In this document: positions 1 through 64,000 of the stretch, in pieces | How the letters are laid out: each line of letters opens with the position of its first letter | How positions within the stretch are numbered: the first letter of the stretch is position 1 | Notes under the pieces: model-generated | The model's database searches: none | What the model saw: the letters and a program-made list of their open reading frames with translations, nothing else | Told to the model about the DNA's origin: nothing | Position numbers and translations under genes: made by a program | Source of the DNA: Xanthobacteraceae bacterium | GTDB lineage: Bacteria; Pseudomonadota; Alphaproteobacteria; Rhizobiales; Xanthobacteraceae | NCBI GenBank assembly: GCA_030038995.1 | Contig: JASHQS010000067.1 | Location: forward strand, 1-64,000 | DNA: 64,000 nt | Direction: 5' to 3'

Positions 1-409
1 CCTCCGGCTCGAACAGCACGAGCCAGGCTTGCAGATGCGGCGCGATCTCGACGCTCTCCACGAAGCCGTAGAAATCGGCACGCCTTGAAGTCAGGCGGTC
101 GAGCGCGGCCGGTAGACTGCCTATGGGTCCGTACACGCTGTCATTGGCGAGCAAGAGACGCCCGTCCATTGCCGCGCGGTGCTTGGCAAAGCCAACGGCC
201 CACGAGCCGAGATCGAGCCCGACGTCGTCGCGCACGATAACGTCGAAACAGTCGGAGCGCAGGCGCTCAACGTCCGCAACCGGCAGGCGCGCCGTCGAGA
301 TGAACACTATGGAAAAATTCAGCGCTTTGATATGTTTGAGGTAGCGCAGAACGTAATCGTCGACCTTGTCGTCCTTATCAAAATGGGCGAAGAGGCAAAA
401 ATCCCGCAT
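1..409 (-). CDS. RgpF-like rhamnan synthesis / glycosyltransferase-like protein (partial, runs off left edge)
   Basis: Manual reverse translation from ATG at 409: MRDFCLFAHFDKDDKVDDYVLRYLKHIKALNFSIVFISTARL...DVIVRDDVGLDLGSWAVGF...LLLANDSVYGPIG; resembles the rhamnan synthesis F family (DLGSW, NDSVYGP). Confidence 0.75.
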   Translation of the reverse strand, partial: MRDFCLFAHFDKDDKVDDYVLRYLKHIKALNFSIVFISTARLPVADVERLRSDCFDVIVRDDVGLDLGSWAVGFAKHRAAMDGRLLLANDSVYGPIGSLPAALDRLTSRRADFYGFVESVEIAPHLQAWLVLFEPE

Positions 410-461
410 GAATCGCTGTTTACCATTGCGCCGCGGCCCCGAACAGCAAATCCGAGCTTGT

Positions 462-1352
462 TCAGGCGCCGCTGAGAACGCGATCAAGGCCCTGATGAAT
501 CTCAGTTTCGGGCGCCCACGACAAGCGGTCGCGGACCTTGCTCATGTCGGCCACCAGGACGGCAGGCTCGCCCGGCGCCAATGGCATGGCGCCGAACTGC
601 GGCGAATCCGGCCTGCCGCAGCGCGCGGCCAGATATTCGACCACCGAGCGGATCGTCGTCGCGCGTCCGGTGCCGATGTTGAAGGCGCCGGTTTCCTGCG
701 ACAGCAAGAGCCGGATCAGAAGATCGGCTGCGTCCGGCGCGTAGATGAAATCCCGTTGCTGGCGGCCGTGGGTGGTTTGAACCGGCTTTCCGGCGCGCAG
801 CGCGGCGAGCAGCGACGGGATGAGACGCCCCGCCGGATCGCCGGGCCCATAGGGCAGGAACAGACGGCCCCAGGCCGCGGCAAATCCGTGCTGCTGCGCC
901 GCCGCTTGCACCGCAAGCCAGCAGGCCGCTTTGCACTTGCCGTAGACCGTCGCCGGGCGGATCGGCGTTTCATCCTCGATGCAGGGCCGGTCGTCCGGAT
1001 CATATTCGGCCGAGCTGCCGATGCCGACGAAACGCACACCGCCATGCGCGCCGAACGCGCCGGCAAGAAAAATCGTGGACTGCAGCCACGCGATGTTTTC
1101 CGGCGATTGCCTATAGAGCCGCGGCGTGGCGATCCAGGCGCCGTGCAGCAGATGCGTCGGCCGGATCTTGGCAATCAGCGGCACAACCTGCGCCGCTTCG
1201 CGCAAATCGGCCGCGTGCCAAGTCACGCCGGCGGCGGCCGCACCGCTGCGGCCGCGGTTGACGGCGTGGATTTCGCAATCTTCCATCGCCAGCCGGCGCA
1301 AGCAATGCGCGCCGATGAAGCCCGACGGCCCGGTGACGAGAACGCGTTTCAT
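462..1352 (-). CDS. NAD-dependent epimerase/dehydratase (extended SDR)
   Basis: Internal start MKRVLVTGPSGFIGAHC; Rossmann GxxGxxG, YGKCK (YxxxK); the longer track ORF start overlaps the upstream gene. Confidence 0.85.
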   Translation of the reverse strand: MKRVLVTGPSGFIGAHCLRRLAMEDCEIHAVNRGRSGAAAAGVTWHAADLREAAQVVPLIAKIRPTHLLHGAWIATPRLYRQSPENIAWLQSTIFLAGAFGAHGGVRFVGIGSSAEYDPDDRPCIEDETPIRPATVYGKCKAACWLAVQAAAQQHGFAAAWGRLFLPYGPGDPAGRLIPSLLAALRAGKPVQTTHGRQQRDFIYAPDAADLLIRLLLSQETGAFNIGTGRATTIRSVVEYLAARCGRPDSPQFGAMPLAPGEPAVLVADMSKVRDRLSWAPETEIHQGLDRVLSGA

Positions 1353-1879
1353 GCGCAAAAATCCGGCCAGCCCGCGTCTTTCCCGGACATCGTGGTCGGC
1401 TCGCCCGGCCATTCGATCGCAAACGCCGGATCGTTCCAGCGCACGCCCCGTGCCAGTTCGGGCACGTAGACGTCGCCCATCATGTAGAAGACCTCGCAAT
1501 CGTCTTCCAAGGTCATAAAACCGTGGGCGCAGCCCGCCGGGACCGCCAGCGCGTCACGATTGCGCTCGGACAGCTCGACGCCGGTCCAACGTCCGAAGCT
1601 CGCCGAATTTTTCCGCAGATCGACGGCGACGTCGAAGATGCGGCCGCGCGTGCAGCGAATGAGCTTGGGGTCGGGCCGCGGCTCGGCCTGATAATGCAGG
1701 CCGCGCAGCGTGCCCTTGCGGGCATTCCACGACGTGTTGCATTGCGGCCAGGCGGTGGGCAGGCCGGCCGCGGCGAACAAGGCGGCGTCGTAGGTCCGCG
1801 CGAACAGGCCGCGTTCATCCGCGTTCACCGTTGGGCTCACGACCAGCACACCGGCGAGCGCCGTTGGACGAATGTTCAT
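1349..1879 (-). CDS. dTDP-4-dehydrorhamnose 3,5-epimerase family protein (RmlC-like)
   Basis: MNIRPTALAGVLVVSPTVNADERGLFARTYD...QCNTSWNARKGTLRGLHYQ...CTRGRIFDVAVDLR...GCAHGF: RmlC cupin motifs. Confidence 0.88.
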   Translation of the reverse strand: MNIRPTALAGVLVVSPTVNADERGLFARTYDAALFAAAGLPTAWPQCNTSWNARKGTLRGLHYQAEPRPDPKLIRCTRGRIFDVAVDLRKNSASFGRWTGVELSERNRDALAVPAGCAHGFMTLEDDCEVFYMMGDVYVPELARGVRWNDPAFAIEWPGEPTTMSGKDAGWPDFCA

Positions 1880-1889
1880 GGCCGGCCCG

Positions 1890-3137
1890 TCAGGACAAAA
1901 CGGTGAGCTTCGGAATCGGCACGACAAAGCGGCCGCCCCATTGCCGGATGGCCGCCATGCGGTCCATGATCTCCTCCTTGATATTCCAGGGCAGGATGAG
2001 CAGGAAGTCCGGCTTGGTCGCAAAGATGCGGTCCGGCGCATGGATCGGAATCTGCACGCCCGGCAAATAGCGGCCCTGCTTATGCGGGCTGATGTCGACC
2101 GTATAGGGCAGAAGCTCCGGTCCGACGCCGCAATAATTGAGCAGCGTATTGCCTTTTGCCGGAGCGCCGTAGCCGACCACCGATTTGCCGGTCTTGCGCG
2201 CCTCGATCAGAAAGCCCAGCAGCTCGCATTTGATGTCGACGACCGACTTGGCGAAGCCGGCATAAGCCCCGATGCGGTCGAGGCCGGCGGCGCGCTCCTT
2301 GGCGATCGTGTCGGCCACCCTGCCGGTGCGTGCCAATGGCGCATCGTCGTGGCAGACGAAGGTGCGCAGCGAGCCGCCGTGAGTGGGCAATGCTTCGACG
2401 TCGTAGATGCGCAGACCATGCCTGGCGAAAATCTTATCGGCGACGAGAAACGAGAAATACGAGAAATGCTCGTGATAGATCGTATCGAACTGCTTCTCCC
2501 GGATCAGGTTGAGCAGGTGCGGAAATTCGAAGGTCGCCGTCCCTTCGGGCTTGAGCAACAGCTTGAAGCCGCCGACGAAATCATGCAGGTCGGGCACATG
2601 GGCGAGCACGTTGTTGGCGACCAGCAGATCGGCTGCCTTGCCGGCGTCGCGGAGCCGGCGCGCGGTTCCGATGCCGAAGAACGCCACTTCCGTGGCGATG
2701 CCCCGCTGCTGCGCCGCTCGGGCGACGTTCGCGGCCGGCTCGACGCCGAGCACGCCGATACCGCGCTCCTTGAAATATTGCAGGAGATAGCCGTCGTTGC
2801 TGGCGACTTCGACGACCAGCGAATCGGCATCGAGCCGATAGCGTTTCACCATCGCCCCGGCATAGTCGCGGCAATGATCGAGCCAGAGCTGCGAATAGGA
2901 GGAGAAATAAAGATAATCCTTGAAGATATTTTCGGCGGGCGCGAACTCCGGCAGCTGCACGAGCAGGCAATTGTCGCACACATAGGCGTGCAACGGGTAG
3001 GTCGGTTCGCTGCGCTCGATGGCCTCGGCGCCAAGCAGCGAGTTGGCGAGCGGCGAGCGGCCGAGATCGACGAAGCTCCGCTTAAGGTCGGCGTCGCAGA
3101 AGCGGCAGCGTCGTGCTGCTGTCTTGCTCTCCGTCAA
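1890..3137 (-). CDS. SAM-dependent C-methyltransferase with N-terminal zinc-binding domain (TylCIII-like)
   Basis: CRFCDADLKRSFVDLGRSPLANSLL, VEVASNDGYLLQYF, GYGAPAKGNTLLNYCG: sugar C-methyltransferase (Methyltransf_13/14) signatures. Confidence 0.88.
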   Translation of the reverse strand: MTESKTAARRCRFCDADLKRSFVDLGRSPLANSLLGAEAIERSEPTYPLHAYVCDNCLLVQLPEFAPAENIFKDYLYFSSYSQLWLDHCRDYAGAMVKRYRLDADSLVVEVASNDGYLLQYFKERGIGVLGVEPAANVARAAQQRGIATEVAFFGIGTARRLRDAGKAADLLVANNVLAHVPDLHDFVGGFKLLLKPEGTATFEFPHLLNLIREKQFDTIYHEHFSYFSFLVADKIFARHGLRIYDVEALPTHGGSLRTFVCHDDAPLARTGRVADTIAKERAAGLDRIGAYAGFAKSVVDIKCELLGFLIEARKTGKSVVGYGAPAKGNTLLNYCGVGPELLPYTVDISPHKQGRYLPGVQIPIHAPDRIFATKPDFLLILPWNIKEEIMDRMAAIRQWGGRFVVPIPKLTVLS

Positions 3138-3147
3138 GACTGAATTC

Positions 3148-4218
3148 TCACGGTGGAAATCCGTTTCTTCGAGGCACGCGCCAGTTCAAGTCTTCGTCGA
3201 GGCGTCCCTGTTCGATATGGCGCTCCAGGACGCGCAGGCGGATGAGCGGCGATTGCCGGAAATCGGCATCGGCAAAAGCGATCGCGCGCAAGCCCGCGTT
3301 CAGCGCCGCGATGGTCGATTGCAGCGAGTGGCGCGGCTGATGACACGGCGCGAGCTTGCGGAACAGGGCAAAGTCCACCTTGTAGGAGCGGCCGTCCGGC
3401 TCGGCCGCGCGGTTGATGGAGACCGTCGTGCCGGGCACGGCGGCCGCCACCGCGTGCGCCAAATCCTTGATCTGGTAGTTCCAGCCGTCGGCGCCGACAT
3501 TGAGCGCGAGAAAGTCGCCGCCGTCGTCGGCCTGTCGCCGCAGCGCCCATTCGATGGCTCGCGCCATGTCGTGCACGTCGATCAGCGGCCGCCATGGCGT
3601 GCCGTCGCTGAGCACGGTAATTTCGTTGGACGACAGCGCGCCGGCGACAAAATCGTTGAGCACGAGATCAAGGCGCAAGCGGTCCGACATGCCGCACGCG
3701 GTGGCAAAGCGCAACGCCGTCGTGACCATGCCGTCGAGGTCGAGCTGCCGCAATGAATCTTCGGTGGCGATTTTCGACCGCGCGTAGGCGGTCTGCGGAT
3801 TGAGCGGGTCTTGCTCGGAGCGGGCGCGGCCGTCGCCGGCGACGCCGTAAACGCTGCAGCTCGAGGCGAATATGAAATTCTTCACCCTCGCGGCGGCAGC
3901 GGTCTGGGCCAGCGCGACGCTGGCGCGATGATTGATGGCCCCGGTGACGGCGGCGAAACGGTTGCCCATCGGATCGTTCGAGACGGCGGCAAGATGCACG
4001 ACGGCGTCGAAGCCGTCGAGATCGGCAGCCGATATCGCGCGCACGTCGCCGAAGCGTTGCGCGTCAAGCAGCCGTTCCGGCAGCTCATTCGAGGTCAGGC
4101 AATGGGCGAAGAAGCCGCTGTCGAAACCGGCGATATAAGCAAGCGGCATCACGTCGCGCAGATGACGGACAAGCACCGGACCGACATAGCCCATATTGCC
4201 GGTGATCAGGATGCGCAT
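3148..4218 (-). CDS. NAD-dependent epimerase/dehydratase (extended SDR)
   Basis: MRILITGNMGYVGPVLVRHL; SSCSVYG, YARSK. Confidence 0.87.
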   Translation of the reverse strand: MRILITGNMGYVGPVLVRHLRDVMPLAYIAGFDSGFFAHCLTSNELPERLLDAQRFGDVRAISAADLDGFDAVVHLAAVSNDPMGNRFAAVTGAINHRASVALAQTAAAARVKNFIFASSCSVYGVAGDGRARSEQDPLNPQTAYARSKIATEDSLRQLDLDGMVTTALRFATACGMSDRLRLDLVLNDFVAGALSSNEITVLSDGTPWRPLIDVHDMARAIEWALRRQADDGGDFLALNVGADGWNYQIKDLAHAVAAAVPGTTVSINRAAEPDGRSYKVDFALFRKLAPCHQPRHSLQSTIAALNAGLRAIAFADADFRQSPLIRLRVLERHIEQGRLDEDLNWRVPRRNGFPP

Positions 4219-4221
4219 CGT

Positions 4222-5001
4222 TCACCAGATTTTCCATGGCGCATCGCCGCTTCGCCAAAGCTCCTCGAGGTAGCGTTTGTCGCGCAGCGTGTCCATCGGG
4301 TGCCAGAAACCGGTATGCCGATGCGCCGCGAGCTGGCCCTGCGCGCTGAGCCGTTGCAGCGGCGCCTGCTCGAAGGTCGTATCGTCGCCCTCGATGTAAT
4401 CGATCACTTTCGGCGACAGCACCAGAAAGCCGCCGTTGATCCAGGTGTCGTCGCCCTGCGGCTTCTCCTTGAAGCTGCGGACCACGTCGGCGGCATCGAT
4501 CTCGAGCGCGCCGAAGCGTCCCGGCGGCTGCACCGCCGTGATAGTGGCGAGCAGCCGGTGCGCCTCGTGGAATGCGACGAGCTTTGCGATGTCGATGCGG
4601 GCGACACCGTCGCCATAGGTGAGGCAAAAAGTCTTGTCGCCGATATGATCGCGCACCCGGCGGATGCGTCCCCCGGTCATCGTCGCGTCGCCGGTGTCCA
4701 CCAACGTGACCCGCCACGGCTCGGCGCGACGGTGGTGGACGATCGTGGAATTGTTCGACAGGTCGAACGTCACGTCGCTCATATGCAAATCGTAATTGGC
4801 GAAATATTCTTTGATCATATAGCCCTTGTAGCCAAGGCAGATGATGAAGTCGTGCAAACCGAACGTCGAATAGATTTGCATGATATGCCAAAGGATCGGG
4901 TGGCCGCCGATCTCGACCAAGGGCTTCGGCCGGACCTCGGTTTCTTCGGCCAGCCGGCTGCCGAAGCCGCCTGCCAGGATGACCACCTTGCCGATATCCA
5001 C
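4222..5001 (-). CDS. rfbF: Glucose-1-phosphate cytidylyltransferase
   Basis: [65 protein letters not shown]; characteristic RfbF sequence. Confidence 0.92.
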
Positions 5002-5182
5002 GGCTTTCCCCCGAAGCGATCACAGTCGGATAGCAGCATTGGCCGCGGACAGGCAATATGCTTGGGCCGCTGCGCTCCTTGAAGCTGCGACGGCGCCACG
5101 CCATCGGCAGAAAATCGATTGATGCCGGACGGCAGCTTGATCTTCGCCGGCAAGCCTGTAGTGTCGCGCGCGCAACGCGCCG

Positions 5183-6217
5183 TTGGGCGCGGAGCGCATT
5201 TTCAGCTGTCGTCGAGGCCCACGCTTGGCGCAGATCGGCGTCATCTATCTTTGTCGGTCCGCCGAAGGCGAGCGCCCGGTCCGCCGTTTCGTGGACAGCT
5301 ATCGCGCGCATCCGGCCGGCCTTGATCACGATCTGCACGTCATATTCAAAGGCTTTTGCAGCGAGGATTCCCGCGCAGCCGCACAGGCGCTCTTTGGCGA
5401 GCTCCCGGTTCATGCCATCGAGCTCGAAGACCGGGGTTATGATATCGGCTCCTATGTCGCCGCCGCGAGGCTTGTCGCCAATCCCCGCCTGATCTTTTTC
5501 AACACGTTCACCGAGCTGCTCGCCGATGACTGGCTGAAAAAGTTCGATGACGCGCTCAGTCTGGCGGGAGTCGGATTGGTCGGCGCCACCGGGTCGTGGC
5601 AGTCGTCCCGGTCGCTGTATGTAGCGGGCTTGCGGAGCGCGCTGCATTCGGTCAGGCATCCATTGGACTATTTGAGTCGGTTGCGAGCAGGCCCTCTGCC
5701 TATCGACGGCGGCCGCGCGGCGCCGAGCATCGGCACGGCTGGCGAGGTGATACGCGCTGACGCACGTCAAATGTGCCGCCGATTTTTCACTGTCCTCTAC
5801 CGCCTCCTTCGTTTCGATCACTACGTCGTCAACCACGCCCGCTATCCGAACCCGCACATTCGTACCAACGCTTTTATGATCGAGAGAGATCGTTTCCTGG
5901 CACTGCGGGCTTCGTCGTTCAGGACGAAATTCGGGGTCTACAAGTTCGAAAGCGGACGGCAATCGCTGACGCAGCAGATCCTGGCGCAAAATCTCAGACC
6001 GGTCGTGGTCGACCGCAATGGTCGTGTTTACGACGTAGCGGACTGGCAATCGTCGTCGACCTACTGCAGCAATCAGCAGGCCAATCTCATCGCCGCCGAC
6101 AACCGCACGCGCGATTATGCCGAGGGAAGCCAGCAGCTGCGGGCTCGCTTGCAGGCGCATGCCTGGGAACATCCGGCGTCCTGGATCGGAGAACACCGGC
6201 CTCCGGTGCAACGCTGA
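5183..6217 (+). CDS. Uncharacterised GT-A/RgpF-like protein (possible glycosyltransferase); true start probably downstream near 5225
   Basis: IGVIYLCRSAEGERPVRRFVDSYRAH...LEDRGYDIGSYVAAARLV...LIFFNTFTELLADDWLKKF; DIGSY recalls DLGSW of RgpF. Confidence 0.55.
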   Translation: MGAERIFSCRRGPRLAQIGVIYLCRSAEGERPVRRFVDSYRAHPAGLDHDLHVIFKGFCSEDSRAAAQALFGELPVHAIELEDRGYDIGSYVAAARLVANPRLIFFNTFTELLADDWLKKFDDALSLAGVGLVGATGSWQSSRSLYVAGLRSALHSVRHPLDYLSRLRAGPLPIDGGRAAPSIGTAGEVIRADARQMCRRFFTVLYRLLRFDHYVVNHARYPNPHIRTNAFMIERDRFLALRASSFRTKFGVYKFESGRQSLTQQILAQNLRPVVVDRNGRVYDVADWQSSSTYCSNQQANLIAADNRTRDYAEGSQQLRARLQAHAWEHPASWIGEHRPPVQR

Positions 6218-6420
6218 CCGCGGACCTCGCCCCCGGCCGGCGATTGGAAATGCCGGTTTCGCTCCTTGCATCGGCATTGCCGGGCTTTGCGGCGTCCAGG
6301 CGAAGGGTTGAGGACAAACGCTTGGAACTTTGCCGCCGCGACCATTGATCCGCACTTGCGGCTGCCAAGCCGCCTTGCTAAGCAACACGCGAATTCGCGG
6401 ATGGGGAGCCGCCGCTGCGC

Positions 6421-7224
6421 ATGTTAGCGTTGACCTCGACCCACTTGGATTCCGCTGTCGACGACCTGCGTAACGGCCTTTCTTCCTGGCGGCTCAGTCA
6501 TTTCCTCGCCTGGCAGGACGTCAAGCAAAGATATCGGCGGTCCACGCTGGGCCCGCTATGGATGACGCTGTCCTTCGGCATTCAGATTTTCACGATGGGC
6601 TTTTTGAGCGCCTTTCTGTTCGGCGCCGCACTGGCAAAATCCTTTCCCTACGTCTGCTCCGGCATGCTGCTGTGGGCTCTCATCACGCAGACCATCAACG
6701 ACGGCGCCGGACTGTTCGTCGCCTCCGCTCGTTATATCACGCAGATCAAATGCCCGCTGACCGTATTCCTGGTGCAGACGGTTTGGCGCAATGTCATCAT
6801 CGCCGCTCATAATGTGGTCATCTATGTCGCCATTGCCTTGTTTTTTGTCGTCGTCCCCAGCCGGAGCATGGTGCTGTGGCCGCTCGGCTTGCTTCTGGTC
6901 GTGATCTGCCTGTCGTGGATGGCTCTGGTGGCGGCAGTCATCTCGGCCCGGTATCGCGATGTCCCGTTGATGATTTCCAACATTATCACCGTTCTGTTCT
7001 GGTTGACGCCGCTGATGTATTTTCCCGAGCAACTCGGCAAGAAGCGTTTCATTGCCGACTATAATCCATTCACGCACATGATCGCCCTTGTCCGTGAACC
7101 ATTGTTGGGGGGCACGCCAACGCTGAATGATTGGCTGGTCGTTTTGGCGCTGGCCGTCGTCGGTTGGGTCGGAACCTTTTTGTTCTTCGCCCGCTTCCGC
7201 TCCCGCATCGTCTACTGGCTTTAG
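6421..7224 (+). CDS. Polysaccharide ABC transporter permease (Wzm/ABC2 type)
   Basis: LSHFLAWQDVKQRYRRSTLGPLWMTLSFGIQIFTMGFL...; about six hydrophobic segments; directly followed by a Wzt-like ATPase. Confidence 0.9.
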   Translation: MLALTSTHLDSAVDDLRNGLSSWRLSHFLAWQDVKQRYRRSTLGPLWMTLSFGIQIFTMGFLSAFLFGAALAKSFPYVCSGMLLWALITQTINDGAGLFVASARYITQIKCPLTVFLVQTVWRNVIIAAHNVVIYVAIALFFVVVPSRSMVLWPLGLLLVVICLSWMALVAAVISARYRDVPLMISNIITVLFWLTPLMYFPEQLGKKRFIADYNPFTHMIALVREPLLGGTPTLNDWLVVLALAVVGWVGTFLFFARFRSRIVYWL

Positions 7225-7231
7225 TGCAGCA

Positions 7232-8035
7232 ATGCTGTCGATCATTGGCAAAGACATTCACGTTCAGTTTCCGATCTACGACCCCCGTATGCGGTCGTTG
7301 AAATATTCGCTCGGCATCAAGCATCTTGCCAAAGGTATCAGCCGCGTTACTACGAAAAGCTGGGACGTCGGCGGCCAGATCGGCACCGGCGAAACCGGCA
7401 GGATCGTGGTCAAGGCGCTCGACGGCGTATCCTTTGAGGTGTTCGAGGGCGACCGGGTTGCAATCCTGGGCCGCAATGGTTCCGGCAAAACCACGCTGTT
7501 GCGGACGCTCGCCGGCATTTACGAGCCGGTCAGCGGCGCGATCCAGGCGGTCGGACGCGTGTTTCCGCTGTTCGATCTTCAACTCGGCATGGATCTGGAC
7601 GCGACCGGCATCGAGAATATCTGGTTGCGAGGAAAAATGCTCGGCCTGACGACCAAGCAGATCAGGGACGCGCTCGACGACATTGCCGACTTCACCGAAC
7701 TCGGCGATTACCTCCACATGCCGATCCGCGCTTATTCCACCGGCATGGCGCTGCGTCTGGCGTTTGCAATCTCGACCGCCATCACCCCGGAAATCCTTGT
7801 CCTCGACGAGATGATCGGCGCCGGAGATGACGCTTTTATCGCCAGAGCCGACGCTCGCTTGAAGACCTTTCTGGCAAGAACGGGAATTTTGATCATCGCC
7901 AGTCATAGCACGTCGATGCTGCGTCAGTGGTGCAACAAGGGAATGCTTCTGGAGCATGGCAGGCTGGTTGCCCAGGGGTCGCTCGAGGACGTGGTGTCGG
8001 CATACCAATCCGAGGTGGCGGCCGAGCGGCGATGA
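7232..8035 (+). CDS. Polysaccharide ABC transporter ATP-binding protein (Wzt type, short form)
   Basis: MLSIIGKDIHVQFPIYDPRMRSLKY; Walker A GRNGSGKTTLL, YSTGMALRLAF, Walker B EILVLDEMIGAGD. Confidence 0.92.
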   Translation: MLSIIGKDIHVQFPIYDPRMRSLKYSLGIKHLAKGISRVTTKSWDVGGQIGTGETGRIVVKALDGVSFEVFEGDRVAILGRNGSGKTTLLRTLAGIYEPVSGAIQAVGRVFPLFDLQLGMDLDATGIENIWLRGKMLGLTTKQIRDALDDIADFTELGDYLHMPIRAYSTGMALRLAFAISTAITPEILVLDEMIGAGDDAFIARADARLKTFLARTGILIIASHSTSMLRQWCNKGMLLEHGRLVAQGSLEDVVSAYQSEVAAERR

Positions 8036-8120
8036 ACCCGCCGGTCTGACGGACGGCGCCGCCGCCGCCATCTGTTGCGACGGCGGACTTTTTCGGGCAG
8101 CAGACTAAAACGGTTTTGCA

Positions 8121-10007
8121 ATGGCAGAGACCGCGCGGCTGATCATTCCAGTCTGGGGCGAGGCTTACGTCGACAAGGTCCTGTCGATCACGCTCCCGGC
8201 TGCGCTGGCGCCGGGCAATCTGCCGGCGCTCCGCGGCATGTTCGACGTCGAGCTCGCCATTGTCACCGAATCGCGCTTGTTCGACATGGTGCGCAGTTCG
8301 CGCTGCTTCCAGGCCGCCGAGCGAATCTGCAAGACGCGTCTGGTCCCGCTCGACGATCTGTTGACCGGCGTCTTCACCGATTATGGGATGGTGCTCACTT
8401 ACGCGCTGTTCCGCGGCTTTGCCGATCTGGGGCCGCGGCTGACGGAGACCTATCTCCTGCCCTTCATTGCCGACTTCGTCATCAGCGACGGTTCGCTCCG
8501 TCACCTCGGCACATTGATGCAGCAAGGCAAGCGCGTCATCCACGCAGCGAGCTTCCGGGTCGTCGCCGAGGCCATCGACCCGCAGCTCAAGGCCCGCGGC
8601 GATCGCGATTCATGCACCTTGAGCGTGGCGCCGCGCCGGCTGGCGAAGCTTGCCCTCGCCAACTTGCACCCGACGGTGAAAGCTCGCACGATCAATCAGA
8701 AGCTTTGCCATCTGGAATGGATGGACCAGTTTTACTGGTACGTCGATGACGACACATTGATCGGCTATCAGTCGCCGGCGGCGCTTGTCGCCGTCAAGCC
8801 GGAGCGTTTTGTCAGCCGGCCGGTCAGCTTCTGGGATTACGGTTTTCTGCCTGAGGCGGCGCCCGCCGCCGAGCCGCACTTCATCGGCGACTCGGATGAT
8901 TTTTTCATGATCGAGCCGCAAAGCCGCAATACCGGGCAAGAGATGATTCGGATCGGCTGGACGTCGCTTGACGAACTGGCGCGCACCGAGTCGTTGCGCG
9001 CGACCGAGGAACATCGGCGCTCCGCCAAGCAGTTGATAAAGATCCACGCTGCCGATCTGCCGTCGGGTATCGATGGCGTGATCGACGAATCGCGCATCTT
9101 CATGGCCGAACTCTATCGACGCCTGTCGCCGGTGCCGGCGCCGCATATCGGCCATCCGCTTCTCGGCCGCTGGTTCGAGGAGGCCAGCCTGCGCCAACGC
9201 GGCGTGCAAGGCGGCGCCCCATCGCGGCCGAGCCGCCGAGTATCGGCGCACTCCGCCGCGAGCCGCGCGGCCGGCCCAGGCTTGTTGGCGGCTGCGACCA
9301 AGGCCCTGCAAACTCTTTATGGCAAGATGTTCGGCTTGCCGCCAAAGATCGGCAAATTTCATCCGCTGTGGACCGATGTGTCGCCGGTCACCCGGAGAAT
9401 GGCGGCGTGGCAGAGGAATGGCCATGGCAATGTGCTCTGGATGAATTCCGGCAACTGGCGTCTCTTGGCCAACCGGCAGAGTTGTGGCGGTCAGGCATCC
9501 GCTGCCCGCGATCCGTTCTTCAAAGAAGCGCCTTACGACGTCTGCGTTTGCGAGCTGGCGCTGAAGGAAATGGCGGAGCTTGATCGGCTCTATCCGGCGC
9601 TGCGCCCGCTGATGAAAGACGGTGGGCGTGTTCTGTTTAAGATCGCGAAAACCGGAAATGTGTTCGACGGAGCCGAGTTGTTCCTCAGTTGTTGCCAGTT
9701 TCCCGACGTCGACGTTTCACAAATCAATTTCCACGGCGCCGCAATCATCGCGCTGTTGCGGGCGCTTTATGTGCGGGCGATGCGGCCGGTTGCGACGCGT
9801 CCGCTGGCGCGAGGAGCGATCCTGTGCGCCCTCATTTTGCTGGCGCCGTTCGTCCGGCTGGCGAATGCCTGGGCGGCGCGCCGCGATCCGTCGATCTTCT
9901 CGGCGACATGGACAAGCCTGACGGTTGAATTCGCCGTCAAGCGCCGTAGCGCGATTGCGCCGGCCGCCGAGCCGAGCCGAGCCGAAGCGGAAGACGCAGT
10001 GCTATGA
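8121..10007 (+). CDS. Uncharacterised protein: GT-like N-terminal region plus methyltransferase-like C-terminal region (paralog A)
   Basis: Strong colinear similarity to 10004..11851 (ARLIIPVWGE.Y..KV.SITLPA.LAPGNLPAL); C-terminal YDVCVCELALKEMAELDRLYPALRPLMKDGGRVLFKI. Confidence 0.75.
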   Translation: MAETARLIIPVWGEAYVDKVLSITLPAALAPGNLPALRGMFDVELAIVTESRLFDMVRSSRCFQAAERICKTRLVPLDDLLTGVFTDYGMVLTYALFRGFADLGPRLTETYLLPFIADFVISDGSLRHLGTLMQQGKRVIHAASFRVVAEAIDPQLKARGDRDSCTLSVAPRRLAKLALANLHPTVKARTINQKLCHLEWMDQFYWYVDDDTLIGYQSPAALVAVKPERFVSRPVSFWDYGFLPEAAPAAEPHFIGDSDDFFMIEPQSRNTGQEMIRIGWTSLDELARTESLRATEEHRRSAKQLIKIHAADLPSGIDGVIDESRIFMAELYRRLSPVPAPHIGHPLLGRWFEEASLRQRGVQGGAPSRPSRRVSAHSAASRAAGPGLLAAATKALQTLYGKMFGLPPKIGKFHPLWTDVSPVTRRMAAWQRNGHGNVLWMNSGNWRLLANRQSCGGQASAARDPFFKEAPYDVCVCELALKEMAELDRLYPALRPLMKDGGRVLFKIAKTGNVFDGAELFLSCCQFPDVDVSQINFHGAAIIALLRALYVRAMRPVATRPLARGAILCALILLAPFVRLANAWAARRDPSIFSATWTSLTVEFAVKRRSAIAPAAEPSRAEAEDAVL

Positions 10008-11851
10008 AAAAGGCCGCCCGTTTGATCATTCCGGTTTGGGGCGAGCGATACGCCAACAAGGTCGTATCGATTACGCTTCCCGCCGTGCTCGCGCCGGGAA
10101 ACCTGCCGGCGCTGTGCCGGGCGTTCGCGGTCGAGCTGGTGATCGTCACGGAGACGCGGCTGTTCGATCTGTTCCGCGCCGCGCCGGCGTTCGCCGCGGC
10201 GGCGCGAATCTGCGCAACCCGGCTCGTTGCTCTTGACGACTTGCTGACGGATTTTGCCGCCGATTACGGCGTCGCGCTGACGCATGCTCTGTTCCGAGGC
10301 TTTGCCGATCTCGGCGCCGGCATGACCGAGACCTACCTGTTGTTTCTCAACGCCGATTTCATTGTCTGTGACGGCGCACTGGGTTACGTCAGCCGGCTGA
10401 TGCAGGCGGGCGAGCGCGTGATCCATGCGCCGAGCTTTCGCGTCACCGCCGAGGACGTGTTGCCGCAACTAGAGGCTCTGGTCGACGCCGCGTCGTGCAC
10501 GTTGCGACTCGAACCGCGCCGGATGGTCAAGCTGGCACTCGCCAACAAGCATCCCACGGTCAAAGCGCGCACGGTCAACCAACGGCTTTGCCATCAATCA
10601 TGGATGGATCAATTTTATTGGTATGTCGACGAGGATACGCTGATCGGCTATCAATCGCCGGTGGCGTTGGTCGCGATTAAACCGGAACGCGTGGTTGCCG
10701 ATCCCGTTCTGGTATGGGACTTTGGGTTCATTCCGGAAGCGGCGCCGCAGGCGCCGCGGTATTTCATCGGCGATTCCGACCAGTTCTTCATGATCGAGCC
10801 GCAGAGCCGCGACACCGGCCGCGAGATGATTCGGATCGGCTGGACCAGCTACGCGCAAGTCGCCCGCGATTTGTCCTTGTGGCTGACCAAAGAGCAGCGA
10901 GAATCGGGCAAACAGCTGCTGAAATTCCATGCTGCCGATTTGCCGGGCGATATTGATACGGTGATCGAAGAAGCGCGCGCCTATATGGCCGAGATCGACC
11001 GTCGTCTGTCAGCGACACCGGCGCCGCACGTCGATCATCCGCTTATTGGTCGATGGTTCAGGGAGACGACAGCGCGCCGGCGCGCCGCTGCCACGGCGGG
11101 CTCGCGCTGCGAGGCCGCAGCGAAGCCGTTGCTCGACGCGCTGCAAACCATCTATCGCAGCACGTTCGGCTCGCCGCCGCGGGTCAGCCGATTCCATCCG
11201 CTTTGGGCCGACATGTCGCCGATTGCGCGGGCCGTCACGGCCTGGGGCGCCGCCGGCGAGCAAAACATCCTATGGATCAGCTCGACCCCCTCGCTGCTCC
11301 ACAGCAGATTGGGCGGCAAGCGCGCCGATCTAGCCAAGGTTCTCAGCGCCGACTTTGGCGAGGCAATCGAACGAGCGGCGCCTTACGACTCGTGTATTTG
11401 CGATCTGGCCCTCGGTGGGCTCCTCAACATCGACCGGCTCTATGCCAATGTGCGTCCGCTGGTGAAGGATGGCGGCCACATCCTCATCTGCGTCGCGAAG
11501 CGAGGCAAAGTGTTCGAGGGAGCCCATCTGGTCCTGCAGGACCTGGCTTTTCCCAGCGTCGACGTGTCGCAAATTCATTTCTGGGGGGATGCCGCGACCT
11601 GGTTTTTGGCCATGCTGTACCTTCAGGCGTCGCGTTCCCTTCAATCCCTGCCAGTCCTTCGCGCTTTGATCGTCAGCGTCACGCTCCTGTTGCTGGCGCC
11701 AATCGTCCGGCTTGCCAATGCGCGCGCGGCGCGGCGCAATTCGACGATCTTCAGGTCGACATGGACGAGCCTGACGATGCAATTTACGGTAAGGCGCGCG
11801 CAATCGCTCATAGGCAAGAGCCTGGCCGAACTCTCCGCCGCGTTACGCTGA
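10004..11851 (+). CDS. Uncharacterised protein, tandem paralog B of the preceding gene
   Basis: ATGA start/stop overlap with upstream gene; MKKAARLIIPVWGERYANKVVSITLPAVLAPGNLPALCRAFAVELVIVTETRLFDLFR...LLFLNADFIVCDG. Confidence 0.75.
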   Translation: MKKAARLIIPVWGERYANKVVSITLPAVLAPGNLPALCRAFAVELVIVTETRLFDLFRAAPAFAAAARICATRLVALDDLLTDFAADYGVALTHALFRGFADLGAGMTETYLLFLNADFIVCDGALGYVSRLMQAGERVIHAPSFRVTAEDVLPQLEALVDAASCTLRLEPRRMVKLALANKHPTVKARTVNQRLCHQSWMDQFYWYVDEDTLIGYQSPVALVAIKPERVVADPVLVWDFGFIPEAAPQAPRYFIGDSDQFFMIEPQSRDTGREMIRIGWTSYAQVARDLSLWLTKEQRESGKQLLKFHAADLPGDIDTVIEEARAYMAEIDRRLSATPAPHVDHPLIGRWFRETTARRRAAATAGSRCEAAAKPLLDALQTIYRSTFGSPPRVSRFHPLWADMSPIARAVTAWGAAGEQNILWISSTPSLLHSRLGGKRADLAKVLSADFGEAIERAAPYDSCICDLALGGLLNIDRLYANVRPLVKDGGHILICVAKRGKVFEGAHLVLQDLAFPSVDVSQIHFWGDAATWFLAMLYLQASRSLQSLPVLRALIVSVTLLLLAPIVRLANARAARRNSTIFRSTWTSLTMQFTVRRAQSLIGKSLAELSAALR

Positions 11852-11942
11852 CGACAGACGCCATAGCCTTTGTGGCCTATCGACGCGGCGGAAAAGTCCC
11901 TGCTAAAAGGAACGTCCCGGTCGGGTCCATTTGGGAGGTCGC

Positions 11943-12527
11943 GTGAGCCACGCTGCGAAATTCCTCGACGAGGTGTGTGAAACGGCGCGCCGCATCGAGC
12001 CCGACGCCATCGAGGCGCTCTGCGACGAGCTTGCCGGCCTGCGCGAGCGCGAGGGTCGCCTGTTCATCCTTGGCGTTGGCGGCAGCGCCGGCAATTGCAG
12101 CCATGCGGTCAACGACTTTCGCAAGCTGTGCGGCATCGAGGCTTATGCGCCGACCGACAACGTCTCCGAGCTGACGGCGCGGACCAACGACGAAGGCTGG
12201 AGCACGGTGTTCGCGGAATGGCTGAAAGTGAGCCGCGCCGGGTCCAAGGACGCAATCCTGGTGTTTTCCGTCGGCGGCGGCAATCTGGAGAAGAACGTCA
12301 GCGCCAATCTGGTCGCCGCCATCGAGGAGGCCAAAAGCCGCGGCACGCGAATTTTGGGAATTGTCGGACGCGATGGCGGCTATACCAAAAAGTCAGGTGA
12401 CGTAGTCGTCGTCATTCCGGCTGTCGAGCCGTCGCGCATCACGCCACATACCGAGGCGTTCCAGGCCGTCGTCTGGCATTGCCTGGTATCGCACCCGAAA
12501 CTGCAGCACCGTGCCACGAAATGGTGA
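11943..12527 (+). CDS. SIS domain phosphosugar isomerase (GmhA-like)
   Basis: GTG start with upstream GGGAGG; LFILGVGGSAGNCSHAVNDFRKLCGIEAYAPTDNVSELTARTNDEGW. Confidence 0.85.
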   Translation: MSHAAKFLDEVCETARRIEPDAIEALCDELAGLREREGRLFILGVGGSAGNCSHAVNDFRKLCGIEAYAPTDNVSELTARTNDEGWSTVFAEWLKVSRAGSKDAILVFSVGGGNLEKNVSANLVAAIEEAKSRGTRILGIVGRDGGYTKKSGDVVVVIPAVEPSRITPHTEAFQAVVWHCLVSHPKLQHRATKW

Positions 12528-12633
12528 GCAGGATCGGTTTGCCGCAATCGAACAATGCTGATATCGATTTTTCTCGCTCGGCGAAAAATGCACCATGGCT
12601 CGTCACGGCAACTGGGCGGCCCACTAGGCTTGA

Positions 12634-13566
12634 ATGCCGATGAGACTGCCATCATGGTTTAAGCGAACAGTGCTGGGCGTTGTGAAGCGCGCCGGATATG
12701 TTCTCATGACGCAACAAATGTTTGCTCACTTGCAGGATACCATTACGGCCTTGCAGCATGCGGTTGCAGCCCCTGGCACGGCAGTCGACTATCAGGTGTT
12801 GACGGATTACGTCGCCAAGCTGCGCAAGTTCGAGGTTACGGATCCTGGCTTCTTCGCGCTGTATGAGCGTGTCAAGCCTTACACGATGACGTCCATCGAG
12901 CGGCTCTATGCCATGCACAAGGCAGTCGAACACGTGGCGCGAGCCGGCGTTCAAGGTGCAATCGTGGAATGCGGCGTATGGCGCGGCGGCAGCATGATGA
13001 TGGCCGCCCTGACGCTGCTGGCGCTTGGCAAAAGCGACCGAGACCTACTTTTGTTCGATACCTTTGCCGGACATCCGCGACCCAATCCCGAGCGCGACTG
13101 CAAGGAGCATTACGAGTTTTGGCTGCAGCGCCGGCGTACCGATCAGTCAAGCTCCTGGGCGGAAGTGGCGCTGGAGGAGGTGCGCGGCAATCTCGCGTCC
13201 ACCGGCTACCCGCTCGACAAGGTAGCTTTTGTCAAAGGCATCGTGCAGGAAACGATACCGGCAAACGCCCCTGAGGCAATCGCGCTGTTGCGCCTTGATA
13301 CCGACTGGTACGACTCAACGGCCCACGAACTGAGCCACCTCTATCCGCGCTTGGTGCCCGGCGGCGTTCTCATTGTCGATGATTATGGCGAGATGCAGGG
13401 ACAGAAACAGGCGGTCGATGAATTTTGCCAGCAGAACGGGGTCGCCCTGTTGCTCAATCGCATTGATCATAGCGGCAGAATCGCGGTCAAATCCATTGAT
13501 CTGCAAGGCCAGAGGCTGATAGCCATGGTAAGCAGCGGTGAGGGCAGCTTCGGTTGCGGACATTGA
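12634..13566 (+). CDS. TylF/MycF-family macrocin O-methyltransferase-like protein
   Basis: GAIVECGVWRGGSMMMAALTLLALG, LLLFDTFAGHPRP, LRLDTDWYDSTAHELSHLYPRLVPGGVLIVDDYG. Confidence 0.9.
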   Translation: MPMRLPSWFKRTVLGVVKRAGYVLMTQQMFAHLQDTITALQHAVAAPGTAVDYQVLTDYVAKLRKFEVTDPGFFALYERVKPYTMTSIERLYAMHKAVEHVARAGVQGAIVECGVWRGGSMMMAALTLLALGKSDRDLLLFDTFAGHPRPNPERDCKEHYEFWLQRRRTDQSSSWAEVALEEVRGNLASTGYPLDKVAFVKGIVQETIPANAPEAIALLRLDTDWYDSTAHELSHLYPRLVPGGVLIVDDYGEMQGQKQAVDEFCQQNGVALLLNRIDHSGRIAVKSIDLQGQRLIAMVSSGEGSFGCGH

Positions 13567-13609
13567 AATCGAGCCTTTTTCAGGTTCAGACGTGTGCAGG
13601 CGCCTCCCT

Positions 13610-14040
13610 ATGGTTCCGAAATTTCTCAAAAGTCCGGTCCAGCGAACGGCCGGGAGTCTGGGCTACGTTGTCCTCCGGCAAAAGGACCTTGAACGACATT
13701 CCGTGCAATTAAGTCGTGAAAAAGCGGATGCGCTCCATTGGCTAGAGGAAGCTATGGATCAGGTTCGTCGCCTCACGATCAAGATTTGAGGAGACGCCAC
13801 CGACCGATTATCAGCGCCTTGTATAACGCCATCAAATATCTTCACCGATCCAGCATTTCCGGCGACATCGTGGAATGCGGCGTATGGCGCGGCAGCAGCA
13901 TGATGATGGCTGCCTTGACGCTGCTTGCGCTTGGCAAAAGCTTTTGTCAAAGGCATCGTGCAGGAAACCTTGCTCGCGAGCGCCGCCGAAGCCATCGCGC
14001 TGTTGCGCCCAACTGCAGAGGTTTAGTATCTTTGCTTGGC
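13610..14040 (+). pseudogene. Decayed TylF-family methyltransferase duplicate
   Basis: DIVECGVWRGSSMMMAALTLLALGKS then an out-of-frame remnant matching FVKGIVQETLLASAAEAIALLR; in-frame stop and an apparent internal deletion relative to 12634..13566. Confidence 0.8.
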
Positions 14041-14328
14041 TCTTCGTCAAGCCAGGGGTGGAAGGCCGCCCGGGGAGATTTCGCTGCCGCTACCGACTTC
14101 AGCTTCATCGAAATTTTAACCGCGAACCAAGGCGGCATTTCGTAACCAATCAAAGCAAGCTTCGGCCAATTCTTCAAGGCGCGGCACTCGGAAGTTACTT
14201 CCGAAATCGTCAAACAACTTCGGCGAGCCCTCCTTGCTGCCCGCGGGCAAGGGCTTTACGAGGAAACAGGACCTTTTTAGCAGGCCTCACATTTGCACAT
14301 TACCGGAAACCGGATACAGTCGTGTGGA

Positions 14329-15423
14329 ATGAAGATAGTCCCCGTCATGCGGCCGAGGCTTCCGTCCGTGGAGCGGCTTGCTCCCTATTTGAGAACTATC
14401 GATTCCTCGCGAATTTACACCAATTTTGGACCTCTTGCCCTCGCGCTTGAGGATCGGCTGGCGCGGCATTTCGGGCTCGTTGGCGGAAATCTCACCACGG
14501 TCGCTAATGCTACGTTTGGGCTGACGCTGGCGCTGGCCGCCGCAGGAGCGCAGCCGGGAACCTTGTGTATATTGCCGGCTTGGACCTTCGTTGCATCCGC
14601 TCATGCGGCAAAATTGGCTGGGCTCACGCCCTATTTCGTGGATGTCGATCCAACCACGTGGGCGCTCGATCCAGAACATATTGTTGATCTGATACGGGAA
14701 GCGCCGTCTCCAGTGGGAGCGGTCATGCCAGTCGTTCCCTTCGGCCAGCCGATCAACGTAAAGGCGTGGGACCTTTTTCGGACGCGTACGGGCTTGCCGG
14801 TCGTAATTGATGCCGCGGCCGCGTTTGACTCGATCACTGCCGGCGAGGCGCCCGTCGTCGTCAGTCTGCATGCCACGAAGGTGATCGGTGCCGGAGAGGG
14901 GGGTTTCGTGATGAGCAAGGATCTCGCGCTCATTCACGGCATACGGACGAGGGCAAATTTCGGCTTCGACGGGACGAGAGAAGCCGTCCATCCGGCAATC
15001 AATGCCAAATTGAGCGAGTACCATGCGGCGGTCGCTCTGGCCGCGCTCGATGAATGGAACGAGGCCCGCCGCGAGTGGATGGCGGTCGCCCAATCGTATC
15101 GGGCGGTGCTTCCGAACTCGAACACGATTCGGCTGCAGGACGGCTTTGGGCAAAATTGGATCGCGTCCACCTGCCTGGTGAGCCTACAGAACTCGAACGC
15201 TGCGCGAGCGGAGGCTGCGCTGGCACAAGCGGGGATCGAGACACGGCGCTGGTGGGGCCAAGGTGCCCACGCCCACCGAGCGACCGCGGGCTTCCCGCGC
15301 GCGTCTGCTCCGGTTACGGAACAATTGGCGCGTTCCACCCTCGGGCTGCCGCTCTATCGCGATCTGGAGTCGGAACAAGTCCGACGGATCGTCGATATTG
15401 TCGTTCAAGCTTCGCGCGGCTGA
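14329..15423 (+). CDS. DegT/DnrJ/EryC1/StrS-family PLP aminotransferase
   Basis: MKIVPVMRPRLPSVERLAPYLRTIDSSRIYTNFGPL; ILPAWTFVASAHAAKLAGLTPYFVDVDP; SLHATKVIGAGEGGFV. Confidence 0.88.
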   Translation: MKIVPVMRPRLPSVERLAPYLRTIDSSRIYTNFGPLALALEDRLARHFGLVGGNLTTVANATFGLTLALAAAGAQPGTLCILPAWTFVASAHAAKLAGLTPYFVDVDPTTWALDPEHIVDLIREAPSPVGAVMPVVPFGQPINVKAWDLFRTRTGLPVVIDAAAAFDSITAGEAPVVVSLHATKVIGAGEGGFVMSKDLALIHGIRTRANFGFDGTREAVHPAINAKLSEYHAAVALAALDEWNEARREWMAVAQSYRAVLPNSNTIRLQDGFGQNWIASTCLVSLQNSNAARAEAALAQAGIETRRWWGQGAHAHRATAGFPRASAPVTEQLARSTLGLPLYRDLESEQVRRIVDIVVQASRG

Positions 15424-15534
15424 CTGGGCACACTTCTTTGTCCCACTCAGCGCTTATAATCCTCCTGCTGGAAACGGCAATCATCGTATCATTGGCACCC
15501 TGTGTCGTAATGACCTTCTCGACGGGCGACGTAA

Positions 15535-16302
15535 ATGCGGCTTGAAGAAGACCCGTATGCCAAAGGAATGGTGGCGGCGGGCGAAGAACAGTTTGACCTA
15601 ACTCCTGCATTGGATCTGTTCCAGTATCGAATGATCAAGCCGCATTTGGGAAAAGACATTCTCGAAATAGGTGCCGGTGCAGGCCGGATCACGCAGCTCC
15701 TGTTGCAGGACGACTTTTGCCGCAACCGAGTCGTCGTCAATGAGCCGTCGAATCATTTCTATGAGCTGCTCAAGGGGCGAATCGGAACCTCGCAAGCGAT
15801 CTTGTCTCAGGGTGAGACATCCGAGCTATTGCGGCACTACCCTTGCGCGTTCGATTCCATTTTCTCCGTCCACGTGCTGGAGCACGTCGAAGATGATCGT
15901 GGTTTTATCGAGGATTGCCTGGCGATGCTAAAGCCCGGCGGCAAACTCATCATACTCGTCCCCGCGCTGCAGTGGCTCTATTCCGACCTGGATCGCAAGA
16001 TTGGTCATTATCGCCGCTACAACAAGAAAATGGTCAGGCGGCTCATCGGCGGATTTGATTGTAATATCGTGAACCTGTATTACACGAATTTCCTCGCAAT
16101 CTTCGGATCGTTGGTCTTCCTCAAGCTGGGAAAGGTCGATTACCAGAAAAGCGAAGCTAGCAAGGAGCGCTTCATATTTTTGCAGAAGATCTATTCGAGG
16201 TATCTCATTCCTGTTATCGACCTTATGGAACGACACGTATCGATGCCTGTCGGTCTCAACTTGACCTTCGTGCTGGAGAAACGCGGCAAAGCCGGCCCCT
16301 GA
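15535..16302 (+). CDS. Class I SAM-dependent methyltransferase
   Basis: ILEIGAGAGRITQLLL, FDSIFSVHVLEHVEDDRGFIEDCLAMLKPGGKLIILVPA, SDLDRKIGHYRRYNKK. Confidence 0.88.
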   Translation: MRLEEDPYAKGMVAAGEEQFDLTPALDLFQYRMIKPHLGKDILEIGAGAGRITQLLLQDDFCRNRVVVNEPSNHFYELLKGRIGTSQAILSQGETSELLRHYPCAFDSIFSVHVLEHVEDDRGFIEDCLAMLKPGGKLIILVPALQWLYSDLDRKIGHYRRYNKKMVRRLIGGFDCNIVNLYYTNFLAIFGSLVFLKLGKVDYQKSEASKERFIFLQKIYSRYLIPVIDLMERHVSMPVGLNLTFVLEKRGKAGP

Positions 16303-16468
16303 AGCAGGCGATGAAGGCCCTATAGAGGCGGCGGGATTGCGGTTGAGCACCGAGATCGTTATCATGCCGTATTAGTGAAAGTAGTGAACGATCCGCCGCG
16401 TATCAGCAGTCATGGATGGCACGCGAGCAGCCACATTTGTCACTGTGGAACGGTTCTGCGGAGGCTGA

Positions 16469-17419
16469 ATGGCCGAATCTATCTCTGTGGTTGTGCCGGT
16501 GTTCAACAACGAGCCGACGCTGGCGGAAACCTGCCGTCAAATCCTGGAGATTCATGAGAGCGGTTTCAAGGATTTGGAGCTGGAACTCATATTCGTCAAT
16601 GACGGCTCCACCGACGGGTCCTGGGAGGAGCTGCTCCGCCTCCAGCGTCGCAATAAGCAAGAGATCTCATTGCTCAATCTTTCGCGCAATTTCGGTCAGA
16701 CCGCGGCCTTGTTCGCCGGATTGCAGCATGCAACGGGCGACGCGGTGATTTGCATTTCGGCGGATCTGCAGGATCCAATCGCGCTCATGGCGAAGATGGT
16801 CGCCTATTGGAGGGAGGATGCTGAAATCGTCATCTGCTATCGTCAGGACAGAACCGACGGGTTCCTGGCAAAAATGTTCTCGCGCTTTGCCTACTCGGTC
16901 GCGCGGCTTGCCTATGCGGAATTGCCCAAGGGAGGCTTCGATTATTGGCTGATGAGCAAAAGGGTTTGCCAATTGCTGAGTTCGCTCACGGGCCGCAGTT
17001 TCCTACTGCAGGGATATTTGTCGTCGTTAGGCTTTGCCAAAGTCTTCATTCCGTACACCCGCGTGAAAAGGCCGGTTGGCCGCTCCGGCTACTCGTTTTG
17101 GAAGAAGCTTGAATTCGTAATTCAGCTTATTACCGATTCGTACGTACCAATTCGCTTCATGTCCTGTTTGGGTCTATTCACCGCGATTTGCGGCGTCGTG
17201 TATTCTCTCGCGATCACTTATGCATGGTTCATGAACAAGACGCCGTTCTCAGGATGGGCGCCGCTGATGATTCTGGTCATGATGATCGGGGGCATGCTGA
17301 TGGTCATGCTGGGTGTGATCGGAGAATATATTTGGCGCTTGTATGATGAACAGAGGGGTATTCCTCGATACATCGTCGAAACCAAATCGATGTCGGAGGT
17401 GCGACGAGACGTCGAATAA
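16469..17419 (+). CDS. GT2 glycosyltransferase (GtrB/DPM1-like, two C-terminal TM helices)
   Basis: ISVVVPVFNNEPTLAETC, FVNDGSTDGSWEELL, NLSRNFGQTAALFAGLQHATGDAVICISADLQDP; hydrophobic C-terminus. Confidence 0.92.
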   Translation: MAESISVVVPVFNNEPTLAETCRQILEIHESGFKDLELELIFVNDGSTDGSWEELLRLQRRNKQEISLLNLSRNFGQTAALFAGLQHATGDAVICISADLQDPIALMAKMVAYWREDAEIVICYRQDRTDGFLAKMFSRFAYSVARLAYAELPKGGFDYWLMSKRVCQLLSSLTGRSFLLQGYLSSLGFAKVFIPYTRVKRPVGRSGYSFWKKLEFVIQLITDSYVPIRFMSCLGLFTAICGVVYSLAITYAWFMNKTPFSGWAPLMILVMMIGGMLMVMLGVIGEYIWRLYDEQRGIPRYIVETKSMSEVRRDVE

Positions 17420-17576
17420 GGCGCGGCATGTTCGACGCAGATCAATTCATGTTGCACTATCGGACTTTGCGAATTAACAATTGCCTGGCTACTGCGCGGA
17501 TCGTTTTTGCCTGGCCGTCTCGAGCTGCGGGTGCGCGACCGCCAAGTCGGCGGTTGTAACGTGGAGGCTCGCGGTT

Positions 17577-19838
17577 ATGGCGCATGCTCGCGACGGTGTT
17601 CGAGCGATTGCCGGCACACGTGACTTTGGGTGCCATTCGGGTGTGGCGCCTGGAAAGAAGTGGCTGTCGCTCCAGGGAGTCCTCCGCGTTTCACAATCCA
17701 ATGCGTTCTGGCTGGCGGCCAACGGAGTGTCGCTGCTGGTGCTTTCTCTCATCATGTTCCGGCTGCAGGCGCCGGTCACCTATTTTCGTTGGGACGGAAC
17801 TTTCATCCTGTCGATCGTCAAGAGCCAAGCCGAGTGGATGAGGGGTTTTGGCCCCTTTGCCCTGGACTTTCTCAGGGGCATCGGCGGCATATCGCTTCCG
17901 CTGAATACCCAATTGATGCCTGGCTTCGTCGTCGGACTGATGGCAGGCGACGGCGATTGGCTGGCCGCGGTTTCTGCGACTTGGTTTGCAGCCGAATTCG
18001 CAATTGCAACGGTTTTGCTCGGCCGGATGCTGAACTTTCCGATGCCGAGCGCGGTCGCCGCAGCCTGGATCGGTCTATTGGGTTGCTTACCTTATTTCGT
18101 CCTGGTGCCCGCGATCTGGATCCTGTGGGGTAATCCTCCCTTTCTGTCGGAAATTGCCTGGACGATGGTTGCGCTTACGCTGTTTCTTGCCATTGGCCGC
18201 GGCTCGCGGGCAAGCGCGATAGGCTGCGCCGCAGGGCTCCTGCTGACGCTTATCTATCTGACCCTTTTCATCCCACTCCATGCACTCCTATTCCTGCCGG
18301 TGCTTGGTTACTTTGGCATCGTCGCAATGACCATGGCAAGCAATCGACGGGAGTTTCGCCATAAAGTCTTCGCTGCCGGGATCATCGTGCCGGTTTACCT
18401 CATTATTTTAGGTCCTTGGCTGGTCGGCCTTTTTCTGGGCGCGAAGACCACGCTCTTCTGGTCGGAACTGTACACGCCCAAGGTGACGTGGCACTGGGCG
18501 TCCTTGCTGCTCGAAGACCCGGTCAATCGGCCGGCCGGTGTGGTGTTGCTGCTCGCGGCGATTCTGGGAGGCGTGCTCACAGTATTCACCGGCGACCGGC
18601 AGCTTAAGCGCTTCGCGATCGGATATCTGGCTTTTGTGGCGCTGCTCTGGTCGATCACCGGGTTTCTGGTTTTGACCCAGCATCCGTGGCCCGGACCGAC
18701 GGTTTCGTATCTGGATTGGATGATTTACCCGTTGCACGCGCTTTTCGCCGCCCGCTGCGTTTATTGTCCCCTGCTGGCCGCGATCCGGGCGCGTTGGTGG
18801 CGATCGGCTGTGCCGGCGCTGATCATGGCGGTTGCCGTGTTCGCGCCGTGGACCGCGCTTGCGGTGTGGTCTCCGCCCTATCCGCTATACAAGTATGGCA
18901 TCCCGTTCCGCTGGCCGCCGTTGCGCACTCCAGTCGTCAATTTCCTGGAGCGCGAGATCGCGCTGCACCCCGACCAGCCGTTTCGCGGCCGTGTCGTCAA
19001 CCTGGCCGGAGGCCAGTGGAAGGCCGAATACCCTCAGATACCCATTGAACTCACTCAGGTGCCTTTCATCAGTCAAAACTACTATGATGCGATGGTCGCA
19101 TCCATTCTCGGCAACGATCATCGTGAATACGGATTTTGGTTTTACGATATCCCCACCCTGGAAAATTCGAACCATCTGAGTTCGCCATTTTTTCATTTCC
19201 TGGTTTCTCGTTTTTTGATGCCGAAAGGCGTTCTGTACACGCGTCCGCATGAGACGGCTACGGTGTTTAACGAGAAAGTGCTCGCACAGCTTGGCGTGCG
19301 TTATGTGTTGACCGAGCAGAGTTTGCCAGGGCGCGTGCCGGCGCTCACGATCGAGCTCGATGCGCATCACCGCCAGTATCTTTATGAACTGACCAATCCG
19401 AACGTCGCCGGCCGCGGTGTGGTTCGGGTAACGACGGCAAGAACCGCAAGGCAAGCGCTGGAACGCTTGCGTTCGCCGGACTACGATTTCGAAAAGGAAG
19501 CGGTCCTGTTCGATGCGTTGCCAAAGACCGAGCTTGTACCCGTCTCTCACAGCGAACTCATCGTGCATCGCGGTTTTTTGACGGTTTCTGCCGCAGCGCC
19601 CGGGCCCGCGCTGTTGGTCCTTCCCGTCGAATACAGCCGCTGCCTGGACTTCACTTGGCTCTCTGCGGGCAGCGAACCGCCGCGTGCGTTCCGTGCCGAT
19701 CTCGATGAGACGGCGATCTTGTTCAGCGATCGACTGCGGGCGCGCATTGCGTTCCGCACGAGCCCGCTCGTCAATCCGACCTGCCGGCTTCGCGACCTGC
19801 AGGATGCCAGGGACCTGGACCTCGGCGGCGCGCAGTAA
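17577..19838 (+). CDS. Polytopic membrane protein, possible GT-C/GtrC-like glycosyltransferase
   Basis: Many hydrophobic segments followed by a large hydrophilic C-terminal region; immediately downstream of the GtrB-like GT2. Confidence 0.65.
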   Translation: MAHARDGVRAIAGTRDFGCHSGVAPGKKWLSLQGVLRVSQSNAFWLAANGVSLLVLSLIMFRLQAPVTYFRWDGTFILSIVKSQAEWMRGFGPFALDFLRGIGGISLPLNTQLMPGFVVGLMAGDGDWLAAVSATWFAAEFAIATVLLGRMLNFPMPSAVAAAWIGLLGCLPYFVLVPAIWILWGNPPFLSEIAWTMVALTLFLAIGRGSRASAIGCAAGLLLTLIYLTLFIPLHALLFLPVLGYFGIVAMTMASNRREFRHKVFAAGIIVPVYLIILGPWLVGLFLGAKTTLFWSELYTPKVTWHWASLLLEDPVNRPAGVVLLLAAILGGVLTVFTGDRQLKRFAIGYLAFVALLWSITGFLVLTQHPWPGPTVSYLDWMIYPLHALFAARCVYCPLLAAIRARWWRSAVPALIMAVAVFAPWTALAVWSPPYPLYKYGIPFRWPPLRTPVVNFLEREIALHPDQPFRGRVVNLAGGQWKAEYPQIPIELTQVPFISQNYYDAMVASILGNDHREYGFWFYDIPTLENSNHLSSPFFHFLVSRFLMPKGVLYTRPHETATVFNEKVLAQLGVRYVLTEQSLPGRVPALTIELDAHHRQYLYELTNPNVAGRGVVRVTTARTARQALERLRSPDYDFEKEAVLFDALPKTELVPVSHSELIVHRGFLTVSAAAPGPALLVLPVEYSRCLDFTWLSAGSEPPRAFRADLDETAILFSDRLRARIAFRTSPLVNPTCRLRDLQDARDLDLGGAQ

Positions 19839-19950
19839 AATAATCAATTTTACACCTGATCCATGCCGAAAGGAAATTTGCGAAGCGTGCGCTGCTCAGC
19901 GCCTGCTGCAGGGCGCTTTTCGTAAAGTTATCTTTCTCATATAGTACCCT

Positions 19951-20574
19951 ATGAAAGTGTATTATCGAAACAGTGGAGTCGTCGCGGTGCCTGGATTAAA
20001 CAGCGCGTTTCTTTCGCGGGACGTTCTGGAAAACCTTGGCTTTGCGAGGCTCGGCGAAGACGTGTTGATCCACAGCACTGCCGTAATCGTTGATTGCGGT
20101 AAAATCTCGCTGGGATCGCGAGTGAGAATCGATCCCTTCGTTATCATTTCGAACAGAGGTGGGGTCGAGTTCGGTAATAACGTCCATATTGGCGGGCACT
20201 CCGTTCTGGCAGGGCATGCTGCTGTTCGTATTGAGGATTTTGTGGGTATTTCTCACTACGTCGGCATCTACACCTCCAACGAAGATCTGAGTGGGCGGAC
20301 GTTAAGCCATCCAACTGTGCCAGGCGGGGATAAAACGACTCGGACGGCATCGATCAGCTTTGGCCGCCATTCGTTTGTCGGCGCAGGAAGCATGGTGCTT
20401 CCCGGTGCAAGATTCGCCGAGGGCTCGGTACTCGGGGCCATGTCGCGGATCAGTCGCCCGATGCGGCCGTGGACGATATATGCCGGAATACCTGCCCGGC
20501 GATTACTGGAGCGCCGGCAGGATGTTTTGGCGGAGGAGCAAAAATACCTCGCTTCGCTGAAGGCTCTTCGCTGA
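19951..20574 (+). CDS. Acyltransferase with left-handed beta-helix (hexapeptide repeats)
   Basis: LGSRVRIDPFVIISNRGGVEFGNNVHIGGHSVLAGHAAVRIEDFVGISHYVGIYTSNED; FGRHSFVGAGSMVLPGARFAEGSVLGAMS. Confidence 0.88.
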   Translation: MKVYYRNSGVVAVPGLNSAFLSRDVLENLGFARLGEDVLIHSTAVIVDCGKISLGSRVRIDPFVIISNRGGVEFGNNVHIGGHSVLAGHAAVRIEDFVGISHYVGIYTSNEDLSGRTLSHPTVPGGDKTTRTASISFGRHSFVGAGSMVLPGARFAEGSVLGAMSRISRPMRPWTIYAGIPARRLLERRQDVLAEEQKYLASLKALR

Positions 20575-20780
20575 GCAGGATTTTTGCGCCACAATCCAAA
20601 ATCCTCAGCAACGTGCACGTCGTCGTGGGTCTCCATCAAACTGCAGAACTGAAATCAATCCGCTAAATTTCGTGGTTCCAATTCTGGGCTATTCACTTCT
20701 GCATTGGTGGAATGACGCGCAAGGATCGCATGGATGCGCGCCACGCCGGGATCAGAAGAGGACAGGATTTGGCGCATGAC

Positions 20781-20808
20781 GCGCAGGCTCCCGGTTGGGA
20801 ACCTGCGC
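20781..20808 (-). terminator. Candidate hairpin terminator downstream of the minus-strand beta-helix gene
   Basis: gcgcaggctccc-ggtt-gggaacctgcgc: 12-bp stem with one mismatch, 14 nt past the stop at 20822; no clear U-tract. Confidence 0.45.
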
Positions 20809-20821
20809 GTCCGTGCAGTCG

Positions 20822-21649
20822 TCAGTTAAACGGTTGATGCGAGATCGGGTTGGTCGAGCCGCCGAGCAAGCTGCTGCCGCCCGCGTTGGCCGGGTTGCCG
20901 GCAACCGGTACCCCGAACGATATAACGTTGCCGCCGCTCGGGATGCTCAAGCCGGTGGGCTCCATAAAGTCATTGGCGATTACCCCGGTGTTGCCGCTGC
21001 CGACCTGCAGCGCGTAGTTCTTATTATTTTCGAGGAGGCTATTGAGGACGAAGACTGTGTTAGGCACGCCAACGCCTGCTACGTTCACGCCGCCGGTATT
21101 GACGGTGCCGCTGGTGCCGTTGTTGATGATCGAGGAGTTCTGGATGACGACCCGCGTGCCCGTGGTGCTACTGGTCACATTGACGGCGTTTTGCGTGAAG
21201 TCCCGGATGACGCAGTTCAAAATAATGATCTCCGCTCCGGAGCTTACCTGGACGCCGTTGAGGCCGCCGCTGCCGGTGCTGGCGAGGCCCTCGAAGTCGA
21301 GACCGACGAGCGTCACCGCGTCGTTCGGCCCGGCCGCCACGACGATGCCATTCGTCCCGGCGACCAGCACACCGCCATTCGACGCCGGCTGGCAATAGAT
21401 GGTCATCGCCTTGGTGATGGTGACCGCGCCGAAGCCGCCCGGATCGAGGCAGTTCATTTCGCCGCCCGCCGCGGTCTTGGCAATAGCGCCCGAAAAGGTC
21501 TTGCATGGCGCCGTGCGGCTGCACGGATTGGCGTCGTCGCCGACGCCGGAGATCCACGTCCGCGTCGCCTGGGCGTGAGCCGGAGCGGTGTAAAGCGCGG
21601 ATAGGAGGGCCGTCCCTAAGATAGCAAGAGCGATTGCGATCTTCCTCAT
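20822..21649 (-). CDS. Secreted right-handed parallel beta-helix repeat protein
   Basis: Signal peptide MRKIAIALAILGTALLSALYTAPAHAQ; TWISGVGDDANPCSRTAPCKTFSGAIAKTAAGGEMNCLDPGGFG; GGAGGAG RBS before ATG. Confidence 0.85.
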   Translation of the reverse strand: MRKIAIALAILGTALLSALYTAPAHAQATRTWISGVGDDANPCSRTAPCKTFSGAIAKTAAGGEMNCLDPGGFGAVTITKAMTIYCQPASNGGVLVAGTNGIVVAAGPNDAVTLVGLDFEGLASTGSGGLNGVQVSSGAEIIILNCVIRDFTQNAVNVTSSTTGTRVVIQNSSIINNGTSGTVNTGGVNVAGVGVPNTVFVLNSLLENNKNYALQVGSGNTGVIANDFMEPTGLSIPSGGNVISFGVPVAGNPANAGGSSLLGGSTNPISHQPFN

Positions 21650-21958
21650 AACACTCCTCCACGGCGGCCATTATGACCCGCCAAACGATGGCTTCCCCCT
21701 GCTGTTGAATAGCCCCTCAACAGCCCCGAGATGTGAGAGCAGAGCGGTTAGACAGTTCGCGCGGCGTCCATATCCGCGCCACGATCCCGCCATCATACCA
21801 ACGCTACTGCGATGGGCAAGCCCGCGAAACGGGAGTCGGCGCGACGCGCTCGCCCTATGACGAGCTTGTCGTGAGCCCGACAAACGTTTGATAGCGCTGT
21901 GGATTTTGACTTCTCGGACGCTCAGCATGCCGCGTCGGGCGCCGCAGCGGATGGAGGA

Positions 21959-22126
21959 TCACGCATACAGGCGTCTTCGCCGATGGTGCAGAAACAGGGC
22001 AAAGCCGTCGTAGGGGACCAGCCTTAGCTTCAGCGCTTCGGCGCCGGTAAACCAGCGCATCTGCGTGCCCTCGTGCAGCACCAGCGAGCGGACTTGAGCA
22101 GCGCCTGTCACGATTTCATAGTAGCT
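21959..22126 (-). pseudogene. C-terminal remnant of a NUDIX hydrolase-like protein
   Basis: Reverse translation: YYEIVTGAAQVRSLVLHEGTQMRWFTGAEALKLRLVPYDGFALFLHHRRRRLYA*; no start or Nudix box; abuts a repeat element. Confidence 0.5.
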
Positions 22127-22172
22127 GCGGAACTAGAGCAAATTCCGTTCGAATCGACTCGAATTTTCCACT

Positions 22173-22326
22173 CGTCATTGCCGGGCTTGACCCGGCAATC
22201 CATGCGGCAGAACCGCTTCCGCGGCCATGCGACAATGCCTTCAATCGCGACAGCTCAGCATGGATGCGCGGGTCAACGGGTCCCCGCGACGCTTTGCGTC
22301 GCGGGGCGCCCGTCCCGCGCATGACG
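22173..22326. repeat. Hairpin-rich intergenic repeat element bounded by CGTCAT/ATGACG
   Basis: cgtcaTTGCCGGGcttgaCCCGGCAAtccatg ... atgcgcgggtcaacgggtCCCCGCGACGCtttGCGTCGCGGGGcgcccgtcccgcgcatgacg; two perfect inner stems and terminal inverted repeats. Confidence 0.7.
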
Positions 22327-22508
22327 GGAGGATTGCTTCAAGATGAGCGGAACATGCGCTAGCTTTCGAGGCCGAGCGACCGCATCAAGACACAGCGGTG
22401 ATCACCCGCAATCAGATGGCGGCGACAGCATTCCCAATTTGCAATACCGGTTGCAAGTTCTTGTTGCGCTTCGTCATTCGTTCCTTCTCCGTATTACAAA
22501 AGTGGCGT

Positions 22509-23273
22509 TTACCAACGACGCAACGTTTTTCCGATCCAGTACGAGCCTGATAATTGCGCAAGCTCTAGCCCAGGCGCGCACGCGCGCAACATGCGGACCG
22601 GCTCGCGGCTTTCAATTGCCGGGTCGGCTGCATAGCCGCGAACCACAACTACCGCGCCGTCTGCCAAGCGCTGCAGGAGTTGCGAAAGGACGAGCGGGTT
22701 TGCCCGGTGTGTATCGCACGTCATCAACAACCAGGAGATCTGCGGCGAAAGATTCGTGTTGATAGCGCGCGGCGTGAATTGAGTGACTGAGCGTATATTT
22801 GTGACCGGATATCCGGTGCGGACAAGTGCCGTTGGAATCAGGTCCTGCAGTGATGGTGGGGCTTTCAAGCCGTTGTTGTTGGCGCGAAACAGCGCTTCGC
22901 CCCAAGACCCCCAAAGCGGCATGACCTTTTCAGCACGGTGCGCAGGTATCATGGACGTGTCGAACAGGATCAGCCGCCGCGAGCGCTCTCCGAGCGACAG
23001 CAAGGCCAACGCGATAATCTTAAGGTCTGTCGTCTCGCCGATTCCACAATCGACTATGTCGCCGTCAATTCCATGCTCGCCAATATACCAAGCCGCCTCG
23101 TGAAATGCTTCGATTGCGAGCCGATCACTGTCGGTCAGATAGAGCGATGGCGGCACCTCAGGCGCGCTTTTCTTCGCTGGAGCTGCGGTGCCGCGCGAAA
23201 AGAGTCGACTGATCAAACCGTGCGAGCCAGTTTTGTCAACATCGCGAGCCATATGGTGCGCACCCTGATGCAA
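22509..23273 (-). CDS. Divergent TylF-fold protein lacking catalytic motifs (possible pseudoenzyme)
   Basis: AAWYIGEHGIDGDIVDCGIGETTDLKIIALALLSLGERSRRLILFDTSM aligns with TylF; later motifs degenerate (TCDTHRAN, VVVVRGYA). Confidence 0.6.
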   Translation of the reverse strand: MHQGAHHMARDVDKTGSHGLISRLFSRGTAAPAKKSAPEVPPSLYLTDSDRLAIEAFHEAAWYIGEHGIDGDIVDCGIGETTDLKIIALALLSLGERSRRLILFDTSMIPAHRAEKVMPLWGSWGEALFRANNNGLKAPPSLQDLIPTALVRTGYPVTNIRSVTQFTPRAINTNLSPQISWLLMTCDTHRANPLVLSQLLQRLADGAVVVVRGYAADPAIESREPVRMLRACAPGLELAQLSGSYWIGKTLRRW

Positions 23274-23302
23274 TTTGGCTATTCCGGCGAGGTCGCAGGA
23301 GA

Positions 23303-24061
23303 CTATAACATTGCTACATACCGGGTTTCGCCATTCGACTTCTCGAATAACTTGTAGCGGATATTAGGGATAATTGCGTCGTTGATGCCAATAAATGTCA
23401 GGTTGCTAGACATGAGATTGTGTAGAAAGGCCTTCACCAGCTCTGACCTTGGATCATCGGTCAGAGCAACGTCCGCGTAGGCGCCATGTGTCATCGCCAC
23501 GTAGAAATAATCAAAACGCTTAACGAAGGTAGTCGTCGCGCATAAAACGCCGAGATTTTGCTCGGCGCCGCCGGGGCCCTCATAGAAATCATTCATCACG
23601 AGTAGACCGCCTGGCTTCACTTTGTGTCGCGCTTCAAGCAAATCACGCAGAACGAACTCATATTGATGGTTGGCGTCGATATAAATGACGTCAAAGTGCT
23701 TGTCCGGCAGCCCCCTGATGGCGTCGAATGAGTTTTCCCGGACAATCGTTACGCGGTTGTCGCCGCCAAACTGTTCCACGACATGCTTATAGTTAGCCTC
23801 CTGGGCCGCGGAGGGATCATCGCCAAAGTGATCCCAATGCACCTTGCCCAGAAACTCGCCGTAGTTCTCCGTGAGGTTGGAGAACGGCACATGATGCCGA
23901 AGATCATATTTCCAGCTGTCGATGAGAACGAACTCGGAAGGTTCGCACAGCTCGAGAACGCACCGGGAAAAATCCCCACGATAGACTCCCACTTCCACCC
24001 AGGCGCATCGAGCCGGAATATTTTTGATTAAATCAAGCCGGTTCCCCATAATAAAGTACAT
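23303..24061 (-). CDS. Class I SAM-dependent methyltransferase
   Basis: RCAWVEVGVYRGDFSRCVLELCEPSEFVLIDSWKYD, KHFDVIYIDANHQYEFVLRDLLEARHKVKPGGLLVMNDFYEG. Confidence 0.85.
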   Translation of the reverse strand: MYFIMGNRLDLIKNIPARCAWVEVGVYRGDFSRCVLELCEPSEFVLIDSWKYDLRHHVPFSNLTENYGEFLGKVHWDHFGDDPSAAQEANYKHVVEQFGGDNRVTIVRENSFDAIRGLPDKHFDVIYIDANHQYEFVLRDLLEARHKVKPGGLLVMNDFYEGPGGAEQNLGVLCATTTFVKRFDYFYVAMTHGAYADVALTDDPRSELVKAFLHNLMSSNLTFIGINDAIIPNIRYKLFEKSNGETRYVAML

Positions 24062-24253
24062 CGATTACTCCACTCGCTCGTCATCACGAGGCGCGACGAA
24101 ATCTTGCATCGGACATCGGCGCCGCAATATAATCCTCATAAATTCCCTTTGGACAGCCTGGCGAACCTGGGGGCTGGCGATGGCGGTCGGCGTAAACAGC
24201 GGTCGCGTTCTTCCGTCGACAGGCGTTCCTCTGCCGGTGATTGCGATTTTGAT

Positions 24254-25558
24254 ATGAGACGCTCCATCAAAGATTGGGTGCGCGGTCTGCTGGGACGGAT
24301 CAAATCAATCGCTGACCCTCTATTCGCGGCGAAGGATGCCAATCGGCAGGCAATGCTGGCGCTACATGCCGAAATAGCTGAAGTCAAGGCCGGCATTTCC
24401 ATGATCCAACAGCAGGTAGTCGAAATACTGACCCAGATCAAAGCCCTGGGCGATGCGCTTGCGACCGTGCCAAGGGAATTTCCCGCAAGCGGCAACAAAG
24501 CTGTACAAAATGCAGCCGCCGCTGACTGGGAGGGTCTATCGGCTGCAGACATCCGCAACGCAGCCAAGCGCTTAAATGAGGCGGCCGCGGGTATTCTAAC
24601 TGCGTTCCCGCCGGGGCCGCTGCCGAGCGTGGCGCGCGTCGCATTTGCCACTCACCTCACGAGATCCGCCGATATGATTTCCAGGTCCTGGCTCGCGCAA
24701 GGTCGGCCAACTGATCTCTTTCCAGATGATGACTTTACCCTCGACTATGCAATACGCAGTGGGGTCTACGCTTCGGACGAGGAGGAGGCGCCCGTCGAGC
24801 CAACTCGACAAACGCTGCCGTGGCGTCATCTCGTTACAGATCCGGATTGTGCCGTTTTCCTAGTGCTGGGCCAGTCCAACGCCGCGAATCATGGCGGTAC
24901 GCGCCACACGGCGGAGGACGCCGCCTATTCGTTCGATTTCTTGCGGATGAATTGTTATCGCGCCGATGATCCACTTCCCGGCGCTTCCGGCAACGGTGGC
25001 AGCGTGTGGTCAAGACTCGGCAGTCGCTTAGTCGAAGCGAAGCTCTTTCGGCGCATCCTCTTCGTGCCGTTGGCATTCGGCGGCACGTTTATCACCGACT
25101 GGACCCCGCATCATAAGAGTCACAAGCGGACGGCGCTGGCGCTCAGCCGGCTGAGAAAGGAACTCGGTATGGGCCCGATGCCGTTCTCGGGCGTGTTCTG
25201 GCAACAAGGCGAAGCGGAGGCCAATCACACTCGGATGTCGGCAGAAGAATACAAAGCGCACTTCCATGACATTGTGCGCGACCTGCGCGCCAATGGCGTT
25301 TTCTCGCCGGTCTTTGTCGCTCTCGCAACGCTATGCGAAGTCAATGCGCATCCGTTTACGAATCATGAGGCTGTTCGCGCGGCGCAATCGTCGCTGCCGG
25401 ATGCGACTGCTGGAATTTTTGCAGGACCGGATGTCGACGGAATCGGCTTGGAAAAAAGATATGACGGCTGTCACCTTGCGAGCAGCGGCTTGGAGGCCTG
25501 CTGCGAGCTGTGGTTTGAGGTTCTCCTGCAACACAAACCGCTTTTGATAAAAGCGTGA
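24254..25558 (+). CDS. Sialate O-acetylesterase-like (SASA/SGNH) carbohydrate esterase domain protein with coiled-coil N-terminus
   Basis: Internal start MRRSIKDWVRG; CAVFLVLGQSNAANHGGTRHT (GQSN) and FSGVFWQQGEAEAN. Confidence 0.7.
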   Translation: MRRSIKDWVRGLLGRIKSIADPLFAAKDANRQAMLALHAEIAEVKAGISMIQQQVVEILTQIKALGDALATVPREFPASGNKAVQNAAAADWEGLSAADIRNAAKRLNEAAAGILTAFPPGPLPSVARVAFATHLTRSADMISRSWLAQGRPTDLFPDDDFTLDYAIRSGVYASDEEEAPVEPTRQTLPWRHLVTDPDCAVFLVLGQSNAANHGGTRHTAEDAAYSFDFLRMNCYRADDPLPGASGNGGSVWSRLGSRLVEAKLFRRILFVPLAFGGTFITDWTPHHKSHKRTALALSRLRKELGMGPMPFSGVFWQQGEAEANHTRMSAEEYKAHFHDIVRDLRANGVFSPVFVALATLCEVNAHPFTNHEAVRAAQSSLPDATAGIFAGPDVDGIGLEKRYDGCHLASSGLEACCELWFEVLLQHKPLLIKA

Positions 25559-25748
25559 GCACAATACGGGTGTTGCCGCACTAATACTCGCCGTCATTTG
25601 CAGACTACTTCTACAGGTCGCTCCGAAATACCAGCTACCGCCGGTAGAAGTCCAATTTTACATGCAACTGCCGAAAGACCGCATCAAGCGAATGGATACC
25701 GATTTGATGGCGACACGGGGCTAATGCTACGGCACTGATCTAGGCCGG

Positions 25749-26327
25749 CTATTCGTCACCAAGCAGCCCCTTACGGCGCTCGAAATTGGGCTGGTAGCCC
25801 TGATTGTCGCGGAGGACAAATGTTGCGGCTTCAGCGAGGGATTTTGCCACCTTGTCAGGATGGTTGGGCCCGTCTTGGCTGTAGCCGTAATCGATAAAAA
25901 TGGTGCAACAACCGGCGGCGCGGCCTGCTGTGACGTCGCGCCAGCGGTCGCCGACCACGTAGCTACGCGCCAGATCGATGGCGTACGCGGCGGCCGCCGC
26001 GAGAATGAGGCCGGGTTTCGGCTTGCGGCAATCGCAATTCGCCGCATCGTTATGGAAGCACACCCTGATGTCGTCGACCGCCAGCCGTGCCCTTATCACA
26101 TCGTGCATGGCGTCGACGGTGCTCCTTTCGGTCAGGCCGTTGGCCACGTCCGGCTGATTGGTGACGACGATGACGAGGAAGCCGCGCTCTTTCAGCCGCC
26201 GCACGGCATCCTCCACGCCGGGCAGGATGCGGAAATCTTCGAGCGTCCTCGGCGCGACTGGGCGGCCGTCGCGTTCCAGATTGGCGTTGATCACGCCGTC
26301 ACGATCGAGGAAAACAGCGCGGCGCAC
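25749..26327 (-). CDS. gmhB: D-glycero-D-manno-heptose 1,7-bisphosphate phosphatase family (HAD)
   Basis: MRRAVFLDRDGVINANLERDGRPVAPRTLEDFRILPGVEDAVRRLKERGFLVIVVTNQPDVANG; FHNDAANCDCRKPKPGLIL. Confidence 0.88.
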   Translation of the reverse strand: MRRAVFLDRDGVINANLERDGRPVAPRTLEDFRILPGVEDAVRRLKERGFLVIVVTNQPDVANGLTERSTVDAMHDVIRARLAVDDIRVCFHNDAANCDCRKPKPGLILAAAAAYAIDLARSYVVGDRWRDVTAGRAAGCCTIFIDYGYSQDGPNHPDKVAKSLAEAATFVLRDNQGYQPNFERRKGLLGDE

Positions 26328-26377
26328 GTCTACTTGCTCCCTTGCCGATGAACCGCAGGCGGGCGCCGCCGCGGCGC

Positions 26378-27484
26378 TCAGGGCATGGCGAGATGCTGCG
26401 GCGCTTCGGCGGGCCTTTGTTCGCCACGCAGCGCTTGCGGCGGCGGCTTATGGCCGCCGAGCAGGTTGCCGGTCCAGTTGCCGAGGCGGTCGATCAAATT
26501 GTAGTAGGTGTATTCCGGAGAGCGCCGGATCAACAGACCGTCTTTCACCTCTTCGCTGTACTCGTACTGCGCCCAGCCGTTGCAACCCTTGCAGAACGGC
26601 ACCTTATCCCACTGCGCGGTCTCGTGATAATAGCGCGCCTTGGCGAACTCCTCGCCGTGCCAGATGGCTTCGACGCCCTTGTCGAACACGTTGCCCATGG
26701 CGGTGGCGCGCACGCCGTCGAGGCAGCACAGCCGCACGCTGCCGTCATTGTGCACCGGCATAGTCTTGTAGATGACCGCGCAAGGCACCCGCTTGGGCGG
26801 CTCGATCATGTCCGGAAAGGTGCCGTTCTCGAACACGATGCCCATGCGCACCACGTCGACGACGCCGACCCAGCGGTCGACGAACGCCTGCTCCTCGTGA
26901 CGGTTGGTGGCCTGCGTCGTGAACGAGACGCCGACCCGCGGGTGTTCGCGGTCGCCGCGCACGCGCAGCATGCGGAACACCGCAGCCTCGATCTTGGCGA
27001 GCTTGTCGACGCCGCGCACCTTCTTCAAGGTCTCCGGCGTGGTCGAGTCCAGGCTGAACATGATGGAATCGACCTTGATCCGGCAGAAAAACTCCGCCAA
27101 ATCCTCCGTCAGCGTCAGGCCGTTGGTGTTCATCGCGATGGCGATGCCGCGCCGCTTCATGTCGGCGAACACCTCGCGCAAGTTCGGAATGAGCAGCGGC
27201 TCGCCATAGATGCTCGGCGCCACCATCGGCAGCTTGTTGGTGAACTCGTCGAGCATCTTGCGCGCGGCATCGAGATTCATGATGCCTTTGAGCGGATCGA
27301 TCTGGTTTTCGTCCTCGAGGCCCCAGACCGGGCACATGTGGCAGCGCAGATTGCAGCGGGTGGCGAAGTCGATCAGCAGGCGGTCCGGCATGTCCGGCAC
27401 CGGCAGCGGTTGCCAATCGTATTTGGGATCGACCCAGTCCGCCTTGGACCAATCGCGCATCGGTTGACCTGCCCCCGCGCCCAT
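26378..27484 (-). CDS. Radical SAM/SPASM domain protein
   Basis: LLIDFATRCNLRCHMCPVWG (CxxxCxxC); C-terminal RLCCLDGVRATAMGNVFDKG...VPFCKGCNGW. Confidence 0.9.
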   Translation of the reverse strand: MGAGAGQPMRDWSKADWVDPKYDWQPLPVPDMPDRLLIDFATRCNLRCHMCPVWGLEDENQIDPLKGIMNLDAARKMLDEFTNKLPMVAPSIYGEPLLIPNLREVFADMKRRGIAIAMNTNGLTLTEDLAEFFCRIKVDSIMFSLDSTTPETLKKVRGVDKLAKIEAAVFRMLRVRGDREHPRVGVSFTTQATNRHEEQAFVDRWVGVVDVVRMGIVFENGTFPDMIEPPKRVPCAVIYKTMPVHNDGSVRLCCLDGVRATAMGNVFDKGVEAIWHGEEFAKARYYHETAQWDKVPFCKGCNGWAQYEYSEEVKDGLLIRRSPEYTYYNLIDRLGNWTGNLLGGHKPPPQALRGEQRPAEAPQHLAMP

Positions 27485-27656
27485 GCGGTTCTTTCGCTGC
27501 GAAACGTGTCACCTCGATCGAGGCATTTATAGCTCCGGACGATGCAGTGACAAGGGCTTTTGCGTCCGCTGTGGCAGCTTCGCCCTGCCAGTACGCACGC
27601 TTCGCGCCGAACAGCACGTTATTCGCTAAAAACCGCGGCCATCGGTTCGCTGCCGC

Positions 27657-28436
27657 CTAGGCAATAGCAGGCTGCGGCTGCCGCAGCGTGGCGCGCGGAT
27701 TGTCGATCAGGGCGGCGAACACGTGCCGCAACAAATCGGCAAGCGCGACGATGGTGTAGGGGCAGCCGTGGACGGTCCCGGTTTGCAACAAGCCTCGGGC
27801 CGCCAGCGCAGGCGCAAATTGCGGGAAATCGCGGTCGAGCCGCGGATGACGCCGCGTGCGCACCGGATGGACCACGCCGTTGTGGTCGCGGCAATGATAA
27901 AGCTCCGCCTGCTCGGGCGGCCGCACGTAGAGCTCGACGTTGATCACTTCCTCGGGCAGGTGGATCGCCGTGCAGCATTCCAGGCCGACGCCGATCATCA
28001 GCACGTACGCAGCGTAATCGCGCATCAGCCCATACGGGCTGTTGCCGGATACCGGCGTGGTATCGACGTGATGGCGCGACAACAACAGCGGCGCCGCCGG
28101 ACCCCAGCCGGCGACCGAATGCGTCGGATGAATGCTGCGCGCAACCGCGTAACGGGTACGGAAGATTTCCGTCAAAATGCCGGTATGCGACGGCGTCGCC
28201 ATCTCGTCCCAATAGGGATTGTCGGACGTCACGGTTCGCCAGGTCATGGTCGGCATGAAGAGGTTGCCGGCGGCGAGGTGGTCGAGCAGGACTTCGATCA
28301 TCGCTTCGGCGCGAAAACCCTGGCGGCTCAAAATCGCGATGGCACTGTGCACCACCAGCGTGCCGTTCCGGGGCACCGCAAAGCGCTCCAGGATCGGCAG
28401 CAATGCCGCGCTTTCCTTTGATTGGCCGCTCGTCAT
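27657..28436 (-). CDS. AAC(3)-family (aminoglycoside 3-N-acetyltransferase-like) protein
   Basis: MTSGQSKESAALLPILERFAVPRNGTLVVHSAIAILSRQG; FMPTMTWRT, SIHPTHSVAGWGP; ATGA overlap with upstream CatB-like gene. Confidence 0.8.
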   Translation of the reverse strand: MTSGQSKESAALLPILERFAVPRNGTLVVHSAIAILSRQGFRAEAMIEVLLDHLAAGNLFMPTMTWRTVTSDNPYWDEMATPSHTGILTEIFRTRYAVARSIHPTHSVAGWGPAAPLLLSRHHVDTTPVSGNSPYGLMRDYAAYVLMIGVGLECCTAIHLPEEVINVELYVRPPEQAELYHCRDHNGVVHPVRTRRHPRLDRDFPQFAPALAARGLLQTGTVHGCPYTIVALADLLRHVFAALIDNPRATLRQPQPAIA

Positions 28437-29131
28437 CCTGCGGTCGCCCAATCGGCCTTCGCCTTGATCGCCTCGATCATGTCGAGGCAGCGATCGATGT
28501 CGCGAAATGGCAGGCCGCTGAGCTGCGCCAATTCAAGATCCCACCATTTGAGCCGCAGCAGCCGTTCGACCGTCCGCTCCGGGAAGCGAAAGCGCTTGAT
28601 GGTCGCCGGCACGCCGGCCACGATCGCGTAGGGCGGCACGTCCTTGGTGACGACCGAGCCCGCCGCGATGACCGCGCCATCGCCGACGCTCACGCCGGCC
28701 ATGACGTTGACGTTGTGCCCGGTCCAGACGTCGTTGCCGACGGTGACATGCGCGAACATGTCCGGCGTGCGCTCGAGCCGTACGAAGTCGTTATACTCTT
28801 CCACCCAATCGAACGAGTTCGGGTGGTACTGGAATTCGTGGATGCTGAGCCAATCGGACGGATGGTTGAATGGGTTGATCGCGGTGCGGGCGCCGATCGC
28901 GCAAAATGCGCCGATCGTGGCGCGGGCGATGAAGCAGTTTTCATTCATGCCGAAATACTTGCCGGCGACAACGTCGGGGCCGATCTGCGAATTCTTGTTG
29001 AGGAACAATGGGCCGCGGATGGTCGATTTGATGATTCTGGCGCCCGGGTTAAGGCGCATGATGGCGTGCAGATAGACCGGCGTGGTTCCGGCGTTCTCAT
29101 AAAAATCAATTTTGATTTCCGAATATTGCAT
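28433..29131 (-). CDS. CatB-related O-acetyltransferase (hexapeptide repeat)
   Basis: GPLFLNKNSQIGPDVVAGKYFGMNENCFIARATIGAFCAIGARTAINPFNHPSDWLS; GNDVWTGHNVNVMAGVSVGDGAVIAAGSVVTKDVPPYAIVAGVPA. Confidence 0.9.
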   Translation of the reverse strand: MQYSEIKIDFYENAGTTPVYLHAIMRLNPGARIIKSTIRGPLFLNKNSQIGPDVVAGKYFGMNENCFIARATIGAFCAIGARTAINPFNHPSDWLSIHEFQYHPNSFDWVEEYNDFVRLERTPDMFAHVTVGNDVWTGHNVNVMAGVSVGDGAVIAAGSVVTKDVPPYAIVAGVPATIKRFRFPERTVERLLRLKWWDLELAQLSGLPFRDIDRCLDMIEAIKAKADWATAG

Positions 29132-29757
29132 ATGCCGCGGGCAAACGATTTGTCTGCTGTGAAGTCCTCTACCATGGCGGCGGCCTGTTGGGAACGGCTG
29201 GCAGGCGCCGGCTTATATGCTGAGCGCCGGCCCTCTGCAGGATCGCGGTCATTCATCGAGGTCTGTGACAGCCCACCGCCCCTGCTGGCACTGCGGCCCT
29301 CTTGCCGCAGCAATAACCGGAGGATTCGTTTGTTCGAAACAGCACGGCCGCGGCGCTTGGCGGTGGGGCGTTTTCGCGCCAGACCGCCGTGCCGGTGTTG
29401 GCCAGCGCAAACGGGCCACGGCGGGGACGGGCAGATCGCCAATGTAACAGTTCTGACAGAGCCGGCGCAGGGCCCAAATCCAACCCCAGCCAGGCCTTTC
29501 CACAAGGCGCGCTTGTCCGGGTGTCGGGTTGACGGAAAAGGTGAAATGTACCATAGCGTCGGTGGGGACGGCGGCAGAGCCAAGCCGAGAAAATGCGAGG
29601 CGTTTTGCGCTAAAACCCGCCGCAATTTTCGACTGATCCTCGCAGCCGCTGACACGCATCTCTGCTGGTGTGACGTGGCTAGCTTACGCAACAGATGCGG
29701 CCCGCGATGACGACGTGCTTCGGGCCATCCGGCGGGGATGGGGCAAGAGGGGCGGTA

Positions 29758-30513
29758 ATGGAGCGGCTGAAGCAGCTACGCGTCAAGTTGTTCGCTGACG
29801 GTGCCGATTTCGACACTATCGTGGCGCTGGCCGCCAATCCGATCATCCGCGGCTTTACCACCAATCCGACTCTGGCGCGCAATGCGGGCGTGCGGGATTA
29901 TGAGGATTTCGGACGCAAGGTGCTCGCCGCCGTGCCCGATCGCCCGGTGTCGCTGGAAGTTTTCGCCGACGACTTTGCCGCAATGGCGCGCCAAGCACGC
30001 GTGCTTGCGAGTTGGGGCAAAAACGTCAACGTCAAGATACCGGTCACCAATACCCACAGAGAGTTTTCCGGCGATCTCATCCGGCGCCTGTCCGCCGAAG
30101 GCATCGTCGTCAATGTCACCGCCATCACCACGGTGGACCAGGTGCGGCGTGTGGCGGAAAATCTCTATCCCGACGCGCCGGCGATCGTGTCCGTGTTCGC
30201 CGGACGGATTGCCGATACCGGAGTAGATCCGGTGCCGATGATGGCGGCGGCGGCGCAAGTGCTGCGGCAACGCCCAAAGGCGGAACTGCTATGGGCCAGC
30301 CCTCGCGAGCTTCTCAACGTGTTCCACGCCGACGCGGCCGGCTGCCACATCATTACCGCCACCAAGGATATCCTGGCGAAGCTCAGCCTGGTCGGCAAGG
30401 ATTTGGACGAGTATTCGCTCGAGACGGTCAAGATGTTTCGGCGCGATGCAGTTGCCGCCGGTTTCGAGATCGGGGATCCGGTTGAGGACTCGAGCGTGCG
30501 CGCCGTGGCCTGA
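29758..30513 (+). CDS. Transaldolase-family protein (short form)
   Basis: MERLKQLRVKLFADGADFDTIVALAANPIIRGFTTNPTLARNAGVRDYEDFGRKVL; VNVKIPVTNTHREFSGDLIRRLSAEGIVVNVTAITT. Confidence 0.88.
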   Translation: MERLKQLRVKLFADGADFDTIVALAANPIIRGFTTNPTLARNAGVRDYEDFGRKVLAAVPDRPVSLEVFADDFAAMARQARVLASWGKNVNVKIPVTNTHREFSGDLIRRLSAEGIVVNVTAITTVDQVRRVAENLYPDAPAIVSVFAGRIADTGVDPVPMMAAAAQVLRQRPKAELLWASPRELLNVFHADAAGCHIITATKDILAKLSLVGKDLDEYSLETVKMFRRDAVAAGFEIGDPVEDSSVRAVA

Positions 30514-30660
30514 TGCGGGCGCCCGACCCGCCGTGGCGAACAAAGCAGCGAGCGGGCATATCGGCTGCATCTTGCCGGTGCCACGGCAGGGCTTGCGGTG
30601 GCACGAACGCTGCAGATGCCGCGCCGCGGCGACCAACCGGATGGCAAGCAGGGACCGTAA

Positions 30661-31662
30661 ATGACGATAACGAACGTCTTGATCACCGGAGGGGCGGGCT
30701 ATGTCGGGCACGTTTTGACGCCGCGGCTGTTGTCCGCCGGCTACACCGTCACGGTCTATGATGCGTTGTTTTTCGGCTGCCGTTTGCCCAACGACCTCAA
30801 GCTTCGGGTGATCAGGGGCGATATCCGCGATACTGCCAAGCTTGCCGAGGCGCTGGTGGGCCAGGATGCGGTCCTGCACCTGGCGTGCATTTCCAACGAC
30901 GCCAGCTTCGAGCTTGACGAGAAGCTTTCGCAGACCATCAATTACGACTGCTTCGAGCCGATGGTGATCGCGGCAAAGAAAGCCGGCGTGCAGCGCTTCG
31001 TCTATTGCTCATCGAGCTCCGTGTACGGCGTCTCGGACTCGCCGGACGTGACGGAAGAGCACCCGCTGGTGCCGCTGACGCTGTACAACAAGTTCAAGGG
31101 CCTGTGCGAACCCATATTGTGGAAGCACAAGGCCGACGACTTCACCTGTGTCGTGGTGCGGCCGGCGACGATCTGCGGTTACAGCCCGCGCACGCGGCTC
31201 GACTTGTCGGTCAACATTCTGACCAATCACGCGGTGAACAAGGGCGTCATCACCGTGTTCGGCGGCAATCAGATGCGCCCAAACCTGCACGTCGCGGACA
31301 TGGTGGATGCCTATCAGCTGATGCTGGAGGGGCCGCATGACAAAATCCACGGCGAGATTTTCAACATCGGCTTTCAGAATTATTCGATCGCCGAGATCGC
31401 CGGCATGGTCAAGAGCGTGGTCGAGGAAGAGATGCCGGAAAAGGGCGATATCAAGATCACCACGACGCCGACCAATGACATGCGCTCCTATCACGTCAAT
31501 TCCGACAAGGTGAAGCGCGTGCTCGGCTTTGCGCCGAAGCGCAGCGTCGAAGACGCCATCCGCGACCTGACGCGCGCGTTCCGCAATTATCTCTTGCCGG
31601 ACAGCTTCGACGATGACTGCTACTATAACGTCCGGACCATGAAGAAGCTCGGAGTGCAATGA
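30661..31662 (+). CDS. NAD-dependent epimerase/dehydratase (extended SDR)
   Basis: NVLITGGAGYVGHVLTPRLL; SSSSVYG; YNKFK (YxxxK). Confidence 0.88.
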   Translation: MTITNVLITGGAGYVGHVLTPRLLSAGYTVTVYDALFFGCRLPNDLKLRVIRGDIRDTAKLAEALVGQDAVLHLACISNDASFELDEKLSQTINYDCFEPMVIAAKKAGVQRFVYCSSSSVYGVSDSPDVTEEHPLVPLTLYNKFKGLCEPILWKHKADDFTCVVVRPATICGYSPRTRLDLSVNILTNHAVNKGVITVFGGNQMRPNLHVADMVDAYQLMLEGPHDKIHGEIFNIGFQNYSIAEIAGMVKSVVEEEMPEKGDIKITTTPTNDMRSYHVNSDKVKRVLGFAPKRSVEDAIRDLTRAFRNYLLPDSFDDDCYYNVRTMKKLGVQ

Positions 31663-32660
31663 GCGTGGCGCGGCACGTCGCGGTCGTCACCGGCGGCGCC
31701 GGGTTCATCGGCAGCCACATGGTGGATCATCTCATCGAGCGCGGCTGCCGGGTGCGGGTCATCGACAACCTGCGCGGCGGCCGGCTCGCCAATCTCGCCC
31801 AGCACCGCGGCAATCCGGACTTGGCGTTCGAAGAGGCCGATATCCGCGACCTGGAGCCGGGCGACGCGGTGTTCGCCGGCGCCGCTTACGTGTTCCATTT
31901 CGCCGGCATCGGCGACATCGTGCCGTCGATCGAGCAGCCTATCGAATACATGGACACCAACGTGCAGGGCACCGTCCGCGTTCTGGAATGCGCCCGCCAC
32001 GCGGCGGCGCGCAAGTTCGTCTACGCGGCCTCGTCTTCTTGTTATGGCATCGCTGCGGTGCCGACGGCCGAGCAGAACCCGATCGCGCCGCAATATCCGT
32101 ATGCCTTGTCCAAATATCAGGGCGAGCAGGCGGCGTTCCATTGGCACCGCGTGTATCGGCTGCCGGTCAATTCGATCCGTATCTTCAACGCCTACGGCAC
32201 GCGCGTGCGCACCACCGGCGCCTACGGCGCGGTGTTCGGCGTGTTCTTCAAGCAGAAGCTCGCCGGCAAGCCGTTCACCGTGGTCGGCGACGGCACGCAG
32301 AAGCGCGACTTTCTCTATGCGACCGACGTGGCATCCGCCTTTCTGCTGGCGGCCGAAACCAAAAAGTCGGGCGAAGTCTGGAACCTGGGCGCCGGCAATC
32401 CGCAATCGGTCAATCGGCTGGTGGAATTAATCGGCGGCCCGGTTGTTCATATCCCGAAACGGCCGGGCGAACCGGACGTGACCTGGGCGGATATCTCCAA
32501 GATCAAGCGCGATCTCGGCTGGCAGCCGCGGGTCGGCTTCGCGGAAGGAGTCGGCGCGATGATGCGGGAGATCGACAACTGGCGCGACGCGCCGCTGTGG
32601 GACCCGGATTCGATCAAACAAGCCACCCGAACCTGGTTCGAGGCGCTCGCTGCGGAGTGA
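31659..32660 (+). CDS. NAD-dependent epimerase/dehydratase (UDP-glucose 4-epimerase-like SDR)
   Basis: AVVTGGAGFIGSHMVDHLIERGCRVRVIDNL; SSSCYG; YALSK; ATGA overlap with preceding gene. Confidence 0.9.
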   Translation: MSVARHVAVVTGGAGFIGSHMVDHLIERGCRVRVIDNLRGGRLANLAQHRGNPDLAFEEADIRDLEPGDAVFAGAAYVFHFAGIGDIVPSIEQPIEYMDTNVQGTVRVLECARHAAARKFVYAASSSCYGIAAVPTAEQNPIAPQYPYALSKYQGEQAAFHWHRVYRLPVNSIRIFNAYGTRVRTTGAYGAVFGVFFKQKLAGKPFTVVGDGTQKRDFLYATDVASAFLLAAETKKSGEVWNLGAGNPQSVNRLVELIGGPVVHIPKRPGEPDVTWADISKIKRDLGWQPRVGFAEGVGAMMREIDNWRDAPLWDPDSIKQATRTWFEALAAE

Positions 32661-32663
32661 CCG

Positions 32664-34214
32664 ATGGAAACGCGCCTGGGCGGCGACTACCGTCGCAAGA
32701 TCAAGAGCGTCGACGAGCTTTGCTCGGTGCTTGGCCCGCGGCCGCGGCAGCGCACCGTGGTGATGTGCCACGGCGTGTTTGATCTGGTGCATCCGGGCCA
32801 TATCCGGCACTTGGTGTATGCCAAGGAGAAAGCCGGTATCCTGATCGCGAGCCTGACCGCCGACGCCCACATCACCAAAGCCAATTACCGGCCGTTCGTG
32901 CCGGAAGATCTGCGGGCGCTCAATCTCGCGGCGCTCGAGATGGTCGATTACGTCATCATCGACACCAATCCCACGCCGATCGAAAACATCGCGCGCCTGC
33001 AACCCGATTATTTCGCCAAGGGCTACGAGTATCAGGACGGCGGCATCAATCCCAAGACCCGGCAGGAGATCGAGGCGCTGTCGAGCTACGGCGGCGAGAT
33101 TCTGTTCACGCCGGGCGACATCGTCTACTCCTCGTCGCACCTGATCGAGACCGGGCCGCCGGACATCGCCGTGGAAAAGCTCTTGGCGCTGATGGAGGCG
33201 GAGGGGCTCGATTTCGATCACTTGCGCCGCATCCTCGATCGGTTCGATGGATTGGAAGTGCACGTCGTCGGCGACACCATCGTCGACAGCCTCACCTACA
33301 CGACGATGATCGGCGGCATGGGTAAAACGCCGACGCCGAGCGTGCGCTTCGACAGCCGCGCCGACTACGTCGGCGGCGCGGCGGTTGTCGCCAAGCACCT
33401 GCGCGCCGCCGGCGCCGAGGTTGCCTTGTCAACCGTGCTCGGCGACGACGCTTTGAAGGATTTCGTGCTGGAGAATTTGGCGTTGGCCGGCGTCAAGGTG
33501 ACGCCGATCGTCGATCACGCCCGGCCGACCACCCACAAGAACGCCTACGTGTGCGACGATTATCGGCTGCTCAAGGTCGACACGCTCGACAACCGCAGCA
33601 TCACCGATGTGCAGATGGAGCAGATTGCCGGCAACGTGGCGCGGGCGCCCGGGCGCGCGGTCGTGTTCAGCGATTTCCGTCACGGCATTTTCAACCGCCG
33701 CACGATTCCCGGCCTGACCGGCGCGATTCCACGCGGCGCGTTTCGCGTTGCCGACAGCCAGGTGGCGAGCCGCTGGGGCAATGTCCTCGAGTTCAAGGGT
33801 TTTGATCTGCTCACCCCCAACGAGCGGGAGGCGCGCTTCGCGTTGGCCGACCAGGATACCGGCGTGCGTCCGCTGGCCGCCAAGCTGCACGAGGACGCGC
33901 AGTGCAAGACCGTCATCCTCAAGCTCGGCGATCGCGGCGTGCTGACCTGCCGCGCCGGACGGGAGCGCGATCCGCGCACGTTTTTCGTCATCGACAGTTT
34001 CGCCGAACGCGTAGCAGATGCGGTCGGCGCCGGCGACGCGCTGCTCGCCTATGCGACGCTCTCGTTCCTGGTCGATCCATCGGAAGTCGCGGCCTCCGTG
34101 CTCGGCTCGCTTGCCGCCGCGCTCGAATGCGAGGCCGAAGGCAACGTTCCGATCGGGCCGGAAGACGTGCTGCGCAAGCTCCTCGGCCTCGAAAAACGTG
34201 CCCGATTCGTCTAG
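32664..34214 (+). CDS. HldE-like bifunctional protein in reversed order: N-terminal nucleotidyltransferase, C-terminal PfkB-family kinase
   Basis: VVMCHGVFDLVHPGHIRHLVYAKEKA (HxGH), then GLEVHVVGDTIVDSLTYT...YVGGAAVVAKHLRAAGAEVALSTVLGDD...DAVGAGDALLAYA. Confidence 0.87.
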   Translation: METRLGGDYRRKIKSVDELCSVLGPRPRQRTVVMCHGVFDLVHPGHIRHLVYAKEKAGILIASLTADAHITKANYRPFVPEDLRALNLAALEMVDYVIIDTNPTPIENIARLQPDYFAKGYEYQDGGINPKTRQEIEALSSYGGEILFTPGDIVYSSSHLIETGPPDIAVEKLLALMEAEGLDFDHLRRILDRFDGLEVHVVGDTIVDSLTYTTMIGGMGKTPTPSVRFDSRADYVGGAAVVAKHLRAAGAEVALSTVLGDDALKDFVLENLALAGVKVTPIVDHARPTTHKNAYVCDDYRLLKVDTLDNRSITDVQMEQIAGNVARAPGRAVVFSDFRHGIFNRRTIPGLTGAIPRGAFRVADSQVASRWGNVLEFKGFDLLTPNEREARFALADQDTGVRPLAAKLHEDAQCKTVILKLGDRGVLTCRAGRERDPRTFFVIDSFAERVADAVGAGDALLAYATLSFLVDPSEVAASVLGSLAAALECEAEGNVPIGPEDVLRKLLGLEKRARFV

Positions 34215-34231
34215 CGAAGCGGACTTGGGTG

Positions 34232-35164
34232 ATGCGCGTCGTCGTCGCCGGCCTTGGTGTGCAGGGACACAAGCGCCGGCGGGTGGCGGGCGCCGATTTC
34301 GTCGCCGCGGCCGATCCGGTCAATAGCGAAGCGCAATACCGCCGCATCGAAGACGTGCCGCTCGAAAGCTACGACGCGGTGCTGGCCTGCATTCCCGACG
34401 AGCCGAAGGTGGCGCTGCTCGATTACCTGTTGCGCAACGGCAAGCACGTCCTGGTCGAAAAGCCGTTGTGGGCCGCCGACGACGCCGACATCGTGCGGCT
34501 CGGGGTGCTGGCGAAGAAGAGCAGCGCGGTCTGCTACACCGCCTATAATCACCGCTTCGAGCCGCACTTCGTGCGCATGCGCGACGTCATCAAGTCGGGC
34601 CGGCTCGGCGCCATCTATCGCTGCCGCATGTTCTACGGCAACGGCACGGCGCGCCTCGTTCGCGATTCAGAATGGCGCGATCAGGGCGCGGGCGTGCTGC
34701 CCGATCTCGGCTCGCATCTGCTCGACACCGCGCGCTTCTGGTTCGGAGATATCGGCGACGATTTCTCGATTCTATCCAGCCGCTGTTTCGAGAACCGCGC
34801 GCCCGACCATGTCGTGCTCGGCTCGCGCGGCTCGACCCCGCAGCTCGAGCTGGAGATGACGTTGCTGAGCTGGCGTAATCACTTCACCTGCGACGTCTTT
34901 GGCGAGAACGGTTCGGCCCACATCAGATCGCTGTGCAAGTGGGGACCGTCCTCGTTCACGCTGCGCTCGCGCGTCCTGCCGAGCGGCCGCCCACCCGAGG
35001 AGACCGTCACGCTGGTGCAGGACGACCCGACCTGGGCGATCGAGTACGAGCACTTCAGGCGGCTGTGCGCCGAGCGCCGTGTCGGCGATCTGGCCGACGA
35101 TCTCTGGCTCAACGGCACGCTGCGGCGGTTGAGCGACGGCGCGATCAAGGAGCTTAAGGCATGA
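34232..35164 (+). CDS. Gfo/Idh/MocA-family oxidoreductase
   Basis: MRVVVAGLGVQGHKRRRVAGADFVAAADP; GKHVLVEKPLWA; YNHRFEPHFVRMRDVIKSGRLGAIYRCRMFYGNG; internal ATG chosen. Confidence 0.88.
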   Translation: MRVVVAGLGVQGHKRRRVAGADFVAAADPVNSEAQYRRIEDVPLESYDAVLACIPDEPKVALLDYLLRNGKHVLVEKPLWAADDADIVRLGVLAKKSSAVCYTAYNHRFEPHFVRMRDVIKSGRLGAIYRCRMFYGNGTARLVRDSEWRDQGAGVLPDLGSHLLDTARFWFGDIGDDFSILSSRCFENRAPDHVVLGSRGSTPQLELEMTLLSWRNHFTCDVFGENGSAHIRSLCKWGPSSFTLRSRVLPSGRPPEETVTLVQDDPTWAIEYEHFRRLCAERRVGDLADDLWLNGTLRRLSDGAIKELKA

Positions 35165-36453
35165 CCTCGCCCACGGTCGGATTTGCCGGCCTTACGCACC
35201 TCGGTCTGGTATCGGCCGTCGCCGTGGCTGCCAAAGGACTGCGCGTGATCGGGTACGACCCGGATCAAGACCGCGTCCGCGACGTCGCCGAGGGGCGCCT
35301 GCCGGTCCTGGAGCCCACCCTTGACGATCTGGCGCGCCGGTTCCGTGCGCAGCTCGCCTATACCGACCGCGTCGGCGATTTGGCCGCTTGCGACCTCGTT
35401 TACATCGCCAGCGATGTTCCGACCGACGACCGCGGGCAGAGCGATCTTTCCGGCATCGCGTCGCTGATCGAAGCCGTTATTGCGGTGCTCGGCCCGAGCA
35501 CGCTTTTGTGCGTGCTCTGCCAGGTGCCGCCCGGCTTCACCCGCAAAGTGCCGCTCGACCCGGCGCGGCTCTATTATCAGGTCGAGACGCTGGTGTTCGG
35601 CCGCGCCGTCGAACGCGCCCTCAAGCCTGAGCGCTTCATTGTCGGTTGCGCCGACCCGGGGCGGCCGTTGCCGGCCGCCTATGCGGCGGTGCTCGGCGCC
35701 TTCGGTTGCCCCATCCTGCCGATGCGCTATGAAAGCGCCGAGCTCGCCAAGATCGCCATCAATTGTTGTCTGGTTGCGTCGGTCAGCATCGCCAACACGC
35801 TCGCCGATCTGGCCGAGCGCATCGGCGCCGATTGGCACGAGATCGCGCCGGCGCTGCGGCTTGACCGGCGCATCGGCCCGCATAGCTATCTCAATCCCGG
35901 ATTGGGCATTGCTGGCGGCAATCTCGAACGCGATCTCGCAACCGTGCTGCGGCTATCCGCGGCCGCTGGAAGCGAAGCCGCGGTGATCGCTGCCTTCGTC
36001 GAGAACAGCCGCGTCCGACGCGATTGGGTGTTGCGGCTCATTCATCGGGAGGTGCTGCCGCGCAATGCGGCTCCGACGTTCGGCGTTTTGGGCTTGGCCT
36101 ACAAGGAAAACACCCATTCCACCAAGAACTCGCCGGCGCTGGCGCTGATCGCCAATCTGCAGGCTTGGCCGATCCGCATTTACGATCCGGCGGTGCCGGC
36201 CGACGCGGTGAACCATCGGGCGCTTCATGCGGCGCCCAGCGCGCTCGAAGCGGCGCGTGGCAGCGACGCACTCTTGATCATGACCCCGTGGCCGGAATTT
36301 CGCGCGCTTTCGCCCGCCGATCTGGCCGCCGTCATGAGCGGACGCGTGATCGTCGATCCGTTCCGCGTGCTCGATCCAGCGGCTCTGCGCGCCGCGGGCT
36401 TCTCCTATTTTACGCTCGGTGCGCCGCCGCTTCACGACGCCGAGGAAGTTTGA
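35161..36453 (+). CDS. UDP-glucose/GDP-mannose dehydrogenase-family protein lacking the canonical catalytic Cys
   Basis: TVGFAGLTHLGLVSAVAVAAKGLRVIGYDPD; ESAELAKIAINCCLVASVSIANTLADLAERIG; GVLGLAYKENTHSTKNSPAL; motif SYLNPGLGIAGGNLERDL. Confidence 0.87.
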   Translation: MTSPTVGFAGLTHLGLVSAVAVAAKGLRVIGYDPDQDRVRDVAEGRLPVLEPTLDDLARRFRAQLAYTDRVGDLAACDLVYIASDVPTDDRGQSDLSGIASLIEAVIAVLGPSTLLCVLCQVPPGFTRKVPLDPARLYYQVETLVFGRAVERALKPERFIVGCADPGRPLPAAYAAVLGAFGCPILPMRYESAELAKIAINCCLVASVSIANTLADLAERIGADWHEIAPALRLDRRIGPHSYLNPGLGIAGGNLERDLATVLRLSAAAGSEAAVIAAFVENSRVRRDWVLRLIHREVLPRNAAPTFGVLGLAYKENTHSTKNSPALALIANLQAWPIRIYDPAVPADAVNHRALHAAPSALEAARGSDALLIMTPWPEFRALSPADLAAVMSGRVIVDPFRVLDPAALRAAGFSYFTLGAPPLHDAEEV

Positions 36454-36455
36454 GC

Positions 36456-37337
36456 ATGATCGAGCATCAAACGCATTCGTCGCAGCGACCGGCCCGCGCG
36501 GTCGTCATTGGCGCCGGCGGCTTTGTCGGCGGCGCGATCGTGCAACGGCTGCAAAACGAAAACGTGCCGGTGCTCGGCCTGACGCGGCGGGAGGTCGACC
36601 TCCTGCAGGAGGGTGCGGCCAAAAAGCTGGCCGGACTTTTGCACGCCGATGACGCCGTCGCTTTCGTCGCCGCCCTGGCGCCGGCGCGCCATGCGGCAGC
36701 GCTGATGCAGAACCTCGTCATGGCCGAGCAACTCATCGCCGCTCTGTCGGTGCAGCCGGTCGCGCATCTCGTCTATATCAGCTCGGACGCGGTCTATGCC
36801 GATGCCGCCAATCCTGTGACCGAGCGTTCATGCCGCCAGCCTTCCACGATGCACGGCATGATGCACGCGGCGCGCGAATTGATGCTCAAGGCCGAGGCGA
36901 AGGCGCCGCTCGCCGTCCTGCGGCCGAGCTTGCTCTACGGCGCGCGCGATCCGCACAACGGCTATGGCCCCAACCGCTTTCGCCGCCTCGCCGCAAAGGG
37001 CGAGCCGATCACGCTGTTCGGCGATGGCGAAGAGCAGCGCGATCATGTTGATGTCGACGACGTCGCCCGGCTCACGTCGCTGGTCCTGGCGCACCGCAGC
37101 CGCGGCGAGCTCAACGTCGCGACGGGAACCTCCATTTCGTTCCGCGAGGTGGCCGAGTTGGTGGTGAAATTGACCGGCAGGCCGGTCGAGATCCGCGGCA
37201 CGCTGCGGCAGAATCCGATCACGCACCGGCATTTCGACATCACCGAATGCCTCAAGGCTTTCCCGCAGTTCCGCTACACGCCGCTGCGCGACGGTCTTGC
37301 ACGCGCCGTTCGTGAATCGGCAGGAGCACCGCAATGA
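36456..37337 (+). CDS. NAD-dependent epimerase/dehydratase-like SDR with atypical active site
   Basis: AVVIGAGGFVGGAIVQRL, VYISSDAVYAD, VLRPSLLYGARDPHNGYGPNRF; HxxxH (HGMMH) at the YxxxK position. Confidence 0.85.
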   Translation: MIEHQTHSSQRPARAVVIGAGGFVGGAIVQRLQNENVPVLGLTRREVDLLQEGAAKKLAGLLHADDAVAFVAALAPARHAAALMQNLVMAEQLIAALSVQPVAHLVYISSDAVYADAANPVTERSCRQPSTMHGMMHAARELMLKAEAKAPLAVLRPSLLYGARDPHNGYGPNRFRRLAAKGEPITLFGDGEEQRDHVDVDDVARLTSLVLAHRSRGELNVATGTSISFREVAELVVKLTGRPVEIRGTLRQNPITHRHFDITECLKAFPQFRYTPLRDGLARAVRESAGAPQ

Positions 37338-37990
37338 GAGAAGTGAACCTGCTGGCGAAACTACCGCGCGGCAAACGCAACGTTGGCGCACGCGCCGAAG
37401 CCAAGACCGCACGGATCATCGCCATTTCGCGCGAATATGGCGAACCCTACTTCGATGGTCCGCGCACCTACGGCTACGGCGGTTACCGCTACGACGGCCG
37501 TTGGATTCCGGTCGCCGAAGACATGGTCGGGCATTTCGGGCTCAAGCCGGGCGACCGCATTCTCGACGTGGGCTGCGCCAAGGGTTTTTTGGTCAAGGAC
37601 TTGCTCAAAGTCTGTCCGGGCCTTGAAGCTTTCGGCCTCGATATATCCGAGTACGCTTTGATGAAATGCGAGCCCGAGGTGGTCGGCCGCCTGCATCTGG
37701 GCAACGCCACCAAGCTGCCGTTCCCCGACAACAGTTTTCAGGCCGTGATCTCGCTCAATACGGTCCACAACCTGGAGCGTTCCGAATTGATTACGGCATT
37801 GCGCGAAATCGAGCGCGTGGCTCCGGGCCGCGGCTTCGTGCAGGTCGATTCCTACCGCACCCCCGAGCAGAAGGCCTTGTTCGAGGAATGGGTCTTGACC
37901 GCCAAGTTCCACGACTACCCGCAGGGCTGGATCAGGCTGTTCGAGGAGGCCGGCTATACGGGCGATTATTACTGGACCATCATCGAGTAA
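37334..37990 (+). CDS. Class I SAM-dependent methyltransferase
   Basis: GDRILDVGCAKGFLVKDLLKVCPGLEAFGLDISEYALMKC; LPFPDNSFQAVISLNTVHNL; ATGA overlap with preceding gene. Confidence 0.88.
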   Translation: MREVNLLAKLPRGKRNVGARAEAKTARIIAISREYGEPYFDGPRTYGYGGYRYDGRWIPVAEDMVGHFGLKPGDRILDVGCAKGFLVKDLLKVCPGLEAFGLDISEYALMKCEPEVVGRLHLGNATKLPFPDNSFQAVISLNTVHNLERSELITALREIERVAPGRGFVQVDSYRTPEQKALFEEWVLTAKFHDYPQGWIRLFEEAGYTGDYYWTIIE

Positions 37991-38043
37991 CGGCCTAAAA
38001 CCGCCCCGCCGCGCTCGCGGGCGGAGCGCGCGAGGGGCCGAAT

Positions 38044-38889
38044 ATGCATGACATGAGCCGCCGCAACTTCTTCGACGTCGCGGCTGCGCGGTCTCGCTGC
38101 TTGCAATATCGCAAGCGCATCCTGGACATTTCCCAAAATGTGCAGGCGCTGCACATCGGCTCGGCCTATTCGTGCACTGAAATCGTCGACACCATCTATC
38201 ACGGCCTGATGCGCCGCGGTCCGGACGGCACCTCGCCCGACACCTTCCTGATGTCGAAGGGCCACGGCTGCATGATCCTCTACGTGATCCTGGAAGATCT
38301 CGGCGTGCTCGGCCGCGAGGACCTCGACCTCTACTGCAAGCCGAACGGCCGGCTCGGCTGCCACCCCGACTACGGCAATCCGGGCATCGAAGCCTCGACC
38401 GGGGCGCTCGGTCACGGCCTTTCCATGTCGGTCGGCATGGCGCTTGCCGAGCGCGGCCGCAAGACCGGCGGCATCATCTACACCGTGCTGAGCGACGGCG
38501 AGGTGCAGGAGGGCTCGACCTGGGAGGCTCTGCTCATGGCGTCCTCGCTCGGCCTATCCAATCTCGTCGCCTTCGTGGACAACAACGATTTCCAGAGTCT
38601 CGGCCGCACCTCGGAGACGCACCCGACGTTCTATCCGCTGGTGGAAAAATTCCAGGCGTTTGGCTGGGAAACCGTCGAAGTCGACGGCCATGATGCCGCC
38701 GCGGTGTTTGCCGCCGTGAGCGGGCGTCAAGGCGGGCGGCCCTTCATGCTGGTCGGCAAGACCACCAAGGGCAAAGGCATCAGCTACATGGAGAACGTGC
38801 CGATCTGGCATTATCGCTCGCCGAGCCCGAAGGAGTACGAGCAGGGCAGGCGGGAATTGGAGGCCGCGGCGGCCACGGCGGTGTCATGA
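38044..38889 (+). CDS. Transketolase, N-terminal (TPP-binding) subunit
   Basis: LMSKGHGCMILYVILEDLGVL, GSTGALGHGLSMSVGMALAERGR-type motif, SDGEVQEGSTWEALLMASSLGLSNLVAFVDNNDFQ. Confidence 0.92.
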   Translation: MHDMSRRNFFDVAAARSRCLQYRKRILDISQNVQALHIGSAYSCTEIVDTIYHGLMRRGPDGTSPDTFLMSKGHGCMILYVILEDLGVLGREDLDLYCKPNGRLGCHPDYGNPGIEASTGALGHGLSMSVGMALAERGRKTGGIIYTVLSDGEVQEGSTWEALLMASSLGLSNLVAFVDNNDFQSLGRTSETHPTFYPLVEKFQAFGWETVEVDGHDAAAVFAAVSGRQGGRPFMLVGKTTKGKGISYMENVPIWHYRSPSPKEYEQGRRELEAAAATAVS

Positions 38890-39803
38890 GAAACACGTTT
38901 TCGGAGGCGCTGTACAAGGCGGCCACCGCCAATCCGGACATCTACATCGTCGTTGCCGACATTTCGCCGGCCGGCAGCATGGCCAAGTTCCGCGACCAAT
39001 ATCCGGATCGCTTCATCAATGTCGGCGTCGCCGAGCAGAGCATGATCGGCATCTGCGCCGGACTCGCGCTCAAGGGCTGCCAGCCGTTCGCCTACACCAT
39101 CGCCACGTTCTCGCTGTACCGGCCGTTCGAAATGGTGCGCGACGACCTGTGCTATCAAAATCTGCCGGTGACGGTGGTCGGCATGGGCGCCGGCGTGATC
39201 TATTCGACGCTCGGCGGCACGCATCACACCCAGGAGGACATCGCCATCGCCGGGGCGCTGCCCAACATGCAGATCATCGCACCGTGCGATCCCGCCGAGT
39301 GTACCGAGGCGACCGCCTATTGCGCGATGCAAAAGAACGGGCCGGTCTATCTGCGGCTCGGCAAGGCCGGCGAGCCCAACTTCACCGACAAGGCGGTCGA
39401 TCCGTGGATGTTCGGCAAGCTGCGCTACATCAAGCGTGGCACCGACGTCTGCATCCTGACCTACGGCGTCATCATGGCCAAGGCGATGCAGCTTGCCGCG
39501 CGGTTCGAGGCCAAAGGACGATCGGTGTCGGTCGTGTCCTGCCATACCTTGAAGCCGCTCGACGTCGACGGCATCCGCGACGCGTTGCGGCGGCACAATC
39601 ACGTCGTCGCCGTCGAGGAGCATGCCCCGCAGGGCGGCCTGGCGCCGCGCATCAAACAAATCGCCTGGGACATGCAGGCGCGTTGCCGGCTGGACACGTT
39701 CACACTGCAGGACGCGTTCATCCACAATTACGGCAGCCACGACGATTTGTTGGCGGCGCACGGCCTGGAAGTCGGCGCCATCGCGGCTCAGGTTGGCGCC
39801 TGA
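38886..39803 (+). CDS. Transketolase, C-terminal subunit
   Basis: RNTFSEALYKAATANPDIYIVVADISPAGSMAKFRDQYPDRFINVGVAEQSMIGICAGLALKG; overlaps preceding subunit by 4 bp. Confidence 0.92.
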   Translation: MRNTFSEALYKAATANPDIYIVVADISPAGSMAKFRDQYPDRFINVGVAEQSMIGICAGLALKGCQPFAYTIATFSLYRPFEMVRDDLCYQNLPVTVVGMGAGVIYSTLGGTHHTQEDIAIAGALPNMQIIAPCDPAECTEATAYCAMQKNGPVYLRLGKAGEPNFTDKAVDPWMFGKLRYIKRGTDVCILTYGVIMAKAMQLAARFEAKGRSVSVVSCHTLKPLDVDGIRDALRRHNHVVAVEEHAPQGGLAPRIKQIAWDMQARCRLDTFTLQDAFIHNYGSHDDLLAAHGLEVGAIAAQVGA

Positions 39804-41080
39804 TGAACCAGAACGTTCCGCGCAGCGCCGCCAGCAAAGCCGAGCCGGCCGAGCCAGCGCCGCCGCGGCCGGCGCCCAATGCCGCGCTTGCCATTCACGG
39901 CGGCGAGCCGGTGCGCAAGACGCCGATGCCGCCGCGGCTGGCGCTGGGCGACGCCGAGCGCCAGATGGTCCTTGCGGTGCTCGACTATTACCGCGAGCGC
40001 AACGTCGATCCCGGTTACGAGGGCCATTTCGAGCAGATGTATTGCCGCGCCTTTGCCGAGATGATGGGCGGCGGCTATGCCGACGCCGTCGCCACCGGCA
40101 CCTCGTCGCTCTATGTCGCGGTGGCGGCGCTCGACCTGCCCAAGGGCAGCGAGGTGCTGGTGTCGCCGATCACCGATCCCGGCAGCCTGGCGGCGATCGT
40201 GCTCAATGGGCTCAAGCCGCGTCTGATGGACTCAAAGCCGGGCAGCTACAATGTCGGGCCGCAACAATTCGCCGAGCGCATTACGCCGGATGTCAGCGCG
40301 GTCATGGTGGTGCACGCCGCCGGCCAGGCGGCCGAGATCGACAAGGTCGTCGAGATCGCGCATGGGCGCGGCATCAAGGTCATCGAGGATTGCGCGCAGG
40401 CCCACGGCGCGCTGCTGCGCGCCAAGCGCGTCGGCAGCTTCGGCGACATCGCGGCGTTTTCGACCATGTACCGGAAGGCCCACATGACCGGGCCGTCGGG
40501 CGGCGTGGTCTTCACCAAGGACCTCGAAGTGCATCGCCGCGCCGTGGCCCATGCCGACCGCGGCAAGCCGCGCTGGCGCGACGATTTCAGCGACCGCGAT
40601 CCCTCGACTTATCTGTTTCCGGCGCTCAACCACAACACCGACGAAATCTCCTGCGCCATCGGGCTCGCCTCGCTCGCGCGCCTGCGCGGCACGATCATCG
40701 GCCGGCTCGCCTTCGTGTCGGATTTCGTCGCCCGCCTGGTCGACGCCTCCGACGTCTGCACGCCGTATCCGTTCTCGCCGACCGATTCGCCGTTCTTCTA
40801 CCCGGTCATGGTCGATTGCGACGCCATCACCTGCAGCAAGATCGAGTTTGCCGAGGCGGTCCGCGCCGAGGGCATCGACCTCAACCCGCATTACCGCTTC
40901 GTGGTGTCGGACTGGCCGTATATCCGGCCATACCTCGCCGACGATTTCGCCGCGCCGAACGCACACGACGTGTGCGATCGCTCGTTCAATCTTTATCTCA
41001 ACGAACGTTACGGCGAGCGCGAGGCGCGCGACGCCGTCAAGGCGATCGTCAAGGTCGAAAAGCATTTTCGCAAGTATTGA
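39803..41080 (+). CDS. DegT/DnrJ/EryC1/StrS-family PLP aminotransferase
   Basis: Internal ATG at 39803; VATGTSSLYVAVAALDLPKGSEVLVSPITDPGS; VIEDCAQAHGALLRAKRVGSFGDIAAFSTMYRKAHMTGPSGGVVFT. Confidence 0.9.
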   Translation: MNQNVPRSAASKAEPAEPAPPRPAPNAALAIHGGEPVRKTPMPPRLALGDAERQMVLAVLDYYRERNVDPGYEGHFEQMYCRAFAEMMGGGYADAVATGTSSLYVAVAALDLPKGSEVLVSPITDPGSLAAIVLNGLKPRLMDSKPGSYNVGPQQFAERITPDVSAVMVVHAAGQAAEIDKVVEIAHGRGIKVIEDCAQAHGALLRAKRVGSFGDIAAFSTMYRKAHMTGPSGGVVFTKDLEVHRRAVAHADRGKPRWRDDFSDRDPSTYLFPALNHNTDEISCAIGLASLARLRGTIIGRLAFVSDFVARLVDASDVCTPYPFSPTDSPFFYPVMVDCDAITCSKIEFAEAVRAEGIDLNPHYRFVVSDWPYIRPYLADDFAAPNAHDVCDRSFNLYLNERYGEREARDAVKAIVKVEKHFRKY

Positions 41081-41476
41081 GTGATTTATGCCCGGCTGCG
41101 AACGGCGTCCGGCTGCCGGCCGGCCAACGGCGTCAGTAACGGAAAGTTCACCGTCGCCGCAATCGCAGCCCTGCGCCGCGCAATGTATGTATCGGTGCGT
41201 CAAAGGGATCCGTGATAGCCGCGCCGGATCGGCGCGCAAGTGCATACCTTGGCAGATGAGCGCGGCAATGGCGCGCCGCCTTTTTCATGCATGCGCCACA
41301 ATTCGGCGGCATCACGGCCAAATACGAAGTGCCGGTGAGCGGGCTTCGCAGACCAAATCGCGGTTCCGTTGCGGTGGCTGCGACGATGTCGCCGTCCTGC
41401 CGCAGCGCTTGTTGTGATGATTCCGCGGCGGCGTTACGATTCCGTGCCGATTCGCGACCGGGCTGGAGCTTCATGA

Positions 41477-43663
41477 ATGGCGACGAACGGTTCTTTCGAT
41501 GGCTGGCGCAATCATTTTCAGGATGATTGGGTCGACCCGGATTCCAGCAACAGCTCGCCGCCCAACGACGGCGGCAGCCCATTGCCCGGTGACGGTAACG
41601 ACGTCGACACGCCCTCGCCAGGCAACTTTGCCAGCGAGTCAGGAGGCCCCGGACTCTTCGCCTCTCTCTATGGGTGGGGCCTGGCGCCGGCGAATGACAG
41701 CGGCGTATGGCTCGGCGACCCTGGCCTCCTCAATCAGGCACCCACGCCGGTGAGTTCCGCATCGAGCGCCGCCACGCCCGAAACGCCGACCAACAGCGAA
41801 TCGACTAACTGGTCAGGAGGCGTCATAACGGCCGCCCCGGGCGAAAGTTTCAGCACCGTCTCGGCCCAGTGGGTGATCCCGACCATCGCGCAGGTGCCGA
41901 TCAACGGTGTCACGACCTCGGATATCGCCGAGTGGGTCGGCATCGACGGTTACCAATCCTCGGACGTGTGTCAGGCCGGCGTTTACGAGGAAGCGCAGAC
42001 ATCCAACGGTCAGACTACGCTCAGTTGCGAGGCATGGGTGGAATGGTATCCGGCCGATGCCGAGTTTATCCCTCTTTCGTCCTTCGACGTAAACCCAGGC
42101 AACACGATATCAGTCACGGTCGAAACGAGTGGCGCTGGGGCGACCGAAGCTACCTTCATCTTCGACGACGAAACAACCGGCCAGACCTACGAAACCACCT
42201 TGACGGCCCCAACTGGCACCAGCCTGCAGGGCAATAGCGCCGAGGCTATCGTTGAAACGCCTGAATTGATCAGCGGCAACGGCCAGGTGTCGCAACCGCT
42301 CCTGGCCGACTTCCTCAACTCGCCTGTCACGTTCGACGATGTCAGCGCGACCTATTCCAACGGCTCGGCGGCCAGCCTCTCATCAGCCCAATCGATCGAC
42401 CTGGAGACGAAAGACGTCCCGGGCATCAGTGGATACGTTCAGGAAGCCTACGGCAGCATCCAGCCGGCGTCCGATTCAGTCACGGTGACCGAGAATCAGT
42501 ACTGGCCCACCCCCCCGACCACGGCCGAAATGATCATGACCGATACGTCGGGCAATTATTACATCTACGACATCGGCAACAATTCGCTCCAGGGATCAAA
42601 TCTGCTGGAGAATTTAGGAACCGGCTACACGTTCGGCGGCATCGGCAATTTCGGCGGCGACAGCGGCGACATGATGCTGCGCGCCTCCAATGGCGATGTC
42701 TACGTCTACGACATCAGCAATAACCAGATCACCGGGACGCATGACCTGGGCAACGTGGGAACGAACTGGACAATTGCCGGTTTTGGCGACTTCAGCGGCA
42801 ATCCCGGCGAAACCGATATGATCATGCAGCAAAGCAGCGGCAATCTGGAGGTCTACGACATCAGCAACAATGAGGTAACCTTCGCCACCTCGCTCGGCAA
42901 TTTCGGCTCAAATACGGTTGCCGGCTTCGGTGACTTCAGCGGCAATGCCGGCGAAACCGACATGATGATGCGCAGCTCGACGGGCGACCTCCTGGTCTAT
43001 GACATGGGCAAGAATTCCGTCACCAGTGGGCCCATCGATCTCGGCAATGTCGGCTTGAATTGGGTGGTGTACGGGTTCGGCGACTTCAGCAGCAATGCCA
43101 ATGAAACCGACCTGATCATGCGCAACACGAGTAACGGCGATTTCGAGCTTTACGACATCAGCGACAATCGCGTCGTCAGCGCCGAGGCGCTCGGCAATGT
43201 CGGTCTGGAATGGACACTTGCCGGCTTCGGTGATTTCAGCGGCAATCCCGGCGAAACCGACATGCTGTTGCGCGACAGCAACAATGGCGATTTCGAGATC
43301 TATGATTTTGCCAACAATCAAATATACAATGCCGCATCGATCGGTGAGGTCACGCAGAGCTACACCGTCGCTGGAACGGGACCCGATGTGTCCGGCAGCG
43401 ACACCATGTTGTCGACCTCGCTGGGTGCCGCCGTGGCATCGGCGTCGATGTCGGCCGACGGGGGTATGGCCGGCTTCGAATTCACAAACGCCGGGCAAAG
43501 CCCGCAATCGTTCGGATCAACGAACGGTCTCTCCGAAATCGTGGCGCCGATGAGCAGCTTGTTCTCCGCGCCGGCGCCGATGGCTGAGTTTTCCTCGACG
43601 CTCTCAGAGCCGAGCACAGCGGCGACGGTTCTTGCGGCCGATACTCTTCAGCATACGGTGTGA
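41477..43663 (+). CDS. G1-family (eqolisin-like) glutamic peptidase domain fused to a beta-propeller-like repeat domain
   Basis: TNWSGGVITAAPGESFSTVSAQWVIPTI...AEWVGIDGYQSSDVCQAGVYEE...EAWVEWYPADAEF...NSAEAIVETPEL; six or more C-terminal DxxMRxxxGDxxVYDISNN...GFGDFSGNPGET repeats. Confidence 0.78.
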   Translation: MATNGSFDGWRNHFQDDWVDPDSSNSSPPNDGGSPLPGDGNDVDTPSPGNFASESGGPGLFASLYGWGLAPANDSGVWLGDPGLLNQAPTPVSSASSAATPETPTNSESTNWSGGVITAAPGESFSTVSAQWVIPTIAQVPINGVTTSDIAEWVGIDGYQSSDVCQAGVYEEAQTSNGQTTLSCEAWVEWYPADAEFIPLSSFDVNPGNTISVTVETSGAGATEATFIFDDETTGQTYETTLTAPTGTSLQGNSAEAIVETPELISGNGQVSQPLLADFLNSPVTFDDVSATYSNGSAASLSSAQSIDLETKDVPGISGYVQEAYGSIQPASDSVTVTENQYWPTPPTTAEMIMTDTSGNYYIYDIGNNSLQGSNLLENLGTGYTFGGIGNFGGDSGDMMLRASNGDVYVYDISNNQITGTHDLGNVGTNWTIAGFGDFSGNPGETDMIMQQSSGNLEVYDISNNEVTFATSLGNFGSNTVAGFGDFSGNAGETDMMMRSSTGDLLVYDMGKNSVTSGPIDLGNVGLNWVVYGFGDFSSNANETDLIMRNTSNGDFELYDISDNRVVSAEALGNVGLEWTLAGFGDFSGNPGETDMLLRDSNNGDFEIYDFANNQIYNAASIGEVTQSYTVAGTGPDVSGSDTMLSTSLGAAVASASMSADGGMAGFEFTNAGQSPQSFGSTNGLSEIVAPMSSLFSAPAPMAEFSSTLSEPSTAATVLAADTLQHTV
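42524..43417 (+). repeat. Six full tandem repeats (about 48-50 aa each) plus a partial seventh in the peptidase C-terminus
   Basis: Repeats read by eye: DMMLRASNGDVYVYDISNNQITGTHDLGNVGTNWTIAGFGDFSGNPGET and variants. Confidence 0.85.
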
Positions 43664-43754
43664 GCCGCGCGTCGGCCTGCGTGCCGCCCGCAGCCTTGCT
43701 GGACGGCGCCAACTCAGCGCGCTATTGCTTCGCGCGCAGCCGCAGAGGGATTGC

Positions 43755-45182
43755 ATGGGGCTTGGGCCACCCGTCCTTGAGCTTTATCGGCAACTGAAAA
43801 TCCTCGGCGCCTTGGACGGCGTTCGCGACGTCATCGAGCTGGGCTCGCAGGATTTCTGGTGCCCGCAGCAGAATCTCGTTCGCGCGCTCTGTGCCGCCTT
43901 CGGCCGCAGTGAGCCCGCTCCCGAACTGCTGCGCACGACGAACGCCAGCCAATTGCCGGCGCGGCTACTCTACGAGGCGCTCGGGCTGACTTATCGCTGC
44001 GTCGATGTCGACGACCGGGTCGGCTCGCTCGTCCTCGACATGAACTTCGACGGCGCGCCGCCGGAACATGTCGGGCGCTATGATCTCGTCACCAATCACG
44101 GCACTTCCGAGCACCTGCTCAACCAATACAACGTCTTCAAGCTGATGCATGATTTCGCCAGGCCCGGCGGCATCATGGTCCATGCGGTGCCGTTCACGGT
44201 GCACCTCGATCACGGCTTCTTCAACTATCAGCCGAATTTCTTCGAGTGTCTGGCCCGTTATAATTCTTATGAGACATTGGGCCTTTGGGTCGGGCCGGAC
44301 TGGCAGCTGCCGAGCTTCGTGCCCTGGCAGCCGGCGCTGCTGGAATTCCTCGCGCTGTCGGCGAAGACTACGCATCTGCTCGTCGTCGCGCTGCGCAAAT
44401 TGTACGCCAACGACTTCCGCGTGCCGTTTCAGAACCATTACGAGGACACGGCGCCGGAGTCTGCGCTTAGCCGCTATGCATTGACGGTTGACGGTGAAAG
44501 CGTCAGCGGCGCCCGGATCAAATACCTTAGCAGAAGAGATTTGTTGGCCAAGGATTACCTCGCCGAAATTCAGGAGTTGAAGGCTTCGCTGAACGCTTGT
44601 CGGCGGCAGATCGGTGCATTGCAGCGCGCACTCACCGATGGTGCTCGATCAGGCGGCCCGGCCATAAACCGCGCGATCGAGGAGCTGGCGAAAATCAAAG
44701 GGCAACTGAGCGCGGCCGCGCCCATGGCGCACGGTTCGCAGCCGCTCACGCAGGAGTTCACCTATGAGGGCCGCGGCCAGACCGCCAGCGTCATCCCGCA
44801 AAATCCGACCAAGGCGACCCGCGAGCACGGCGCCCCCATCATGCGCATCGCGCCGAGGCCGGAGCACGGTTTTGTAACCCTGCAGCTCCACTTTCTGATC
44901 AACTGTTACCTTTCCGAGCCCAATTCGGTGGTAATAGCGGTATTCCAGGACGGCAAGGACCAGCCGGTTGCCCTGCTCGCCGAGCCGCTGAGGCCGAAGG
45001 AAATGAGCGTGATCGACAAGGAAATCTCGGTCTCGGTGGAAAGCAGCGCCGCGCCGCCCGCGTTCGAGATCCGTGTCGGCGTTGTACAGTCGCGCGGGGC
45101 ATTGTTCCTGAATCACATTCCCGGCGAGGACGCCGTTGTGTCGCCCGCTAGCCGCATCCGCGTGTGTTGGTTGGCAGAATGA
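43755..45182 (+). CDS. SAM-methyltransferase-like protein with coiled-coil and C-terminal accessory domain
   Basis: DVIELGSQDFWCP...GRYDLVTNHGTSEHLLNQYNVFKLMHDFARPGGIMVHAVPF; coiled coil LAEIQELKASLNACRRQIGALQRAL. Confidence 0.65.
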   Translation: MGLGPPVLELYRQLKILGALDGVRDVIELGSQDFWCPQQNLVRALCAAFGRSEPAPELLRTTNASQLPARLLYEALGLTYRCVDVDDRVGSLVLDMNFDGAPPEHVGRYDLVTNHGTSEHLLNQYNVFKLMHDFARPGGIMVHAVPFTVHLDHGFFNYQPNFFECLARYNSYETLGLWVGPDWQLPSFVPWQPALLEFLALSAKTTHLLVVALRKLYANDFRVPFQNHYEDTAPESALSRYALTVDGESVSGARIKYLSRRDLLAKDYLAEIQELKASLNACRRQIGALQRALTDGARSGGPAINRAIEELAKIKGQLSAAAPMAHGSQPLTQEFTYEGRGQTASVIPQNPTKATREHGAPIMRIAPRPEHGFVTLQLHFLINCYLSEPNSVVIAVFQDGKDQPVALLAEPLRPKEMSVIDKEISVSVESSAAPPAFEIRVGVVQSRGALFLNHIPGEDAVVSPASRIRVCWLAE

Positions 45183-45190
45183 TTCCGCAT

Positions 45191-46396
45191 TCATCTGGAA
45201 AAAGATCGCGCTTTCCGTGCGAGCTTCGAGAGCAAAGACATGTTCGCTGTACCGTCCTGGCGATCATGCTCAATAATTTCGGCGGGAATCTGGAAGAATT
45301 GCCCGCCGTTCGCGGTGGCCGGCTCGATCGTTCCAGGCATCGCCATGGCATTCGTATAGATTTGTGAGCCGTGCCCATCGGCAAACGCCTTCTGCCCAAT
45401 AACGATTGGGGGGGCGCCACCGCCGACTGCTGACCAGATTGCGTACTGCGCATGGACGCGGCCGCCACTTTCAGCATGAAGAATACGCGTTACCGATAGC
45501 TCGTTCGCTATCTCGATCTTCTGCGAGCCGAAATCGATTTCACCGCCGCGAGTGGCCGCGAACATGCAATGTGCATTGCCGTCCAGGCGAACCGGGCCGA
45601 TCACGTTCACGCTGCCATTCCAAGTCGCGACCGGATTGGACTGCTCGAATGCGCCAAAATGCACCCATCCCAGGTCGCCGATACCGAATTGTCGAACAAA
45701 CAAGCCGACAGAGCCGAGCCCGTTTGTCGCAAGACGCATTCCCAACACTACGAGTATGCCAAAATCCTCGGCATAGAACCCGCGCGAGCGCGGCGGGATA
45801 TTAATGATGACGCGGTCGGGATAATCCATGTTGCCCACGACGCCAATTTTGTTCTGGCCGTGCAGAGGCTTTGACACGGCGATGAGCTGCCCCCCGGGTG
45901 GAACACCATAGACCCCGTCGAGAAGCCGGACATCCGCATGCGTGCCATTGATATCGAACTGATCGATGATCAGGTCAGCGGCGAGTTGGGGGGTTCGCAA
46001 TGGCGAAGCCGGCAACATTCCGTCGTTGACGCGGTCGTTGCCGTCGGGTGCAACGAAGATCGTGCGCGAACTCGGCAGCTTCCAGCGTTGCGCCGGCGGA
46101 TCGGCGAGCCACAGATTCTTGCAGCTGATGAGGCGTACGAATTGGCGCGGCCATAATCGATAATGGACAGCCTCGCCCAGAACCACGCGCTTGCAACGGA
46201 GAGGATCGACATTCACGGCAGCGCAGGAAAAGTCGTTATCGTACTTTTCTGGGGCGCTCAATGTGAGGTCGTAGAAGTCGTCGCCGCCCAACAGGAAGAG
46301 GCAGTTCTTTTCGGTTTTGTCGACGTGATGCGTACCGAAGATATCGCGCCGATAGGCAAACTCAGCTGCTGCCAACACTGTAGTGACTTCTCCCAT
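45191..46396 (-). CDS. Hypothetical pectate-lyase-like beta-helix protein
   Basis: RTIFVAPDGNDRVNDGMLPASPLRTPQLAADLIIDQFDINGTHADVRLLDGVYG; no apparent signal peptide. Confidence 0.55.
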   Translation of the reverse strand: MGEVTTVLAAAEFAYRRDIFGTHHVDKTEKNCLFLLGGDDFYDLTLSAPEKYDNDFSCAAVNVDPLRCKRVVLGEAVHYRLWPRQFVRLISCKNLWLADPPAQRWKLPSSRTIFVAPDGNDRVNDGMLPASPLRTPQLAADLIIDQFDINGTHADVRLLDGVYGVPPGGQLIAVSKPLHGQNKIGVVGNMDYPDRVIINIPPRSRGFYAEDFGILVVLGMRLATNGLGSVGLFVRQFGIGDLGWVHFGAFEQSNPVATWNGSVNVIGPVRLDGNAHCMFAATRGGEIDFGSQKIEIANELSVTRILHAESGGRVHAQYAIWSAVGGGAPPIVIGQKAFADGHGSQIYTNAMAMPGTIEPATANGGQFFQIPAEIIEHDRQDGTANMSLLSKLARKARSFSR

Positions 46397-46526
46397 CGCC
46401 TTGACGGCCCTCGCAATATTTCTACTATAGCCATCAAGCGGGTCAACTCGACCGCTGCAAGACTCTCGCTGGCTGCGAACCTGAATATCAACAAATTTGC
46501 AACTCGCGGGGCAAGCCGCGGCACCG

Positions 46527-47618
46527 TCAGATCTTGGTCGAATTCGACTTCTCTCGCTCGATCTGCTCTACGACTTTTGCCGTCATGTCTTCGGCAACTC
46601 GGCGCGGATCGCTGTCGCGGTTGAACCGGATCGCATTGATGCGGTCCTCGGAATATTGCCGGTAAGTGAACGTCTGGTGCGGATGCTCACGCAGCAGCCA
46701 GCCGCAGGCTTCCTCGACCTCCAGGCGACCGGCGATACGATCCTTATTGCCTAGCAGTATGCTTAGGGAAATATCCTGCAGGCCGTACAGCTCGGCGACC
46801 GCGATCATCTTGAGCAATCTATCGACGCCAAACGTACCCTGCACCGCCGCATCTTCGAAAGCGTCCCTGAGAAACAGGCAGTCGCATACGTGAATGCGGC
46901 CGATCGAGCGCATCACATAGCGGCCACCCTCGATCTCTTGTGGAAATCCGTTGGAGGCGGGAGGCTTCGGCTGCCTGACAATACCCATGTCGTAGACGGA
47001 CATGTTGTGGGGAGCCAATTGCTCATATAGCTCGACGAAGTGTGAGCGCGGGTTCCGCGGGGTGCGGAAAAAGTGGGCCTCGGATTCGATCCCTAGAATT
47101 CCGCTGCGCAAGAGCATTTCGCCTGCGCCCTTGACGATTTCGATCTCATAGGTTTCTGCATCGAGCTTCATGAAGTCGATCGCAGGGCCAATCGTGCCTT
47201 CCGAGAGCAGGGTATCAAGCCGGCGGATCGGCACTTGACTCCACTTCTCGTCAATGGCGTCCGTGCCATTGGTCGCCGCGAAATATGACGATGATGGGTT
47301 CTCGCGGATATAGCGAAACGGCCGCATCTCATCCTTGTCGCCTAGGGCGCAATGCAAATACCGAATGCGATCTGGGTGTTTGTTGGCTGCGATGAGGGGT
47401 GCAACGCCGTCTTCGTACAGCGCATCAAAACCCCAAACCTCAAGGTGGTCGCCGAAGGCCTTCCAACGATCGTGAAATCCGCCGCGCACGCCAACGTCAA
47501 TGAGCCGGAAGCTCTCGCTCAAAATCCCCCGCTTGCAGATTTCGTTGGTGAAATAAGGGTAAGGCGGAAAGTAGTGAGCCAATGGGATACCCTCCGCGCG
47601 GCGAGACAGCGCGCGCAA
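46527..47618 (-). CDS. FkbM-family methyltransferase
   Basis: LIDVGVRGGFHDRWKAFGDHLEVWGFDALYED...IRYLHCALGDKDEMRPFRYIRENPSSSYF...LDTLLSEGTIGPAIDFMKLDAETYEIEIVKGA. Confidence 0.87.
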   Translation of the reverse strand: MRALSRRAEGIPLAHYFPPYPYFTNEICKRGILSESFRLIDVGVRGGFHDRWKAFGDHLEVWGFDALYEDGVAPLIAANKHPDRIRYLHCALGDKDEMRPFRYIRENPSSSYFAATNGTDAIDEKWSQVPIRRLDTLLSEGTIGPAIDFMKLDAETYEIEIVKGAGEMLLRSGILGIESEAHFFRTPRNPRSHFVELYEQLAPHNMSVYDMGIVRQPKPPASNGFPQEIEGGRYVMRSIGRIHVCDCLFLRDAFEDAAVQGTFGVDRLLKMIAVAELYGLQDISLSILLGNKDRIAGRLEVEEACGWLLREHPHQTFTYRQYSEDRINAIRFNRDSDPRRVAEDMTAKVVEQIEREKSNSTKI

Positions 47619-47817
47619 TGCGCCCTAAGTGGGATGCCGAGTCAAGCGGTCCGCATCCGCGGAAGGCCAGACTTTCCGGCGGTCTCTGCCTGCGGCCCAC
47701 ACAAGCCGCGTTGCGCCGCCCCAGGCTTGAGTTCCGCACCGTCCGCAACCTTGTCGGGCGCCCCGGCAGGTGATAGTCCTCGACAGCCAGCGTCATGCCG
47801 TTCGCAAGGGGGGGAGC

Positions 47818-49689
47818 ATGAGCACCCTGTTAGCCGAAAAGGTGACTGCGTTGCAGAGTCGGGAAGCCGACCCGGCGCCCTATCCGCGGCAGCTCGTTCT
47901 CGACTGGACCGACTATTGCAATGCGAAATGCTTCTTCTGCTGGCGCGAGAAGTACGAGCAGGAAATCGGCGGTATGGGCGAGTTCATACCGTTCGCGAAG
48001 CTCAAGAAGCTCGAAGACGTTCTCAGCAAGGTGGAAATTTTCGGGATTTCCAGCGGCATCGGCGAGCCGCTGCTGCACCCGGAGCTCGATGAAATATTGA
48101 CCTGGCTGTACCGGATCAATCCCTCGATCCGGCTGCAAACGGTGACCAATGGCACGACGCTGACTGCCGCCAAGGCGGCATGGTTCGCCGGGCACCTCGA
48201 TTGGCTTTCGGTATCGCTGAACGCGGCCAACGGCGATGCCCACATGCGCGACATGTTCCCGCACCTCGCCAAGCGGGGCATCGATGCCGGGAAGAGGTTC
48301 GATCTCCACATTCGCCATCTGACCGAGTTCATGGCGGCACTCCCGCTCGAGGACCGCCGCCGGGTCAGATTTCAGATGGTCACCCATCGGTATAACGTGA
48401 AGGACGTGGTCGATTTCGTTCGCCTCGTTCACCGAATTGGAGGCTTCCAAGCCGTCTTCACCAATATCGCGGCGCATCCCGATACGATTGATTGGTCGCT
48501 GTACTGGATCAAGGATCAGTACAACGATCTGATAGAGGAAGCTTGTGAGGTAGGAACGCGCCTTGGCGTGCAAGTCCACTCGGTGCGGTTTTTTACCGGC
48601 GTCAAGCCGGTGTTCGACCTCGACAAGGTCTGCCGCGACCCGATCGACATCGCCTACATCAGCCGGTCCAGTCATGCCTCGCCCTGTTGTCACTGGACCG
48701 AAGCGCAGATCCCGGTTGATTACTACAATGATGAACAGGGATTCGAGAAATACTGGAACAGCGATCTGCTGCAGCGGTTGCGCCGCAAGCGTGACTTCGC
48801 CAGCTGCCGCGTCTGCGGCATGTCGCGAATTTTCGACGAGACGAGCTTTCATTTCTCGCCGAAGCTGAAGCAAATCCTCATCAAAGAGGGCCGGATAGCG
48901 GAGATCAACAGCGAGAACGATTTCCCCGATGCCGGCTTGGTGCGAACCTGCGTCGACAACAAGCTGGACCTGCCGAGCATCCGGCGCACGCTGTTGGCTG
49001 TCGGACTGCCGGCCGAGATGGCCGGCGTCATCGAAACCCAGGGTCTTGCGGCGCTGCCGGCGCTCGATCGAGCCTGTTGGGATGCCTTCCAGAAAGCCGA
49101 CCTGCCGCTGACGAGCGCCAGCGTTGCCTTGGCCGGTCCTTTCCTCGGCATCGGCTGGGGCATCCCCATCCACGAGTATCAAAACCGGCTTTCGGCGCGC
49201 TGGATCGGTGCCGCGCAGCAGGCATCGATTTTTGTCCGGGTCCAGCCGGGCACGGCCTGCGAGCTCTCCTTCACCGTCCATCACGTCCATCCGGCCGAAT
49301 TGGAGTCGCAGTTGGGCATCAATGTGTGCGGCCGCGCGCTGGAGACGCGGCGGTCTCGCGATCTCGTCGGGCGGGCGACGCTCAGCGCAACCGTGCCGGA
49401 CGATCTGACCGAAGCCTGCCATGGGCGTTTGTGGGTGCGAATCGGCGCCTTCAGCGAAAATGGACGAGTGCTGGCGGGGCACGTGTCGCTGGTGCGGTTG
49501 ACGTTGTCCGATCCGGCCAAGGCTGGCGTCGCCAAGCTGGAACAGGCCGTTGCCGAAAAAGATGCGCTGCTGGCCCAGCTAAGCGGACGGCTCGCGGCGC
49601 TCGAGGAAGAGCTGAAGGCCTTGTATGCATCGCGGTCGTGGCGCGTCACTGCCCCACTGAGGAAATTCAGACGTTGGCTGCACAGGTAA
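47818..49689 (+). CDS. Radical SAM protein with SPASM-like Cys cluster and C-terminal accessory/coiled-coil region
   Basis: LVLDWTDYCNAKCFFCWREKYEQEIGG (CxxxCxxC); SHASPCCHWTEAQI...FASCRVCGMSRIF; tail LAALEEELKALYASRSWRVTAPLRKFRRWLHR. Confidence 0.87.
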   Translation: MSTLLAEKVTALQSREADPAPYPRQLVLDWTDYCNAKCFFCWREKYEQEIGGMGEFIPFAKLKKLEDVLSKVEIFGISSGIGEPLLHPELDEILTWLYRINPSIRLQTVTNGTTLTAAKAAWFAGHLDWLSVSLNAANGDAHMRDMFPHLAKRGIDAGKRFDLHIRHLTEFMAALPLEDRRRVRFQMVTHRYNVKDVVDFVRLVHRIGGFQAVFTNIAAHPDTIDWSLYWIKDQYNDLIEEACEVGTRLGVQVHSVRFFTGVKPVFDLDKVCRDPIDIAYISRSSHASPCCHWTEAQIPVDYYNDEQGFEKYWNSDLLQRLRRKRDFASCRVCGMSRIFDETSFHFSPKLKQILIKEGRIAEINSENDFPDAGLVRTCVDNKLDLPSIRRTLLAVGLPAEMAGVIETQGLAALPALDRACWDAFQKADLPLTSASVALAGPFLGIGWGIPIHEYQNRLSARWIGAAQQASIFVRVQPGTACELSFTVHHVHPAELESQLGINVCGRALETRRSRDLVGRATLSATVPDDLTEACHGRLWVRIGAFSENGRVLAGHVSLVRLTLSDPAKAGVAKLEQAVAEKDALLAQLSGRLAALEEELKALYASRSWRVTAPLRKFRRWLHR

Positions 49690-49898
49690 GCGCATCTTGT
49701 GGGATTCGCCTCTGACAACGCATCGCGTGCATTCATTCAACATATTCGACACGAGCTATTACATCGCGTCCGATCCGTTGCCCGGCGCGCTCATGCTTCA
49801 CTCCTCGCCCGGGGGAATTGGCAGCTTGAATACGTCACGCATCGCCCGTTCATCGTTCGGCGGCGGGCGCGTCGCTGCAATCAGCCCCAGCGCGGCCA

Positions 49899-52325
49899 AT
49901 GAGTGACAGTACCGCCGGCCCGGCGCCCGCCAGCTTGCCCACGCGCATCATCGGCTATGCGTGGGGCGATTCCTACGTCGACGAACTCATCAACCTTGCG
50001 CTTCCGGCGCTGCTCGCGCCCGGCAATTTGCCCGCCGTCGCGGCGCAGGTGCCATGCGAGCTGGTGCTGGTTTCCGAGGAGCGGCTGTTCGCCAGGATCG
50101 CCGACCACGCCGCAGTCAGGGCAGCGCAAAAGCTCTGTCCGGTGCGGCTCGTCGGCCTCGACGATCTGATCACGCGCAGCGACAAGTACGGCATGGCGCT
50201 GACTTACGCGCTGCACCGGGCCTTTGCCGATCTCGGCCCCGCGATGACCGACGCCTGGCTCATCTTCTTCAATGCCGATTTCGTGCTTGCCGACGGCAGC
50301 CTGCGCAATCTGCTCGGCCATCTCAGGCGCGGCGAGCGCATCGTCGCCTCGCCGAGCTATTGCACCGTGAAGGAGGATCTCGTCCCGGCGCTGCAGCGGC
50401 GGCTTGCCGGTGACCCCACAGTGCTTCGTATTCCGCCGCGCGAGATGGCCGAGCTCATCCTGCGGCATCGCCACATCACGATCCGCGGCAAGACCATCAA
50501 TCAAAGCGGCTTTCACCTGTTGCAGGCCGACCAGTTCTACTGGCAGGTGGACGACAACACGCTCGTCGGCCAGCAGATGCCGGTCGCCATCGTCGGCATG
50601 CGGCCGCAGCGTTATCTGGCGGAGCCCAATGCGTTCTGGGACCACGGGCTGATGCTGGAACTGTGCCCGGATGCCGAGGTCAAGCTGCTCGGCGATTCGG
50701 ACGAGTTTTTGATGCTCGAGCTGCGCAGCGGCGGCGTCGCCTGGGAACAGATCGTCCACGGTCCGCCGGATCCGCGGGATCTCGCGGAGCGGATGATCAC
50801 CTGGGTCACGCCCTACCAGACAAGCTTTGCCCATCGGCCGCTGGTCCTGCACGCCGCCGATATTCCGCCCGTTGCGGACGCTGCGCGCAAAGAGCTCGAC
50901 GCCTTCGTGACCAAGGTGCTGTCGTTCGCTCCGAAGTTTCCATCGCACCTCGGCCATCCGCAATGGGATTACCACTGGCCCGATTTCATGAAGATCCGGC
51001 ACGCGTTTCTGTCCACAAAGCTCGGCTCGCGGACCGAGTTCGAGCCGCCCCCTGACGGCATGCTCGCGATCGATCGGCTGTGGTGGCGCCTGGATGGCGC
51101 GGAAAAAGCGCACGCGCAGCGGATCGGACTGTTGACGGGCGCGCTCCAGGAGATTGATCGCGAACTTACCGACTATGCCGCGACGGCCCTCGACGAGGCC
51201 GCTGTGACCATCGGCAGCAATGCGCCCGCGGCGAACGGCGTTTTCGCGCGCAGATCGTTGGACGCCGGCGCGCCGAGCACGCCTGACGCGGCCCGGAACC
51301 GCGCGATCTTGGACGTCATCGATCGCACATTGGCAAAGAAGCGCGACGAAGCGGAAGCGCGCAAAGCCAAAATTCGCCTCGCCATGGCGGCCGCCGAGGA
51401 ACAGCATGTCGCTGGCGGCAGCGAGGAGCGCCGCAAGGCGCGGCGCGAATACCAGCGCCTGCTGCAGCCGCGCGTCAAATCGGCCGGAATTCCGATCGTG
51501 CGTTGGCGCGGCGGAGACGAACGTGAGCCCGTCCGGCCGCTCGAACTGGCGACGCTTGCCCCGGGCCCGGCGGTCTTCGACATTCCCTGGTTTCACGTGC
51601 CCTGGCAGCTGCCGCAGGAACGCCCGGCGAGCCACGGTAAGCTGCCCGGTGAAACTCTGCCGCGCCGCATCGCGCGCAAGGCCTATTATCGGGTGTTCGG
51701 CTGCTGGCCGCGTGTGACCATGCTCAATCCGTTCTGGGCTTGCGCGCAGCCCTTGCTGGCGGCGATCGAGGCGGCGAAGGCCGCCGGCGCCCGCGATGCT
51801 CTCGTCGCCATCGACACGCCCGGTGTCTTCCTCGGCCTCACCGAACTGCCGGGCAGGATCGCGCACGTGTCTCCTGCGGGATTGGAATCGGAGCTGTTTG
51901 CGAAGGCGATCGATCCGCGCCAGCAGTTCGATCTCTGCGTGCTGCAGCTCAACACCGACGACATGCCGCGTTTGTCCGAATTGCTCGCCACGCTGGTGCC
52001 GTACTTGCGCCCGGGCGGTACCATTGTCGGCTTCCACATGAATGGCGGGCGGCCGGTCGGCGCGCCGCGATTGGACGGCCGCAACAGCAGGGTGGCATTC
52101 ACCGGCTCGGCGGCGTCGATGCGTGCCATGCGAGTCTATTTGGCAGCGTTCAACCGCATCTATGGACGGCGACCTTTGGGCACGGTCCGTGGCTTGTCGA
52201 TGCTGGCCTTGAGCATGCCGCTGGTGTTTTGGGCCAATCGAGCCGAGGCCGCGGCGGCGAAAACAGGCCGCCTGCCCGATCCAATGGCGCGGACGAGCGT
52301 CACCATCGTCGTCCACCAAGCCTGA
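49899..52325 (+). CDS. Third, longer paralog (C) of the GT-like/methyltransferase-like family at 8121..11851
   Basis: GYAWGDSYVDELINLALPALLAPGNLPAV...VRLVGLDDLITRSDKYGMALTYALHRAFADLGPAMTDAWLIFFNADFVLADGSL...ADQFYWQVDDNTLVGQQMPVAIVGMRPQR. Confidence 0.75.
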   Translation: MSDSTAGPAPASLPTRIIGYAWGDSYVDELINLALPALLAPGNLPAVAAQVPCELVLVSEERLFARIADHAAVRAAQKLCPVRLVGLDDLITRSDKYGMALTYALHRAFADLGPAMTDAWLIFFNADFVLADGSLRNLLGHLRRGERIVASPSYCTVKEDLVPALQRRLAGDPTVLRIPPREMAELILRHRHITIRGKTINQSGFHLLQADQFYWQVDDNTLVGQQMPVAIVGMRPQRYLAEPNAFWDHGLMLELCPDAEVKLLGDSDEFLMLELRSGGVAWEQIVHGPPDPRDLAERMITWVTPYQTSFAHRPLVLHAADIPPVADAARKELDAFVTKVLSFAPKFPSHLGHPQWDYHWPDFMKIRHAFLSTKLGSRTEFEPPPDGMLAIDRLWWRLDGAEKAHAQRIGLLTGALQEIDRELTDYAATALDEAAVTIGSNAPAANGVFARRSLDAGAPSTPDAARNRAILDVIDRTLAKKRDEAEARKAKIRLAMAAAEEQHVAGGSEERRKARREYQRLLQPRVKSAGIPIVRWRGGDEREPVRPLELATLAPGPAVFDIPWFHVPWQLPQERPASHGKLPGETLPRRIARKAYYRVFGCWPRVTMLNPFWACAQPLLAAIEAAKAAGARDALVAIDTPGVFLGLTELPGRIAHVSPAGLESELFAKAIDPRQQFDLCVLQLNTDDMPRLSELLATLVPYLRPGGTIVGFHMNGGRPVGAPRLDGRNSRVAFTGSAASMRAMRVYLAAFNRIYGRRPLGTVRGLSMLALSMPLVFWANRAEAAAAKTGRLPDPMARTSVTIVVHQA

Positions 52326-52516
52326 ACGGCAGGCGCCGCAACCTCCGCCATGTGTGGCTAACCGGCCACGCCGTTGGGAAAAACCGTGCAAATCGTCCTC
52401 TCATGATTGCAGACTTGCCGCCGCAGCGGTAAGCATCGGGCTTACTGCAAGCGTAGATTTCTAAAAGCGTTCGGGGCCATCGGAGGCGAGGCGGGGCGGC
52501 TATCTCCGCAAACGCA

Positions 52517-55500
52517 ATGCGGTCATTGGATGCGTTGCAGGTCGCTGCGCGGCAGTGCGCCGCGCAAGGGGTACATGCGCGCCCGCGCCGATCGTTGCGC
52601 CGGGCGGCGGCCTTGCTCGCCTGTACCTGCCTGAGCGGCGGCGCGGCCTACGCCCAGAACGCGACGTGGAACGGAAGCACCACTGATTGGAATACCCCGA
52701 CCAACTGGACGCCCAACACGGTACCGACGGGCACCGCCACGTTCGCAGCCACGGGGAGTACGTCCGTCGATAATGCCAGCGGTCTCGTCTCGATCGGCGC
52801 CATCGACTTCAATGCGGTTGCGCAGGCCTACTCCTTTACCATTGACAATCCGTTCCTGATCAACGGTACCGGCGTCACCAATAATTCTGCGAATACCCAG
52901 AACTTCAGTATCACGGACGGCAACTCGCTGGTGTTCCAGAACGGAAGCTCCGCCAACACCGGTACCGGCACCGTCGCGTACAACAATAGCGGCTTTATCG
53001 TCTTTAACGACACCAGCACTGCCGGCAATGCAAACACGACTTTCACGAATAATGAAATCCTTCAGTTCAATGACAGCAGCTCTGCCGGCAGCGCTTCGTT
53101 CACCAATAACATCGAAATGGACTTTTTTAATTCGGCCACCGCCGCCAGCGCGGTCATCAGCAACACCAGCACCGGCACTCTGACCTTCAACAATTCCGCC
53201 ACCGCCGCCGACGCCAACATCACCAACGGCGGCACGGTTATTTTCGGCAACTCCAGCACCGGCGGCAACGCCGCCATCACGAATAATTCCGGCGCCACCC
53301 TCACGTTCAACGACTCCAGCAGCGCCGGCAGCGCGGTCGTCAACAACAACGGCGGAGCGCTCAATTTCAACAATTCGAGCACGGCGGGTTCGGCAAGCAT
53401 AACCGACGATCCCAGCGGCACCATCGTCTTTGCCAATACCAGCACGGGCGGTAACGCCACCATCAACAACGAAAGCGGCGCCACGCTCACGTTTAACGAT
53501 ACCAGCAGCGCCGGCAGCGCCGCGATTACCAACGTAGGAACGGCTACCTTCAACACTTCGAGCACGGCCGGCAACGCCAGCATTCTCAACACCGGCGCCG
53601 GCACGCTCACCTTTAACGCCACCAGTACGGCCGGTGAGGCTACAATCAACAATGTGTCTACGATGGTCTTCAACAACTCGGCGACGGCCGGCAGTGCGAC
53701 CATCACCAATATCGGCCCGACCGGCAATCTGACGTTCAACAATACCAGCACGGCCGGCACGGCCAGCATCACCAACGACTCCTCGCTGACGTTCAACAAC
53801 TCGAGCAATGCCGGCAGTGCGACCATCGTCAACAACCAGACTGCGACGTTTAACAACTCGGCCGATGCCGGCAGCGCGACCATCACCAATAATCTTACTT
53901 TGAATTTCAATAATTCGAGCACCGCCGACACAGCCACGATCACTACCAACAGCCCGGGCACAGTCTCGTTCACCGGCTCCAGCACCGGCGGCAATGCGCG
54001 CTTCATCACCAACGCCGGCGGCACCTTCGACATGTCGGGGTTGACCGACGGCGGCATGACCGCCGGCTCGATCGAAGGGGCCGGCAGTTATTTCCTCGGC
54101 GGCAACGCGCTCACGGTGGGCAGCAACGACCTGTCCACCACGGTGAGCGGCGTGATCTCCGACGGCGGCTCGAACGGCGGCAGCGGCGGCTCGCTCATCA
54201 AGGTCGGCACCGGCACGCTAACCCTGACCAATACCGAGACCTATACGGGCGCCACCGCCGTCGATGCCGGCACACTGCTGGTCAACGGCTCGATCGCGGC
54301 GTCGAGCGGCGTGACGGTCAATTCCGGCGGCACGCTCGGCGGCACCGGCACGGTATCGTCCACGACCGTCGAGTCCGGCGGCACGTTCGCGCCCGGCAAT
54401 AGCACGCCCGGCACCTCGATGACGGTGAGCGGCAGCCTCGCCTTCCTGTCGGGGGCGATGTACCTGATCCAGGTCAGCCCGGCGACCGCGAGCTTCGCCA
54501 ACGTCACGATCGGCACAGCCTCGCTCAACGGCACCGTGGACGCGGCGTTCGCGCCGGGCACCTACATGCAGAAGCAATACACCATCCTGATGTCGACCGG
54601 CGGCATCAACGGGACGTTTGCTTCGCTCAGTACCATGAACCTGCCGAGCAACTTTACGGCAAGCCTCAGCTATTCGCCGAACGACGTGTTCTTGAACCTC
54701 AAGGCGTCGATTCCAATGACTGGGCTCAACGTCAACCAGCAGAACGTCGCCAATGCGTTGAATACGTTCTTCAACAACGGCGGCACGCTGCCGCCCGGTT
54801 TTGTGGGGGTGCTCGGCCTGACCGGCGCCAACTTGGCGAACGCGCTGACGCAATTGGACGGCGAGGTCGCGACCGGCGCCGACAAGGGCGCGTTCCTGAT
54901 GCTGAGCGAATTCCTCGGCGTGATGCTCGATCCGTTCGTCGATGGCCGGATCGGTGGCGCCGGTGGGCCGATGGGCTTCGCGCCGGATCAAGAGCCGGCG
55001 TTCCCGTCCGACATCGCGCTGGCCTATGCGGGCGTGCTCAAGGCGCCGCCGCCGGCGACCTTTGCGCAGCGCTGGACGGCGTGGGGATCGGCGTTCGGCG
55101 GCGGTGAATTCACCCAGGGCAATGCGGTCATCGGCTCGAATAGCACCAACGCGCAGGCGAGCGGCTTTGCCGGCGGCATGGATTACCATCTCACGCCAGA
55201 CACGGTATTTGGCTTCGGGCTATCGGGTGGCGAGACCGGCTGGAGCTTGGCGCAGGGCCTCGGCACGGGCCGCAGCGATGCGTTCCAGGCTGGGCTTTAC
55301 GGCGTGAGCCATGCGGGCCCGGCCTATGTGGCGGCGGCGGTCGCTGCTGCCGAGCATTGGATGTCGACGAGCCGCGTCGCGCTCGGCGACCCGCTCACCG
55401 CGAGCTTCAACGCGCAGGCTTACGGCGGCCGCCTGGAGGCCGGCTATCGTTACGGCGTCTGGTCTGGCGCCGGCGTCTCACCCTACGCGGCCGTGCAATT

Positions 55501-55900
55501 CGAAGCGTTTCACACGCCGGCCTACAGCGAGGCCGATCTGACCGGCGGCGGGTTCGGATTGTCTTACGCCGCCCAGAACGCCACCGATACGCGCAGCGAG
55601 CTGGGCGCGCGCCTGGACGACCTCACCGCGTTCCAGGGCATGCCGCTGTTGCTGCGCGCCCGCTTGGCCTGGGCGCATGACTGGACAACGAACCCGACGC
55701 TGAGCGCGGTATTCGAGGCGCTGCCGGGAGCCAGTTTCGTCGTGAATGGCGCGGCGACGCCGCCCAATTCGGCGCTCGTCTCTGCCGGCGGCGAATTACG
55801 GCTGACGCCGCGCTGGACGTTCCTGACCAAGTTTGACGGCGAGTTCGCTTCTACCGCACAGACTTACGCCGGATCGGGCACGCTACGCTACACGTGGTGA
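52517..55900 (+). CDS. Autotransporter (type Va) with repetitive passenger and C-terminal beta-barrel
   Basis: Extended signal region ending GGAAYAQ; many (x)FNNSSTAGSATITN repeats; PATR-like KVGTGTLTLTNTETYTGATAVDAGTLLVNGS; C-terminal barrel ending SGTLRYTW. Confidence 0.93.
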   Translation: MRSLDALQVAARQCAAQGVHARPRRSLRRAAALLACTCLSGGAAYAQNATWNGSTTDWNTPTNWTPNTVPTGTATFAATGSTSVDNASGLVSIGAIDFNAVAQAYSFTIDNPFLINGTGVTNNSANTQNFSITDGNSLVFQNGSSANTGTGTVAYNNSGFIVFNDTSTAGNANTTFTNNEILQFNDSSSAGSASFTNNIEMDFFNSATAASAVISNTSTGTLTFNNSATAADANITNGGTVIFGNSSTGGNAAITNNSGATLTFNDSSSAGSAVVNNNGGALNFNNSSTAGSASITDDPSGTIVFANTSTGGNATINNESGATLTFNDTSSAGSAAITNVGTATFNTSSTAGNASILNTGAGTLTFNATSTAGEATINNVSTMVFNNSATAGSATITNIGPTGNLTFNNTSTAGTASITNDSSLTFNNSSNAGSATIVNNQTATFNNSADAGSATITNNLTLNFNNSSTADTATITTNSPGTVSFTGSSTGGNARFITNAGGTFDMSGLTDGGMTAGSIEGAGSYFLGGNALTVGSNDLSTTVSGVISDGGSNGGSGGSLIKVGTGTLTLTNTETYTGATAVDAGTLLVNGSIAASSGVTVNSGGTLGGTGTVSSTTVESGGTFAPGNSTPGTSMTVSGSLAFLSGAMYLIQVSPATASFANVTIGTASLNGTVDAAFAPGTYMQKQYTILMSTGGINGTFASLSTMNLPSNFTASLSYSPNDVFLNLKASIPMTGLNVNQQNVANALNTFFNNGGTLPPGFVGVLGLTGANLANALTQLDGEVATGADKGAFLMLSEFLGVMLDPFVDGRIGGAGGPMGFAPDQEPAFPSDIALAYAGVLKAPPPATFAQRWTAWGSAFGGGEFTQGNAVIGSNSTNAQASGFAGGMDYHLTPDTVFGFGLSGGETGWSLAQGLGTGRSDAFQAGLYGVSHAGPAYVAAAVAAAEHWMSTSRVALGDPLTASFNAQAYGGRLEAGYRYGVWSGAGVSPYAAVQFEAFHTPAYSEADLTGGGFGLSYAAQNATDTRSELGARLDDLTAFQGMPLLLRARLAWAHDWTTNPTLSAVFEALPGASFVVNGAATPPNSALVSAGGELRLTPRWTFLTKFDGEFASTAQTYAGSGTLRYTW
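52928..54026 (+). repeat. About 18 tandem repeats of 19-22 aa (consensus LTFNNSSTAGSATITNxxGT) in autotransporter passenger
   Basis: Repeats aligned by eye in the translated passenger. Confidence 0.9.
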
Positions 55901-55975
55901 TCGCCGCTCCCCGGCAGGACCTCTGCTCGATAATCCCGCCGGCATCGAGGCCGCAACGATTGCCGGCGCGAATTC

Positions 55976-57463
55976 CTACCGCTCGCGGGCTGTGTCGCTG
56001 ACGGCCTCGCGCAATGGTGACAGCAGATAATCAATGGCGCGGCGCTGTCCGGTCTTGATCTCGACGTTGACCGCCATGCCGGGCATCAGCGCTACCTGTT
56101 TGCCGTCGATGTCCATGGTGCGTTGCGCCAGCCGGATGGTCGCGGGAAAGACCAGATTCTGCGTCTTCGCCGGCGCCCCCGTCATGGCGCCCTGCGGCCG
56201 CGCCGCATTGGCGGCATCGCTGAGTTCGGTGGCGTCGCGTTCGTCGACGGCATCGCGCGACACCCTTTCGACGGTGCCGTCGATGGTGCCGTAGCGGGTG
56301 AACGGGAACGAGTCGACCTTGACCACCGCGTTCTGGCCCGCCGCGACGAAGCCGATGTCCTGGTTGGCGACCATCGCCTTGATCTCGAGCGGCTGGTCGA
56401 ACGGCACGATGGTGAGCAACGGTTGGCCGCTCGCCACCACTTGACCCAGGCTCGACACCGCAAGCTGCTGCACGGTGCCGGAAATCGGCGCCCGCAGCAC
56501 GGTGTGGCTGGCCTTGGTCTGCGCCTTGATCAAATCCTGCGCGAGGTGATCGCGCTTGCTCTCAACCGCGGCAAGCTTCTGCGCTTGATCGGCGACGAAC
56601 TGGCTGATGACTTGCTCGATCTTGCGGCCGAGCGAAGCCATCGCCGCGCCGGTCTCCAGAAGCTGGCCGCGCTCGTCGGTATCGGTCGTGAGCTGCGTCT
56701 CGTAGTCCTGCAACGCCTCGATGGTTTGCGCGCGCGAATCGGCGCCCATGGCTTGCAGCTTCTCGCGCATCGACACGCGTTCCTTCGCCAGCGCGATCAG
56801 CTTTTGCCGCTCGGCAATGGTGGCTTCGAGCCGCGCCTTGGTCGCGACCTTCTCGGCGAGCTGCGACTTGAGGCTATTGACGGTCGAGCGCAGCTCGGCG
56901 AGATCGGCGGCCAGCACGCCTGCCTCGCGGCGGCGCACCGGCTCGCTGATGCCGGCGGCAAACGCGATCGGCGCCGGCGCCATGGCTTCGGTCTGGGCGG
57001 CGGCAATCGCCGCTTTGCGTCTTGCCGCCTCGGCGGTCGCGGCTTCGAGATCGCTCGCCTGCGCTTGCCGCTCGGCCGCAGTTTCGGTCGGATCGAGCTC
57101 GATCAGAACGTCGCCGGCGTTGACCCGGCTGCCGTTCTGTACGCGAACGGCCACCACCTTGCCGGCGTCGACCGGCTGCACCACCTTCGATCCGCCGTCC
57201 GGCTGGATTTTTCCGGGCGCGACCGCATAGATGTCGATCCAGCCGAAATACGACCAGGCCAGCGCGCCGAAAAACAGCGCACAGATCGCCAGCAGCAGCG
57301 ACTTGGCGACCGGCGAGGGCGGCGTCGCCAGGATCTCGAGCGCGGCCGGCAAGAACTCGCGGTCGGTAGCGGTCAGCTGCGAGGACGCCGTCCGCGCTAT
57401 GAGCGCCTTGCCGCCGGATGTTGCGGACGTTGCCGGATGATTTCCTGATTGCACCAAACTCAT
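55976..57463 (-). CDS. HlyD-family type I secretion periplasmic adaptor
   Basis: YFGWIDIYAVAPGKIQPDGGSKVVQPVDAGKVVAVRVQNGSRVNAGDVLIELDPTET; long coiled coil; LRAPISGTVQQLAVSSLGQVV. Confidence 0.93.
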   Translation of the reverse strand: MSLVQSGNHPATSATSGGKALIARTASSQLTATDREFLPAALEILATPPSPVAKSLLLAICALFFGALAWSYFGWIDIYAVAPGKIQPDGGSKVVQPVDAGKVVAVRVQNGSRVNAGDVLIELDPTETAAERQAQASDLEAATAEAARRKAAIAAAQTEAMAPAPIAFAAGISEPVRRREAGVLAADLAELRSTVNSLKSQLAEKVATKARLEATIAERQKLIALAKERVSMREKLQAMGADSRAQTIEALQDYETQLTTDTDERGQLLETGAAMASLGRKIEQVISQFVADQAQKLAAVESKRDHLAQDLIKAQTKASHTVLRAPISGTVQQLAVSSLGQVVASGQPLLTIVPFDQPLEIKAMVANQDIGFVAAGQNAVVKVDSFPFTRYGTIDGTVERVSRDAVDERDATELSDAANAARPQGAMTGAPAKTQNLVFPATIRLAQRTMDIDGKQVALMPGMAVNVEIKTGQRRAIDYLLSPLREAVSDTARER

Positions 57464-57478
57464 GCTCGTCTTAGCGCT

Positions 57479-59743
<2,265 letters not shown>

Positions 59744-59905
59744 CTTCAACCTTGAACTCGGGTGCTTACCGCCGCATGCGCCGCTTGCCACCCGCGATCG
59801 GCGATTAACGCTATTTTTCACAACCTATCAAGCGCTTATTTGACCCGCAGGTGAACATTTTCATAGGGTGAAACGGCGCGCGGTCTTTCAAGCTTTCATC
59901 ACACG

Positions 59906-60490
59906 ATGAAGATACGATTCGCTATGCCTTGGTGTTTAGCCGCTTTGACCGTTCCATTGGCGCTGGTCGCTTTGGGATTGGGTTCGCGCGGGGGCTTTTC
60001 CGCACCCTTGACGCAGCCGGCCGTCAGCGAAGGCGCGGCGTCGCTCGAGCGCGTCGACCTGCGGCGCTCGGCTGATAATCCGTTCAAGCATTGTTTTAAG
60101 CGCAAGGAGGCGCGCTCATGCCGCGGCGTCGGTACCGCGAAGAGTGGCGCAGCCGCGCGCCTGCCGCACCCTGCCGCGTTGCCTGGGCAAAGCGCCGGCC
60201 CCGCCGCATCGTCGGGAACTTTGCATCTGCCGAGCGGTCTGCCATCCGGCGCGGGTTCGGACCGAACCAACGTGAAACGGCAGGTCGAGCCCAGGTCGGC
60301 CAAGTCGCAGGCCGACACCGGATTGAAGTTCACCGGCGGCATGGGCGTGCCAACCAACCGCGCGGCCCTGGAAGGCGCGTTGAGCCCCTACCAGCAGCCC
60401 AACGGCAACACCAGCGCATCGACGTCCGGCAAGCCGACCAACGGCATCGAAGAGCAGGGCATGCATTTCGGTTTCGAGTGGCGGTATTAG
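59906..60490 (+). CDS. Hypothetical secreted protein
   Basis: Signal-like MKIRFAMPWCLAALTVPLALVALGLGSRGGFSAP; low-complexity remainder. Confidence 0.5.
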   Translation: MKIRFAMPWCLAALTVPLALVALGLGSRGGFSAPLTQPAVSEGAASLERVDLRRSADNPFKHCFKRKEARSCRGVGTAKSGAAARLPHPAALPGQSAGPAASSGTLHLPSGLPSGAGSDRTNVKRQVEPRSAKSQADTGLKFTGGMGVPTNRAALEGALSPYQQPNGNTSASTSGKPTNGIEEQGMHFGFEWRY

Positions 60491-60539
60491 CCGCCACTTC
60501 GCGCCGCGGTCGGTGGCGAATTATTGGACACGCGGCTCG

Positions 60540-61595
60540 CTACTGCCCCTTGGGCTGCACGTCCTTGATCGCGATAGCGGCCTTCACCTGCGCCACGATG
60601 TCGGGCGGTGTCGCCACGATGGCGTCGACCGCCTGCTGCAGCTCTTCGCCAGACATCGGATTCATGTTCAGGTTCGCCGCTCTGGCGGCGGCGATGAATT
60701 GCGGGTCTCGCATCGTTTCGGCAAAAGCCTGCCGCAGCGCCTTGACCCGGTCGGCCGGTACATTCGGCGCAGTGAGGATCGGCCTGCCGACCGACACGTC
60801 GCCCGAGAGCAGCGCCAGCACCCGGCGCTGGGCGTCGTTGCCGGCAAGCTCGGTCCACAGCGGCACGTCCGGAAGATCACTTTCGCGCCGCGGGCCGATC
60901 TGGAACAGAATGTTGATGGCATGCTTGCGCAGCCAATCCGGATGGGTGGCTTTCATGGAATCCCAGGAATCGCTGCCGTGGCCGTCGATCTCGTGGCGCT
61001 CGACCGCGATATTGATGTCGCCGCCGCCCGGATAGCCGGCGATGATCTTGAACTTGCTGCCGAGCAGATTGTCGGAGACCTGCGGATAGAGCACCGAAGG
61101 CGAGGTCGCGCCGGTGGCGCCGATGGCGAGCGGCTTGACCTTGGCCTGCGCAAACGTCGCCACGCCGCTTGCCGCCGACACGTAAAGGATATTGTTCACG
61201 ACGTTGAGGTTGCCGATCCAGTTGAACTTGCGGGCGTCGAACTGGACGCCAGGCTCGCTGAGCACCTGATCGGTCGGCGTCGCCTGGCTCAGGCAGGCGA
61301 TGACGCTGCCGTCCTGCGGCGCCACCTTGTACAGCCAGTTCGCCGCGCTACGGCTGCCGGCGCCCGGCATGTTCTGCGGCACGACGATCGGATTGCCCGG
61401 AATATACACGCCAATGAAGCGGCCGAGCATGCGCGCATAAAGGTCGTAGCCGCCGCCCGGGCCGTAGCCGATGACGAGCGTGATGTGCTTGCCGCGATAA
61501 AAGTCCGCGACGTTGCCGGCGCAAGCGGAGCCGGCAAGTCCGACAAGTGCGGCAGCAGCCAATGCAGCGCAGCGGATGCGATGGTTCATGACCAA
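60540..61595 (-). CDS. Tripartite tricarboxylate transporter substrate-binding protein (TctC/Bug family)
   Basis: Signal peptide to AGSACA; VADFYRGKHITLVIGYGPGGGYDLYARMLGRFIGVYIPGNPIVVPQNMPGAGS. Confidence 0.9.
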   Translation of the reverse strand: MVMNHRIRCAALAAAALVGLAGSACAGNVADFYRGKHITLVIGYGPGGGYDLYARMLGRFIGVYIPGNPIVVPQNMPGAGSRSAANWLYKVAPQDGSVIACLSQATPTDQVLSEPGVQFDARKFNWIGNLNVVNNILYVSAASGVATFAQAKVKPLAIGATGATSPSVLYPQVSDNLLGSKFKIIAGYPGGGDINIAVERHEIDGHGSDSWDSMKATHPDWLRKHAINILFQIGPRRESDLPDVPLWTELAGNDAQRRVLALLSGDVSVGRPILTAPNVPADRVKALRQAFAETMRDPQFIAAARAANLNMNPMSGEELQQAVDAIVATPPDIVAQVKAAIAIKDVQPKGQ

Positions 61596-61623
61596 GCCTT
61601 ACGGTGACGGCCGGAAGCCGGCT

Positions 61624-61827
61624 TTATAATAGGCCGAATAATAGGCCGACAAATCGCTGCCCAGCCATTCGGTCGGAATGATCTTGTTCGAAACTTTCCG
61701 CCATGGCTTTGCGGTAGAGAATGCCGCTGGCCGCGGCAAAATCCCGAAACGCCGTCCGCATGGCCTCGATGCACTCGCGCATTGAAAGCAACCGCTGCAC
61801 GTCCTCGTCGGTTACGATGATGGTCAT
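61624..61827 (-). pseudogene. N-terminal fragment of an ornithine cyclodeaminase/mu-crystallin-family protein
   Basis: MTIIVTDEDVQRLLSMRECIEAMRTAFRDFAAASGILYRKAMAESF then stops at 67 aa; family proteins are normally about 300 aa. Confidence 0.6.
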
Positions 61828-61975
61828 CGCAGCGGCTCCCGCGCGCCGCCTGCTGCTGCGGCGGTCCAGAGGTTAACGCCAATTGTAGGTTAATGCCGAT
61901 TGTAAGCTGCTGTCTGGTTTGGTCCATGGCTATACTGCGGTCTACCGCAAAAGATCAGGCCCTTGGGAGTCGCCA

Positions 61976-62383
61976 ATGATAGTGCATCTGGCCGTCCTCG
62001 GTGCGGTTGCTCTGGCAGCCACTTCGGCTGCCGCCGAAGAACTCGGGCCCAGAGAAGCCTGGGCTTTCATGCTCGGCAAGCCGTTCGCATTGACGTGTTC
62101 CGACGGCACCGTCGGGGAGGGGCGTCTTCTTTCCGATGGGTCGGTGGTCGGGAAGATCAGGGTCGGCAATCGGGGCGAAATGCGATCCGGCACGTTGCCG
62201 CCCGGAACGGTTCGCGTGACCGACACGGGGTTGTGCGCGTACTTCCAGGGCTTGCCGTTTCCACCTTGCCTGAACGTGCGGAAGATCGATCGCCGGCGAT
62301 TTCACGCATCGATGTCGATCATGGGCTTCTCCTATTGTCAGATCGACAGCCTGACCCCACGGTCCTTTAGACGCGCACGATGA
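61976..62383 (+). CDS. Hypothetical exported protein
   Basis: Signal-like MIVHLAVLGAVALAATSAAAEELGPREAWAFMLGKPFALTCSDGTVGEGRLLSDGSVVGKI. Confidence 0.6.
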   Translation: MIVHLAVLGAVALAATSAAAEELGPREAWAFMLGKPFALTCSDGTVGEGRLLSDGSVVGKIRVGNRGEMRSGTLPPGTVRVTDTGLCAYFQGLPFPPCLNVRKIDRRRFHASMSIMGFSYCQIDSLTPRSFRRAR

Positions 62384-62484
62384 TCGCGACCCGGCTGCGA
62401 CCCAGTTGACGATAGTGGCAGCGGCCGGGCATCAAGGCGGGAGCCGGCCGAGCGGTAATCGGCGGGCGGTAGGGAGAGCGATCC

Positions 62485-63414
62485 ATGGCGAACAAGGTCA
62501 TCATCAGTTGTGCAGTCACCGGCTCGATCCACACCCCGACCATGTCGGAGGCGCTGCCGATCACGCCCGATCAGATCGCCACCCAGGCGATCGACGCCGC
62601 CAAGGCCGGCGCCGCCATCCTGCATCTGCACGCCCGCGATCCGAAGGACGGCCGGCCATCGCCCGATCCCGCCATTTTCATGCAGTTTCTGCCGCGTATC
62701 AAACAGGCCAGCGACGCCGTGGTGAACATCACCACCGGCGGCGCGGTCACCATGACGGTCGACCAGCGCATCGCCGCCGCCAATCGGCTGTCGCCGGAAA
62801 TGTGTTCGCTCAACATGGGTTCGATGAATTTCGCGCTCTATCCGATGGCGCGGCGCTACAAGACCTGGAAGTACGATTGGGAGGAAAGCTATCTGCTCAA
62901 TTCCGACGCTTACATCTTCCCGAATACGTTTCGCGACATCGAGAAGGTCTACAAGACCTTGGGCGAAGGTCACGGCGTCAAGTTCGAGCACGAGTGCTAC
63001 GACACCGGGCACCTTTATAACCTGGCGCACTGCATCGATCGCGGCCTGTTCAAGCCGCCGGTGTTCCTGCAGCTCATCTTCGGAATTCTGGGCGGCATCG
63101 GCCCCGATCTCGACTGCCTGTTGTTCATGAAGCGCACCGCCGACCGGCTGTTCGGCAAGGATTATCTGTGGTCGGTGCTGGCCGGCGGCCGCCATCAGAT
63201 GAACTTCTGCACCAACGCGGCAATGATGGGCGGCAACGTGCGCGTCGGCCTCGAAGACAGCCTCTATATCGGGCCGGGCAAGCTCGCCGCGAGCAACGCC
63301 GAGCAGGTGGCAAAGATTCGGCGCATCGTCGAAGAGCTCGGCTACGAAATCGCCACGCCGAACGAGGCGCGGCAAATGCTCGGGCTCAAGGGCGCCGACC
63401 GCGTCAAGTTCTAA
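62485..63414 (+). CDS. 3-keto-5-aminohexanoate cleavage enzyme family (BKACE/DUF849)
   Basis: NKVIISCAVTGSIHTPTMSEALPITPDQIATQAIDAAKAGAAILHLHARDPKDGRPSPD; GGNVRVGLEDSLYIGPGKLAASNAEQVAKIRRI. Confidence 0.92.
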   Translation: MANKVIISCAVTGSIHTPTMSEALPITPDQIATQAIDAAKAGAAILHLHARDPKDGRPSPDPAIFMQFLPRIKQASDAVVNITTGGAVTMTVDQRIAAANRLSPEMCSLNMGSMNFALYPMARRYKTWKYDWEESYLLNSDAYIFPNTFRDIEKVYKTLGEGHGVKFEHECYDTGHLYNLAHCIDRGLFKPPVFLQLIFGILGGIGPDLDCLLFMKRTADRLFGKDYLWSVLAGGRHQMNFCTNAAMMGGNVRVGLEDSLYIGPGKLAASNAEQVAKIRRIVEELGYEIATPNEARQMLGLKGADRVKF

Positions 63415-63444
63415 CAGACGCGATCGCTCCTGCGGCCCGCTCGC

Positions 63445-64000
63445 ATGAACCAGATCGACCTCAAAGGCCGCACCGCCATCGTGACCGGCGGCGCGCGCGG
63501 CATCGGCTACGCGGCGGCGCAGCGGCTGTTGGCGTCCGGCGCGTCGGTGGCTTTGTGGGACATCGACGCCGCGGCGCTGGAGCAGGCCGTTGCATCGCTA
63601 AAGCAGAGCGGCCGTGTTCGCTCGGCGGTCGTCGACGTCACGGACGAAGCAAGCATTGCCAACGCTGCCGATGCGCTGATCGGCGAATGGGGCCGGATCG
63701 ACATTGTCATCAACAATGCCGGCATCGCCGGCGGCAATGGGCCGCTGTGGCAGCTTGAACCGGAGGTTTGGCGGCGCGTCGTCGAGGTCAATCTGATCGG
63801 CCCTTATCTGGTCTGTCGCGCCGTGGTGCCGCACATGGTGGCGGCGGGCTACGGCCGCATCGTCAACATCGCCTCGATCGCCGGCAAGGAGGGCAACCCG
63901 AACGCCTCGCATTATTCGGCCTCGAAGGCCGGGCTCATCGCGTTGACAAAATCGCTGGGCAAGGAATTGGCCACTACCGGCGTCCTGGTGAACTGCATCG
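63445..64000 (+). CDS. SDR-family oxidoreductase (classical; partial, runs off right edge)
   Basis: MNQIDLKGRTAIVTGGARGIGYAAAQRLLASGASVALWDID...INNAGIAGG...YSASKAGLIALTKSLGKEL. Confidence 0.9.
   Translation, partial: MNQIDLKGRTAIVTGGARGIGYAAAQRLLASGASVALWDIDAAALEQAVASLKQSGRVRSAVVDVTDEASIANAADALIGEWGRIDIVINNAGIAGGNGPLWQLEPEVWRRVVEVNLIGPYLVCRAVVPHMVAAGYGRIVNIASIAGKEGNPNASHYSASKAGLIALTKSLGKELATTGVLVNCI

Follow-up and report, generated by a model that had tools for sequence, protein, structure and literature searches.

In Klebsiella pneumoniae O2a, the WbbM protein joins an N-terminal GT111/DUF4422 module to a C-terminal GT8 module (PMC12269835, PMC11231755). ORF6 of K. pneumoniae O7 combines a methyltransferase-kinase terminator, a coiled coil and two GT2 modules, and in both Klebsiella O7 and O12 several modules are joined in a single chain (PMC11231755). 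Of the genes in surface-polysaccharide loci, those for glycosyltransferases are the hardest to assign. We examined a stretch of 64,000 nucleotides from a Xanthobacteraceae bacterium (the window), in which two paralogous genes of unusual architecture, ORF A and ORF B, follow a Wzm/Wzt exporter pair with surrounding glycan genes, the arrangement by which an ABC-transporter-dependent polysaccharide cluster is recognised. A and B are probably membrane-associated cytoplasmic glycosyltransferases that build an ABC-exported O-antigen or capsule, with the methyltransferase-like C-terminal domain serving as a scaffold.

Features of the A/B locus and the third paralogue in the window
Feature	Position	Strand	Description
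Protein upstream of Wzm	5183..6217	+	Conserved neighbour; homologue upstream of Wzm in L006
Wzm, ABC-2 permease of polysaccharide exporter	6421..7224	+	PF01061 (ABC2_membrane) 6e-11; NF050109 galactan Wzm 1.3e-68, below equivalog cut-off
Wzt, exporter ATPase, short form	7127..8035	+	PF00005 (ABC_tran) 1.6e-17; NF050108 galactan Wzt 3.7e-81, below equivalog cut-off
ORF A	8121..10007	+	628 aa; N-terminal module and methyltransferase-like C domain
ORF B	10004..11851	+	615 aa; architecture of ORF A; ATGA overlap with A
N-terminal module of B (aa 1-345), predicted GT-A-like domain	10004..11038	+	56-member alignment; model and Foldseek
C-terminal domain of B (aa 373-605), methyltransferase-like Rossmann	11120..11818	+	Hydrophobic helix at ~aa 550-570; without intact GxGxG loop
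SIS-domain, GmhA-like sugar-phosphate isomerase	11931..12527	+	PF13580 2.4e-8; TIGR00441 5e-14, below cut-off; place after B kept in relatives
TylF-type methyltransferase	12634..13566	+	PF05711 1.4e-50; conserved downstream neighbour
Third paralogue	49899..52325	+	808 aa; ~200-aa insert between N module and C domain

A preliminary description of this DNA had proposed a colinear tandem pair lying right after the exporter genes. Its coordinates for the pair proved exact, and the motifs it quoted were all found. The ATGA shared by A and B lies at 10004-10007, the end of Wzt is 85 bp upstream of ORF A, and the two proteins aligned end to end with 57% identity and 70% positives over 620 columns. 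Orthologues of A in two other genomes showed 76-78% identity, and a full-length orthologue of B showed about 83%. By these identities, A and B diverged from each other earlier than the related genomes did. Both genes gave dN/dS values of ~0.2-0.26 against their orthologues, indicating coding sequence under purifying selection.

The start of Wzt is likely an internal ATG near 7232. For both exporter proteins the nearest NCBIfam models were those for galactan export. The short form of Wzt would suit a chain exported with no recognised cap, the mode of galactan systems. The protein encoded upstream of Wzm had no match in Pfam or NCBIfam. Gene order was retained in three related Xanthobacteraceae MAG contigs: Wzm-Wzt-A-B-SIS-TylF in L005, the homologue of the upstream protein followed by Wzm-Wzt-A-B in L006, and B-SIS-TylF in L007. 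A second fragment resembling the C-terminus of B was seen between B and the SIS gene in L005. The window also carries precursor genes for a glucose-1-phosphate cytidylyltransferase (TIGR02623, above cut-off), an HldE-like protein, a split transketolase pair, a transaldolase and aminotransferases. These genes indicate unusual sugars, which may be CDP-linked or derived from heptose, and do not by themselves identify the donor. CDP-glucose derivatives are candidate donors in view of the RfbF gene, and NDP-heptoses in view of the HldE-like gene.

A search of the genome for further copies confirmed the pair but showed that it does not stand alone: a third homologue, recovered both by the family profile and by plain BLAST, lies in the same window. 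Its N-terminal part is 39% identical to that of B, and its C-terminal part 26-30%. No copies beyond A, B and this third paralogue were found in the genome (assembly ~91% complete). The third paralogue and the module genes in other genomes led us to reject the idea of a pair confined to this locus.

What recurs as the unit of this family is its N-terminal module (~340 aa), not the A/B pair. With a search profile of 13 rows covering residues 1-345, the module was detected in 19 of 300 sampled genomes of Xanthobacteraceae, 4/298 at the level of the order, 26/387 of the class and 2/299 of the phylum, counts that reflect uneven sampling and that each include the window's own genome. The position of the module within proteins varied, and one protein had two copies. 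Short members consisting of the module on its own also occur, such as one of 407 aa in L014. Its partner domains included TPR, TylF, HAD hydrolase, fasciclin and canonical methyltransferase domains. Outside the phylum, a relative was found on plasmid pDCAR1 of Solidesulfovibrio carbinolicus, where two hypothetical module proteins flank a TIGR04372 glycosyltransferase; this plasmid was the sole source of relatives in the plasmid and phage collections searched. Scans of viral contigs with two family members gave no match. Five residues (W12, G13, N33, D118 and H183 in B numbering) were invariant in all 56 aligned members, and G136, W206, D257 and S258 were nearly so. D259 was present in 49 members and H309 in 40.

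Thirty stretches of 12-20 kb surrounding module genes were inspected in other genomes. Thirteen of these neighbourhoods contained Wzm, ten contained two or more module genes, and many carried GT2, methyltransferase, epimerase, HldE-like, SIS or transketolase genes. Wzm homologues, one to three per genome, were present in 24 of 26 genomes searched. With the window's own genome left out, a module gene lay no more than 21 kb from a Wzm homologue in 20 of 25 genomes, against a chance expectation of ~0.3 with one module locus per genome and 0.8 with three. Linked genomes included G265, G617, G765 and G956; these are single-contig genomes, and their linkage is therefore not due to contig size. The association is not absolute: G084, G883, G890, G990 and G1060 showed no Wzm linkage. 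Genomic linkage of this kind indicates the pathway, not the chemistry.

The preliminary description knew no named family for these proteins, and none emerged here from Pfam or NCBIfam. Neither A nor B matched Pfam at E<=1 or scored above a curated cut-off, and the one NCBIfam match, for A, was sub-threshold and irrelevant. PDB sequence searches with B and with N-module profiles gave no significant relative of the module, nor did the module have a significant sequence match among glycosyltransferase families and PDB chains. Weak matches to the GT2 family PF00535 were seen in 6 of the 56 members (best 7e-4). When its profile was compared with one of 20 GT2 sequences taken from this genome, the match was weak (probability 13%, E 0.002) and placed D118 in the DXD region; the N-module profile scored less well against the methyltransferase set and column-reversed decoys. 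The first Asp of the DXD motif was not conserved in the module.

An AlphaFold model of B, built from an eight-sequence alignment, had a mean pLDDT of 50, with residues 1-80 mostly at ~80-95. It was ordered over the first ~180 residues and of low confidence beyond, so that H183, W206 and D257-259 fall in a part of the module modelled without confidence. Over the first ~140 residues, elements followed the order b-a-b-a-b-a-b expected of GT-A enzymes. A model of the N-terminal part on its own was poorer than the full-length model. Foldseek searches of the PDB with this low-confidence model returned mainly GT-A enzymes: K4CP chondroitin polymerase was best (E 6.4e-4, marginal, as are all values near 1e-3), and LARGE1, GlfT2, COLGALT1, UGGT and PcManGT were among the other top matches. 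In the viral library, A0A6J5PWU5, an unnamed phage protein of 342 aa, matched along almost all of its length (E 6.5e-12); the other matches included several proteins annotated as glycosyltransferases, GT8 and GT2 proteins among them. The match to A0A6J5PWU5 suggests that the module may have phage relatives. The glycosyltransferase-like N-terminus of the preliminary description is supported at the level of the fold by the Foldseek matches, the PF00535 matches and the D118/DXD alignment; we regard this support for a GT-A-like module as moderate and not as proof.

The C-terminal half had been described as methyltransferase-like, which was borne out for its shape. With a 21-row profile, the ten best PDB sequence matches were methyltransferases, except for one protein named simply 'hypothetical', and UbiG was best (E 0.008). 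Profile-profile comparison with a methyltransferase set gave a probability of 82% (E 1.1e-5) over the region from strand 4 to strand 5 only, and the controls were clean, with nothing against GT2 or reversed profiles. An intact glycine-rich SAM motif at strand 1, defined as E/DxGxGxG (PMC11231755), was absent from all aligned C domains; A, B and close relatives have VLWMNSG or ILWISS in this loop. The hydrophobic segment with which the proteins were said to end is real (19-residue Kyte-Doolittle means of 2.26 in B from residue 550 and 1.97 in A from residue 562) but is not a tail. The conserved strand WTSLTxEFxV lies C-terminal of it, placing the segment inside the C domain, where it forms a hydrophobic helix that interrupts the domain ahead of its last conserved strand. 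The C-domain alignment had a single invariant column, Leu (aa 423 of B), and no invariant polar one. Across 61 related genomes the domain occurred within proteins of the A/B family and in fragments near family genes; there were just two matches elsewhere, both marginal (E ~7e-4 to 8e-4). On these results the C domain resembles methyltransferases in shape but probably does not act as one.

For A and B, the analysis shows how the genes are built, that they are homologous and conserved, that they are linked to the exporter and that their folds bear a partial resemblance to known ones. For their function, we infer a mechanism in which the GT-A-type Rossmann fold of the N module would bind a nucleotide sugar through D118 in the xxD...DG segment, with a divalent metal probably taking part and the D257-S-D259 motif and H309 perhaps contributing. 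At the inner membrane, the module would then pass this sugar on to a lipid-linked glycan. The C domain, its SAM loop lost, would together with the hydrophobic helix tether the enzyme at the inner membrane beside acceptor and exporter. The two tandem copies would form different linkages within a single repeat, each enzyme adding its own kind of sugar, and the finished chain would be exported by Wzm/Wzt.

Alternatively, A and B could modify the glycan or its precursors without sugar transfer, the N module being some other GT-A-like enzyme that binds nucleotide sugars, such as a nucleotidyltransferase, mutase or phosphotransferase. The GT-A-like nucleotidyltransferases IspD and GMPPA were indeed among the Foldseek matches, the module conserves the unusual W12, G13, N33, H183 and D257-S-D259 but not the first Asp of DXD, and HAD hydrolase and fasciclin are among its partners. 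We nevertheless regard this explanation as unlikely: most top structural matches were glycosyltransferases, and the multiple or tandem copies (10/30 neighbourhoods) and the occurrence of two modules in one chain suit polymerising transferases better than precursor enzymes.

Sugar transfer by the N module could also be combined with catalysis by the C domain, either as a methyltransferase whose loop has diverged yet still binds SAM or as another transferase, of an unusual kind. The resemblance to UbiG-type enzymes fits such bifunctionality, as does VGTSSGTG at the strand-1 loop of a divergent member (L066). Module fusion is common in ABC-type O-antigen systems, and a methyltransferase-like sheet has been described for ORF7 of K. 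pneumoniae O4, a GT137 Kdo-transferase (PMC11231755); by analogy, the C domain could itself be a transferase. The lack of an intact GxGxG in any member and of an invariant polar residue in the domain makes bifunctionality quite improbable. Least credible, and in our judgement very improbable, is the reading of A as a pseudoenzyme, degenerate and inactive, that partners B and is required for assembly only. This would draw on FIADF in A where B has LNADF, the replacement of Asn by Ile at position 116 that the preliminary description had singled out. This site turned out to be uninformative, being variable in the family (N in 20/56, P in 11/56 and I in 4/56 members) whereas D118 is invariant, and inactivity of A owing to Ile at 116 was rejected. 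A retains all five invariant residues of the module and is under purifying selection as B is.

A wider reading can be put forward tentatively, with somewhat less than even confidence: that the N module founds a new family of glycosyltransferases, whose active site would be unusual in having a single invariant Asp, H183, and DSD instead of DXD. The module would be an interchangeable part serving many ABC-exported polysaccharides of alphaproteobacteria, and would here be fused to a pseudoenzyme of methyltransferase origin turned membrane scaffold. Multi-module polymerases beside Wzm/Wzt are already known; A and B differ from them in an N module that lies outside all Pfam and NCBIfam families, and that may still belong to a numbered CAZy family that has no Pfam model, and in a methyltransferase-like C domain without a SAM loop. 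Were the reading true, the module, detected in ~6-7% of genomes in both the family and the class samples, would account for missing transferases in many alphaproteobacterial O-antigen and capsule clusters, and the C domain would be an enzyme fold reused as a scaffold. The invariant W12, G13, N33, D118 and H183 offer a concrete target for defining the new family.

Among known proteins, the GT-A glycan polymerases GlfT2 and K4CP (PDB) resemble the N-terminal part as top Foldseek matches. The model being partial, their TM-scores are low (~0.15 of the query), and the module differs from them in having neither sequence similarity nor a classical DXD. The S. carbinolicus hypothetical proteins WP_129356123.1 and WP_165352188.1 likewise carry the N module inside a glycan gene cluster; there it is C-terminal, behind TPR-like repeats, with no methyltransferase-like C domain seen and an identity of only ~25% to related modules. 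O4 ORF7, likened here by its description, is a glycan enzyme whose modelled sheet is methyltransferase-like. O7 ORF6 shares with A and B the joining of methyltransferase-type and glycosyltransferase modules in one chain beside Wzm/Wzt, and the third paralogue likewise has a long insert between its domains. In A and B, however, the order is reversed, no kinase was found, the methyltransferase-like domain is without the SAM motif, Wzt is short, and the putative glycosyltransferase module is not recognisably GT2. WbbM is encoded by one gene rather than two paralogous ones, and A and B have no match in Pfam, DUF4422 and GT8 included, their second half being methyltransferase-like rather than a glycosyltransferase. 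They nonetheless resemble WbbM as candidate two-domain cytoplasmic polymerases of an ABC-transporter-dependent O-antigen, encoded beside an exporter that is nearest to galactan Wzm/Wzt models.

The protein encoded 5' of Wzm was without match in Pfam and NCBIfam, and it is a further candidate for an unnamed glycan enzyme. The run containing transaldolase and aminotransferase looks like a route to an unusual nucleotide-activated sugar. In several relatives whose neighbourhoods were read, the split transketolase pair also lay close to genes for the N module, the predicted GT-A-like N-terminal ~340 aa of ORFs A and B.

Features of the window and of related contigs (L005, L006, L021)
Feature	Location	Strand	Remarks
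344-aa protein	window 5183-6217	+	5' of Wzm; same place kept in L006
Short ORF, reads SGDIVECGVWRGSSMMMAALTLLALGKS	window 13738-14145	+	resembles TylF gene immediately upstream
484-aa ORF	window 24104-25558	+	C-terminal SASA domain (PF03629, carbohydrate esterase)
Transaldolase, epimerases, HldE-like kinase/adenylyltransferase, NDP-sugar dehydrogenase, transketolase halves, aminotransferase	window 29695-41080	+	
Transketolase as two adjoining genes	window 38044-39803	+	281 + 305 aa; within polysaccharide region
Fragment resembling C-terminal end of B	L005:6925-7248		between B and SIS gene
705-aa protein	L021:1417-3531		N module + C-terminal part; sister genome

The short ORF is probably a second, broken TylF copy, and the L005 fragment is likely what is left there of a third copy in tandem. 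The C-terminal part of the 705-aa protein looks akin to that of the SASA ORF, a likeness suggesting domain shuffling among these clusters. An unnamed 342-aa protein of an uncultured Caudovirales phage (BFVD A0A6J5PWU5) aligned to the low-confidence AlphaFold model of B (mean pLDDT 50) with an E-value of 6.5e-12; viruses may carry the module as a stand-alone protein.

Follow-up and report, generated by a model that had tools for sequence, protein, structure and literature searches.

A UDP-glucose dehydrogenase homolog lacking the catalytic cysteine, found in an HldE-type cassette that resembles the lincosamide octose pathway

What reaction is left to a protein of the UDP-glucose dehydrogenase (UGDH) family when its catalytic cysteine has become an asparagine? 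The question is raised by one gene in the window, the whole 64,000-nucleotide stretch of Xanthobacteraceae DNA analyzed here:

35161..36453, + strand: Cys-less nucleotide-sugar dehydrogenase, LmbL/CcbL-like (PF03721/PF00984/PF03720; TIGR03026; AlphaFold2 model; PDB fold match)
35920..35922, + strand: AAT codon of Asn254, at the catalytic Cys position (phmmer alignment; Asn in 80/80 orthologs)

The open reading frame starts with ATG and encodes 430 amino acids. All three UDPG/MGDP dehydrogenase domains score above the Pfam cut-off, as does the protein against TIGR03026 (199 bits, cut-off 189.8). The AlphaFold2 model has a pLDDT of 94 and its best PDB fold matches are UDP-glucose dehydrogenases (TM 0.87 with 4a7p), in agreement with the first-pass annotation of this DNA, which had claimed that the NAD fold is kept. 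Its central observation also held: phmmer places YLNPGLGIAGGNLERD gap-free against the GGSCFPKD motif of 4a7p, 3gg2, 3vtf, and 2y0e, with the catalytic Cys becoming Asn254, the next Lys becoming Arg257, and Asp258 unchanged.

Relatives of all kinds numbered 238 in the contigs of 84,980 species, and the best 80 of these, each examined, were taken as the ortholog set. Asn254, Gln121, Glu142, Lys197, Asn201, Arg257, and Asp258 are present in 80/80 of these best-scoring relatives, and two ordinary Cys-type enzymes (GGSCLPKD) are encoded elsewhere in the same genome as the Asn254 protein; chance or sequencing error is thereby excluded. Asn254 is thus a class-wide trait and not a private mutation. 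The 80 proteins are spread over Alpha-, Beta-, Gamma-, and Deltaproteobacteria, Magnetococcales, Nitrospirae, and Acidobacteria. Most are from metagenome-assembled genomes (MAGs), but isolates are represented too (Bradyrhizobium, Azospirillum, Methylocystis, Nisaea, and Sulfidibacter), and Methylocystis silviterrae, Azospirillum griseum, and Nisaea denitrificans are among the cultured carriers. Three MAGs labeled Bordetella parapertussis (L034, L035, and L036) carry the surrounding cassette as well; these names are probably misassignments.

Within the order, 10 of 398 genomes gave a match at E 1e-60 or better, and all ten lay at 1e-143 or better, leaving a clean gap; an even sample of the phylum contained the Asn-type in 5/349 genomes, the window's own included. 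Nine genomes looked at singly all encode an Asn-type protein; eight of them, together with the window's own genome, also encode separate, far lower-scoring UGDH paralogs. No Asn-type member was found in the plasmid collection, where the matches from Rhodococcus opacus and Streptomyces NBC_01207 are both Cys-type. In a careful tree built with the trait columns removed and L136 left out, the Asn-type proteins and those with Thr at the Cys position form one side of a branch (support 96/87). A single origin of the Cys-less types is therefore likely from these sequences, but not proven, since several branches in the tree are long.

The replaced cysteine is not the only difference from canonical enzymes. 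In the UGDH mechanism, an Asp280-bound water initiates the first oxidation, the thiohemiacetal/thioester is borne by Cys276, and Thr131 follows the active water (PMC3184952). Beyond the replacement first noted, the class as a whole shows two more: Gln121 stands for Thr131 and His13 for Tyr10. In a census of 60 aligned proteins (20 Cys-less and 40 Cys-type; human or BceC numbering), the Cys276 position is Asn or Thr in 20/20 Cys-less and Cys in 40/40 Cys-type proteins, the Thr131 position is Gln in 20/20 and Thr in 40/40, and the Tyr10 position, mapped using the 2y0d Y10K sequence, is His in 20/20 and Tyr in 39/40. We take Tyr10 to have a role in thioester hydrolysis. It is the residue mutated in 2y0c/2y0d, whose PDB titles refer to the 'final step of UGDs reaction'. 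Glu142, Lys197, Asn201, Arg237, Asp258, and Lys315 are present in 60/60; Lys197, Asn201, Asp258, and Glu142 are the equivalents of Lys220, Asn224, Asp280, and Glu161, and Arg237 presumably corresponds to the cross-dimer Arg260. Compared with UDP-glucose 6-dehydrogenases (UgdG 4a7p, BceC 2y0e, human UGDH), the window's enzyme thus shares the three-domain fold and the first-step residues, but its catalytic Cys, Thr131, and Tyr10 are replaced and its identity is about 25%.

As Cys, Thr131, and Tyr10 are lost while the hydride-abstraction residues (Lys, Asn, Asp, and Glu) are invariant, the second half-reaction of UGDH looks to have been removed and the first retained, and a two-electron dehydrogenase is the best reading of the sequence. 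The earlier proposal of a two-electron oxidation or an epimerization is supported to this extent. Lys197, Asn201, Asp258, and Glu142 would perform the first UGDH half-reaction, with a proton passing to the Asp-bound water and the hydride to NAD+, and the thioester half would be gone with the Cys-to-Asn, Thr131-to-Gln, and Tyr10-to-His replacements. Human UGDH with bound UDP-4-keto-xylose (9dh0) might seem to show that this fold can oxidize a secondary alcohol; we rejected it as a precedent, because ArnA of E. coli makes that ligand, which was carried along in the purification.

No Asn-type member has, to our knowledge, a known activity or product. A candidate substrate is suggested by the surrounding genes:

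11931..12527, + strand: GmhA-like SIS isomerase, LmbN role, start uncertain (PF13580; gmhA 52.5 bits, cut-off 209)
25749..26327, - strand: GmhB-like HAD phosphatase, LmbK role (Pfam HAD; NF006506 129 bits, cut-off 178)
27657..28451, - strand: AAC(3)-family N-acetyltransferase, possible DegT partner (PF02522)
29755..30513, + strand: small transaldolase, LmbR role, start codon uncertain (TIGR02134 327.7 bits, cut-off 281.95)
30661..31662, + strand: SDR1, NAD-dependent epimerase/dehydratase (PF01370)
31659..32660, + strand: SDR2, NAD-dependent epimerase/dehydratase (PF01370)
32664..34214, + strand: fused nucleotidyltransferase-PfkB kinase, HldE-like with reversed domain order (PF01467 then PF00294)
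34232..35164, + strand: Gfo/Idh/MocA oxidoreductase, LmbZ-like (PF22725/PF01408)
36456..37337, + strand: SDR3 (PF01370; 38/38 long-flank loci)
37334..37990, + strand: SAM methyltransferase (PF08241; 36/38 long-flank loci)
38044..38889, + strand: transketolase N-terminal subunit (PF00456; 24/38 long-flank loci)
38886..39803, + strand: transketolase C-terminal subunit (PF02779/PF02780; 23/38 long-flank loci)
39803..41080, + strand: DegT-type aminotransferase, possibly in the LmbS role, optional member (PF01041; 11/38 long-flank loci)

The order in the cassette is GmhA-like, GmhB-like, transaldolase, SDR1, SDR2, fused nucleotidyltransferase-kinase, Gfo/Idh, dehydrogenase, SDR3, methyltransferase, and often a split transketolase. 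The Gfo/Idh stop overlaps the dehydrogenase start (ATGA, 35161-35164). The GmhA-like gene adjoins the cassette in most relatives; in the window, it and the GmhB-like gene lie apart from the core but within the same polysaccharide region. Among the 52 loci with at least 9 kb of upstream sequence, Gfo/Idh and the HldE-like fusion occur in all, SDR2 in 50, SDR1 in 49, the transaldolase in 43, GmhB in 39, and GmhA in 38. Catalytic positions are conserved too: transaldolase Lys94 in 52/52 loci, Gfo/Idh Lys77 in 74/75 and His162 in 75/75, and the Tyr and Lys of YxxxK in every locus covered there (57/57 for SDR1, 60/60 for SDR2). Within 1.5 kb, 18/21 Cys-less genes have a Gfo/Idh gene and 18/21 an HldE-like gene; at the sensitivity used, none of the 57 Cys-type UGDH loci has a Gfo, HldE, transaldolase, GmhA, GmhB, or transketolase gene within that distance. 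The constant Gfo/Idh partner fits a scheme in which a carbon is oxidized and then re-reduced or transaminated.

Several other genes of the region were recorded. An AAC(3)-family gene also lies near the cassette in L025, L029, L030, L033, L083, and L084, and a radical SAM protein with a SPASM domain (26378-27484, - strand) is likewise found near it in several relatives; a second radical SAM protein of the polysaccharide region is encoded at 47818-49689 (+ strand). Directly behind the sugar cassette is a 728-amino-acid protein that combines a Peptidase_A4 domain with GDFSGNPGETDM-type repeats at its C-terminus (41477-43663, + strand). A separate sugar cassette at 462-5001 (- strand) comprises an NTP_transferase, an SDR, a C-methyltransferase with a zinc-binding domain, and another SDR, and an 1127-amino-acid autotransporter with a PATR repeat (52517-55900, + strand) coincides with a local shift in GC skew.

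In lincomycin and celesticetin biosynthesis, the nucleotide-octose is made by the LmbR transaldolase, LmbN isomerase, LmbP kinase, LmbK phosphatase, and LmbO nucleotidyltransferase together with LmbM, LmbL, and LmbZ (PMC4351081; PMC12945683), and LmbL is reported to be 63% identical to CcbL (PMC4351081). Judged from gene content, the cassette matches these steps role for role. The first-pass annotation had asked whether LmbL-type proteins share the substitution, and we searched Actinomycetota and Streptomyces-like genomes for this link. One Actinomycetota genome carries an Asn-type protein within the same HldE-type cassette; another, and a Rhizobium jaguaris plasmid, carry Thr-type proteins (GGTLxRD) in cassettes with Lmb-like genes. 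One genome of the Streptomyces sample, a presumed Streptomyces judging by its SsgA copies and size, encodes a Thr-type protein (GSTLQRD, SQVPAG) in a cluster ordered K, L, M, N, Z ... P, O, S, R ... T, V, followed by a chorismate-binding enzyme that would fit salicylate synthesis. The tail of the cluster's Gfo/Idh looks like a carrier domain, a feature described for CcbZ; Pfam did not report this domain at the threshold used. This cluster (L159, L183, and L184 of genome G869, the source of our CcbL-, CcbZ-, and CcbR-type sequences) matches celesticetin-type clusters and is identified by gene content only.

The CcbL counterpart does share the loss. Like the window's enzyme, it has the UDPG/MGDP dehydrogenase fold without the Cys, with Arg for Lys, Gln for Thr131, and His for Tyr10, and is encoded with transaldolase, GmhA-like, GmhB-like, SDR, and Gfo/Idh genes, the likeness to LmbL/CcbL being drawn from this counterpart alone. 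It differs in having Thr at the Cys position instead of Asn. The pathways differ as well: the celesticetin-type cluster has a GHMP kinase and an NTP_transferase and leads to an antibiotic, whereas the window has, in place of an LmbP/LmbO-type pair, an HldE-like fusion within a surface-polysaccharide region, so that the kinase and nucleotidyltransferase steps are not homologous between the two. The transaldolases also differ, the window's being of the TIGR02134 type and those of the Streptomyces-type and other actinobacterial cassettes nearer the FSA type, which suggests that one and the same step has been filled by different transaldolases.

Our preferred reading, which we consider probable, is that the enzyme carries out an NAD-dependent two-electron oxidation of a nucleotide-activated higher sugar to a ketone, most likely at the secondary hydroxyl on C6 of an NDP-octose, and forms no uronic acid. 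The sequences show directly the fold, the residues, their conservation, the cassette, and the relation to CcbL; the substrate, its carbon number, the oxidized position, the nucleotide, and the final product are inferred from them. Assembly of the sugar would follow the lincomycin route: the transaldolase would give octulose 8-phosphate, the GmhA-like isomerase would convert it to octose 8-phosphate, the kinase domain of the fusion would add the 1-phosphate, the GmhB-like phosphatase would take off the 8-phosphate, and the nucleotidyltransferase domain would activate the octose, ADP being predicted from the HldE-type domain. The SDRs, the Cys-less dehydrogenase, and the coupled Gfo/Idh might then epimerize or tailor the NDP-octose. 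In the window, the keto carbon could receive an amino group through the DegT aminotransferase and then an acetyl group through the N-acetyltransferase, and the product would enter a surface polysaccharide.

Other sugars or outcomes have to be weighed, as a heptose substrate, or a primary alcohol taken only to the aldehyde, would give the same sequence signature. If the two-electron reading is correct, we hold an octose to be the better bet, because there is a dedicated transaldolase, the GmhA-, GmhB-, and HldE-like proteins miss their equivalog cut-offs by far, and the genome encodes a canonical HldE kinase at another locus. That the same chemistry acts on an NDP-heptose made from sedoheptulose 7-phosphate, with transaldolase and transketolase merely supplying this precursor, appears unlikely but deserves a hearing. 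GmhA, GmhB, and HldE homologs are heptose enzymes by ancestry, and the cassette shares the isomerase, kinase, nucleotidyltransferase, and phosphatase of the ADP-heptose pathway, but with a reversed HldE domain order and an additional transaldolase, Gfo/Idh, and Cys-less dehydrogenase. Its enzymes stay far below the heptose cut-offs (HldE 131 of 521 bits, GmhA 52.5 of 209, GmhB 129 of 178), and the canonical HldE kinase domain scores 373 bits against 115 for the cassette's fusion. The transaldolase, a hallmark of the lincomycin octose route, occurs in 43/52 long-upstream loci; its absence from the stretch covered in the other 9/52 counts against an octose. Also in favor of a heptose is the related bradyrhizose locus, which has HldE-like, GmhA-like, and transketolase genes yet no transaldolase. 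This O-antigen locus, published as 11 genes in photosynthetic Bradyrhizobium (PMC4743980) and located here using the published gdh primer, encodes an HldE-like protein matching the window's across both domains (about 32%), an SDR1 homolog (43%), a GmhA-like protein, a split transketolase, and a methyltransferase. No transaldolase, Gfo/Idh, or UGDH-like gene was found in the 20 kb stretches examined, and we therefore rejected the idea that the window's cassette is itself a bradyrhizose locus. The copies in L199-L202 (Bradyrhizobium G1379, G1240, G1225, and G1164) look like a sister pathway without transaldolase or Cys-less dehydrogenase.

An oxidation of a primary alcohol that stops at the aldehyde, which transketolase or a reductase would then use, agrees with the action of UGDH on a primary alcohol, with the retained first-step residues, and with the split transketolase downstream in 24/38 long-flank loci. 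Transketolase was not seen in the other 14/38, nor by homology in the celesticetin-type stretch, and we regard this outcome as quite improbable. A four-electron UGDH using another nucleophile, and still yielding a uronic acid, is very improbable. The fold and many residues are retained, and many members have Cys203 and Cys120, the latter in the mobile Ser130/Thr131 loop, but no column of a 45-member alignment holds an invariant Cys: Cys77, Cys183, and Cys203 come close to invariance, but two Thr-type relatives have Tyr or Phe at position 203. No other cysteine consistently takes over the catalytic place. Thr131 and Tyr10 are lost as well, and lincosamide, the known end point of a CcbL-type pathway, carries no carboxylate. 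Slighter still is the chance of a dead paralog with a binding or regulatory role, which the missing nucleophile might suggest; Lys197, Asn201, Asp258, and Glu142 are invariant among the best 80 of the 238 relatives, and a conserved oxidoreductase partner accompanies the gene.

A UGDH relative with a role in octose biosynthesis is already known (LmbL), and as the CcbL counterpart also lacks the Cys, a dehydrogenase of this sort without the Cys is of a known kind. The new part, apparently undescribed, is the widespread HldE-type version in surface-polysaccharide loci. In the open-licence papers searched, we found no description of the Asn-type, its HldE-type cassette, its spread, or the coordinated loss, and literature on octoses and O-antigens gave only branched octoses and general papers.

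The finding provides a rule that can be tested: in a UGDH fold adapted to two-electron oxidation, the nucleophile and the two residues tied to the active water and thioester hydrolysis go together and the hydride-transfer set remains. Cys-less proteins are labeled UDP-glucose dehydrogenases by automatic annotation, which would lead one to expect uronic acids in surface glycans that have none. It is possible, at somewhat less than an even chance, that the HldE-type lincosamide-like pathway, with its predicted ADP-octose and its UGDH free of the thioester step, is ancient and widespread across Proteobacteria, Nitrospirae, Acidobacteria, and some Actinomycetota, that it furnishes these bacteria with an undescribed surface sugar of eight carbons, and that the antibiotic pathway is one offshoot. 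If the octose proves true, lincomycin-type octose chemistry would serve many environmental bacteria in making a surface sugar, and these cassettes could be mined for enzymes and might be where the antibiotic pathway came from.
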